From Candidatus Rifleibacteriota bacterium (GTDB lineage Bacteria > Muiribacteriota > Ozemobacteria > Ozemobacterales > Ozemobacteraceae), in contig JAFPZP010000038.1 in NCBI GenBank assembly GCA_017417215.1, positions 1 through 43,516 on the forward strand: a stretch of DNA of 43,516 nucleotides. The letters run 5' to 3'. Under the pieces are notes generated by a model. That model saw only the letters and a list, made by a program, of their open reading frames with translations. It had not been told where the DNA came from and searched no databases. Positions 1-43,516 of the stretch are shown here, one piece after another. A program made the position numbers and the translations under genes. The first letter of the stretch is position 1. Each line of letters begins with the position of its first letter.

Positions 1-94
1 AAAAAAGAAGCTAAAAAGGCTAGCAGTGCTAATATTATGCAAATTACTATTAATATAACATTTCCGTTTTTACGGTTTTTAGGGAAAACAATAG

Positions 95-484
95 TCATGG
101 AACTTTAGATAATTCAGCATTGTCAGCACTCATGAATATATCGCGGCCAACTTTTACTTGTTCTTCTGGGGTGAGTTTGGCTTCTGGTTCTGGTTCGCCT
201 GGAGAATCACCAGAAATAAATTCTGCCATGACCCAGCCGTTCTTGGGGCTATTAATCTGATACCATTCACCTTTGCGACCAATAATATTTATTTCATCGT
301 TTTTATATAATTTTGCAAGTACTTTGGCTTTTTTTGTGGGTGATTGTCTCAGATTCAACCAACCGCCACAATTTACATAGGCTTTGCCATTTGGTAAATT
401 AGCTGTTTCGCCTATAGCTAAGTAATTAATAGCTAAACAGGATGATATTAAAATTGCTCCCAAAATTATAAAAGACTTCTTCAT
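95..484 (-). CDS. Exported SH3-domain protein (possible lipoprotein)
   Basis: A 129-residue protein with a short N-terminal hydrophobic segment (about 4-24). The motif ISSC ending at Cys16 could be a lipobox, so it may be a lipoprotein, though a plain signal peptide is also possible. Residues 33-92 form one bacterial SH3 domain, with WLNLRQSP near the start and NGWVMAEFIS at the end. The tail is acidic and proline-rich (EPEPE) followed by a short helical stretch. The ATG start has GGAG about 8 bases upstream. The SH3 domain is very close to the second SH3 domain of the next gene (584-1942), so this looks like a shortened paralogue. SH3b domains of this kind usually bind peptidoglycan or other cell-envelope ligands; the actual ligand is unknown. 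Confidence 0.8.
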   Translation of the reverse strand: MKKSFIILGAILISSCLAINYLAIGETANLPNGKAYVNCGGWLNLRQSPTKKAKVLAKLYKNDEINIIGRKGEWYQINSPKNGWVMAEFISGDSPGEPEPEAKLTPEEQVKVGRDIFMSADNAELSKVP

Positions 485-538
485 GGTTTTTCTCCAACAA
501 TTAAAATCTGGGAATTATCACAGAAAACTAAGAGATTT

Positions 539-573
539 ATTCATGAGATAAGTGTAAAACTTATCTCATGAAT
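539..573. repeat. Perfect 14-bp inverted repeat, possible terminator
   Basis: Positions 539-552 and 560-573 are exact reverse complements around a 7-base loop. The repeat lies 11 bases beyond the stop codon of the minus-strand gene 584-1942 and before the next minus-strand gene. The sequence after it on the minus strand is AT-rich but has no clean run of U, so it may be a weak terminator, an mRNA-stabilising hairpin or a protein-binding site. Confidence 0.6.
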
Positions 574-583
574 AATGAGCTTT

Positions 584-1942
584 TTATTTCATATACTGTA
601 TTCTGTAGCCAGAATAGCTCTTATGACACTGAGCGCCTGAAGTCATGAATCTGGAATTCTTTTGATCCATTCTTTCTATCTTGGCATCCCAGCTGTCGAG
701 AATTAACAAATCTTCTTCAGATATTGTGTCACCACTTGTTACACTTGCGCGGAATCCTATAACAGTTACAAAGTGACGACTGGTTCCTGCTTTATTACCA
801 TTAACGTGAAGAATACAAGGTCTGCCAGCCATAATTTCATCATATGTAGCTTTAAGAATGGTTTGTTTGTTGTCATCGATTAAAGTCTTGAAATTACCTG
901 CTCCGGTAGATTTACCGCCATTTTCAGCAGTATATGACTTGTTCCCTGTGAATAAACCCCAGGCATGAGTATAAGAAAAACCTAAACAACTGCTGCCGTA
1001 TTTCTTTTCATCAGAATTCTGACATACTTTGGTGCTTTGTAAGTGTTTTGCATAGCTTACGACGCCGATAGGAGTATTAACAACGGTCCAAGTGTCGCCA
1101 AGAGTATTTAAAGTAGTTGTTCCGTTGCCTTTGGTTCCTGCAGCATATGTAGTAGAACCAGCTCCACCCTGTGGTTCGCTGCTGGTTGGACCAGAAGAAG
1201 TTACGCTTTCGCCTGTTGAAGCTGTTGCATCTGCTTCTTTATCAGATTCTTTTCCGCTGCTAGAAGAACTGCTTCCGTTTGGAGAAGCAGAGATAAATTC
1301 TGCCATAACCCAGCCGTTCTGAGGACTGTCTATTTGATACCAGTCACCATTACGACCTATAATGTTAACTTCATCATTGTAATGAAGCTTAGCAAGTCTT
1401 TTGCTGCTCTTTGTAGGTTTTTGTCTCAGATTCAGCCAACCTTTGCTATTAACGTAACCTTTTCCATTTTCTAAGGTAGCAGACCCACCTTTTACGTTAT
1501 TGCCGCTGTTGGGAGAACCAGAAACAAATTCTGCCATAACATAGCCGTTTTTGGGGCTGTCTATCTGATACCATCCGTTTTGATAACCAATAATGTTAAC
1601 TTCATCATTGTAATAAAGCTTAGCAAGTCTTTTGCTGCTCTTAGATGGCTTTGCTCTTAAATTTAGCCAGCCACTTGAGTTTACATAGGCTTTTCCACTA
1701 AGAACGGTTGAGTCTTTTGTTGCTTTTTCTAAAGTATCTTTTTTTATTGTATCTTTTTCTGTAACTGAAGAAGCTTCATTAGCAACAACTGTTGAAGTAT
1801 TATGGTTTTCTGTATCTCCAACATTTTCACTTATTTCTGCATCATAAGCTGATTCAAATAATGATGTGGAATTGTCAGCATAAAGAGAAACTTGAGTATT
1901 TAAACAAAACAAAAAGAGCAATAAAAAATTAACTTTTTTCAC
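584..1942 (-). CDS. Exported protein with two SH3 domains and a C39-like papain-fold domain
   Basis: 452 residues. Residues 1-22 are a signal peptide. A Ser/Thr/Glu-rich spacer leads to two nearly identical SH3 domains (84-140 and 161-217), then a Ser-rich linker (218-262) and a C-terminal domain. That domain shows the order expected of a C39-like peptidase or amidase: Cys319 in SSCLGFSYTHAWG, His390 in SRHFVTVIGF and Asp416 in LLILDSWDA. This suggests a secreted cysteine hydrolase tethered to the wall by its SH3 domains, cutting peptides or peptidoglycan cross-links; the substrate is inferred. The start is GTG, supported by AGGAG 6 bases upstream and by the signal peptide beginning directly after it. 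A -10 box lies at 1976-1981. Confidence 0.8.
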   Translation of the reverse strand: MKKVNFLLLFLFCLNTQVSLYADNSTSLFESAYDAEISENVGDTENHNTSTVVANEASSVTEKDTIKKDTLEKATKDSTVLSGKAYVNSSGWLNLRAKPSKSSKRLAKLYYNDEVNIIGYQNGWYQIDSPKNGYVMAEFVSGSPNSGNNVKGGSATLENGKGYVNSKGWLNLRQKPTKSSKRLAKLHYNDEVNIIGRNGDWYQIDSPQNGWVMAEFISASPNGSSSSSSGKESDKEADATASTGESVTSSGPTSSEPQGGAGSTTYAAGTKGNGTTTLNTLGDTWTVVNTPIGVVSYAKHLQSTKVCQNSDEKKYGSSCLGFSYTHAWGLFTGNKSYTAENGGKSTGAGNFKTLIDDNKQTILKATYDEIMAGRPCILHVNGNKAGTSRHFVTVIGFRASVTSGDTISEEDLLILDSWDAKIERMDQKNSRFMTSGAQCHKSYSGYRIQYMK

Positions 1943-1975
1943 AGCAAACTCCTTTTTTTAAAACACATATTAATA

Positions 1976-1981
1976 ATTATA
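1976..1981 (-). promoter_or_regulatory. Extended -10 promoter element for gene 584-1942
   Basis: On the minus strand this reads TGGTATAAT (extended -10), about 34 bases before the GTG start. No good -35 match is visible, which is usual for extended -10 promoters. Confidence 0.5.
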
Positions 1982-2031
1982 CCATAAATAGAACGAATTG
2001 GTTTAATTAAAATAGATGTTGAGGTTTATGC

Positions 2032-2069
2032 AAAAAAAAAGAACCCTCGATATAACGAGGGTTCTTTTT
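2032..2069. terminator. Intrinsic terminator after dcd (bidirectional form)
   Basis: GAACCCTCG (2041-2049) pairs with CGAGGGTTC (2056-2064) around a 6-base loop. A run of nine A lies before it and five T after it, so it has a U-tract on either strand. It sits 8 bases past the dcd stop codon and mainly ends the dcd transcript. Confidence 0.9.
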
Positions 2070-2077
2070 GCTCTTTT

Positions 2078-2611
2078 TTAATCTTTTGCGAAGTTTTCTG
2101 GAGTTTGACCAGAGAATACACCCTGATATTTGCCTGATTGGTCGCATCTTTGGAATATGAACTGACAAACCGGTGTTCCAGGAATCAGATTCAGAGGAAT
2201 TGGACCGAAATTTGATATTTCCAAAACCTGGTGATTTGATATACCAGGCTGCATGAATGATGCTGATATATGAACCAAAAGACCGACACGGGCAAATCGG
2301 CTTCTTCCTTCAAGCCAACCGCAAATGCCGTCTCCAAGAGTGATTTTTTCTTGGGTAATGCCAAGAACTGTTTGACCTGGCTGAATAGTTAAAGTTTCAC
2401 CTTCTGGAACTAAAAAACCCTTTGTAGCAGCTTTGAAATCCATATTAGCTGTTAAGTTAAGGGTGTTGGGTAAATGAACAAATACACGAAATGCATTGGA
2501 TAAATGTAAATCTACGCTAGCAGGACCCAGCATTTTTTCATTGTAAGGTTCAATTTTGATTGTACCTTTTTCAATTTCTTTAAGAATTGCTTCTTTTCCC
2601 AGAATTGCCAT
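2078..2611 (-). CDS. dcd: dCTP deaminase
   Basis: 177 residues, a normal length for the family. It converts dCTP to dUTP (some relatives go on to dUMP), feeding dTTP synthesis. Visible family motifs are GPASVDLHL (29-37), EGRSRFARVGLLVHISA (101-117) and QVLEISNFG (128-136), with Glu131 in the position of the general-base glutamate. The region around LIPGTPVCQFIFQ closes the trimer-forming beta core. The ATG start has AGGAG about 10 bases upstream. The gene stands alone between a promoter (2650-2677) and a strong terminator (2032-2069). Whether it is monofunctional or the bifunctional deaminase/dUTPase type cannot be decided by eye. Confidence 0.93.
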   Translation of the reverse strand: MAILGKEAILKEIEKGTIKIEPYNEKMLGPASVDLHLSNAFRVFVHLPNTLNLTANMDFKAATKGFLVPEGETLTIQPGQTVLGITQEKITLGDGICGWLEGRSRFARVGLLVHISASFMQPGISNHQVLEISNFGPIPLNLIPGTPVCQFIFQRCDQSGKYQGVFSGQTPENFAKD

Positions 2612-2649
2612 CTAATTATTTCTCCTATATTACAACATTTGGGATATTT

Positions 2650-2677
2650 ATTATACCACGCATATTTAGCTTGTGTA
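2650..2677 (-). promoter_or_regulatory. Promoter for dcd
   Basis: On the minus strand a TACACA -35-like box (2672-2677) is 16 bases from a TATAAT -10 (2650-2655) preceded by TGG (extended -10). It lies about 40 bases before the dcd start. Confidence 0.55.
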
Positions 2678-2710
2678 TATACTGAATTTATATAAATCTA
2701 TATTAAATTG

Positions 2711-3859
2711 TTAATTCCACATAGTTTTAGGTGGAACAAAGGATTCTAGTTTGTCTTGAAATTCTTTATCCATAGGGGTGAAAAAATCTAATCCTGTTTG
2801 TTTTTCAATTTCATCTACAGATGTTAAGAACTCATTTAAAATTTCTTTGCCTGTAACTTTTTGTGGGACTATAAATGGTAAGACTCTCACTTTCCCTTTG
2901 TCTTCATCTATGAGAATCTTAAAGAATGCATCTGGAATTTCAACTTGCTGATTGAGAATTTCAACATGTTGATCAAATATTGGGCCAGTAATAACCCAAA
3001 TACCACCGAATTTGTTGGCATAACCTTCTTCAAGACGTTCTAGTCTTTCCCAGACTTTTCTGTTTAATTCAGGTTTTTGTGGGCAAATATTAGACATGAG
3101 GAAAGTTTCTATTTGTCCCTGTTTGCCATATCTCGCGGCTATTGCTGAATTGGGACACATATGACCTCGGTCATAGCCGGTTTTAGAATAGACTCCTTGG
3201 CTAATTCTTGCTTTGGTTCTAAAATCTGTTATAAATTTCCCTGGTCTTGAATGTTTGTTCTGACCTTTAAAATAATCTAGTCTGTAAGCTACCCATAAAG
3301 GATTCCTCTTTTTTTCGGAATATGCAGAATAGTAAGAGGTATTTTCCAGAATATTTAATTCGTGCAGGGTTTGGGGCTTTCCACCGTAAACAAGGTTTTT
3401 TAATCTATTTGTAGCTTCTCTTAAACCTGGATTTATTGGCTGCCATTCTTTGGGAGAAGAAACAAATTTATTAACGTAATTATTGCTCTGTTGAGCATTA
3501 GTTGTTTGATTCTGAGTTGTCTTAAAACCTTGAGAAGAATGTTTCGGCTTCTTTTCTTCTTTTGCTGGATAATTAGGCTTTTCAGGCTTAGTCTGAGGCT
3601 TGTCTGTATAAGTTTGAACTTTTAACTTCTCTTGTTCTTTTTCTGCTTTCAGATAGAGAGTTTTACTTTTTAATGCAGAAGAAGCTGGCTTTTTTAATAA
3701 AGTAAATAATAAACAGCCTATGATTATTATTACTAAAACAAAAAAGCTGATTATAAAAACTGGAGATATTTCCTTTTTAGGTTTGTTCACTACAGCTCTG
3801 TTTTTAATAGAGCTTTTGGAACTATGACTGGAGTTTCCAGGCTTTTTATAATCAGACAT
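2711..3859 (-). CDS. Membrane-anchored DNA/RNA non-specific endonuclease (NUC1 family)
   Basis: 382 residues. A basic, Ser/Lys-rich N-terminus precedes one transmembrane helix (about 32-55), then a Lys/Gln/Pro-rich spacer (60-140), then the nuclease domain (about 165-370). The DRGH motif at 230-233 (GYDRGHMCPNS) gives the catalytic His233, and Asn266 in PELNRKVW is the expected Mg2+ ligand. The family cuts single- and double-stranded DNA and RNA without sequence preference. With N-in/C-out topology the nuclease would face the periplasm or outside, suited to nucleic-acid scavenging or barrier defence; that role is inferred. It begins 6 bases after the transketolase stop codon, so the two are probably co-transcribed. 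No inhibitor gene is visible beside it. Confidence 0.88.
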   Translation of the reverse strand: MSDYKKPGNSSHSSKSSIKNRAVVNKPKKEISPVFIISFFVLVIIIIGCLLFTLLKKPASSALKSKTLYLKAEKEQEKLKVQTYTDKPQTKPEKPNYPAKEEKKPKHSSQGFKTTQNQTTNAQQSNNYVNKFVSSPKEWQPINPGLREATNRLKNLVYGGKPQTLHELNILENTSYYSAYSEKKRNPLWVAYRLDYFKGQNKHSRPGKFITDFRTKARISQGVYSKTGYDRGHMCPNSAIAARYGKQGQIETFLMSNICPQKPELNRKVWERLERLEEGYANKFGGIWVITGPIFDQHVEILNQQVEIPDAFFKILIDEDKGKVRVLPFIVPQKVTGKEILNEFLTSVDEIEKQTGLDFFTPMDKEFQDKLESFVPPKTMWN

Positions 3860-3865
3860 TATTAA

Positions 3866-5794
3866 TTATTTGTGATCAGTACAGTTTGTTACCTTACGTA
3901 TAACATTACAAAGTTCATCAACAGTAAGTTTATGTAATTCATGCATATCTTGCATTGTTCTTGTTGATTGAGTATAGTTTCTGCAACCTATTCTAACTGG
4001 GTTTTTAAAACCAAGAGATGCTATGAAAGCACCAAGACCTGTTTCTCTTCTATGGTCTTCTAAAGTAAATACGTATTTGTAACGAGCTATAGCATTTTTG
4101 AGGAATTTGTTCTCGTCGCTATATCTAAGAACAGGAATAACATCAAGAGCAATGTTTTCATCAAAGAGTTTATCTATGGCTTCGAGGGCATTGCTAAGCA
4201 TGTGGGGACCGCCAGTGAAAACAATACAACGGTTTTCCTGGTCCTGAAGCTCTGATTTATAGATACCTACATTGTCGAAGCAATAGGGGATATCAAAGTT
4301 TTCATCACAGGGAGTTCTGTGAAGTCTAATGAAAGTAGGCTTAGAATGACCAGTTTCGGCGAATTCTTTTTTCATTCTGCTGATTGTGGTTTCAAGCATT
4401 TGTGCTGTAGTAGTTTCATCAACAGGTTCTAATATTTCAATTTCGCCTAAGCTGAACATTAACCCGATGTCTGTTATTGATTGATGGCTTTTCCCGTCTG
4501 TAAAATAGTCTGTTCCAGAGTAATGACCAGCAAATATAACAGGAAGCTTTTCAGTAATAACAGAAAAAATTTGGTCTAAGCTTCTTTTATAGAAAGAAGA
4601 ATAAGTGTTAACGACAGGAATTCGACCTGATAATGCTAAGCCAGAAGCAATAGAACACATGTCTTGTTCACTGATTCCTACTTCCAGGTAGCGATCTGAT
4701 ATAGCGGTTGCAATGTCTGTTAATTTGCAGGATTTTTCAAGGTCAGCATCCAGAACATAAATGTTTTCGTCCTGCTTGGCAAATTTTAACAAAGCATCAG
4801 CAAAAGCCTGACCTGTAGACTTAATATTGGAAGTTTGTGGAAAAGTATCAATATCGTCTAAGATTAAAGTGCTTTTATATTCATTGTATTTAAATCTTAA
4901 TACTTCGCTGTTAATGCTTTCTATTAATTCATCAAGCATTTTTATATACTGTGAGTCGTTAGGAATCTGGCTGTGCCATACCCCACTTCTTGGAGGAGTA
5001 TTTCGAGGCATGGATGTGAGAGTCGTTCCATAACCTTTTTGAGTAGTTGCAATTATTATGGAAGGGGATGGATCTTCTAAGGTTTCGTCTATAGCTCTGC
5101 AGATTTCGTCTGGATAATGACCATTGATTTCTCTGACTCTTAAGCCGATTCCTTCAAAAACCATAGCCCAGTTTCTTGCATCTTTTATATCTGCAGTAGC
5201 GCTATCAGATTGTAGATGATTGCGGTCAATAATAGGAACAATATAACCTGGATTGAATTTCCTGAGGCTAAGTAATGATTCGAAAACCTGACCTTCTTGA
5301 AGTTCGCCATCTCCAATTATTACAAAAACCGGAGATTTATAGCCATTATCTCTGTTGCTTATAGCTGTTCCTATTGCTTTTGAAAGCCCCATACCAAGTG
5401 AACCACTATCGCTGTCTACACCGGGAATATTTCTGTCACAATGAGCTGGAAGCCCATTAGCTTCTTTGTAGCTGTCTAGCTTATTAAGGTTAAAAACTCC
5501 TAACCCAGCTAGGATAGCATACTGAGCCATTGCGGCATGACCTTTAGATAAGAAAACAGACCCTCTGAGCCCCATTGGGTCTAATGGATTAGTAATATAT
5601 CTATGATAGATACAGGTTAACAATTCCATACAGGAAAAGCTGGCTCCGAGCCAACCGTGTTTTGCTTGCTTTAAACCAGCAAGACAGTTGATTCTATGAA
5701 TATTGGCTAGAGTAGCTAACTTACTTGGGTCATTCCCTAAGGATTTTATAAATTCACTTGTTATTTTAAAGGTCTTCATATCAAGCAAGCTCAT
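3866..5794 (-). CDS. Transketolase
   Basis: 642 residues, thiamine-diphosphate dependent, moving two-carbon units between sugar phosphates in the non-oxidative pentose phosphate pathway. The N-terminal half has LSKGHAAMAQ (82-91), the PAHCDR segment and the ThDP/Mg2+ motif GDGELQEGQ (161-169) ending at about Asn192. The pyrimidine-binding half has EVGISEQDMCSIASGLAL, where the Glu of SEQ activates ThDP, and GKSHQSITDIG. Sequence style resembles split two-subunit transketolases fused into one chain more than the classical TktA type, so a specialised sugar substrate is possible. The ATG overlaps the upstream stop codon as ATGA, suggesting translational coupling; a second ATG five codons in is an alternative start. 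Confidence 0.9.
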   Translation of the reverse strand: MSLLDMKTFKITSEFIKSLGNDPSKLATLANIHRINCLAGLKQAKHGWLGASFSCMELLTCIYHRYITNPLDPMGLRGSVFLSKGHAAMAQYAILAGLGVFNLNKLDSYKEANGLPAHCDRNIPGVDSDSGSLGMGLSKAIGTAISNRDNGYKSPVFVIIGDGELQEGQVFESLLSLRKFNPGYIVPIIDRNHLQSDSATADIKDARNWAMVFEGIGLRVREINGHYPDEICRAIDETLEDPSPSIIIATTQKGYGTTLTSMPRNTPPRSGVWHSQIPNDSQYIKMLDELIESINSEVLRFKYNEYKSTLILDDIDTFPQTSNIKSTGQAFADALLKFAKQDENIYVLDADLEKSCKLTDIATAISDRYLEVGISEQDMCSIASGLALSGRIPVVNTYSSFYKRSLDQIFSVITEKLPVIFAGHYSGTDYFTDGKSHQSITDIGLMFSLGEIEILEPVDETTTAQMLETTISRMKKEFAETGHSKPTFIRLHRTPCDENFDIPYCFDNVGIYKSELQDQENRCIVFTGGPHMLSNALEAIDKLFDENIALDVIPVLRYSDENKFLKNAIARYKYVFTLEDHRRETGLGAFIASLGFKNPVRIGCRNYTQSTRTMQDMHELHKLTVDELCNVIRKVTNCTDHK

Positions 5795-6318
5795 TCTTTG
5801 GTTTCATTAGGAATATATCTTACAGCCTGAACAGATTTGAGTTTCTGTTCTTTGTTCTTCTTTAGTAAATCCATCAAACGTTCTCTTAAATATTGGCTTT
5901 GATATTTGGTGTCTGCATTTTCTTCTACATTTTTCATCATAGCTGAATAATCTGGAAGATATTCGACGGTTCCTTGAATTTTAATCTTCTTGATATTCTT
6001 TATAGAAACAGGAAGAACGAAATCAAGAGAAGCATTTTTCCCTTCGCTGATTTCTGTAATAGTTGTTGAACTAGGAATTGGCTTAATAGTATCGTTACCT
6101 AGTATTTTTGCAGTTAGTTTAACATCTTTTGCTGTTCCTAATGTTGATTTAACAACATACTTAAAAGAAACTGTGTTTTGGGTGGAAGATGAGATGAACA
6201 ATTCCTGGTCTATTACTTCAGGTGGTCTATATAGTTCTTTGTGGTCAGAAGCTTGAGTAGATACCGGAATTGATAGAGCACAGGCAAGTATTAAAGGCAA
6301 TGCACGAAATAAATTCAT
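5791..6318 (-). CDS. Small exported protein of unknown function
   Basis: 175 residues from the chosen start. I start at the ATG at 6318 because GGAGGG lies just upstream (6323-6328) and a clean signal peptide follows (MNLFRALPLILACALSIPVS, cleavage near STQA-S); a longer reading would bury that signal. The mature part is beta-rich up to about residue 125 (alternating hydrophobic strands such as VSFKYVVKSTLG and KIKIQGTVEYLP) and then charged and helical. It resembles an immunoglobulin-like fold followed by a helical tail, but I recognise no family. It overlaps the transketolase start by four bases. Confidence 0.8.
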   Translation of the reverse strand: MNLFRALPLILACALSIPVSTQASDHKELYRPPEVIDQELFISSSTQNTVSFKYVVKSTLGTAKDVKLTAKILGNDTIKPIPSSTTITEISEGKNASLDFVLPVSIKNIKKIKIQGTVEYLPDYSAMMKNVEENADTKYQSQYLRERLMDLLKKNKEQKLKSVQAVRYIPNETKE

Positions 6319-6402
6319 ATTTCCCTCCAAAAATTGACTGATAATATTATACATTAGGTTTTATAAATATTTCAATGATTGGAAAAGAATGAGTATTATT
6401 AT

Positions 6403-6431
6403 TTTATTATATGATTAATAAATGCTATAAT
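6403..6431 (+). promoter_or_regulatory. Promoter for gene 6453-7787
   Basis: TATAAT at 6426-6431 is preceded by TGC (extended -10). A weak TTTATT (6403-6408) lies 17 bases upstream. The start site would leave a short leader with AGGAG at 6442-6446. Confidence 0.5.
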
Positions 6432-6452
6432 GAGAAAAATTAGGAGATTGAA

Positions 6453-7787
6453 ATGAGTAAAAAGATTGTTTCCGCACTTGCTTTGTTTTCTTTGTTTATG
6501 ATAGAAGCACCTGCTTTTTCTCAATATAGCGAGTCAGAGTTTATTACAGATAATACTTTTCTAACACAAAGTGTAGTTGATGATCATGAAAAACTGCTCG
6601 TAAAGATAAATGATGTTCCATATTATGAAGTAGTAACAAGAACAAATGTTGATGCAGTAAAACTTTTCTGGATATTTAGAAACTTTGATGAAAATACACT
6701 TAAAATGATGGGTATTAAATGGTTTAAGGCCAGATTGATTTCTGACCCATCTGTTGAACCTGAACAGTTCTACATTAATACTTATTATGACAGCGATAGC
6801 GCTGTTCAATTCGCTCCAAGTCTAAGTTTCTTCAGAAGTAAAAACAAAGAGTTTGTAAAGTCTATTACAGGTGTTGATTTACTCGGATTATCCACTAGCG
6901 ATATGATTTCCCAATTTGGAGAAGGAATCAGAACACCTACAGGCAGTGGCTACAGGTATATGCATAGCATAAAAGATATTTCAGGAAAAGAAACAGACGA
7001 AAGATTGTATTTCTATACTGAAGATTCTTTGGTTACAGAAGTAGCCTATGAAAAACACGATGCTGTTCCATATTCATCTGCAATGATGTCATTCTGGGGC
7101 TATAGACCTGTTCCAGAAGGTTGGCTGACAAAGGGTGAGTGCACAGGTAAAAAGGTTAATGTTTTAGCATCTGTTCCAGATGGTGAAGTAATTGGTAAAA
7201 TTGGCGGACCTGGCTTAGAAAATGAAGTTATGGTTCTAGAAATTGCCACTACTGGTGGAAAATTCAACTGGGTTAAAATTGTAACCCCAAAAGGGCTGAC
7301 TGGCTGGGTCTATGGTAAATACATAAGACCGGGTTTGTTTGGAACATCTTTTGAACAAACTCTTAATAATTCTATTGAATACTGTGAATGGCTTTCCGGA
7401 ACTCTCGGAACTCCAAATTCTATAATAGAAAACAAAGACCAGAACGGCAGACTTGCAAGTATTACAAAGGTTTATGATAATCATAAGGTTGAATATCTTG
7501 TTTCAGGTTCTGGCAGTGACGAAGTTTTCTTCTCTCTTGAATATACTAATCCTGGAAATAGCCATATTAATCGTTTCTGTGGCATAGGAATAGGTGACGA
7601 TGTTGATGCCGCAAATGATTTTGCTGCAAACATGCAAAAATCCGATGCTGTTCCTTATGAAAGAGGGCAGGAATTTTTCCAGAATTCGATGCTTAAATGG
7701 ATTACCGTAGACCAAAAAGCTGAAATAATTGTCGCAACCAGTGATGGTTATGTTTCCTGTATTATTATTAGGAAAATATTTAATTGA
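6453..7787 (+). CDS. Exported protein with a central SH3 domain
   Basis: 444 residues, with a signal peptide (about 1-23, cut near AFS-Q). The central region (about 226-290) is a bacterial SH3-like domain (KVNVLASVPDGEVIGKI then WVKIVTPKGLTGWVYG). Flanking regions on both sides share a pattern of GLSTSDMISQFG or LSGTLGTPNS, then basic/aromatic strands and a final F..ED..V strand. They look like two copies of a small alpha/beta module similar in layout to BamE/SmpA proteins, though I would not assign that family. The ATG has a strong AGGAG seven bases upstream. It is divergent from the 5791-6318 operon and is followed 17 bases later by the NUDIX gene. Function is probably at the cell envelope. 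Confidence 0.78.
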   Translation: MSKKIVSALALFSLFMIEAPAFSQYSESEFITDNTFLTQSVVDDHEKLLVKINDVPYYEVVTRTNVDAVKLFWIFRNFDENTLKMMGIKWFKARLISDPSVEPEQFYINTYYDSDSAVQFAPSLSFFRSKNKEFVKSITGVDLLGLSTSDMISQFGEGIRTPTGSGYRYMHSIKDISGKETDERLYFYTEDSLVTEVAYEKHDAVPYSSAMMSFWGYRPVPEGWLTKGECTGKKVNVLASVPDGEVIGKIGGPGLENEVMVLEIATTGGKFNWVKIVTPKGLTGWVYGKYIRPGLFGTSFEQTLNNSIEYCEWLSGTLGTPNSIIENKDQNGRLASITKVYDNHKVEYLVSGSGSDEVFFSLEYTNPGNSHINRFCGIGIGDDVDAANDFAANMQKSDAVPYERGQEFFQNSMLKWITVDQKAEIIVATSDGYVSCIIIRKIFN

Positions 7788-7804
7788 TTTATACAGGTGA
7801 AAAT

Positions 7805-8461
7805 ATGAAAAAACCAATAATTACCAAAAATAAAGTTAAGACTGTTTATGATAGTAAATTTGTAAAAGTCTTTGATTTGCAGTATGAAGAAGGTAAGCAC
7901 TATTTTACTGCAACTAGAAGACCATTAGATGAACTAACAGCTATAAAAAGCGATGATGAAATCAGAAATATGGTTCCTGATGCTGTTAGCTGTGTTGTTA
8001 TTTTGAATATTAAGGGAAAAGAACCTGTTCTTTGTTTAACTAAGGAATATCGTTTCCCTACTGGGCATTTTTTGCTTAGTGTGCCAGCTGGTTTAATTGA
8101 TAAAGCTGATAAAGAAAAAGGAAATCCTGTTTTAACTACTGCTGAACGAGAAATATGTGAAGAAACAGGTTTAAAATTAGAACCTACAGATAAAATGACT
8201 ATTATTAGTCCGTTGCTTTTCAGCACTCCAGGAATGACAGATGAAAGCAATGCCGTTGTTCAGGTTGTAATCAATCGTGATAAATTGCCTAAAATGTCTC
8301 AAGATGGGGCAGAAGGAACCGAATGTTTTGATGGCTTTATAATGATGAATAAAGAAGAAGCTATAAAAACTCTTAAGGCTGGTTCAGATGAAAATGGAAT
8401 CTATTTCTCTACTTATACATGGATAGCTCTTATGACCTTTGTTTCTGGTATGTGGAGATAA
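7805..8461 (+). CDS. NUDIX hydrolase (ADP-ribose pyrophosphatase-like)
   Basis: 218 residues. The Nudix box is clear: PAGLID followed by TTAEREICEETGLKLEP, with the REUxEExG core in REICEETG that binds the metal. The upstream TKEYRFPTGHFLLSVPAG segment is typical of the ADP-ribose/nucleoside-diphosphate-sugar pyrophosphatases, which cut ADP-ribose to AMP and ribose 5-phosphate. The substrate remains an inference. I use the ATG at 7805, with AGGTGA just upstream at 7795-7800; a TTG 21 bases earlier overlaps the previous gene and has no ribosome-binding site. It sits between the SH3 gene and the zinc-ribbon gene in what is probably one transcript. Confidence 0.88.
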   Translation: MKKPIITKNKVKTVYDSKFVKVFDLQYEEGKHYFTATRRPLDELTAIKSDDEIRNMVPDAVSCVVILNIKGKEPVLCLTKEYRFPTGHFLLSVPAGLIDKADKEKGNPVLTTAEREICEETGLKLEPTDKMTIISPLLFSTPGMTDESNAVVQVVINRDKLPKMSQDGAEGTECFDGFIMMNKEEAIKTLKAGSDENGIYFSTYTWIALMTFVSGMWR

Positions 8462-8488
8462 AAAACATAAAGAAAGTAGGTAACAAAA

Positions 8489-9055
8489 ATGGCGAAGTAT
8501 TGTCCAAGCTGCGGAATTTCAATTAAATTTAATGAAAGAACCTGTCCAAGTTGTGGAATTAATCTTTCTGTGAAAAATGGCCTTGGAGCTACACCCCCTA
8601 GTTTTTGCCCGAATTGTGGTTCGGCAGTAAAAAGCAACGTTGCAAATTGTCCTAAATGTGGAACCTTAATTAATCCCAATGCTCCTACTAATAAGAAAAC
8701 AAATGTTAATCTTTTAAAGGCATTAGGAATTGTTTTTGGTCTTATGATAATGATTGTATTAGTAACTGCTGCTATTGCGATTCCTAATTTAAAAAAAGCT
8801 CGAGCTAGAGCTAGGCAAAAAGCTTGCTTTGCTAATATAAGAGTTATTACTGGTGGAGTTGAACTATATAATTTAGATTCAAAAACCAAAGATGATATGA
8901 TGAAGGAATTAGATCTTAAATTACTATTAAGAAAAGGGTATGTAAACAGTAGTATGTCTCTTCCGGAACCCCAATGCTCTTATAGCTCAAAAGGCGATTT
9001 GCCAGAAGATGGTATTGTTTATTGTAAGTATCATGGGGAATTGTCCCGTTATTAA
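8489..9055 (+). CDS. Zinc-ribbon and pilin-like membrane protein
   Basis: 188 residues. Two zinc ribbons open the protein, with CxxC pairs at Cys5/8 and 19/22, then 40/43 and 54/57. A single transmembrane helix follows (about 78-99) that runs into AIAIPNLKKARARARQ, the form of a type IV pilin N-terminal helix. The rest (KACFANIRVITGGVELYNLD and onward) resembles the globular head of pilin-like proteins. The usual prepilin peptidase site (G followed by FTLIE) and Glu5 are missing, so it is unlikely to be processed like a pilin. The zinc ribbons would be cytoplasmic. It is the last gene before a convergent terminator. Confidence 0.82.
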   Translation: MAKYCPSCGISIKFNERTCPSCGINLSVKNGLGATPPSFCPNCGSAVKSNVANCPKCGTLINPNAPTNKKTNVNLLKALGIVFGLMIMIVLVTAAIAIPNLKKARARARQKACFANIRVITGGVELYNLDSKTKDDMMKELDLKLLLRKGYVNSSMSLPEPQCSYSSKGDLPEDGIVYCKYHGELSRY

Positions 9056-9062
9056 GTAAAAA

Positions 9063-9095
9063 AAGCCTCAATAATTAAATATTGAGGCTTTTTTT
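9063..9095. terminator. Bidirectional terminator between convergent genes
   Basis: AAGCCTCAATA (9063-9073) pairs with TATTGAGGCTT (9080-9090) around a 6-base loop. A-run before and T-run after let it end both the plus-strand zinc-ribbon transcript and the minus-strand GTPase operon. Confidence 0.92.
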
Positions 9096-10726
9096 TATAT
9101 ACTTATTCCATAGCCTGACCGAATTTTAGGTTCTATATCCTTTATTTTTTTACTAGTATTCTTGTCTATTTCATTTATAAGTCTTATTATTTCTTCAAGT
9201 TGAGACTTTTTTTCCATAAGAATTACAAAACTATCTTGATTATTAATTACATTATTTGCCAATTCCTTACTAAGGCTGGTTGCGTTTTGCCTGTCTAGAA
9301 ATTTGCAGAAGAGATATGCACCGAAACCTGTCAGTATAAGTAAAATAATACCAGCTTGAATGAAATAATCCTTTGTTAAACTTGTGCCCTGAATTAAGTT
9401 TAAAACTGAAAGATACATTACGTATAGAACTAAAGCCAAAGGCAATAAGTTTACGATAAATAACATAAAATTAGTTTTAAATTCTGATGATATTTTTTCT
9501 GCTTTCTCTTTTATACATAAATCAGATAATTGAAAATCAGGTTTTAAAACGGAGTTTTTATAATAATCCCAGCTTATTAGATTTTTCTGTTGCATAAAAC
9601 TCATAATGGTTCTGTAATTTGATTTAAGCTGTTCGTTGGAATTTATTTTGTATTCCAATTCTTTTTTAGTCTGATTTTCTTTTGTTTTATGGAAAAATTT
9701 GGCTATCCATAAATAAGGGGAAATAAAATTAAAAGCTTTTGAGCTCATAGAGTCATATAGCTCGTTTATAAAAGTTTTTTGAATTGTAAGTCTACATTCT
9801 GAATTATCAATAATCTTTTTAATTTCTTCTTCGTTATTGGTTTTTACTTTGTTTTCTTTATCAATTAATTCTTCTTTTAATTTTGTGAAATAGTCTTTTA
9901 AAATTATATTATTGTCTGTAAATTCAATATTTTTTGTTACTGCATTTTTATACTTAATAAGCTTGGCTCTGTAATGGAAGAGCTTATTGCTGACTGTTGA
10001 TTTTTCTGAAATTATTTCGTCTTTTAAACGGTTGAATTCTTCTATATTTTCATTAGTTGTTGCACTAATAAAATAAGATTTTGTTTCTGGTTTTAAGAAA
10101 CCAAGCTCTTTTATTCTTTTAATAAATTGTTCTTTGATGCTTTTTCTAGATTCTTCTTTTAAAGTGTCTATTTTATTTAATACAAAATACCAGTTTTTGC
10201 TGGTTGTCCATCGTTTTAAAGCCTTATGGAGAACAGCATTTGAATATTTTTCCGGTGTAGTGACAAAAACCAGAATATCTGATATTTCAGCCATAGCTTT
10301 GGCTTGTTCTATGTTTTCTTCTCTTGTTCCATCTAAGTCAGGAGTGTCAACCAGCACAAAACCTTCTTTGTCTGACTCTATATATGTAGCATCTCCCCAT
10401 TCTTCAGGAAGAAGATTCCCTATATATTTCTGTGGAGCGTAAATGTAACATCTGTCTGTATAGTTTCTCTGACCTTCTTTTGATGATGGGCTGGCACCTT
10501 CTTTGTCTATTAATTTACAGAATAGTTCTGATTTACCAGAGCCTGTTCCGCCAACAAGAGTAACAATTAATGGTTTTTCAGAATCGAATTTTGTATCTAT
10601 AGCTTCTTGTAAATTATTTATAAGTCTGTTTATTACTGCGTTGTTACTACAACTTTCTGCAACTTTTATCAGATTTCTTGAATCATTATCTAAATTATCT
10701 AAAAAACTATCGTTTATATTAATCAT
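9095..10726 (-). CDS. Membrane-hairpin GTPase, second of a tandem pair
   Basis: 543 residues. GTPase motifs in order: P-loop GGTGSGKS (59-66), a likely switch-I threonine near GQRNYTD (85-91), DTPD (127-130), NKID (184-187) and SAT (221-223). A long helical region follows (about 250-415), with two transmembrane helices at about 419-445 and 455-476, and a helical C-terminus. This is the layout of dynamin-like and related septation/membrane GTPases that oligomerise on membranes. I start at the ATG at 10726, which has AGGAG six bases upstream and overlaps the previous gene by 8 bases; upstream Met codons lie inside that gene. Paired, overlapping genes suggest a hetero-oligomer. Confidence 0.85.
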   Translation of the reverse strand: MININDSFLDNLDNDSRNLIKVAESCSNNAVINRLINNLQEAIDTKFDSEKPLIVTLVGGTGSGKSELFCKLIDKEGASPSSKEGQRNYTDRCYIYAPQKYIGNLLPEEWGDATYIESDKEGFVLVDTPDLDGTREENIEQAKAMAEISDILVFVTTPEKYSNAVLHKALKRWTTSKNWYFVLNKIDTLKEESRKSIKEQFIKRIKELGFLKPETKSYFISATTNENIEEFNRLKDEIISEKSTVSNKLFHYRAKLIKYKNAVTKNIEFTDNNIILKDYFTKLKEELIDKENKVKTNNEEEIKKIIDNSECRLTIQKTFINELYDSMSSKAFNFISPYLWIAKFFHKTKENQTKKELEYKINSNEQLKSNYRTIMSFMQQKNLISWDYYKNSVLKPDFQLSDLCIKEKAEKISSEFKTNFMLFIVNLLPLALVLYVMYLSVLNLIQGTSLTKDYFIQAGIILLILTGFGAYLFCKFLDRQNATSLSKELANNVINNQDSFVILMEKKSQLEEIIRLINEIDKNTSKKIKDIEPKIRSGYGISI

Positions 10727-12530
10727 GTTGTTCTCCTGCTTCATTAGACACAAAAGATGATGGATTACAATTTTTTAATAATTCAATATCTTTTTCATTT
10801 TTTTCTAAAATATCTTTTAAATATTTGAAGTCTATGTTTTCTAAAACAAGATTATTAGCATATTCCATTAAATAATTATAATATTCTTCTTTTCGTTTTA
10901 TTAGCCATTCGTTTTGAATCTTTTCTATAACAGGTCTTAAGCCTATGGCATTTAAGAAATTAAGTATTTCAGAACCGCTAAGGCCTCCTAATGCTGCCAG
11001 GGAAATCATTCCCAAAGTTCCTATGGCTCCATCAACAAATAAATCTACAAAAAATAAAAAAGTTCCTCCGGCTAGTAATGCATTTGCAATCTTGACTTTT
11101 ATATTTGCACTGCCATCTTCTAAGCTTTCATTGAGTTTGGAATTTATTATTTCATCAATATAACCTTCATTTTTTACTGGAAGTATTACTTTGTAGCGAG
11201 CTCTAATCGTAGCTCTGATTGATTCATCCTTTACTTTTTTATCTATTATTGAATTTGCTTTTTCATTTTTTAGCCATTCATCAAATAATCTTTCAACGGA
11301 AGTGGCTAACCTTTTTTGTTCTGCATCTAGCTTTTCTGTATCATTAATTTTTTGTATTTCATTTTTTATATTGTTATTTTCTGTATTATTTTTTACGAAA
11401 AAATTTTTGATTTTATTGCCCATTAATAAAATTTTATTTTTTATAAAATCATAACGTCTTGTCTGAATTTCTCCAATTATTTTACTTATTATTTTAAATA
11501 ATGGAATCTCATCACCAACGATAAATTCTGATTCTTTTCTGATTTGTTCTTCGATATTATTTTTATAGGATTCTTCTTCTTTTATAATTTTTAAAGTTTT
11601 ATTACAAAGAATTTCACCTAAATTAGAAGCTTCTTTTAATGAAGAGCAGAAGCTGCTTAAGATAATATCTTTATTCTGATTTGAAAATATTTCATCTATG
11701 AAATTTGATGTGCTATTTAATGCAGAAGGTTTTATATCCTCAATTTGAGGATTTTCTTTTAAAAGACTGTAATAAAAATGGCATTTTTTTAATTCGCTAA
11801 TTGCAGAAGAATCTACTCTTTTAATATTATCAATCAGATGTTTGCTTAATATTTGCTGTGCTACTTCTTCTGTTTTATTTCTTGTAAGCAAATAAATTGT
11901 TTTACCAGATATTCGTAGAACTTTAATGAAATATTCTATTGTTTTCCTGTCGGAATAGCCTTCTTCTGTGCTTACAAATATTACAGAATCGGCTCGCTGA
12001 ATCATTTGCTCGGTTTTTTCCCAGTTACTGACAGCAACGGAATTAAAATCAGGAATATCGGCAATATATATCCAGTTTTCTTTATTCCCATATTTCATGT
12101 CATAAGGTTCTATAAATATCTTGTCTTTTGGTATATTTTCGTCAAGTAGTTCAATCGGGGATTTCAAATAATCAATTTTGAAATTAGGCAAAAAGTCGTT
12201 TCGTTCAGGAGCATTGAATACTTCTTGCGGAATGGCTACTAAGGAACCAAAAGAGTTTGGGCGCCTTATATCACTAGTTGGGGAGTTTAATCCTGTCAGA
12301 AGATTGAATAAAGTACTTTTACCTGCACCGGATGGGCCACAGAATGCTGTTACCAGAACAGGCTTACCGTTTATAAGAGGTATTTTATTTGGTAATTTCT
12401 CTAAGATACTTACTGGATCTTCTTCATTCCGTATATTAGGAAATTGTTTTTGAATTTCTTTTAAATTATTTTTTAGTCTTTCTGCGGTTTCGAAAGGATT
12501 AAGACATACTTTTTGTGTGTCAGAACACAT
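10719..12530 (-). CDS. Membrane-associated GTPase, first of a tandem pair
   Basis: 603 residues. Motifs: P-loop GPSGAGKS (65-72) followed by TLFNLLTG, a switch region around TSDIRRPNSFGS (85-96), DIPD (158-161) and NKTE at 218-221, where the last Asp of the usual NKxD guanine-specificity motif is replaced by Glu. A long charged coiled-coil stretch runs from about 290 to 450, with a Gly-rich hydrophobic segment (about 480-523, VDLFVDGAIGTLGMISLAAL) able to make a membrane hairpin. The organisation is dynamin-like. The start codon has AGGAG 13 bases upstream, a little far. It overlaps the next GTPase gene by 8 bases, pointing to coupled translation and joint function in membrane remodelling (inferred). 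Confidence 0.84.
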   Translation of the reverse strand: MCSDTQKVCLNPFETAERLKNNLKEIQKQFPNIRNEEDPVSILEKLPNKIPLINGKPVLVTAFCGPSGAGKSTLFNLLTGLNSPTSDIRRPNSFGSLVAIPQEVFNAPERNDFLPNFKIDYLKSPIELLDENIPKDKIFIEPYDMKYGNKENWIYIADIPDFNSVAVSNWEKTEQMIQRADSVIFVSTEEGYSDRKTIEYFIKVLRISGKTIYLLTRNKTEEVAQQILSKHLIDNIKRVDSSAISELKKCHFYYSLLKENPQIEDIKPSALNSTSNFIDEIFSNQNKDIILSSFCSSLKEASNLGEILCNKTLKIIKEEESYKNNIEEQIRKESEFIVGDEIPLFKIISKIIGEIQTRRYDFIKNKILLMGNKIKNFFVKNNTENNNIKNEIQKINDTEKLDAEQKRLATSVERLFDEWLKNEKANSIIDKKVKDESIRATIRARYKVILPVKNEGYIDEIINSKLNESLEDGSANIKVKIANALLAGGTFLFFVDLFVDGAIGTLGMISLAALGGLSGSEILNFLNAIGLRPVIEKIQNEWLIKRKEEYYNYLMEYANNLVLENIDFKYLKDILEKNEKDIELLKNCNPSSFVSNEAGEQHD

Positions 12531-12641
12531 TTTAAGTTATATACTCCTATAAACTCTAGCTGAATGATTATTAAGGTTAATATATCATAAAAATTATTTG
12601 TTTGCTTTAACTGATAGCTGGAAATTTATCTTGTTTGTGTT

Positions 12642-15600
12642 TTATGGAAGACCTATTAAGGCTGGTAGGTCAGAGTTGCTTAACTGCCATATTTGACCGC
12701 TCCAAACTTCAGAATCGCTCCAGTTGGCGGCTGCACAAAGTGCTGAATTTATTGCTGAGATAGAATTGAAAAAGTAGTTTTTCTTTTTGTCAGAACCTTG
12801 ATTGTAGTTGCCAACCGTTTGTTCGGCAGAATTACAGGCGAAACCATTTATAGATGTTGAATCGGTAATGAAGGAGTTGGTTATTATGGCGGTTCCATCA
12901 GTGTAACCACAGATTCCTCCATAATTTGTTTCTCCAAGATTATTGACACTGACGTTTCCTATAGAAATACATCTGTCTACTTTCCCTGAAACATTATTGC
13001 TACCGACAATTCCACCAGCATAACTATAAGCGGTAACGTTTCCTTCATTAAAACAGTTTTCTATGGAACCATTGTTGTAGCCGGTAATGCCGCCGACATG
13101 ACTATTGGGGCTTGATACTGTTCCACTGTTTTTACATATAAAGATTTTGGAGATGTCTTTGGTCCAACCTGTAATACCACCAGCTATGTCGTTTGAACTA
13201 TTAACATTTGCATTATTTCTGCATTTGCTTAGAGTAGTCGAGTAAATGTTTCCGCATATACCACCAGCATAGCTTGAACCATAGATGTTTACACCTTCAT
13301 TACAGCAATTTGTAATTGTGCTATGGTAAGAGTAGCCGATTATGCTTCCGCAGGAATCTTCGCCAATTACATTCCCATCAGCAATGTAAAGATTTTTTAT
13401 TGTAGCATCGGCGATTTGCCCAAATAAGCCCATTGAATCCTTGGTTGGTCTATTTATCGACAAACCTGTGATTCTGTGATTGTTACCGTCAAAACCGCCA
13501 GTAAAGCTTTCTTTGTTATCGCCAATAGGTAGCCAGCCTTTGCTTTCTGTATTGTTTTCAGAAATATATGTTGAGGTTGCTATATCTATATCTCTTTCAA
13601 GCTTGTAGTGTGAAGTCATTCTTTTGCGTATGTTATCAAGCTGAGCAGCTGTAAATACCAAGTAAGGATTGTTTTCTGAACCATTACCGTTATCTGTTGT
13701 TGTAAAGGTAAAAGCATCAAAAGGAGTTATAGCAATTCCTTCTTTGTCTTTAACTCCTGAATTCATTATAAGTTTGTAAGTGGTTTTTGCACTTAGCATA
13801 TTTGAGCAGGTAATTGTTAGCTTGGTATTTGTATTATCCCATTTTTTTACTATGGAATAAAATTCTGAATTATTGCTTGTATAGAGTTTTATAGCATTTT
13901 CTGCTACTTCCTTATCTAACAATTCTTTCCCGAAATCAACATAGAATGTAGGTGTGACTATAAAAAGATTATCTACTTTGTCGGGTTCGTTGATTGTAAG
14001 AGTTGCTGTAGTGCCAGAACCTTCGGCGGTACTGAATTCAAAATTAGCTGCTGAGGTTGTTTGCAAAGTCGTATCGTTCTTTATTCCTGCATTAACGATT
14101 AATTGGTAGGTTGTATTGTAAAGAAGAGAAGATGAAGGAATTATAGTAAGTTCTTTTGCACTTTCATCGTAATCGAAATCATTAATCAGTATTTGAGAGC
14201 TTCCGCTTCTTAAAGTGATGAAATTCTTGTAAATATCAGACCAGTCTACTTCTTCTGAAAACCTGATAATGATTGGGGTTGAGGTCGCAACATTTGTGGC
14301 TTCAGCAGGTGAAACCAGAGAAACAGAAATCTTGTTTAAAGTAGAAAAAGCAAACTGCTCAAATTCGTCGATGAAGATTCCTTCATAATCTTTAACTTTT
14401 TCTTCCATAACTACTCTGTAGCTTTCGTTTTGATCTAATGGAACTGAAAAAGTTAATTCAAGCTTTTTATAATCGTCCTTCCAGGTTTTTGAAGTAGTTG
14501 TAATCAGGGTTCCGCCTTTATAGACTTTAATTGCGTCTTTGGCTTTTGTAAGTTCAGAACTCATGACCATTTTCTTGAAATCAATGATTAATACTGGTTT
14601 TAAAATTGATTCAGAGCCCACAAGAGAACCGTCTGCAAAGCCGATAGTTGCTTGCTGATGAGTGCTGTCTGCTGTTGAAAATGTAAAAGTCAGGGTTGCA
14701 ACTTCCTGGCGGGTTGTATCGTTAACTAAATCATATAATATTTTTAAAGTATAGGTTGCATTATATGTAAGAGAATTACTTGGTGTCAGAGTTAATGTCT
14801 TGTTGGCTTCTGAATAAACATATGAATCAATAGGTAAATCTTGCATTCCAAGCCTGAATTGTATTTTGCTGGCGTCGTCAGCTTCTTCCCAACTTATTGA
14901 ATTGGAAAACTTGACTACAAGCTGAGTGTTCACATCGGCACCTGTTTTAGAAGGTGTTATTAGTGATGGCGTAATGTTAGGCATGGTTCTGAAAACTACA
15001 TCTGCAAAGGGCTCTATTATTCTGCCTTGAGCGTCTTTTATAGAGTTAACCATTTTTAAAGTATGTTCTGCATCAGGAACCAAAGTAGCTGTGTAATATA
15101 CTTCGAGCTTAGATAGGTCATTTGTCCATCTGCGTTTGTAACCAGTCATAAGGGTATCGCCACGATAGAATTCCAAGGCTTTTTCTGCAAGACTTATGTT
15201 CATAACTGGCTGCTTGAAATCAATGCAGATTGTCGGAATCAGAATTGCGAGGCCGTCTATGTTGCTTTCGTCTGCTAAGACAGCTGTTGCTGTGAAATGA
15301 GCTTCGTCTCTGGTTTCAAAACTAAAGGAAGTTGAAGCTATTTTTTGTTTTGTGAGCTTATTTGAAAGCCCTTCTAGAAGCTTGATGGTGTAAGAGGCAT
15401 TATAGTAAAGGGTTCCTGGATTAATGGTCAGAGTCTTTGTATCTGAGGCGTAGGTAAATTCTTCTAATGATGAAGTTACGTCTGTATTTCCTCTGTAAAA
15501 AGCAAATAATCTTTTGTCTGAAGCAGAGCCAGACCAGGCGATATCTTCAGAAAAAGTAAAAACTATGGGAGTATTTGCGTCTGCGCCAGTTGCAGTCGGG

Positions 15601-18389
15601 GTTGTGACTTCGGCAGTTATGTCGTCAATAGTAATTACCGTTATGTCTTGGAATGGGGCAACGGTTCTGCCATCGAAAGCCCTTACAGGAGTCATTGTAA
15701 GAGTATAAGTTGTTGAAGGCTCTAAGTTGTAGGTTAAATTAAGAACATTAGGATAATGCTCTTCTGACGACCAGCTTGAATTGGTCTGTCCTATAGCCAC
15801 ATCGCCTTTTTTCAGTTTAATAGAACTTCTTGCTATATTTAGATTTTGCAGTCTTTCTACTGGGAATCTGATACTTATTTTAAATTCTACTGGAGTATAA
15901 ATGGTTGTTCCAGGTTCCAACCCGTCAATATCAGCAACTGTTTCTGTCTGAAAATAGAAGGCTCCACTTGCTATCTGCTGATAGGTAATCGGGTCTTGCA
16001 GATTTGGTGCTATAAGAAGAGTATAGTTGGAATTATATTTCAGTTTATTTTCTGGAGTCATTGTTAGAGTCTTATTACCTGCATCATAAGTATAAGAGCT
16101 GATAGCAATTTCATATTTCCCTTCAAAAAGGTTAAAACCTTGAGAAAGGGTTGCAACCCAGTTGATATTGTCTGAAAAACTCAAAACTATATTTGTATCA
16201 ATAGCCACACTTTCTGTTGCTGTTGGGTTTGTTAAAGAAGCTGTTATTACCGGTAGAGTAGTAAAAAAGTAGGGTTCGAAAGGTGTGATTTCTAAGTCTT
16301 CGAAATCAAGTAAACCGGTTCTCATTCTGATTTCATAAGTAGAATCGGCTTCTAACGGGTATGCGAAAGAAATCTGCATTTTGGTATAGGAAGCAACCCA
16401 GCTTTTTATTGTTTGGTCAGAATCTAGTAGTTCACCGTTTTTATATACCTTAACTGAATTAAAGGCTTGAGTCAGCTTATAGTCGTCTCCAGTAGAACCA
16501 TCATATATTTCTTTCCCAAAATCAACTACGAAAATAGGACTTGAGGTAAATGAACCACCTACGATAGTATTGCCGTCATCTGAAATTGTTGCTGTAGCAT
16601 GGGTTCCATCGCCAGTTGAGAATTCAAAATCTTTTGAATAGATTATTTTCTTCAAATAGCTGTCGGAAAGTTCACTAAACTTAATAGTGTAACTTGCATT
16701 ATAAGCCATTGGGAACTGAGGTTGGAAAGTCAGAGTTCTTGAAGATTCGTTATAGACCGGTAATGTGATTGCAACAGGTTTTACACCAGAATACATTTTA
16801 ATGTAGCTCTGATAAGCATTTATCCATTTTATATCGTCAGAAAACTGTAGGACAATCTGCGAATCTACTGATACACCAGTAGTCGGATTGGGAGAAGTCA
16901 TTGCTACTTCAACGGCTGTATAAGAGGCTGGAATGATAACTGTTTCACTGGCTTTAGTTGTAAAATTGAATTGTGCGTATCTGGTGCCATTGGGTCTGTG
17001 GGTGTTACAACAGTAGGCTGTGACAGAAGCTATAATTGTTTCGCCCTCTGGCCATGACGAATCTGGAGTAAATACTATTAAATGGTCGTCTGGAGCTGTT
17101 GTATAATTGCCCGACATTGTTATAGGTGTATCTGAGCCTGAAATACTGTAGGTTACCGACAAAGAAGCTATGTCGTGAGCAATATATTTCAAAACAAGAC
17201 TTGTGTTGGTTGCAACTTCTGAAGCATTCTGAACAGGTGTAACAGGCTGGAAGTAAGATAAAACCATATCTTGGGTTATATTTGATTCAGTGGCAAAAGC
17301 GTTTGAATTAGAATCTATAAGAATTGTTTTGATTCTGAAAGAATCTGGAAATTCACTTAAGGGTATGTCTCTAAGTTTTAAAGTAAAGCAGTAAGTGGCA
17401 ATCTGGTTGGATATTTCTGGGGTAGGGTAGTCATCAAAGGTGATTGTATGAATATACTTGTCGCCAGCTCCTTCTCTTTCATCAGAAACTGTCTGTAAAG
17501 CAAAGTGAGTTGATACGCCAACTGTTCTTAAGCTTTCTATGGTTGTTCCACTATCTGTTAAAAAAGTTAGAATGGTTTTGACGTTACAGCCGGAATAATC
17601 CCATGAATTTGCAGACATGCAGGTGTTGACAACCAAATCTGTATTATAGACCATTTGCCCATTTTCATTGAGCTTTAAGTCCAAATAAGGAAGTTGAACC
17701 GAAAAAGTCATATTGTTGATGTTAAAATAACTCGGACTTCTCAGAATAGGAGGAGTATTTTGATTGTTTGTCGGTGCTCTGAAAATTGTAAATTCGTTAT
17801 CAAGATTATAGGTGTCTATATTGAACGTAAAATTGGTGTTTTGAGTTGTTGAGGCAATATTTGCACGAATTATATAGTTCTTTTCAAATGTATTTTCCAA
17901 CTTTGAATATTGCCAGTCTGCTTCGCTAGAGCTTCTTACAGCTAGATAAAAATCTTTGCTATCACTGGGAAATTTATGACTAATTGTTATTCTTATAGGC
18001 TTTTCCACTTTTGATATTTTATTAGTAGAATTAAAGCCTTTTTTGGAATAGACAGCCACTAACTTATAGATTCTAGTGCAGTCACTGCCAAAAAGTTTAC
18101 TTTCATTTGCTTTTGCATTTCTTTCAACTAGTGTGATTGTGCTGTTGCCTTTTAATGTATTTTCAGTCGAAGCTCTGGCAATAAAGTTGGAATGCATCGA
18201 AGTAATATTGAAAGTTCCTAAATCAGATGAGCTGACAGAGGTTAGATATAGAGTTTGTTCATCTTCTGAAGACGAAGACAGACCATCATAGCTGTTGCTG
18301 CTTCCGCCGCCACAGCCAATAAAAAAACTCTCTAATATTGCTAAGAACAATATTAGAAGAAGAAAAAATGGTCGCATTCGTTTGTTCAT
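12642..18389 (-). CDS. Giant surface lipoprotein with tandem Ig-like (Big_5) units and GLUG repeats
   Basis: 1915 residues. A signal peptide ends in a lipobox (FIGC, Cys26). Residues to about 490 form an N-terminal region with Ig-like parts. From about 490 to 1565 there are five copies of a ~213-residue unit, each with two Ig-like domains: one Big_5 type starting with TxPxxTGxxxxTxIVxxFS and ending near YNxxYTL, and one related type with FYVDFGKE-like and YKLxM..G..D..G strands. A final region (about 1570-1900) has GLUG-like repeats (YAGGICG, HVGGITGYN, YAGGIVGSN). The unit resembles SbsA-like Ig domains of surface proteins. Likely a stalked adhesin on the outer face of the envelope. A promoter is visible at 18415-18443. 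Confidence 0.88.
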   Translation of the reverse strand: MNKRMRPFFLLLILFLAILESFFIGCGGGSSNSYDGLSSSSEDEQTLYLTSVSSSDLGTFNITSMHSNFIARASTENTLKGNSTITLVERNAKANESKLFGSDCTRIYKLVAVYSKKGFNSTNKISKVEKPIRITISHKFPSDSKDFYLAVRSSSEADWQYSKLENTFEKNYIIRANIASTTQNTNFTFNIDTYNLDNEFTIFRAPTNNQNTPPILRSPSYFNINNMTFSVQLPYLDLKLNENGQMVYNTDLVVNTCMSANSWDYSGCNVKTILTFLTDSGTTIESLRTVGVSTHFALQTVSDEREGAGDKYIHTITFDDYPTPEISNQIATYCFTLKLRDIPLSEFPDSFRIKTILIDSNSNAFATESNITQDMVLSYFQPVTPVQNASEVATNTSLVLKYIAHDIASLSVTYSISGSDTPITMSGNYTTAPDDHLIVFTPDSSWPEGETIIASVTAYCCNTHRPNGTRYAQFNFTTKASETVIIPASYTAVEVAMTSPNPTTGVSVDSQIVLQFSDDIKWINAYQSYIKMYSGVKPVAITLPVYNESSRTLTFQPQFPMAYNASYTIKFSELSDSYLKKIIYSKDFEFSTGDGTHATATISDDGNTIVGGSFTSSPIFVVDFGKEIYDGSTGDDYKLTQAFNSVKVYKNGELLDSDQTIKSWVASYTKMQISFAYPLEADSTYEIRMRTGLLDFEDLEITPFEPYFFTTLPVITASLTNPTATESVAIDTNIVLSFSDNINWVATLSQGFNLFEGKYEIAISSYTYDAGNKTLTMTPENKLKYNSNYTLLIAPNLQDPITYQQIASGAFYFQTETVADIDGLEPGTTIYTPVEFKISIRFPVERLQNLNIARSSIKLKKGDVAIGQTNSSWSSEEHYPNVLNLTYNLEPSTTYTLTMTPVRAFDGRTVAPFQDITVITIDDITAEVTTPTATGADANTPIVFTFSEDIAWSGSASDKRLFAFYRGNTDVTSSLEEFTYASDTKTLTINPGTLYYNASYTIKLLEGLSNKLTKQKIASTSFSFETRDEAHFTATAVLADESNIDGLAILIPTICIDFKQPVMNISLAEKALEFYRGDTLMTGYKRRWTNDLSKLEVYYTATLVPDAEHTLKMVNSIKDAQGRIIEPFADVVFRTMPNITPSLITPSKTGADVNTQLVVKFSNSISWEEADDASKIQFRLGMQDLPIDSYVYSEANKTLTLTPSNSLTYNATYTLKILYDLVNDTTRQEVATLTFTFSTADSTHQQATIGFADGSLVGSESILKPVLIIDFKKMVMSSELTKAKDAIKVYKGGTLITTTSKTWKDDYKKLELTFSVPLDQNESYRVVMEEKVKDYEGIFIDEFEQFAFSTLNKISVSLVSPAEATNVATSTPIIIRFSEEVDWSDIYKNFITLRSGSSQILINDFDYDESAKELTIIPSSSLLYNTTYQLIVNAGIKNDTTLQTTSAANFEFSTAEGSGTTATLTINEPDKVDNLFIVTPTFYVDFGKELLDKEVAENAIKLYTSNNSEFYSIVKKWDNTNTKLTITCSNMLSAKTTYKLIMNSGVKDKEGIAITPFDAFTFTTTDNGNGSENNPYLVFTAAQLDNIRKRMTSHYKLERDIDIATSTYISENNTESKGWLPIGDNKESFTGGFDGNNHRITGLSINRPTKDSMGLFGQIADATIKNLYIADGNVIGEDSCGSIIGYSYHSTITNCCNEGVNIYGSSYAGGICGNIYSTTLSKCRNNANVNSSNDIAGGITGWTKDISKIFICKNSGTVSSPNSHVGGITGYNNGSIENCFNEGNVTAYSYAGGIVGSNNVSGKVDRCISIGNVSVNNLGETNYGGICGYTDGTAIITNSFITDSTSINGFACNSAEQTVGNYNQGSDKKKNYFFNSISAINSALCAAANWSDSEVWSGQIWQLSNSDLPALIGLP
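12990..13460 (-). repeat. GLUG-like repeat region in the giant lipoprotein
   Basis: Short repeated units of roughly 30 residues, each with a Gly-Gly-Ile-x-Gly core (AGGICG, AGGITG, VGGITG, AGGIVG) followed by a Cys/Asn-rich strand. This matches the GLUG motif pattern seen in adhesins and IgA1-peptidase-type proteins and would fold as a beta-solenoid tip. Confidence 0.7.
13700..16910 (-). repeat. Five tandem ~640-bp coding repeats
   Basis: The start of the conserved segment recurs near 16900, 16230, 15610, 14960 and 14320, giving a period of about 640 bp (213 codons). Protein similarity between copies is clear, but the DNA has diverged, so this is an old expansion, not a recent one. Confidence 0.75.
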
Positions 18390-18414
18390 TTTAAGTTTCT
18401 CTAGACCTATTCTT

Positions 18415-18443
18415 ATTATAAGCTACTGGCTCAGCCTTTGCAA
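18415..18443 (-). promoter_or_regulatory. Promoter for the giant lipoprotein gene
   Basis: On the minus strand TTGCAA (18438-18443) and TATAAT (18415-18420) are 17 bases apart, with a short leader of about 20 bases to the ATG. Confidence 0.6.
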
Positions 18444-18515
18444 GTAATCATCAATTATGAAGTCAATATGAATTTAAGTTGAAAATAAAATTAGAGTCTA
18501 AATGAACAATTAACT

Positions 18516-18543
18516 TTGAATATTTATTTTTATAAAGTATAAT
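18516..18543 (+). promoter_or_regulatory. Promoter for the TerB-like gene
   Basis: TTGAAT (18516-18521) is 16 bases from TATAAT (18538-18543). The leader is about 75 bases, with GGAG near 18613 before the ATG at 18625. The remainder of the 235-base divergent gap is AT-rich without other clear structure. Confidence 0.55.
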
Positions 18544-18624
18544 CTCTTATAGTATAGAATTCTTGTTAAAGTTTTCTGTTGATTCAAAAGATACACTTAA
18601 TATGGCAATCGCGGAGATAATAAA

Positions 18625-19032
18625 ATGAATAATCAAGATAATCAGCATAATATTGGACCGACAGACCAAATAAACTGGCTTTCAGCAATGATGTCTGTTG
18701 ATAAAGACATTCATGAAAAAGAATTCAGAGTTATAATGGAATATGGTTTAAAGCTAGGCTTGAATGAGGAAAAAATAAAACGAATTGTAAGCACTTCTTT
18801 GAAAGGGCAAGATATTCTTATGCGTTATTTAAAGGTAAGCAAATTGCCTAGAAATGACGATCTTATGCGCGCTTTAATAAGAGTTATCATTGCAGACGGG
18901 AAAATAGCAAATGAAGAGTTGGAAATGCTACGTCTTGTTGCTAGTAAAATGGCTTTCACTTCAGAAGAATTAAAAGCTATTTTCGAAGAAGAAAAAAGAG
19001 ATTATATTAGAAGAAATTCTATGGGAAGATAG
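18625..19032 (+). CDS. TerB-like helical protein
   Basis: 135 residues, all helical by pattern. The C-terminal half (LIRVIIADGKIANEELEMLRLVASKM) matches the TerB-like pattern: an Ala-Asp-Gly turn between helices, then an acidic helix. The N-terminal half repeats a similar arrangement (INWLSAMMSVDKDIHEKEFRVIMEYGLKLGL), as TerB folds do. TerB proteins are associated with Ter stress-response systems and with the inner face of the membrane; this copy lies about 11 kb before the TerD cluster but on the same strand. It is divergent from the giant lipoprotein and followed by its own terminator, so it is a separate transcript. Confidence 0.68.
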   Translation: MNNQDNQHNIGPTDQINWLSAMMSVDKDIHEKEFRVIMEYGLKLGLNEEKIKRIVSTSLKGQDILMRYLKVSKLPRNDDLMRALIRVIIADGKIANEELEMLRLVASKMAFTSEELKAIFEEEKRDYIRRNSMGR

Positions 19033-19060
19033 ACTGATTATAAAGTCCATCTTAATAATG

Positions 19061-19098
19061 AAACCGCTTGCTAATATTTTAAGTAAGCGGTTTTGTTA
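19061..19098 (+). terminator. Intrinsic terminator after the TerB-like gene
   Basis: AAACCGCTTGC (19061-19071) pairs with GTAAGCGGTTT (19083-19093), with one G-U pair, followed by TTGTTATT. Confidence 0.75.
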
Positions 19099-19194
19099 TT
19101 CCTGATTATTTTAATTAATTAAAGAAATTGTCTAAGTTTGTTTCCCTTGCCTAACTTTAGTTTTTGAATTGAAGTCGCTTAAAAAAGCTGTTAA

Positions 19195-19200
19195 TATAAT
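19195..19200 (+). promoter_or_regulatory. Possible -10 box upstream of glgX
   Basis: TATAAT at 19195-19200, about 72 bases before the glgX ATG. No well-spaced -35 is visible: TTGAAG at 19169 is 20 bases away. The rest of this 239-base gap holds the preceding terminator and AT-rich sequence. Confidence 0.4.
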
Positions 19201-19271
19201 TAATTAAATAAGACTTTTTCATGAACAGTTTTTGTTCAAATTTATAGACTATTTCTAAAAAGGAATGAAAT

Positions 19272-21455
19272 ATGCGTTTAAAACGTGGCCACCCATACCC
19301 GCTTGGAGCAACTTACGATGGAAAAGGGGTAAATTTTGCCCTATATTCTGAACATGCAGAAGGTGTAGAACTCTGTCTTTTTGACGAAGAATTGAATGAA
19401 ACTAAGATACCTCTCCGCAATAGAACTGCTTTTGTTTGGCATATTTATGTAGATGGCATTAAACCTGGTCAGTTATACGGTTATCGAGTGCACGGACAGT
19501 ATAGACCTGAGCTTGGTTTGCGTTTTAATCCGAGAGTCCTGCTGATGGACCCATATGCAAAAGCTCTTAGTGGAACTGAAAATCACGAAGAAGGTCTATT
19601 TGCTTATAATAATTTCAGTCCCAATAAAGATTTAGATGTCAGTGTGGAATATGCTAGCGGTACTCCATTTTCGATCGTTATGGAAGACAATTTCGATTGG
19701 ACTGGTGATGTAAGACTTAGATATCCATTCAATCGATGTGTTATTTATGAAGCTCATGTTAAGGGAATAAGCAAGCTCCACCCCGAAGTTCCAGAAGAAT
19801 TAAGAGGCACTTACGCTGGCTTGGCTTCTGAACCTATTATTAGACATCTGAAAAAACTTGGTGTTACCACAATTGAACTTTTGCCTGTTCATCAACATAT
19901 TGACGACCCGTTTTTATATGAAAAAGGGCTGAAAAACTATTGGGGTTACAGCACTCTTTCTTATTTCGTTCCAGAAATTCGCTATAGTTCAGATAAAAGC
20001 ATTGGCGGTCCTGTAAGAGAATTTAAAGAAATGGTTAAAAAGCTTCATCAGGAAGGCTTTGAAGTAATACTTGATGTCGTTTATAACCACACTTGTGAAG
20101 GCAATCATCAGGGCCCGACAATGTGTTATAAAGGCATAGACAATATTAACTACTACAGACTTCAGCCAGATAATAAGCGATTTTATAAAGATTATACCGG
20201 AACAGGGAATACCATTAATGTTGTATGTCCTCAGACTTTGCAACTTATTATGGATTCCTTACGTTACTGGGTAAACGAAATGCACGTCGATGGTTTCCGT
20301 TTCGACCTCTGTTCTACACTTGCTCGTGAAATGCACTACTGGAATCAGCTTTCCAGCTTCTTTACAATCATTCATCAAGACCCGGTAATCAGCCAGGTTA
20401 AATTGATTGCAGAACCTTGGGATGTAGGAGAAGGTGGCTATCAGGTTGGAAATTTCCCGGTTTTATGGGCTGAATGGAATGCTAAATTCAGAGATTTGAT
20501 GCGTTCTTTCTGGAAAGGTGACGGTGGTACTGTCGGAGAAATGGGTTATCGCCTTACTGGTAGCAGTGATTTATATGAACAAGATGGTAGAAAACCTTAT
20601 TTAAGCGTTAATTTTATTACCGCTCACGATGGTTTTACTCTCAGAGATTTAGTTTCATACAACGAAAAACATAATCACAATAACATGGAAGGAAATCGTG
20701 ATGGTCACTCTGATAACCGCTCATGGAACCATGGTGTGGAAGGTGAAACTAATGATGCTTACATCAATGAACTGAGGGCACGGCAAATGCGTAATTTGAT
20801 GGCTACTTTGTTATTCTCTCAGGGTACACCAATGATTTGTGGTGGCGATGAATTGATGCGAACTCAGAGAGGAAATAATAACGCATATTGCCAGGATAAC
20901 GAAGTAAGCTGGTATAATTGGGATTTAACCGAAGAAGCTAAGACAATGATAGATTTTACCAGTGAAGTTGTTAAAATCAGACGAGAACACCCAGCTCTTC
21001 ATAGAAGAAAATTCTTCCAGGGTAGAATGATTAGAGGCTCAAATATCCGTGATATTATCTGGTTCAGACCTGATGGTCAGGAAATGACCGATGAAGACTG
21101 GAATAACCCGCATGGCAAGGCTTTGGCAATGTTCTTGTCGGGCACTGGTCTTGATGATATTGATGAAGAAGGCGATCCTTTAAAAGATGATAATCTTATA
21201 CTTATCTTAAATTCTTCTTCTCATGATATCGAATTCGTTTTGCCTCAATGTAATGCTGATTGGGAATGTTTAATCGATACATTGAATCCAAAAAAATCAG
21301 AAGAAATAGCTTATTCTGGTAATAAAACTATGGTTAAGGCACGTTCTTTGAAACTTTTCAAATGTTCGCACAAGCTTTTGGAAAGAATGAATAAAATTAA
21401 CCATCTTGTCCAGCAGATTAAAGATTCTCAAGATGAAATGAACAATCAGCAATAA
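19272..21455 (+). CDS. glgX: Glycogen debranching enzyme (isoamylase type)
   Basis: 727 residues. It hydrolyses alpha-1,6 branches in glycogen-type glucans. An N-terminal CBM48-like domain (1-100, [21 protein letters not shown]) precedes the GH13 barrel. Catalytic motifs: DVVYNH (268-273), GFRFDLCS with nucleophile Asp345, LIAEPWD with acid Glu381, and [11 protein letters not shown] with Asp453. [19 protein letters not shown] is characteristic of GlgX. The C-terminal tail is charged and helical. AGGA lies 7 bases upstream of the ATG. Its stop codon is followed directly by the next gene's ATG (TAAATG), so it appears to head the transcript leading into the Ter-type cluster. Confidence 0.95.
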
Positions 21456-22070
21456 ATGTTAAAAATAGCACGTAAAACTGAATGCTGTAAGGTTTTGGGA
21501 CCAGGCAACCGTGCAGTCATTTGGTTTTACGGTTGTTCTCGAAATTGCGATGGTTGTATCGCAAAATCAATGAATTTATCTGAAGATTATGCGGAGTCTA
21601 CTCCTGAAGACCTCTATAAATGGGTATTGTCCTGCGATAAAATAGAAGGAATTTCTATTTCTGGCGGTGAGCCATTAGAGCAGAACTCAAATGAACTTAT
21701 AGATTTCTTGAGAAAAGTAAAATCAGATTCAAGAGGGCTGTCTATTGTTATTTTTTCAGGCTTTACCTATAAAGAAATAGAAAAAGGCCCTTGTAAAGAG
21801 GTCTTAGAAATAGCTGACGTTTTGGTTGATGGTACATATAAAAAAGAACTGAATGACGATACAGGCTTGAGAGGCTCATCAAATCAAAATATAATCTTTT
21901 TATCCGATAGATATCTTCCCATAAAGGAATATTTTTATAAAAAAGATTGTCGTAATATTGAGTTAGGTATTACACTTGATAATACAATTACTATAAATGG
22001 AATTCCTAAAAAAGGATTTGTTGAAAAGCTGAAATCTGATTTAGCTAATGAAGGTTATGAATTAATTTAA
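21456..22070 (+). CDS. Radical SAM activating-enzyme-like protein
   Basis: 204 residues. The CxxxCxxC cluster motif is at Cys27, Cys31 and Cys34 (GCSRNCDGC), and GGEP at 70-73 is the SAM-binding strand. Overall layout resembles NrdG-type glycyl-radical activases (WFYGCSRNCDGC; SISGGEPLEQ; ADVLVDGTY), which use a [4Fe-4S] cluster and SAM to make a 5'-deoxyadenosyl radical. No anaerobic ribonucleotide reductase or other glycyl-radical enzyme is adjacent, so it may modify a protein or small molecule linked to the neighbouring genes. The ATG follows the glgX stop codon with no gap; ribosome binding must use the end of glgX. Confidence 0.85.
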   Translation: MLKIARKTECCKVLGPGNRAVIWFYGCSRNCDGCIAKSMNLSEDYAESTPEDLYKWVLSCDKIEGISISGGEPLEQNSNELIDFLRKVKSDSRGLSIVIFSGFTYKEIEKGPCKEVLEIADVLVDGTYKKELNDDTGLRGSSNQNIIFLSDRYLPIKEYFYKKDCRNIELGITLDNTITINGIPKKGFVEKLKSDLANEGYELI

Positions 22071-22088
22071 TTTAAGGAGTTTTGGGCT

Positions 22089-23687
22089 ATGAGCGGAATG
22101 AAAGAAGGCCATATAGAAGCAGCTATGAGTCGTCTTGGCGAGTTCTTGGACAGATATGAAAAAATAAGTGCTGAATCCTGCCAACGATTAAACAATATCA
22201 ACAATAATTCTGAAATTGAAAAAGTTAAAAGAGAAGCTCAAAACGCTATTTCTGCTTTGCAGAATCCCTCTAAGACCGCTATGGAATTCGCTGGAGATGA
22301 AATCAAAGAAATGAACCAGCAAAAAGCCACTTTAACCAACCTTATGAATGAGGCAGAAAATTTAAATAGACAAGCTGCCGATTTGGAAAGGGAGGCTGCT
22401 GATATAAGAAGTAAAAATGAAGCAGAAAAGAAAAAGCTTTATTCAAGAATAGATTCTATTAATGCCAGAGCTCAGAATAAAATCAATACAACAAGTTGGA
22501 TAGATTTGGCTTTAGACCAAGAAGTTCATGAAACCAATCTTGTTAGAGAAAAAGTTACTAATCTTACAGCTAAAGAAAGAAAAGCGGTAAAATTGCTTGA
22601 AGAAGCTGCTGATTTAAGAAGACAGGCTATTGGAAAGTATAAGTCAGTTTCAAGAAACGGTGATTCTTTTGAAGAAAACCTCAAATCAATAGAAATCATA
22701 GCTCAGAATAAACAGAAAACTCAGGATGAATCAATGGCTTATAAAGATGAAATCGATCAGAGAATGGCTTCACTCGCCAATATTGATTGCGAAAGATTTG
22801 CTCCTGGAGCTATAAATCAGATTAAAAATCAGGTAGATACTTTTAATTCCGCTTTTTCTAAAAAAGATTTCGGAACCTGCACTAAAACAGGAAAAACAGT
22901 TGTTGATGCCTTAAAAGAATTTGTTAAAAATGTTACAGAATTAAAGAATAAGTTTGAAGAAGCTGAAACAAATACTAGAGACCATCTTAAGGCTGCTCAG
23001 GACGAATTTTCTTCTGTTGATAAAGCTGAATTGAAAAGATGGTCTGGAAAAGCTGCTGAAGTTGAACAAAATTATGGCGATATAGAGAAAGCTTCTAGTG
23101 AAGTTAACGAAGCTGCTAAAAAGGGGAATAAACCCAGCGCTTTTGCTGTTCCAGAAAGTAAAATTAGTGGTGCAGTAAGCGCTCTTCGTGATTTAATCGA
23201 ACTTGCAAATCAAAATAAACACAAATTTCAGGAACGCGATGCCATAAGAAAAGCTATTGTTAAGGCTTTGAAACAGCAGAATTATGATAAACCAGTTGCT
23301 TACTATAACGAAAAGCTTCCAGATGGTTCTCCGGCAGAATTATCTGAAATGGTTATTTATGCTCAAAATCCCGCTGATACAGGCGATATGCGTCTAAGAA
23401 TCGACTTAGAAGGAAAAATCGGTCTAGAAGTTTTCCGCCACGATAAAAACGGCAATGAAGAAGAAGTTACAAATCAAGATGCAAGAAATTGCCATAATTC
23501 AGTTAAACAACTTGGTAATAACCTAAGGGAAGCCGGCTTTAATTTTGAAATAACAAATTGGGGCAAAGCTGAAAACATAGAAAATACTCGACAAACTTCT
23601 AAAAGTACTAACTTTGGCAAGGAACCTGAAAAAATACAGGAACGTTCACGAGAACGAATTCAGGAAAGAAACAGGCAAAGATATTAA
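22089..23687 (+). CDS. Long coiled-coil protein of unknown function
   Basis: 532 residues. From about 40 to 390 it is nearly all charged heptad-like helix, rich in Ala, Glu and Lys, without signal peptide or membrane segment. A small globular domain follows (about 395-495) with strands such as MVIYAQNPADTGDMRLRIDLEGKIGLEVF, then a basic Arg/Gln-rich tail (QERSRERIQERNRQRY). I recognise no family. AAGGAG lies 10 bases before the ATG. It sits between the radical-SAM gene and the FGE-like gene and probably makes a scaffold with the other coiled-coil proteins of this operon. Confidence 0.8.
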   Translation: MSGMKEGHIEAAMSRLGEFLDRYEKISAESCQRLNNINNNSEIEKVKREAQNAISALQNPSKTAMEFAGDEIKEMNQQKATLTNLMNEAENLNRQAADLEREAADIRSKNEAEKKKLYSRIDSINARAQNKINTTSWIDLALDQEVHETNLVREKVTNLTAKERKAVKLLEEAADLRRQAIGKYKSVSRNGDSFEENLKSIEIIAQNKQKTQDESMAYKDEIDQRMASLANIDCERFAPGAINQIKNQVDTFNSAFSKKDFGTCTKTGKTVVDALKEFVKNVTELKNKFEEAETNTRDHLKAAQDEFSSVDKAELKRWSGKAAEVEQNYGDIEKASSEVNEAAKKGNKPSAFAVPESKISGAVSALRDLIELANQNKHKFQERDAIRKAIVKALKQQNYDKPVAYYNEKLPDGSPAELSEMVIYAQNPADTGDMRLRIDLEGKIGLEVFRHDKNGNEEEVTNQDARNCHNSVKQLGNNLREAGFNFEITNWGKAENIENTRQTSKSTNFGKEPEKIQERSRERIQERNRQRY

Positions 23688-23707
23688 AATAAGGGATTTC
23701 TTTTGTT

Positions 23708-25324
23708 ATGAAGGCTGAAGAACTATTTGATGCTGCCACACAGGCTTATATAGACGGTAACGATGAAGAGGCGGTCAGATTGTATGTTGAAGCTGCTGAT
23801 TTAGATTTCCTTGATGCTGTTAAAGTCTTGGCAGAAGCATACGAAAACGGGGATAAATTAAGTATTGATAAAGACGATAGAAAAGCTTTAAGTTATTATA
23901 AACAAGCTTTTCTACTTGATGATTCAGAATCATTTAATAAAATAATTAATTATTCTAATAAAATAGAACGTGATTCTGTAATAAAAGATTTATTAATTAA
24001 TAATTTATCCGTTTTTTCTTCTGATAAATACTGTGAACAGCTTGGAATGTGCATAGAAGAAAATGAAGATTTTTCTTCAGACACTCCTATGATGGCGAAA
24101 GTTATTTGTGCTCTGCCTGTGCTGGCAAAATTCATTAATTTTAATATTTTTTCTTCCGAACAGCTTAAAGATATTTTTATTTCTAATCCTGATTTGGCTA
24201 AAACCTTTAATGATTGGGAAAAAATCAGTTTAAATCATATTGAAGAATTATCAGAAAAAGTCCCTTCAGTCTTGATGGGATACCCTGATGCAAGCCTCTT
24301 TACTACTAAAATATGGGTTAATTTAATAATTTTTAATAAAGAATTATTAAAAAAATGCAATTTAGAAATAATTAATTCTTTTAATTCTAAAGATTGGTTT
24401 GAAATAATTAAATGCCATCCTGAATTGGCTCCTGACTGTGTTTGGAAAAATCTCGAAAAAGAAGAAATTAAAGAATTAATTCTTATTAAACCAGAAATAT
24501 TTATTTTTTGTAATGACTGGTCAAAACTTGATACTTCTCTACGTCAGCTTATTAAATCAAGAAATCCCAAAATTACAGATTCTTTTATTAGTAAGTTTGA
24601 TAGGATTTTTGAACTGAAAAAATTCGAAAATATTCCTTTACAAGATTTTGGTATTATAGAAATGGTCTTATGTATGCCCGGAGTTTTTTATATGGGTTCT
24701 TCTTCCGATGAAAAGGGCCATTGTGTTGATGAAATAATGCATAAAGTTACTATTTCTAAGCCCTTTTTTATTGGTAAATATCCTGTTACTCAGTCTTTAT
24801 ATCAAAGCATTATGGGTGAAAACCCTTCTATGGATATAGATGACAACAAGCCTGTAGAAAAGGTTCCTTACAAAAGTGCCACCGATTTTTGCCGAAAACT
24901 GACACTTAAATTGGCTGGAATTATTCCTTCAGATTATATGTTTAATCTTCCGACAGAAGCTCAATGGGAATATGCTTGCAAAGCTGGTTGCCAAAAATTT
25001 GATACAGGGAACGACAGTTCTCTTCCCGATTACGGCACTGTTATTCAAACCCACTCGGTTGTTGAAGGTAAGCCTAATAAATGGCAGATTTACGATATGC
25101 TAGGAAATGTTTCTGAATGGTGTCGTTCATGCTATTACAAATATCCCAGTATTGATGAAAAAGACCCGACTGGTCCAATGATTGGACAATATAGAGTTTG
25201 CAGAGGTGGAAGTTTTAAAATACCTAGAGATATTTTAAGACCCTCAAAGAGATATGCTGTTAATCCTTCTCTTTCTGCAAGCCCAGAAATTGGTTTTAGA
25301 ATAATTCTGGAATCTAAGAGGTAA
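23708..25324 (+). CDS. Helical-repeat protein with a non-catalytic FGE-like domain
   Basis: 538 residues. Residues 1-85 are Sel1/TPR-like (AAQAYIDGNDEEAVRLY type units). Residues about 140-305 hold degenerate ~36-residue helical repeats with recurring W..L, PEL/PEI and C.W. The C-terminal domain (about 316-538) is of the formylglycine-generating-enzyme/SUMF1 type: EMVLCMPGVFYMGS, NPVEKVPYKSATDFC-like, LPTEAQWEYACKAG, LGNVSEWC and RGGSFK...IGFRI. Between RGGSFK and the end there is no cysteine, so the copper-binding Cys pair of true FGE is absent; a binding role is more likely than sulfatase activation. It ends 3 bases before the AAA+ gene. Confidence 0.85.
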   Translation: MKAEELFDAATQAYIDGNDEEAVRLYVEAADLDFLDAVKVLAEAYENGDKLSIDKDDRKALSYYKQAFLLDDSESFNKIINYSNKIERDSVIKDLLINNLSVFSSDKYCEQLGMCIEENEDFSSDTPMMAKVICALPVLAKFINFNIFSSEQLKDIFISNPDLAKTFNDWEKISLNHIEELSEKVPSVLMGYPDASLFTTKIWVNLIIFNKELLKKCNLEIINSFNSKDWFEIIKCHPELAPDCVWKNLEKEEIKELILIKPEIFIFCNDWSKLDTSLRQLIKSRNPKITDSFISKFDRIFELKKFENIPLQDFGIIEMVLCMPGVFYMGSSSDEKGHCVDEIMHKVTISKPFFIGKYPVTQSLYQSIMGENPSMDIDDNKPVEKVPYKSATDFCRKLTLKLAGIIPSDYMFNLPTEAQWEYACKAGCQKFDTGNDSSLPDYGTVIQTHSVVEGKPNKWQIYDMLGNVSEWCRSCYYKYPSIDEKDPTGPMIGQYRVCRGGSFKIPRDILRPSKRYAVNPSLSASPEIGFRIILESKR

Positions 25325-25327
25325 TAT

Positions 25328-28300
25328 ATGAGAAGCTTTATAGATAGAGAACGGCTTTTTGATAGATTAAAAGTAGATGGTCAAAAACGTCAAATAATGA
25401 TTTGTGGCGGTGAAGATGATGATTTTATGGTGGATTACGTCACAGGAACCGTTGATATTTGTAAAGCTATAACACTTTATCTGCTTGAAAAAAAATATGA
25501 CCAGATTCTAATTCTCGATAGATCTCGCTTTACAACGAAACTCGATTTCCCTAATAGCGAGATGGAACAGAATTATAAGAATATAAATCAGCCTAGAGTC
25601 AGCAGAGACCCTAAAGCTGGCAATAATGTAACTTTTATTGATGATGACGACGATGATGAAGAAGAAAATAATGCACAGCAATCTACTGCCAACGAACAGA
25701 ATAATCAGAATGCACAGCAGTCAGATAATGCTACTAATCAGAGAGTTCAGCAAGCTACAGAACAGGCTGCCAGCGCTGGGGTAGGGGAAGAAGAAAACCT
25801 ACTGGGTTCAATAAATAGAGCTATTGAAGAGCACCCGGACCAGACTTTTGCAATAGTGTATATGTACCCTGATACAATGCTTTTGGATGCTAATTATGAA
25901 TCTGAACATATTAATAAAGTTCGTATCATATCTGGGTTAGCTAGACTTAGAAACTGCGACAGCTATTTAATTCTGGATTCAAAAAGAGAAAGCAAGTTTA
26001 TTGAATTCCTCGATTGGGTTTTGAATAATGATGAATACTCTCAGAGAGTTTATCTGCAAAAGCCAAAAAGAAACGTTTTTGAAGCTTTTATAAAGCGTGC
26101 AATGTGCAGAAATAATTTTTATTGTAGAGACTTAGATGTAATGTCCTCTACTATTGCTGCAGAAGGCGGTTCTCTTAGAAATTTTGAAGTCAGACTTCAG
26201 AAATTCATGAAGACCGCTACTGATTTTCCTTATCTAGACGACATTTATAAAGACAACGAAAAGGTCAGAAATCTGGATGATATCTTAAATAGCATTAATA
26301 ATCTGGTTGGTCTAAACGAAATTAAAACCTACGCCAATGAGCTTGTATTAACTAAGCAGGAAAACGACGAAAATAATTCTAACAGCAGAATATCTTTACC
26401 AAATATGATTTTCACTGGTGCTGCAGGTACTGGCAAGACAACTGTTGCAAAGCTTTTGGGGCAACTCTTTTTAAACCTTGGCCTTAGAACTAGAAATGCT
26501 TTTGTAGAAGTTTCCATCAGCGATTTTGCTGTTGGAAGAACCCCATCGGCTGACACGATGAATATGAAAATTAATGAGGCAGATGGAGGAATTCTGTGCA
26601 TTGATGAGCCTTATCTGCTTTGTGACAGCGAAGATGGCAAACAGGCTTTGCAGGTTTTAATCAAGCGGTTAGAGGAACGAGGAGATAATTTTTCTGTTAT
26701 TCTGACTGGCTACTCTGATAAATTCGCTCAGTTATTCAAGATTAATCAGGGTTTTAAAACAAGATTCGCCAAAACTATTAATTTTAGAGATTATACAGAA
26801 GAACAACTTTTTGATATTGTTGTAGCCCAGACAGACAAAGAAAGCCTTGTTCTCTCTTCTGAAGCCGAAACAAAAATTATCGAATATATTGCTTCTTACT
26901 CTAGACGTGGCGGAATGGCAAACGGACATGGCGCAAATCAGCTATTCAGCAAAATATTAGCTAATTTTGAAAAACGAAAATCATTGGAAAGAACTGTTAT
27001 CGGTGACGATATTCCTGAAGCTATGCGGTTCCACGAAAAAGAGGCTAAGGAATTTATCGAAACCTTAGACCAGAAATTTGTGGGTTTGCCGAAAGTTAAA
27101 GATTTTTTGAGAACAATGTATAAAAAACAGTTGGCAGCCAATAAAAGAAAGGCCAAAGACAAGCCAGCTCCAAATAATTGTATGTTTTTAGGTAATCCAG
27201 GAACAGGCAAGACCACTGTCGCAAGATTAACTGGTCAGTTGTTCTACTATCTTGGATTGGTCAGCGAAAAGAACAAGCTTATAGAAACAGACCCAATAAT
27301 GGATTTCACTTCCAGCTATGTTGGTGAATACGCCCAAAAGGTTAGAGATAAATTTGATGAGGCTCTTGGAGGAGTTCTCTTTATCGATGAAGCTTATCAA
27401 CTTGCAAATGACGAACAGGGTAGAAAAGTCGTAGACCAGATGGTTAAACTTATGACTGAGCCTAAATATCTGAATCTCATAGTTATTATGGCTGGTTACC
27501 CAGATGAAATGCGTAAGCTTTATGATGCAAATCCTGGTTTGAAGCGTCGTTGCCCCAACGAAGTATTCTTCGATGATTTTAATAATGAAGAATTAAAAGA
27601 AATCTTTATGCAGCAAATGAAAGATGACGGGCTTTCTCAAGATGGTGACCCCAGAAGCTTTGATTCTCATCTGAAATCTGAATTGGCTAGAATGGCTGCT
27701 CAGCGTCATTTTGGCAATGCTGGTGCTGTCATAAATTACTATAAAGACTTTGTATTAGGGAATCAGGCAGAAAGACTGAATGATGATCCTGAAGCTGATA
27801 ACACAAAGATTACTGTATCAGATTTAACTGGCTCTCAAAAAGACAATAAGAAGCCAATTAGCGAAATATTGGCCGACTTAGATAAAAACTTTATTGGTTT
27901 GAAATCCTTAAAAGAAGCCATTAAGAAAATGTCTAACCGAATTCGTCTAGAACAGGTTCGTTCAACAAAACTTGGTGTACCGCCTTCTTCTGGTGGTTTT
28001 AACATTAGATTTGTTGGAAACCCAGGTACAGGTAAAACAACGATAGCTCGTTATATAGCTGATATTTTCTGCTCTTTGGGCATTATTACAAGACCCAAAA
28101 TCAGAGAATATAGAGGAGTTGACTTAAAAGGTTCTTATGTAGGGCAAACCAAAGATAAGGTTAATAAACTCTTTGAAGATAGTCAGGATTCAGTTGTTTT
28201 AATTGATGAAATCTATAGTCTATATCAAAAGAACGCAAACAATCAGGATTCTTTTGCATTAGAAGCAATTGATGCACTGGTAGGGGCTATGACAGACCCC

Positions 28301-28711
28301 AAAAATGCTACGACAATTATAATTATAGCTGGTTACAAAGATAGAATGGACGAGTTTCTTGAAGGTAATGCTGGCTTGGCAAGCCGTTTCCCATTAGAAA
28401 TCGAATTCCCTGATTATAGCGACTCTGAATGTGTTGAAATAGTCAGAAGACAGCTTGCTAAGAAAAAATTTGTAATTCCAGACCAGAAAAAGTTTAACGA
28501 TATACTATCTAAGTATTTTAGCGTTGTTAGAAAACAGATGGGAAGCAACTTCGGAAATGCCAGAACGGCTGGAAGTGTTGTTTCCTATATAGAAGATTCT
28601 GTAAGCAGCAGGCTTTCCGAAATAAATGAGGAAGATTTGACTGAAGAAGTGCTTACTACCATAGATGTAGATATGGATTTGCCCTCAGCCAGCAGTAATG
28701 GAGGCTTTTGA
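25328..28711 (+). CDS. Triple-module CbxX/CfqX-type AAA+ ATPase
   Basis: 1127 residues with three complete AAA+ modules of the CbxX/CfqX type. Walker A motifs: GAAGTGKT (364-371), GNPGTGKT (from 622) and GNPGTGKT (from 897); Walker B: ILCIDEP (422-428), VLFIDEAYQL and VVLIDEIYSL. The N-terminal 330 residues form a separate domain split by an acidic run (FIDDDDDDEEE, 103-113) and a Gln/Asn-rich linker. CbxX ATPases remodel protein complexes, for example as Rubisco activases, and also occur in type VII secretion and in conflict systems. The first module differs most (IDEP in place of IDEA). AAGAGG overlaps the previous stop codon as a ribosome-binding site. Likely the motor of the cluster. Confidence 0.92.
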   Translation: MRSFIDRERLFDRLKVDGQKRQIMICGGEDDDFMVDYVTGTVDICKAITLYLLEKKYDQILILDRSRFTTKLDFPNSEMEQNYKNINQPRVSRDPKAGNNVTFIDDDDDDEEENNAQQSTANEQNNQNAQQSDNATNQRVQQATEQAASAGVGEEENLLGSINRAIEEHPDQTFAIVYMYPDTMLLDANYESEHINKVRIISGLARLRNCDSYLILDSKRESKFIEFLDWVLNNDEYSQRVYLQKPKRNVFEAFIKRAMCRNNFYCRDLDVMSSTIAAEGGSLRNFEVRLQKFMKTATDFPYLDDIYKDNEKVRNLDDILNSINNLVGLNEIKTYANELVLTKQENDENNSNSRISLPNMIFTGAAGTGKTTVAKLLGQLFLNLGLRTRNAFVEVSISDFAVGRTPSADTMNMKINEADGGILCIDEPYLLCDSEDGKQALQVLIKRLEERGDNFSVILTGYSDKFAQLFKINQGFKTRFAKTINFRDYTEEQLFDIVVAQTDKESLVLSSEAETKIIEYIASYSRRGGMANGHGANQLFSKILANFEKRKSLERTVIGDDIPEAMRFHEKEAKEFIETLDQKFVGLPKVKDFLRTMYKKQLAANKRKAKDKPAPNNCMFLGNPGTGKTTVARLTGQLFYYLGLVSEKNKLIETDPIMDFTSSYVGEYAQKVRDKFDEALGGVLFIDEAYQLANDEQGRKVVDQMVKLMTEPKYLNLIVIMAGYPDEMRKLYDANPGLKRRCPNEVFFDDFNNEELKEIFMQQMKDDGLSQDGDPRSFDSHLKSELARMAAQRHFGNAGAVINYYKDFVLGNQAERLNDDPEADNTKITVSDLTGSQKDNKKPISEILADLDKNFIGLKSLKEAIKKMSNRIRLEQVRSTKLGVPPSSGGFNIRFVGNPGTGKTTIARYIADIFCSLGIITRPKIREYRGVDLKGSYVGQTKDKVNKLFEDSQDSVVLIDEIYSLYQKNANNQDSFALEAIDALVGAMTDPKNATTIIIIAGYKDRMDEFLEGNAGLASRFPLEIEFPDYSDSECVEIVRRQLAKKKFVIPDQKKFNDILSKYFSVVRKQMGSNFGNARTAGSVVSYIEDSVSSRLSEINEEDLTEEVLTTIDVDMDLPSASSNGGF

Positions 28712-28713
28712 TC

Positions 28714-29346
28714 ATGAGTAATCTTGATGATTCCTTAAAAATAATTATTAATGATTTAAAAAAGAAAAAGGCAGATATTATTGCTAAGCAGAATAAATTA
28801 ATCGATGCTGAAAATGATTTGAAGGTTGAAATTTCAAACGCAAACAGAATTCTCAATGATAAAAGGAAAGAACAGCAGGTTATTTCTGATGAGGTTTTGA
28901 TTAAGCGCCAGATTATGCGTAATGAAAACCTTAAAGAGGAACTCAAGAAACTTCAGGCTGTTGAAGAAAAAAATAAAATAAGCCTTTCTGACTTAAGAAA
29001 AAAAGTTAATAATATTAACAATATACTGTCTAATTCCATGCAGGATTACAAAAACAAAAAGGCTAGCCTGGATGATTTTAATACAGAAATACCTAATTTG
29101 CAAAAACAGATAGAAGAATTATCTTATAAACTAGCAAACATTGAAGATGCTCAGAATAAAGTAGATTCCCTTGAAACTGAATATAAGAAGCTGAATGCAT
29201 TAAGAAATACTGTTATAGTCAAATTTGATGCAACTGTAGAGCTTTTAAATAATCTGGAAAAAACAGATGCTCAAAAATATAGAGCTGCTAAAAGCATTTA
29301 TGACCGTGTTTCTGCTTTCATTGATATTTTGAAAGACGGAAAATAA
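28714..29346 (+). CDS. Short coiled-coil protein
   Basis: 210 residues, almost entirely charged alpha-helix with heptad pattern (Leu/Ile spaced among Lys, Glu, Asn and Asp), no membrane segment. I start at ATG 28714, with GGAGG at 28700-28704; a TTG six bases earlier overlaps the AAA+ stop codon. Similar in length and build to the next gene, so the two may pair. No family recognised. Tight spacing after the AAA+ gene places it in the same operon. Confidence 0.8.
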   Translation: MSNLDDSLKIIINDLKKKKADIIAKQNKLIDAENDLKVEISNANRILNDKRKEQQVISDEVLIKRQIMRNENLKEELKKLQAVEEKNKISLSDLRKKVNNINNILSNSMQDYKNKKASLDDFNTEIPNLQKQIEELSYKLANIEDAQNKVDSLETEYKKLNALRNTVIVKFDATVELLNNLEKTDAQKYRAAKSIYDRVSAFIDILKDGK

Positions 29347-29365
29347 AAAAGGAGGTTAGTTAATT

Positions 29366-29998
29366 ATGCAGATTTCTCAAATTTTAGCAGAAGCAGAAAA
29401 ATCTAATAGTTCTTTGACTAAAGCTCTATTGAAGAAGGTTCAAGACCTTATAAAAGAGAATAATCAACTTGAATCTGGTTTTAATGAAGAATCTGCTGTT
29501 AAAGCAAATAGCATTTTACAGAACCAGCTAGCAAAAGTTAACAAAGAAATCAAAGAAGAGGATAATTCTTTTAAAGAAATGGTTGCTGATAAAGCTATGA
29601 GAAATATTGAATTATCCAGACTTTGTGGGGAAGAACAGAAGTTGCTTGCTTTAACAAAAAATCAGCAGGAAACAAATTCCAGATATGTTGAAGCAATAGA
29701 AAGAATTAATGTTCAAATTGCTAATCTAAATGAAGAAAAAGCAAGAAGAGATAAAATAATTAATGAATTTTATGAAAGCAAAAGCAATTACGAATCTTTG
29801 CAAAAAGTATATGAAGAAGGGAATAAAGAATTAACTATTTATGGTCCTGAAGCTGAAAAGAAGCTTAAAATAGTTTCTGAGTTAGAACCAAAGATAAAAG
29901 CTCTGAAAAAAGCAATAGATGATGTTGAACCTGCTATAAAAGAAATTTGGAGCTTGCTCGACAACGATAATTTCGATGTTTTTGTAGGGCATAAATAA
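29366..29998 (+). CDS. Short coiled-coil protein
   Basis: 210 residues, again nearly all helical, with a short end segment (IKEIWSLLDNDNFDVFVGHK). AAGGAGG is 11 bases before the ATG. It is the last gene before the first TerD; the C-terminal motif EIWSLLDND could be a docking peptide. With the preceding gene it may form a heteromeric coiled coil that links the AAA+ ATPase to TerD/TelA proteins; this is inferred from position only. Confidence 0.78.
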   Translation: MQISQILAEAEKSNSSLTKALLKKVQDLIKENNQLESGFNEESAVKANSILQNQLAKVNKEIKEEDNSFKEMVADKAMRNIELSRLCGEEQKLLALTKNQQETNSRYVEAIERINVQIANLNEEKARRDKIINEFYESKSNYESLQKVYEEGNKELTIYGPEAEKKLKIVSELEPKIKALKKAIDDVEPAIKEIWSLLDNDNFDVFVGHK

Positions 29999-30087
29999 TT
30001 ATTTTTTCTAACTCATAAAAGTACGTTATTATATAGAAACTGCTTTTTAAAGATAAAAAACATTTGAACTTTAGAAAAGGATTAGTT

Positions 30088-30732
30088 ATGACTATTAGAT
30101 TAAAAAAAGGCGAAAAAATAAATCTTTCAAAAGAAAGCCGTGGCTTAACAAAGGTAGTTGTCGGGTTAGGCTGGGATGAAAATAGTAACAGTAGCAATAA
30201 AGATGAAGGATTCCTTATGAGTTTAGGGAAGGCTCTTTTCGGCTCTACCGCATTGTCTGAAGAAGATTTTGACTGTGATGCTGTTGCTATTATGTTAGAT
30301 AACGGTCATTTTACAAGTAAAGGCGATTTAGTTTTCTATAATAATTTAGTTCATCAAAGCGGAAGCGTTAAACATATGGGCGATAATCTAACCGGTAATG
30401 CTTCTGGTGAAAAAGGTGATGCTGAACAGATTTTAATAGATTTAAAGCATGTTCCTTCAAATTATGACAGAATTATTCTGGCAGTAGGTATTTATCAGGC
30501 TTTGAGAAGAAAGCAGCATTTTGGAATGATAAATAATACATATATCAGAATAGTTGATGACAGTACAAAACAAGAAATCTGCCGTTATAATTTAACAGAT
30601 AATTATCCCAATATGACTCATGTTGTTTTTGGAGACCTTCATAAAGATAGAAACGGTGAATGGCAGTTCCGTGCCATTGGTGAAGGAACCCAGGATGAAA
30701 ACGTTGTAGCATTGGCTTATAGATATAAATAA
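30088..30732 (+). CDS. TerD-family protein
   Basis: 214 residues. TerD fold signatures: MTIRLKKGEKINLSKE at the start, VVVGLGWDE, FDCDAVAIML, GDNLTGN and HFGMINNTYIRIVDD. TerD domains bind Ca2+ through the conserved acidic sites and are the core of Ter stress systems. Between GLGWDE and FDCDA there is an extra ~20-residue stretch (GFLMSLGKALFG...), absent from the simpler TerD at 34339. I use ATG 30088 with AAGGA upstream, because the family always begins with this MTIxLKKG strand; an earlier Met would add eight unrelated residues. The 89 bases upstream are AT-rich and may hold a promoter, but no clean -35/-10 pair is seen. Confidence 0.92.
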   Translation: MTIRLKKGEKINLSKESRGLTKVVVGLGWDENSNSSNKDEGFLMSLGKALFGSTALSEEDFDCDAVAIMLDNGHFTSKGDLVFYNNLVHQSGSVKHMGDNLTGNASGEKGDAEQILIDLKHVPSNYDRIILAVGIYQALRRKQHFGMINNTYIRIVDDSTKQEICRYNLTDNYPNMTHVVFGDLHKDRNGEWQFRAIGEGTQDENVVALAYRYK

Positions 30733-30776
30733 AACAGACAGGGGGTAAAAAGCCCCTTGTTTGACTTGACTTTTTT
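30732..30776 (+). terminator. Weak hairpin between terD and the YceG-like gene
   Basis: AAACA-GAC-AGGGG (30732-30744) pairs with CCCCT-TGTTT (30753-30762), leaving a 3-base bulge and 8-base loop; TTTTTT follows eight bases later. This may be a leaky terminator or attenuator that lowers expression of the downstream genes relative to terD. Confidence 0.4.
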
Positions 30777-30826
30777 AGATTTTAATCTAAGCTATATATT
30801 TAATTTTTTATGGTATTGGTTATTCT

Positions 30827-33109
30827 ATGATTGAACGTGGGAAAATAGCAGAATTAAATGACTTCTTTTTGCCTCTTTCAAAACGCAGGCAAAAGGTAAC
30901 TTATGTCTATCGTATTACTGCTACAGATGGCAAGGTTAATGATTTTATTGCTAAGTACATTTCTTCTGCCAGAAGTAATGGTTTGCTTCTTGATGGTGGA
31001 ATCAAGAATCCCGATACTTCCAATGTTCAATATTGTCTGAATGTTTTGGGCAGAGATTTCAAGCTTGCGCCCGCTTTTTTCCAGAGTCAAATTAAAACTC
31101 TGCTCAGATTAGACCATAACAAGTCTAAGCTGATTGGTGACCAGCTGTATGACTATTTCTTTGAACAGTCTAAAACTGGGAAGCAGCCTCAGAACCTTCT
31201 CGTTAACCTATATCTTAAGTTTATGTGCTGGTTTTATTGCAAATTTACAATGGTTGTCCCAAAACTTGGGCAAGATGCTGCCCCAAAAATTCTGGTATGG
31301 GATAAAACAAGCAAACACGAACTTATTTTTCTTGATATAATAGCCAAGCTTGGGGCTGATATCCTTTTTGTATTCCCTAAGGGCGATGCTTCTTATCTAC
31401 CGCTAGATAAAGAATCTGTTTTCTCTGACCTCTACACAACTCAAGGTTTATCGCCTTTTAAACCAGATTTAACTTTGAGAAGCGTTATCGAAAATATTAC
31501 TTTCGGTGGTGCTATCGATGTTGCTCTAAAGTCTAATGACAAATCCGTTCTAAATACCTGGGTAGATGATAAGTTTTTTACTTATAATTCTGCATTGACA
31601 GATTTTGCTTTGAGAAAACCTCCAGAAAAGGGTTTTGCTAACATTTTCTTTTTACAATATGGTGTAGAAGATAAATATTCATATAGTTCCAACCTTTCTG
31701 ACTTTTATAAAAAACTGGTAAGTAAGCAGCGCAAGATGCTGATAGTCAATAACGAAATCCAGGGGGCAACTCCTGATGAAGTCTTCAGCATTGCACGAGG
31801 AAACTATAATAACGTTCAGCAGTTAGTTGCCGCTCTTTCTAAAAATATCACTTTCCCAAAGAGAAAAGATTTGGAAGAAATGATGAAGAAAGCTTTTGCA
31901 GAAGTTATATATGAAGATGCCAAACCATCTTTGAACAATATGCAGAAGCTTAACAATATTGCTGTTAATATTATCTGCTGGATGAAGCGCATTCTGCCTG
32001 ACTTATTAGGCAGTTTAAAAATGCCTGAATGTGCAACCTTTATTTATTTTACTAATAAAAAGCCTAAAATTGCAGAAAAGATATTCTTCTCTCTGCTTGC
32101 TAAGCTGCCTGTCGACGTAATCTGCTTTTTCCCAGATGCTAAAGAAGATTATGATATCAGCCCCAAAGCTAAAAAAGTTCGATATGACGATATGCTTCCT
32201 TTGAGCTCTTTCCCTGCTGAAAATGGAATTATCCGCGAAATTACTTTTGCTGGTCAGGCTGAACAGGAAATAAGCCAGGTTCTGCATGTAGACGGCTCTT
32301 TTGTTACTCAGCAATATCAAAAAGCTAGAATAGTAACTCTTGATACCAGCTCTTTTGAAGTTCAATCTCTTTGGGGGCAGGAACTTAGATTCAGACAAGG
32401 CTTCTCTAATACTGATGCCGAAGTTTTTATTCCAACTATTTTCGCTAAAATGAATGGGGTAGAAGGCGGAAAAGAAAAACTGAACGAGTATTGGATAAAA
32501 ATGAAAGAGCTTTTTACTCCTGAAACTACCGTTGTTTCGAGTTATCCATGGGTTAAGAACAATATAGGAAAACTAATGTCTGGAAACGCAACCAGATATA
32601 TGGATATTCGTGGAAAGCTTCTGCTTAAAAATATCAAGAACAGTTCTGATTATAAATACGGGTTTATCGATTTGGATAAACAGAACTATCTTTTAGATAA
32701 AATCCAGGCTTTTCTTGATGCAAGAAGTCTTAGCGGTATGGGTAAAAATGGTAGAGAATATGCTGTTATAGGTATTCTATTAGACCTTCCCCAGGAAATA
32801 CTTCTTAAACTTCAGGAATTTGATTTCACAAAGACGAATCCTAAATATATTTTTATAATAACCAACCGTTATTGTTTTTCTTTTGAGGAAACAGTTGTTG
32901 CTAATTTCTTGCATTTTTTAGGCTTTGATGTTTTAATATACACACCAACAGGTTTTGAATGTTTCGGTCCTTCACTTGTAAAAAGAGAGTATAAGACCTT
33001 TAAAATGGGTCCATATATCTTTGATTGTGAAGTGCCTGATTTCTCTACTCTTGAAAGACCTTCTATTACAAGACTTGTAGAATCTATATTCAGAACAAAA
33101 CTGTGGTAA
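30827..33109 (+). CDS. yceG: YceG-like Ter-operon protein
   Basis: 760 residues. It lies directly before TelA, the same order as yceG-yceH in Bacillus Ter operons, and its sequence has the YceG look: a tandem duplication of an alpha/beta unit. In copy one KILVWDKTSKHELIFLDIIA leads to GADILFVFPKGDASY; in copy two ATFIYFTNKKPKIAEKIFFS leads to VDVICFFPDAKEDY. YceG was proposed to be part of a biosynthetic module making a nucleoside-like metabolite in Ter systems; its activity is unproven. The protein is longer than the Bacillus one as I remember it. No strong ribosome-binding site precedes the ATG. Confidence in the family is moderate. Confidence 0.72.
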   Translation: MIERGKIAELNDFFLPLSKRRQKVTYVYRITATDGKVNDFIAKYISSARSNGLLLDGGIKNPDTSNVQYCLNVLGRDFKLAPAFFQSQIKTLLRLDHNKSKLIGDQLYDYFFEQSKTGKQPQNLLVNLYLKFMCWFYCKFTMVVPKLGQDAAPKILVWDKTSKHELIFLDIIAKLGADILFVFPKGDASYLPLDKESVFSDLYTTQGLSPFKPDLTLRSVIENITFGGAIDVALKSNDKSVLNTWVDDKFFTYNSALTDFALRKPPEKGFANIFFLQYGVEDKYSYSSNLSDFYKKLVSKQRKMLIVNNEIQGATPDEVFSIARGNYNNVQQLVAALSKNITFPKRKDLEEMMKKAFAEVIYEDAKPSLNNMQKLNNIAVNIICWMKRILPDLLGSLKMPECATFIYFTNKKPKIAEKIFFSLLAKLPVDVICFFPDAKEDYDISPKAKKVRYDDMLPLSSFPAENGIIREITFAGQAEQEISQVLHVDGSFVTQQYQKARIVTLDTSSFEVQSLWGQELRFRQGFSNTDAEVFIPTIFAKMNGVEGGKEKLNEYWIKMKELFTPETTVVSSYPWVKNNIGKLMSGNATRYMDIRGKLLLKNIKNSSDYKYGFIDLDKQNYLLDKIQAFLDARSLSGMGKNGREYAVIGILLDLPQEILLKLQEFDFTKTNPKYIFIITNRYCFSFEETVVANFLHFLGFDVLIYTPTGFECFGPSLVKREYKTFKMGPYIFDCEVPDFSTLERPSITRLVESIFRTKLW

Positions 33110-33131
33110 AGCTATTAATAGGAGTAGATTT

Positions 33132-34316
33132 ATGGGTATCAATCTAGGTAATACCTCACCTTCACAGCAAACTGCTTCTGCTGTAAATGTTCAGACACAA
33201 GCTGCTTCAACAACTACTGATTTGGTTGAAGTTCCAACTTTTAATATGGAAGCTGAACGTCAGGCTACCTATGATATGCTTAAACAGTCTCCTGAAATTC
33301 AGGCTTTAACAAGTCAGATTGAAATAAACAATATTGAAACTATTACTGGTTTCGGTGCAGAAGCCGCAGAAGAAATATCTAGAGCCTCTGATACTGTTTT
33401 AAATGGTGTCAGTCTTCCTCAGCTTAATGAAAGCAGTGATTTGCTTGTATCGCTGAATAAGGTTATGGAACAGTTCCAACCTGATGAATTGGCTCCAAAA
33501 GAAGAATCTTTTTGGGATAAAATCGTTAATTTTTTCAAAGGTGGTCTAAAAAAGCAATTAGACAATATTCTCAGAAAATATGAAACCTTTGGCGGCGAAG
33601 TAGATAAGATTTATACACAGCTTAAAAAATATGAAACTGATATAAAACTAGCTAATCGGCAGCAGGAAGAACTCTATCAGGCTAATGTAACCTATTATCG
33701 TGAATTGGTCAAATATATCGTTGCTGGTGAAGCTGCTTCTGAAGAATTGACTAAAGTTATTCAAGATACCCAGGCTGAATACGAACGTACTGGTAATAAT
33801 GAACTAATGTTGAAGCTCAATGACTACGGTAAAGCCAAAGAAATGCTTGACCAGAGAGTTGATGATTTAAGAAAGGCAGAAATGGTTGCTATTCAGTCTT
33901 TGCCTAGCATCAAGAATCAGCAGTATAACAATATGAATCTGGTTCGCAAAATCAATTCTGCTTTTATTATTACTTTACCTATTTTCAAGACTAATCTCGC
34001 CCAGGCTATTCAGATTAAACGTCAGAAACTTCAGGCAGATGCCATTGCCGCTCTTGATGAAAAGACCAATCAGCTTTTGACTCAGAATGCTAAGAATATT
34101 GCAACTCAGAGCAAGCAGATTGCCAAGATGGCAAGCGGTAGTTCAATTAAAATTGAAACTCTTGAAAAGAGCTGGCGTGAAATCGTTAATGGAATTCAAG
34201 AAACTCAGAGAATTCAAGAAGCAGCAAAAAGACAGCGCGAAGATGATAAGAAACGTCTTGAAGCTATTAAGGAAGACTTTAAGAAAGTTTTTGGTACACC
34301 CAATGTGAACCGTTAA
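33132..34316 (+). CDS. telA: TelA-family toxic-anion resistance protein
   Basis: 394 residues, the normal length. Mostly helical and cytoplasmic: QSPEIQALTSQIEINN, ITGFGAEAAEEISRASD near the start, WDKIVNFFKGGLKKQ in the middle and NLVRKINSAFIITLPIFKTN, AIAALDEKTNQLLTQN toward the end are all typical of TelA/YceH. TelA proteins accompany TerD and YceG in tellurite and general stress operons and take part in resistance to toxic anions and cell-wall agents. AGGAG lies 7 bases before the ATG; 22 bases separate it from the YceG-like gene. A second frame open across 34087-34308 is not a gene. Confidence 0.92.
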   Translation: MGINLGNTSPSQQTASAVNVQTQAASTTTDLVEVPTFNMEAERQATYDMLKQSPEIQALTSQIEINNIETITGFGAEAAEEISRASDTVLNGVSLPQLNESSDLLVSLNKVMEQFQPDELAPKEESFWDKIVNFFKGGLKKQLDNILRKYETFGGEVDKIYTQLKKYETDIKLANRQQEELYQANVTYYRELVKYIVAGEAASEELTKVIQDTQAEYERTGNNELMLKLNDYGKAKEMLDQRVDDLRKAEMVAIQSLPSIKNQQYNNMNLVRKINSAFIITLPIFKTNLAQAIQIKRQKLQADAIAALDEKTNQLLTQNAKNIATQSKQIAKMASGSSIKIETLEKSWREIVNGIQETQRIQEAAKRQREDDKKRLEAIKEDFKKVFGTPNVNR

Positions 34317-34338
34317 TATAATTTTGGAGGGTTAAGAA

Positions 34339-34935
34339 ATGACTATTAATCTAAAAAAAGGTGGTAAGATTAATCTTACAAAGGAAAAACCAGGTTTAAA
34401 GAATTTGTTAGTTGGTCTTGGTTGGGATACTAACCAATTTGATACTGGTGCAGACTTTGACTTGGATGCTTCAGCTTTCGTTTGCGGTGCCAATGGCAGA
34501 TGTCGCAGTGAAGCTGACTTCGTTTTCTACGGTAATCTTGAACACGAAAGCGGTGCTGTAATTCACAGTGGTGACAATAAAGTCGGTGGCGATGGTTCCG
34601 AAGATAGCGATGAAGAAGAAATCCAGTTGGATCTTTCTAAGGTTCCAAGCTATGTTGAAAAAATTGCTTTTACAGTAACTATTTATGATGCTGTTAAACG
34701 CAGACAAAACTTTGGTCAGGTTTCTAACGCCTACATCAGAGTTGTCGACAGAGATTCTGGCGAAGAACTTGTTAGATACGATCTCGGCGAAGATTTCTCT
34801 ATCGAAACAGCTATTGTAGCCGCTGAAATATACAAAAATGGTGGAGAATGGCGTTTTAATGCTATAGGAAGCGGATTCCAAGGCGGTTTGGCAGCTCTTT
34901 GTAGACATTACGGCTTAGACGCTGATTCTGAATAA
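34339..34935 (+). CDS. terD: TerD family protein, closest to the standard form
   Basis: 198 residues, a standard TerD length. It shows the conserved strands [45 protein letters not shown] and the C-terminal [14 protein letters not shown]. The DxDxS and GDN motifs are the Ca2+ sites. Unlike the other TerD proteins here it lacks the insertion between GLGWD and DLDAS. A strong GGAGGG lies 9 bases before the ATG, suggesting high expression. A strong terminator follows (34950-34980). Confidence 0.95.
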
Positions 34936-34949
34936 TTTGATTGAAAAAA

Positions 34950-34980
34950 ACTGTTTTGCTTAATAGCAAAACAGTTTTTT
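34950..34980 (+). terminator. Intrinsic terminator between terD and the TerA-like gene
   Basis: ACTGTTTTGCT (34950-34960) pairs perfectly with AGCAAAACAGT (34965-34975) around a 4-base loop, followed by TTTTT. Only about 20 bases separate it from the next ATG (35003), leaving no room for a promoter beyond it. Confidence 0.88.
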
Positions 34981-35002
34981 GTTTAATTTTGGTTACAAAT
35001 AT

Positions 35003-35614
35003 ATGACTATTTATTTAAAAAAAAGCGAAAAGATTAATCTTAAAAAGAAAGAAAAAGAACCATTAGGTGAAATTCTTATTAATTTGAATTGGAATTCTAA
35101 GCCTAAGAATCAGGGGTTCTTAAATGGTTTATTTTCAGGTGGTTCTAAGGGGATAGATCTAGATTTAGCTTGTTTATATGAACTTAAAAATGGAGAAAAA
35201 AATGCTGTTCAGGCATTGGGCAATAGTTTCGGAAGCCTTTCTGGTTCTCCTTTTATAGCATTAGACGGCGACGACAGAACAGGTGAAAGTTCTGGCGGTG
35301 AAAACCTTAGAATCAACGGAAATATGATTTCTAAGATTAAACGAATATTGGTTTTCACTTTTATTTATGAAGGTGTTGCTAATTGGAAAGATGCAGAAGC
35401 TGTAGTTACTATTAAATACCCAGGAGCTGAAGATATAGTTGTCCATCTTGATGAATACAACACAGAATGCCGTAATTGTGCTTTGGTTCTCTTAGAAAAC
35501 CAAAACAATGAAACTTTCAGCGTTCAGCGTGTAGTTAAGTTCTTCTCTGGTCATGAAACTATGGATAGAGCCTTTAATTGGGGTATTCGCTGGATTCCAG
35601 GAACTAAGGATTAA
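35003..35614 (+). CDS. TerA-like member of the TerD superfamily
   Basis: 203 residues. It begins MTIYLKKSEKINLKKKE like its TerD neighbours but then has the TerA-type sequence: LINLNWN, IDLDLACLYEL, VQALGNSFGS, IALDGDDRTG, ENLRING, RILVFTFIYEG, MDRAFNWGIRWIPG. The GDDRTG and ENLRING segments replace the TerD GDN loop and suggest a different ligand mode. An insertion GFLNGLFSGGSKG stands where other TerD copies here also have one. Start chosen at ATG 35003 because the family starts with this strand; the ribosome-binding site is weak (GGTTA). Three bases separate it from the next terD-like gene. The strong terminator just upstream makes its expression interesting. Confidence 0.85.
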   Translation: MTIYLKKSEKINLKKKEKEPLGEILINLNWNSKPKNQGFLNGLFSGGSKGIDLDLACLYELKNGEKNAVQALGNSFGSLSGSPFIALDGDDRTGESSGGENLRINGNMISKIKRILVFTFIYEGVANWKDAEAVVTIKYPGAEDIVVHLDEYNTECRNCALVLLENQNNETFSVQRVVKFFSGHETMDRAFNWGIRWIPGTKD

Positions 35615-35617
35615 AAA

Positions 35618-36217
35618 ATGACAATTTATTTGAAAAAAGGACAGAAAATAAACCTTTCCAAAGAAAAGAAGGGACTGTCAAAAATATTTGTAGCTCTTGG
35701 CTGGGATGAAGTTGGAAAAAATCTTAGTTTCTTTCAGCGTTTATTTTCTAACCCGGAAGATATCGACTGCGATGCTTCGGCACTTCTTCTTTCTGATGGA
35801 AAAGTTTCTGCTGGATATGAGGATATAGTCTATTTTGGCAATCTAAAGCATAAAACTGGTGCTGTTTATCATTCTGGTGACAATCTTACCGGCGCTGGTG
35901 AAGGTGATAGCGAAGTTATAAATGTTGATTTAAGCAGTCTTCCGAAAAAATATGACGGTGTTGTTTTTGTTGTTAATATTTATAAGGCTAGAGAACGTGA
36001 TCAGCACTTCGGAATGCTAACTAATGCCTATATTAGAATTGTTGATGTTTCAACTAAAAATGAAATCTGTCGATATATTTTATCGGATAATTATGATAGA
36101 AAAACGGCTATGATAGTCGCTAAACTAACGAAGGAAAACGATGAATGGCATTTCGATGCCATTGGTGAAGCCACAAACGATAATAGAATAAGCGAAATGG
36201 CAGATAGATTTAGATAA
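35618..36217 (+). CDS. TerD-family protein
   Basis: 199 residues. Motifs: MTIYLKKGQKINLSKEKKG, IFVALGWDE, DIDCDASALLL, YHSGDNLTGAG, DQHFGMLTNAYIRIVD and FDAIGEAT. It resembles the 30088-30732 copy: both have CDA in place of LDA and an insertion between the GLGWDE strand and the acidic site (here LSFFQRLFSNPED). Probably a Ca2+-binding partner of the other TerD proteins. It begins 3 bases after the TerA-like gene and ends 27 bases before the ATPase gene, so these three are probably one transcript. Confidence 0.92.
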   Translation: MTIYLKKGQKINLSKEKKGLSKIFVALGWDEVGKNLSFFQRLFSNPEDIDCDASALLLSDGKVSAGYEDIVYFGNLKHKTGAVYHSGDNLTGAGEGDSEVINVDLSSLPKKYDGVVFVVNIYKARERDQHFGMLTNAYIRIVDVSTKNEICRYILSDNYDRKTAMIVAKLTKENDEWHFDAIGEATNDNRISEMADRFR

Positions 36218-36244
36218 TCTATAGTATATAAAAGGAGTTTTATT

Positions 36245-38968
36245 GTGCAATTTACTGGTTTAACCGACAAAGAGGTTTTGGAATCGCGAGAAAAAAATGG
36301 CGCGAATGTTATTCCTGATTCAGAACCAACAACATTTTGGGCTGAATTTTGTGAAACTTTTAACGATCCTATGATTCGTATCCTGCTCGTAATAGCAGGT
36401 ATTATGACTGTTCTTAGCTTTATTAAGATAGATGGTGAACCCTTAGCAGAATGGTTTGAACCTGTAGGTACTTTTGTTGCTGTTCTTATAGTTGCAACTG
36501 TTCAGGCAAAAACTGGTGTTGCTAGTGATACAAAGTTTAGAGAATTAAAAGAATCAACTGAAAAAGATAAATGTAAGGTATATAGAAACGGTCTAATTAC
36601 TGTAGTTAACTTTGATGACGTAGTTGTAGGCGATAAAGTATATCTGCAGGCTGGTGACAAGGTTCCCGCTGACGGTGTTCTTATTGATGGTTCAATGAAA
36701 GTTGATAACTCTGCTCTCAACGGTGAAGCAGAAGAATGCAAAAAGACTGCTGCTGAAAAAGCTATGACTATTCCTGATGAAATTACTGGTGACGCCTTTG
36801 TTGATGCTCACTCTCTTTTCAGAGGCGTAGTATTATTTGACGGTGCTGGTGTCTTAGACGTTCAGAAAGTCGGCCTCAAGACCATGATGGGTAAAATGGC
36901 TGAAGATATGGTTGAACCACCTGATTCTCCGTTAAAAGTTAAACTTGGCAAACTTGCTGACCAGATTTCTACTTTCGGTTATTGGGGCGCTGCAGTAATC
37001 GTTATTCTCTATATGATTTACAACATTTATATGGGGAATAATCCACTAGTTCTTAAAGCAGCTGCTTCTGGCAATACTCTTGAACATATTTACTGGTTTA
37101 ACGGTTGGTTGACTCTTGGCTGGGCTGGAATTTTCAAACAGATTGTTACTGCCGTTTCTTTGGCAATCGTTATTATCGTTTGTGCTGTTCCAGAAGGTCT
37201 GCCCTTGATGATTTCTCTTGTTCTTATGCAGAATACAGGCAAAATGCTTGATCATAACGTTCTTGTTAGAAAAGATCAGGGTATTGAAACTGCTGGTTCT
37301 TTGAATATTCTATTCAGTGATAAAACTGGTACTATCACCAAAGGTAAACTTGAAGTCGTTGACTTTATCGTTGGTTCTGGCAAGTCTATGAGCTTGGAAG
37401 ACTATCGAAAGTGCAGCAAGCTTAAAGGTTTAATTGACCTTATTATTGGTAGAAATACCCAGTCTATGTTCGATAAAGACGACCATGTTATTGGTGGTAA
37501 CATGACCGATCAGGCTCTTCTTAAATTTGTCGGAAGAGATGTTTTCGAAAATCTTGGAAACATAGAAAAATATAAAGTTACTGAATCTCAGCCTTTCAAC
37601 TCTGCTAATAAATTCAGCCAGGCATTCTTAGCTGGTGAAGGCAAGGTATTGTATAAAGGTGCTCCAGAAAGACTGCTTGCTTGTGCTAAGAAATACTTAG
37701 ACGAAAATGGCGAAGAAAAAGACATCGACCTTGCTGCTATTAATAAGAAGATTGATGAATTAGCCGCAAAATCTATGCGTGTTCTTTCCTTTGGTTATTC
37801 TGTTAAACCAATGGAAGAAAACAAGATTAACGATGACGTTATTCTCGTTGGCTTAGTTGCAATCAGAGACGACGTTAGAAAAGAAGCTGCTGAAGCAATT
37901 CAGGAAGTTATGAAAGCCGGTATTCAGGTTGTTATGATTACTGGTGACAGAAGAGAAACTGCTCAGGCTATCGCAAAAGATGCTGGTTTGCTTGTTAATG
38001 ATACAGACAAAGTTCTTACTTCCGAAGACTTGAACAAGATGTCTGATGATGAAGTTAAGGCAATTATTCCTAATATCAGAGTTATTGCCCGTGCTCTTCC
38101 AACTGATAAATCAAGAATGGTAAGACTTTGCCAGGAAATGAATCTTGTTGTTGGTATGACTGGTGACGGTGTTAACGACTCTCCTGCTCTCAAGCGTGCA
38201 GACGTTGGTTTTGCTATGGGTAGCGGAACTGAAGCTGCTAAAGAAGCTGGCGAAGTTGTTATTCTTGATGATAACTTCAAGTCCATTAAAGACGCTATTC
38301 TTTACGGTAGAACAATTTATAACAACATTCTCAAGTTCTGTAAATTCCAGCTTGTAATTAACGTCGGCGCTGTTATCGTCAGTGCTATAGCTCCATTCTT
38401 CGGTATTGAAGAACCTTTGAAAGTAACACACCTTCTCTTCGTTAACCTGGTTATGGACAGCCTTGGTGCAATCATGCTTGGTAACGAACCTGCTCTTGAA
38501 AAATACATGCTTGAAAAACCAAGAAAACGTGATGAAAACATCGTTAGCAATGCAATGATGACTCAGATTATCATTATGGGTCTCTGGCTGACTATTGTTA
38601 GTTTCGTTTTCTTAAAGTGCAAATGGTTCTTGGATTTCTTTGGAAGCGAAGAAAAACTTCTCACTGGTTACTTCGTTCTCTTCATCTGGGCTGCTCTCTT
38701 CAACGGTTTCAATGTTAGAGATGAAAAGTTTGGTATTTTCAGCAATCTGAGCTTGAATCCTGGTTTCATAGTTGTTTTCATATCAATAGTTCTCATTCAG
38801 GCTTTGATTGTTAATGTCGGCTTGTTTGGCGATTCATTGAGCTGGGTAGGAAAGATGTTCAGCTGCGTTCCATTCGACCTCAAGGGTTGGGGCATTGTAA
38901 TCCTTCTTGCTGCTACAATGATTCCTGTAGATATGATTAGAAAATGCTTCGTTAAAGATAAAAAATAA
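36245..38968 (+). CDS. P-type Ca2+-transporting ATPase (PMCA-like)
   Basis: 907 residues, a full P2-type ATPase. DKTGT at Asp359 is the phosphorylation site; PEGLP at 316-320 lies in the fourth membrane helix and fits Ca2+ transport; GDGVNDSPALK starts at 640; TGDRRETA and the final membrane helices follow. The N-terminal cytoplasmic part (FTGLTDKEVLESREKNGAN) is the normal start for this class. It most resembles PMCA-type pumps that export Ca2+. The start codon is GTG, with AAAGGAG 7 bases upstream. It directly follows the TerD genes, whose products bind Ca2+, and is ended by a strong terminator; this supports a calcium-linked stress function. An Na+ or other cation role cannot be ruled out. 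Confidence 0.92.
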   Translation: MQFTGLTDKEVLESREKNGANVIPDSEPTTFWAEFCETFNDPMIRILLVIAGIMTVLSFIKIDGEPLAEWFEPVGTFVAVLIVATVQAKTGVASDTKFRELKESTEKDKCKVYRNGLITVVNFDDVVVGDKVYLQAGDKVPADGVLIDGSMKVDNSALNGEAEECKKTAAEKAMTIPDEITGDAFVDAHSLFRGVVLFDGAGVLDVQKVGLKTMMGKMAEDMVEPPDSPLKVKLGKLADQISTFGYWGAAVIVILYMIYNIYMGNNPLVLKAAASGNTLEHIYWFNGWLTLGWAGIFKQIVTAVSLAIVIIVCAVPEGLPLMISLVLMQNTGKMLDHNVLVRKDQGIETAGSLNILFSDKTGTITKGKLEVVDFIVGSGKSMSLEDYRKCSKLKGLIDLIIGRNTQSMFDKDDHVIGGNMTDQALLKFVGRDVFENLGNIEKYKVTESQPFNSANKFSQAFLAGEGKVLYKGAPERLLACAKKYLDENGEEKDIDLAAINKKIDELAAKSMRVLSFGYSVKPMEENKINDDVILVGLVAIRDDVRKEAAEAIQEVMKAGIQVVMITGDRRETAQAIAKDAGLLVNDTDKVLTSEDLNKMSDDEVKAIIPNIRVIARALPTDKSRMVRLCQEMNLVVGMTGDGVNDSPALKRADVGFAMGSGTEAAKEAGEVVILDDNFKSIKDAILYGRTIYNNILKFCKFQLVINVGAVIVSAIAPFFGIEEPLKVTHLLFVNLVMDSLGAIMLGNEPALEKYMLEKPRKRDENIVSNAMMTQIIIMGLWLTIVSFVFLKCKWFLDFFGSEEKLLTGYFVLFIWAALFNGFNVRDEKFGIFSNLSLNPGFIVVFISIVLIQALIVNVGLFGDSLSWVGKMFSCVPFDLKGWGIVILLAATMIPVDMIRKCFVKDKK

Positions 38969-38980
38969 TCTTTAAATAAA

Positions 38981-39022
38981 AAAAGCCGCGGTTCTGAATT
39001 TCTCAGACCCGCGGCTTTTTTT
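38981..39022 (+). terminator. Strong intrinsic terminator after the Ca2+-ATPase gene
   Basis: GCCGCGGTTCTGA (38985-38997) pairs with TCAGACCCGCGGC (39003-39015) with one mismatch, flanked by A- and T-runs. This GC-rich hairpin stands out and marks the end of the Ter-type cluster. Confidence 0.93.
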
Positions 39023-39119
39023 ATTATCATAAGATTAAAAAACTTGCAAGAGACAAAAAAAGAGGGCAAAATATATTCATATAGATTTGTAGAGAACTTC
39101 ACTAACAAAGGAAAGAAAA

Positions 39120-40724
39120 ATGAATAAACTTGCTCGTGCTCTTTGGGTTTTGGCTGTTACTGGCTGTTTAACTCCCGTTTTTGCCGATGACATTAACATC
39201 TATTATGGACCAAAAGGCGGTTTTGCCAAGGTAAACAATACTCGCAAGTTTATTTTCAGCGATAAAAGCGAAAGAAAAGCTACCCTTTCTAATTCAATTA
39301 TTTATAAATTCGATTCTCTTGAACCTGGCAGCACAGCTAAAATAGCTATGTATTCCATGAGCGATTTTAAAGCATTAGAAGCAATGGTAAATGCTGCAAA
39401 AGATAAAGGTGTTCATATAAAACTTCTGTTAGACGGTGTTCCTGAATGGACAAAAGAAAGTCGCGAGCAGATTACTGATATAGTCAGAAAAGGTGCTGAA
39501 CAAGCAGAAAAAGAAGGAAAACCTTATGACTTCGTTCTTGCTTGCACTACTCAGGAAGCCATGAAAAGAGTAGGCAGAGAACAGACTTTAGAAGATGGCA
39601 AAGTTATTTATGGAACTATGCACGAAAAGTTTGGCGTGTTCTATAAGCCAGGTATGGCTGTTCCAACAAGCTGCTTCAACGGAAGTGCGAATATTTCTAC
39701 TACTTCAGACCAGATTTATGGTGAAAACAGAGTATTCTTCGATGACCAGCCTGTTGTTGCAAGACAGTTTGCCGAAGAATTTGCCCGCCTTTGGAACGAG
39801 TATTCAACTCCTGTTTTCGGTAAGTGGATACCTGAACGCTTCATTGAAACCAACTATGTTCCTGGCTACGTTAAGTTAGTGTTTAACTCTGAGCCTGTTA
39901 GCGAAACAGAGCTTACAACTATAGATTCTGAACTCATTAAAGTTATTAACAGAGTTAAGGACGATGGTGGCTTGGACCTCTCTATGTTCAGCTTTACTAG
40001 AAGAGAACTAGCTGAAGCTATTTTACGAAGTGCTGCAAGACACCCGAAAGCCAAATTCAGACTGCTTTTCGACCATGCTCAGCTTGATGATGAAGACAAG
40101 ACTCAAGGCAAGCTCGCTCCATGGCTTGAAGAAGAAGCTAAGAGGCGCAATATCAAAAACATCGAAGTCCGCTACAGATTCAGAAGAAATGCTTATGCTT
40201 ACGATCCGCAGACAGACAAGGTTTGCTTAGTAAGCTACATGAGCCTTTTCCTGCATCATAAGAATGTAAGCATCAACAATAAAGAAATCGTTGTTGGAAG
40301 CTACAACTGGTCTGGTTCTGCCGAAAACATGAATTTTGAAAATATTATGATTTTCAACGGTGATAACCAGCATCATCAGAAGATTGTGGACGGCTTTAAG
40401 GCTGAATTCGACGTGCTCTGGAATTCCAGAATGCCTGAAATCTCTTCAGTAAAATATGTTCGCAAGGGTGTGCCTCAGACTGTAACCCTGAAAGGAGGCA
40501 AAGCTCTTCATGAAAAGCTCCTTAAAACCTTGAAGAAAAACAAAGATAATCAAGTTGTTCATTCAGCCCTTGCTAGAGATGCTTTTAAAACTTATGACGA
40601 ATTAAAGAACGAAACCAAACTCAACGATCGCAAGTTAAATGCAGCTATAAAGGCTTTGACTGCAGATGGCTTCATCATTAAGTTAACTAAAAAAGACGTT
40701 GAAGGCTACGCTCAGGCTGACTAA
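39120..40724 (+). CDS. Exported phospholipase D-like protein with winged-helix-like tail
   Basis: 534 residues. Signal peptide 1-22 (cut near VFA-D). Two PLD/HKD motifs are present: MHEKFGVFY with His168/Lys170, followed by CFNGSANIS, and LHHKNVSIN with His379/Lys381, followed by VVGSYNWS. In both, the Asp of HxKxxxxD is replaced (Tyr175, Asn386 by position), while the catalytic His/Lys and the downstream GSxN residues are kept, so activity as a phospholipase or nuclease remains plausible. The last ~60 residues (TYDELKNETKLNDRKLNAAI then GFIIKL) look like a winged helix, odd for an exported protein. AAAGGAAAG precedes the ATG. The UDG-family gene starts one base after its stop codon. Confidence 0.82.
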   Translation: MNKLARALWVLAVTGCLTPVFADDINIYYGPKGGFAKVNNTRKFIFSDKSERKATLSNSIIYKFDSLEPGSTAKIAMYSMSDFKALEAMVNAAKDKGVHIKLLLDGVPEWTKESREQITDIVRKGAEQAEKEGKPYDFVLACTTQEAMKRVGREQTLEDGKVIYGTMHEKFGVFYKPGMAVPTSCFNGSANISTTSDQIYGENRVFFDDQPVVARQFAEEFARLWNEYSTPVFGKWIPERFIETNYVPGYVKLVFNSEPVSETELTTIDSELIKVINRVKDDGGLDLSMFSFTRRELAEAILRSAARHPKAKFRLLFDHAQLDDEDKTQGKLAPWLEEEAKRRNIKNIEVRYRFRRNAYAYDPQTDKVCLVSYMSLFLHHKNVSINNKEIVVGSYNWSGSAENMNFENIMIFNGDNQHHQKIVDGFKAEFDVLWNSRMPEISSVKYVRKGVPQTVTLKGGKALHEKLLKTLKKNKDNQVVHSALARDAFKTYDELKNETKLNDRKLNAAIKALTADGFIIKLTKKDVEGYAQAD

Positions 40725-40725
40725 C

Positions 40726-41412
40726 ATGAATACAGACGAATTATTAGATTTATTAAGAAACTCTCCTAAAAATGAGGGGTTATTCAACCCTTGGTGGGAA
40801 AACGATCCCGAAAACGATGATTTCAGCAATTCCTACGAAATCAGACAGCACCAGCTTAAAGCTTATTTAGGTGAACGTCTGGGAAAAGCCCATGTCCTGC
40901 TCGTTGGTGAAGCTATGGGCTATCAGGGCGGTCATTTCAGCGGTATCGCCATGACTTCAGAACGAATGCTGCTCGGTCATATGACCAAAAAGGGAATCAA
41001 GCCTGAAGATGTTTTTATTTCTGTGCTTCCGAGCAGAACCAGCAAAGAAGAAGTCCGCAAAGACGGTTTTAACGAACCCACCGCAACTATTGTCTGGGAA
41101 CATCTTCTAGCTTCCGGCTTAGACCCTTATTCTTTCATTATCTGGAACTCGCTTCCCTGGCACCCATTTAATACCGAAAAAGGTATGCTTTCCAACAGAA
41201 CTCCTAAAGATTCTGAACTGGCGGCCGGTCGCAAGATTCTAAAGGTCGTTATTGACATGGTTCAGCCTTCAACTATTATTGCTGTAGGCGAAAAAGCTGC
41301 TATTCAAATGGAAGAACTAGGTGTTCCCTATAAAAAAGTCAGACACCCTGCCAATGGCGGCGCAAAACTCTTCCGCCAGCAAATATCAGAGATACTAAAT
41401 CTAAGAGCCTAG
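40726..41412 (+). CDS. Uracil-DNA glycosylase family protein
   Basis: 228 residues. Family pattern: VLLVGEAMGYQGGHFSGIAM (like GExPGxxEDxxGxPFxG of family 4/5 enzymes), WNSLPWHPFN in the middle, IIAVGEKAA and RHPANGG near the end (the HPS-like motif). It probably removes uracil or deaminated bases from DNA, but the active-site residues are not standard, so the substrate is uncertain. The Cys residues that hold an iron-sulfur cluster in family 4 are absent. I start at ATG 40726, directly after the PLD stop codon; the ribosome-binding site is weak, suggesting translational coupling. Confidence 0.8.
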   Translation: MNTDELLDLLRNSPKNEGLFNPWWENDPENDDFSNSYEIRQHQLKAYLGERLGKAHVLLVGEAMGYQGGHFSGIAMTSERMLLGHMTKKGIKPEDVFISVLPSRTSKEEVRKDGFNEPTATIVWEHLLASGLDPYSFIIWNSLPWHPFNTEKGMLSNRTPKDSELAAGRKILKVVIDMVQPSTIIAVGEKAAIQMEELGVPYKKVRHPANGGAKLFRQQISEILNLRA

Positions 41413-41498
41413 AAAAACAATCATTTCTAATGTATATTTATTTAAAATATTACAAGGTATTTCATATATAAATTTATAAATCAATCTGTGGTAAAAAA

Positions 41499-42698
41499 AT
41501 GAAAAATATTATTATTCTGTTTTTTTCAATAGTATTTTTATTATTTTATATACTTAGTCCTGACAATACAGATAATAATAAAAATGTAATCAAAATATAT
41601 TCTAATACGAATTCTACTGAAAATACAATTTGGCTTGTAAATACTGCTAAAAAAGCTGGTTTTAATATAAAAATAGATGACCAGACTGTTTTAAGGGGAG
41701 ATGCTGCGGTTGTACAGGCTGCAAATGAAAACAGAGACGGAGATATTATTTTTGGCTTAAATGAAACCAGGTGGTCTCATATAGTAAACGGTTCTTATCC
41801 CAATCTTTCTTTATTAGATTGGAAGCCTACATGGGCAAACAAAGTAGGAAATTATTTATATGATAATAAAGCATATGGCTTAGTTGTTCAAAACATTCTT
41901 ATGCTTTACAGAACTGATGAACTTGGAACCAATGGGAAAAAATTATCTTTTGAACATTGGGCTGATATTGTAAATTGTGGATATAAATGGTACAGACAAG
42001 GCAAGGTTGGTGGAACCACGAATTCAAATATAAACAATGCTATGCTTTTCCCATTTGCTAATCCCGACTCAAAGGCAGGCGGTATTGCTGTAGAAGGTTG
42101 GAAAACGCTATGGAAATATTGTTATAACGGAATTTATACAAAAGACAGTTATGGCTTCGATCCATTAAATAAAGGAAAAGTTCAGGTATCAACTTACTAT
42201 TCTTCTTCTTTATATGGCAAAATAGATAATGCTGCACATAACTCTGATAATCCTTTAAGGGGTACATCAAAACCAATAAATTGGAATCTGGTAGATATAA
42301 AAGACGGCTCTTATTATGTTGCAGAATATATAGGAATATTAGACCGGAAAGACAGAACAAAAGAAGAAACAGAAAATGTAAAAGCCTTTGCAGAATGGTT
42401 TGGTTCAGCTCAAACTCAAGCAGAGTTTGCTGAAGAATTTGATACATATCCTTGTAATATAGATGCAGTAGATATGGTATATGATGAAAAACCTCAAATA
42501 TATTTATTAAAGAATTGTGCATTTGAAATTGTTCCAAATACTAATATGAAATATTCAGAATATGTAGCAAAGCATAACAAAGAATGGACTAATATTATGA
42601 CAAATCTGGGTTTTTATTGGTCTGATACCAAAAAGCCTCCCCAAGAACCAGACTGGGATAATCTTGATTGGGATTTGCTTTGCCAATCTGGTAATTAG
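41499..42698 (+). CDS. ABC transporter substrate-binding protein
   Basis: 399 residues with a hydrophobic N-terminus (4-20) that is either a signal peptide or an anchor. The mature part has the shape of a family 1 extracellular solute-binding protein: VIKIYSNTNSTENTIWLV at the start, DIIFGLNETRWS, AYGLVVQNILMLYRTDEL, the FEHWADIVN segment and a long C-terminal lobe. This is most like periplasmic proteins for iron, polyamine or phosphonate import, but the ligand cannot be read from sequence. It is followed 15 bases later by the matching permease gene. The preceding 86 bases are AT-rich and may hold a promoter; GGT before the ATG is a weak ribosome-binding site. Confidence 0.82.
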   Translation: MKNIIILFFSIVFLLFYILSPDNTDNNKNVIKIYSNTNSTENTIWLVNTAKKAGFNIKIDDQTVLRGDAAVVQAANENRDGDIIFGLNETRWSHIVNGSYPNLSLLDWKPTWANKVGNYLYDNKAYGLVVQNILMLYRTDELGTNGKKLSFEHWADIVNCGYKWYRQGKVGGTTNSNINNAMLFPFANPDSKAGGIAVEGWKTLWKYCYNGIYTKDSYGFDPLNKGKVQVSTYYSSSLYGKIDNAAHNSDNPLRGTSKPINWNLVDIKDGSYYVAEYIGILDRKDRTKEETENVKAFAEWFGSAQTQAEFAEEFDTYPCNIDAVDMVYDEKPQIYLLKNCAFEIVPNTNMKYSEYVAKHNKEWTNIMTNLGFYWSDTKKPPQEPDWDNLDWDLLCQSGN

Positions 42699-42713
42699 AG
42701 TTAGGAAACAGCA

Positions 42714-43516
42714 ATGAAATTAAAAACTATTTATTCTATATTTTGCTTCGTTTTATTTGCTTATTTATTTTTAGGCTTTATGGTTTTGCCTCTTTTTAAT
42801 ACTATTTCTCAGATTTTTACTGTAAAAAATGCAGCAGGTGAAACAGATTGTCTTTTGGTTTTCAAATTTCTTTATGAAGGAACCATGTCAGGATTTATTT
42901 TTAATTCTTTAAAATTAGCTGTAGCACTTGTTATTTGTGTAAATGTTATAGGGGTCTCAATAGTATTATTAACAGAATATTTTGATATAAAAGGGGCACC
43001 GATTTTAAGATTAGCTTATATGACACCTATGATATATTCTGGTGTTGCACTAGTTGCTGGCTTTCAATTTTTATATAATTCTGATGGAATTATGACTACT
43101 TGGCTTTGTAAAGTATTTCCATTTATAGATTCACAATGGTTTACTGGTTTTAATGCTGTATTATTTACTTTGACTTTTGCAAGCACAGGTAACCATTCTT
43201 TATTTTTACGAAATGCAATCAGAACCATAGATTACAGCACCATAGAAGCTGCAAGAAATATGGGCGCGGGACCATTTAAAACACTTTTGAAAGTAGTTTT
43301 TCCAACCATGGTCCCTACTCTTATTTCACTTACTGTAATATGTTTCACTACAGGACTTTGCGCTATGTCAACTCCTACATTACTTGGTTATGATTCGATT
43401 AACCCAGAAATAGTAAGACTTGCAGGTTCATCATCTATAGATGAAGCTTTTCCACAAGCAATAGCGGCGTTGTTGTCTATTATTCTGGCGATGTTTACAA
43501 TCATACAATTAGTAAT
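42714..43516 (+). CDS. ABC transporter permease (cut by right edge)
   Basis: At least 267 codons, open to the end of the window. Hydrophobic segments are visible at about 5-25, 60-90, 98-125 and 135-160, followed by the EAA loop EAARNMGAGPFKTLLKVVFP starting at Glu178, which contacts the ABC ATPase. More hydrophobic helices follow. It is the permease of the importer whose binding protein lies just upstream; many relatives are two-domain fused permeases, so more of the gene may lie outside. ATG 42714 has AGGA about 9 bases upstream. Confidence 0.88.
   Translation, partial: MKLKTIYSIFCFVLFAYLFLGFMVLPLFNTISQIFTVKNAAGETDCLLVFKFLYEGTMSGFIFNSLKLAVALVICVNVIGVSIVLLTEYFDIKGAPILRLAYMTPMIYSGVALVAGFQFLYNSDGIMTTWLCKVFPFIDSQWFTGFNAVLFTLTFASTGNHSLFLRNAIRTIDYSTIEAARNMGAGPFKTLLKVVFPTMVPTLISLTVICFTTGLCAMSTPTLLGYDSINPEIVRLAGSSSIDEAFPQAIAALLSIILAMFTIIQLV

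Follow-up and report, generated by a model that had tools for sequence, protein, structure and literature searches.

A PMCA-type ATPase in the TerC position of a YceG-TelA-TerD operon from Candidatus Rifleibacteriota

The closest described relative of the operon we discuss here is yceCDEF(meeF)GHI of Bacillus subtilis, which likewise combines TerD paralogues, YceG and TelA (YceH) with one membrane ion transporter (PMC10550928). That transporter is TerC (PF03741) and not a PMCA-type ATPase. Its gene, meeF, lies within the yceCDEmeeF operon and its product exports Mn2+ (PMC10550928). TerC beside TerD is the form of Bacillus and the enterobacteria; the operon described below is without it. A literature search turned up no account of a Ca2+-ATPase in a TerD operon, although an earlier description is possible.

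The window, by which we mean the whole stretch of 43,516 nucleotides analysed here, holds TerD paralogues, TelA and YceG together in one cluster. We believe, with a probability of roughly 0.65, that the cluster represents a variant form of the YceG-TelA-TerD stress operon, one whose membrane-transporter slot (TerC/YceF/MeeF in Bacillus) has been taken by a dedicated PMCA-type Ca2+-ATPase. We file it as a Ter variant because TerC is absent beside TerD, with no PF03741 in the genome, and the pump stands at that place. The substitution of a pump for TerC in the operon is well supported; what we infer is the ion, the coupling and the function of the pump within it.

Layout of the operon and identity of the pump

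From position 30064 the gene order, all on the + strand, is TerD1-YceG-TelA-TerD2-TerD3-TerD4-pump. The Bacillus order is TerD-TerC-YceG-TelA, yet in Bacillus-type loci (L177, L228-L244) the transporter also directly follows the TerD genes, as it does here. The features of the region are:

18625..19032, + strand: TerB-domain protein at the region's edge (PF05099, 28.7 bits, cut-off 24.4)
21456..22070, + strand: 4Fe-4S radical-SAM (NrdG-like) protein (PF13353), with a homologue at TerD-pump locus L138
25328..28711, + strand: triple CbbX/SpoVK-type AAA+ protein, upstream (PF00004, 3 stretches), with an AAA homologue at TerD-pump locus L138
30064..30732, + strand: TerD1, likelier start ATG 30088 (PF02342, E 2.3e-62)
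30827..33109, + strand: YceG_bac protein with 3 domain copies (PF14266, E 3.4e-73, 3 stretches)
33132..34316, + strand: TelA, homologue of B. subtilis YceH (PF05816, E 2e-91)
34339..34935, + strand: TerD2, a canonical TerD (PF02342, E 1.8e-79; PDB match to Klebsiella TerD 2kxt/2kxv, E 4.5e-66)
34945..34980, + strand: terminator-like hairpin in the TerD2/TerD3 gap, a stem of 16 pairs with a T-rich tail after it
34979..35614, + strand: TerD3, divergent, likelier start ATG 35003 (PF02342, 29.9 bits, above cut-off)
35618..36217, + strand: TerD4, immediately 5' of the pump (PF02342, E 1.5e-62), side-chain ligands of the Ca1 site kept
36245..38968, + strand: pump, a PMCA-type (type IIB) P-type ATPase of 907 aa, NGE/DKTGTITKG lineage, terminal gene of the operon
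38977..39024, + strand: intrinsic terminator 3' of the pump (hairpin -30.3 kcal/mol, z -9.6, T run at its end)

The pump reading frame is intact, with a GTG start and an AAAGGAG ribosome site close upstream. It contains the P-type/Cation_ATPase Pfam domains and scores 528 bits against TIGR01517 ('calcium-translocating P-type ATPase, PMCA-type'), a narrow margin over the curated cut-off of 507. TerD4 ends at 36217 and the pump begins at 36245, so the preliminary description was right to place a PMCA-like Ca2+-ATPase 27 nucleotides behind the last TerD gene. Since a strong hairpin with a T tail stands behind it, the pump is probably the final gene of its transcript. The hairpin in the TerD2/TerD3 gap casts doubt on a single unbroken operon transcript and may set TerD3, TerD4 and the pump apart as a separately dosed unit. 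A second terminator-like hairpin lies between TerD1 and YceG (30735-30763), and dosage control by the pair is possible.

The putative ion-site residues of the pump are VPEGLP in M4, NVGAV in M5, which is without the site I Glu, and VNLVMD in M6. This pattern (M4 PEGLP, M5 N..A, M6 N..MD) is held throughout the lineage of the window's pump. Assigned to SERCA and PMCA positions, it presumably matches PMCA, with a single Ca2+ site (site II only), and not SERCA. The pump shares with the PMCA-type (P2B) Ca2+-ATPases (TIGR01517; solved structures of LMCA1, 6zhf and 6zhh, and of PMCA1/2) the domain set, the M4 PEGLP and the single-site ligands of M5 and M6. It differs from them in its genetic link to TerD and in two motifs. 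The catalytic motifs DKTGT, KGAPE, TGD and GDGxND are retained, whereas TGES is replaced by NGEA with the catalytic Glu still present. In the actuator loop, all 31 members of the window's lineage have NGE, followed by A, S, T or N, where the other P-type ATPases compared carry TGES, and FSDKTGTITKG occurs in 31 of the 31 where PMCA-type pumps have DKTGTLTQN. NGE and DKTGTITKG together make a mark by which pumps of this lineage can be recognised; the pump of an Entomospira plasmid (L318) carries both. By its sequence the pump would export Ca2+ at the expense of ATP, type IIB-like sequence being no proof of Ca2+ selectivity.

The partner proteins can be compared with Klebsiella TerD, whose Ca2+ site Ca1 is formed by residues 40, 41, 42, 78, 79 and 89 (PMC8779313). 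All four TerD proteins of the window, each scoring above the PF02342 cut-off, have the identical residues at 40, 42, 78 and 89. Position 79 is Asn, or Asp in TerD3, so acidic or amide side chains stand at 40, 42, 78, 79 and 89 in every one of them. Position 41 is variable, and residue 88 of the second site, Ca2, is not conserved. With the PMCA-type site of the pump, these ligands favour Ca2+ as its ion with moderate confidence. It is plausible that the pump controls the ion that TerD senses, as the ligand residues kept in both proteins suggest.

The triple AAA+ protein is a probable extension of the Ter cluster. Two coiled-coil proteins come after it. Sel1 repeats are fused to an FGE-sulfatase (SUMF1-like) domain at 23708-25324, inside the Ter region. 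A lipoprotein-like surface protein of 1915 aa built of repeated segments occupies 12642-18389, and two neighbouring GTPase-like membrane proteins, with a P-loop and hydrophobic segments at the C-terminal end, lie at 9095-12530 and may form a pair.

Linkage of the pump to TerD and exclusion of TerC

To see how widely the arrangement occurs we used the pump as the sole query of a scan with one genome per species and kept the best 80 loci. One of them (L065) is a congener isolate, RUG334, with a 97% identical pump. The remaining 79 are almost all Clostridia, at 66-72% identity. To scan their flanks we made HMMs from TerC sequences and from the genes of the window. At 75 of the 79, TerD genes (mostly three) lie on the same strand within 600 nt of the pump, which rules out chance adjacency. 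YceG and TelA are present too at 66 of those 75, and the commonest order is YceG-TelA-TerDx2-4-pump. Orthologues of the divergent TerD3 are found in clostridial pump operons as well (L127, L113 and L139, for example). The pump precedes the TerD genes at L131, L132 and L138, the last of which has the AAA and radical-SAM proteins in common with the window. Four loci show no TerD; three of these stop at contig ends and one (L117) is a genuine exception. TerC was found in none of the scanned flanks of the 79 loci.

In clostridial operons a HAD hydrolase (Hydrolase_3) gene that the window lacks lies directly 3' of the pump, at L069 (12768-13529) and L084 (12665-13489). L069 also encodes, at 2480-3892, one protein that combines a YceG domain with a trypsin-like protease; a rhomboid gene and the Ter operon lie downstream of it.

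So that selection on the pump would play no part, we took an independent census of Bacillota loci picked by YceG (PF14266). Among 50 loci with TerD in view, TerC stands beside TerD in 17, a P-type ATPase in 16 and neither in 17; none has both (Fisher p 3e-4, kinship ignored). The usual form in Bacillales is TerD-TerD-TerD-TerC-YceG-TelA, and the seven clostridial loci L221-L227 read YceG-TelA-TerDx3-pump. In one further family sampled by YceG the pump directly follows the TerD genes in 9 of the 9 loci where the position is visible, two of these genomes overlapping the pump-selected set. The split partly tracks lineage, TerC being mostly in Bacillales and the pump mostly in Clostridia. A single order holds both the TerC form (L188; L332, the latter fetched for its TerC) and the pump form. 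A transporter adjoining TerD is not obligatory, since 17 of the 50 loci show neither within the stretch fetched. Ter operons appear mostly, though not always, to need one ion transporter beside TerD, a place taken by TerC in the Bacillales and by a type IIB-like pump in most of the Clostridia sampled.

The same question can be asked of whole genomes. An HMM search for PF03741 found no TerC in the window, in the whole assembly (69% complete) or in three congeners (78, 96 and 95% complete), which extends the earlier observation that none lies among the genes read; the same search detected TerC in 9 of 14 control genomes. Among 42 genomes with pump operons, a marginal TerC-like match turned up in one. 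Yet in one order (that of G059) TerC occurs in 112 of 226 genomes, several of them with pump operons, so exclusion of TerC from the entire genome by the pump is too strong a claim. Around 11 stand-alone TerC genes from pump-operon genomes, stretches of 9-15 kb contained no TerD; in no pump genome did we see a TerC accompanied by a TerD set of its own, which had been named as a result that would count against the idea. The exclusion therefore belongs to the operon and not always to the genome. The proposal that the pump sits in place of TerC holds at the level of the operon, but not always at that of the genome, and at about one TerD locus in three both genes are missing.

Descent of the pump and alternative explanations

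The pump trees included paralogues from the genomes of TerD-linked pumps. A branch with SH-aLRT 100 puts 32 unlinked housekeeping rows on one side and all 32 TerD-linked rows, with 8 unlinked rows, on the other. The trees thus rule out a housekeeping pump by descent, and the grouping with unlinked housekeeping pumps that had been offered as a refuting outcome is not what they show. A second, more careful tree shows three lineages of pumps linked with TerD: that of the window, that of Clostridium/Alkaliphilus and that of L184. The Clostridium/Alkaliphilus loci (L303, L304, L307-L309; plasmid pB6464, L319) likewise have TerD beside a type IIB-like ATPase, but it is about 34% identical to the window's, keeps TGES intact and forms a separate lineage. 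The pB6464 locus also differs from the window in its AIM24, HAD, PRTase and StiP genes. Of the unlinked pumps, that of the Entomospira plasmid comes nearest to the window's lineage, at 40.7% identity. Deep placement is uncertain (long stem, long rows), and counts of changes do not separate gain from loss.

No TerD was found in the other sampled genera of the window's family or phylum, and its pump groups with clostridial pumps. Horizontal acquisition by the genus is therefore likely, and the source of the Ter cluster was probably the Clostridia. GC content is no help on origin (pump 38.9%, surroundings 34-36%). Among the 5,000 plasmid records listed there was no match of at least 60% identity, and we reject a plasmid origin. 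One congener (G003), in a genome without TerD, has a pump of the window's lineage, 68% identical, behind mannose-type PTS genes (L145, G003:C51 13765-19999); assembly contamination or a re-used pump is possible there.

An alternative is that this is an ordinary pump for calcium homeostasis, downstream of TerD merely through shared horizontal transfer and without functional coupling. The congener pump, L117 and the Entomospira sister L318 are members of the same clade with no TerD nearby, and a strong ribosome site precedes the window's pump itself. We nevertheless find this improbable. The linkage holds in two gene orders and across a large number of clostridial genera and recurs in three pump lineages, and no TerD lies near the other pumps that these genomes encode. 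It is far less probable still that a TerC exists in the genome and was missed, with no replacement at all. The assembly is incomplete enough to allow this, but the more complete congeners equally lack TerC, and the pump occupies the operon position held elsewhere by TerC.

A somewhat stronger competitor, though we judge it unlikely, concerns the ion. TerC exports Mn2+ in B. subtilis (PMC10550928), so the ion common to TerC and the pump could be Ca2+ or Mn2+. The pump might then be chiefly an exporter of Mn2+, or of Mn2+ and Ca2+, taking the place of TerC since each of the two removes or delivers Mn2+, the Ca2+ binding of TerD being incidental. P-type ATPases are counted among Mn efflux systems, and the literature cites a streptococcal ATPase for Mn2+/Ca2+ that a Mn riboswitch controls (PMC13274385; reference list of PMC10550928). 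Against it stand the PMCA-like ligand pattern and the lack of any yybP-ykoY Mn riboswitch in the window or at the six clostridial pump loci scanned; Mn riboswitch control of the pump operons is thus a candidate we set aside.

Meaning of the swap for Ter systems

If the operon is a Ter variant with a dedicated Ca2+ pump, the following would be expected. The pump would expel cytosolic Ca2+, and perhaps also Mn2+, with one ion site per cycle. A stress that raises cytosolic Ca2+ would load the TerD proteins, which would then act at the membrane with TelA, YceG and the AAA protein. The co-expressed pump would set or reset the ion level, a part that TerC may play for its own ion in other lineages. 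We also put forward a broader suggestion, more tentatively: that the NGE-lineage PMCA pumps are dedicated Ter components, that Ca2+ export is a conserved membrane function served elsewhere by TerC, and that TerD stress systems have the ion handled, and not tellurite, as their common currency. Three pump lineages show the exchange of TerC for a type IIB pump, and this suggests that the function they share is ion export. It also makes the choice between Ca2+ and Mn2+ one that can be tested in culturable gut Clostridia.
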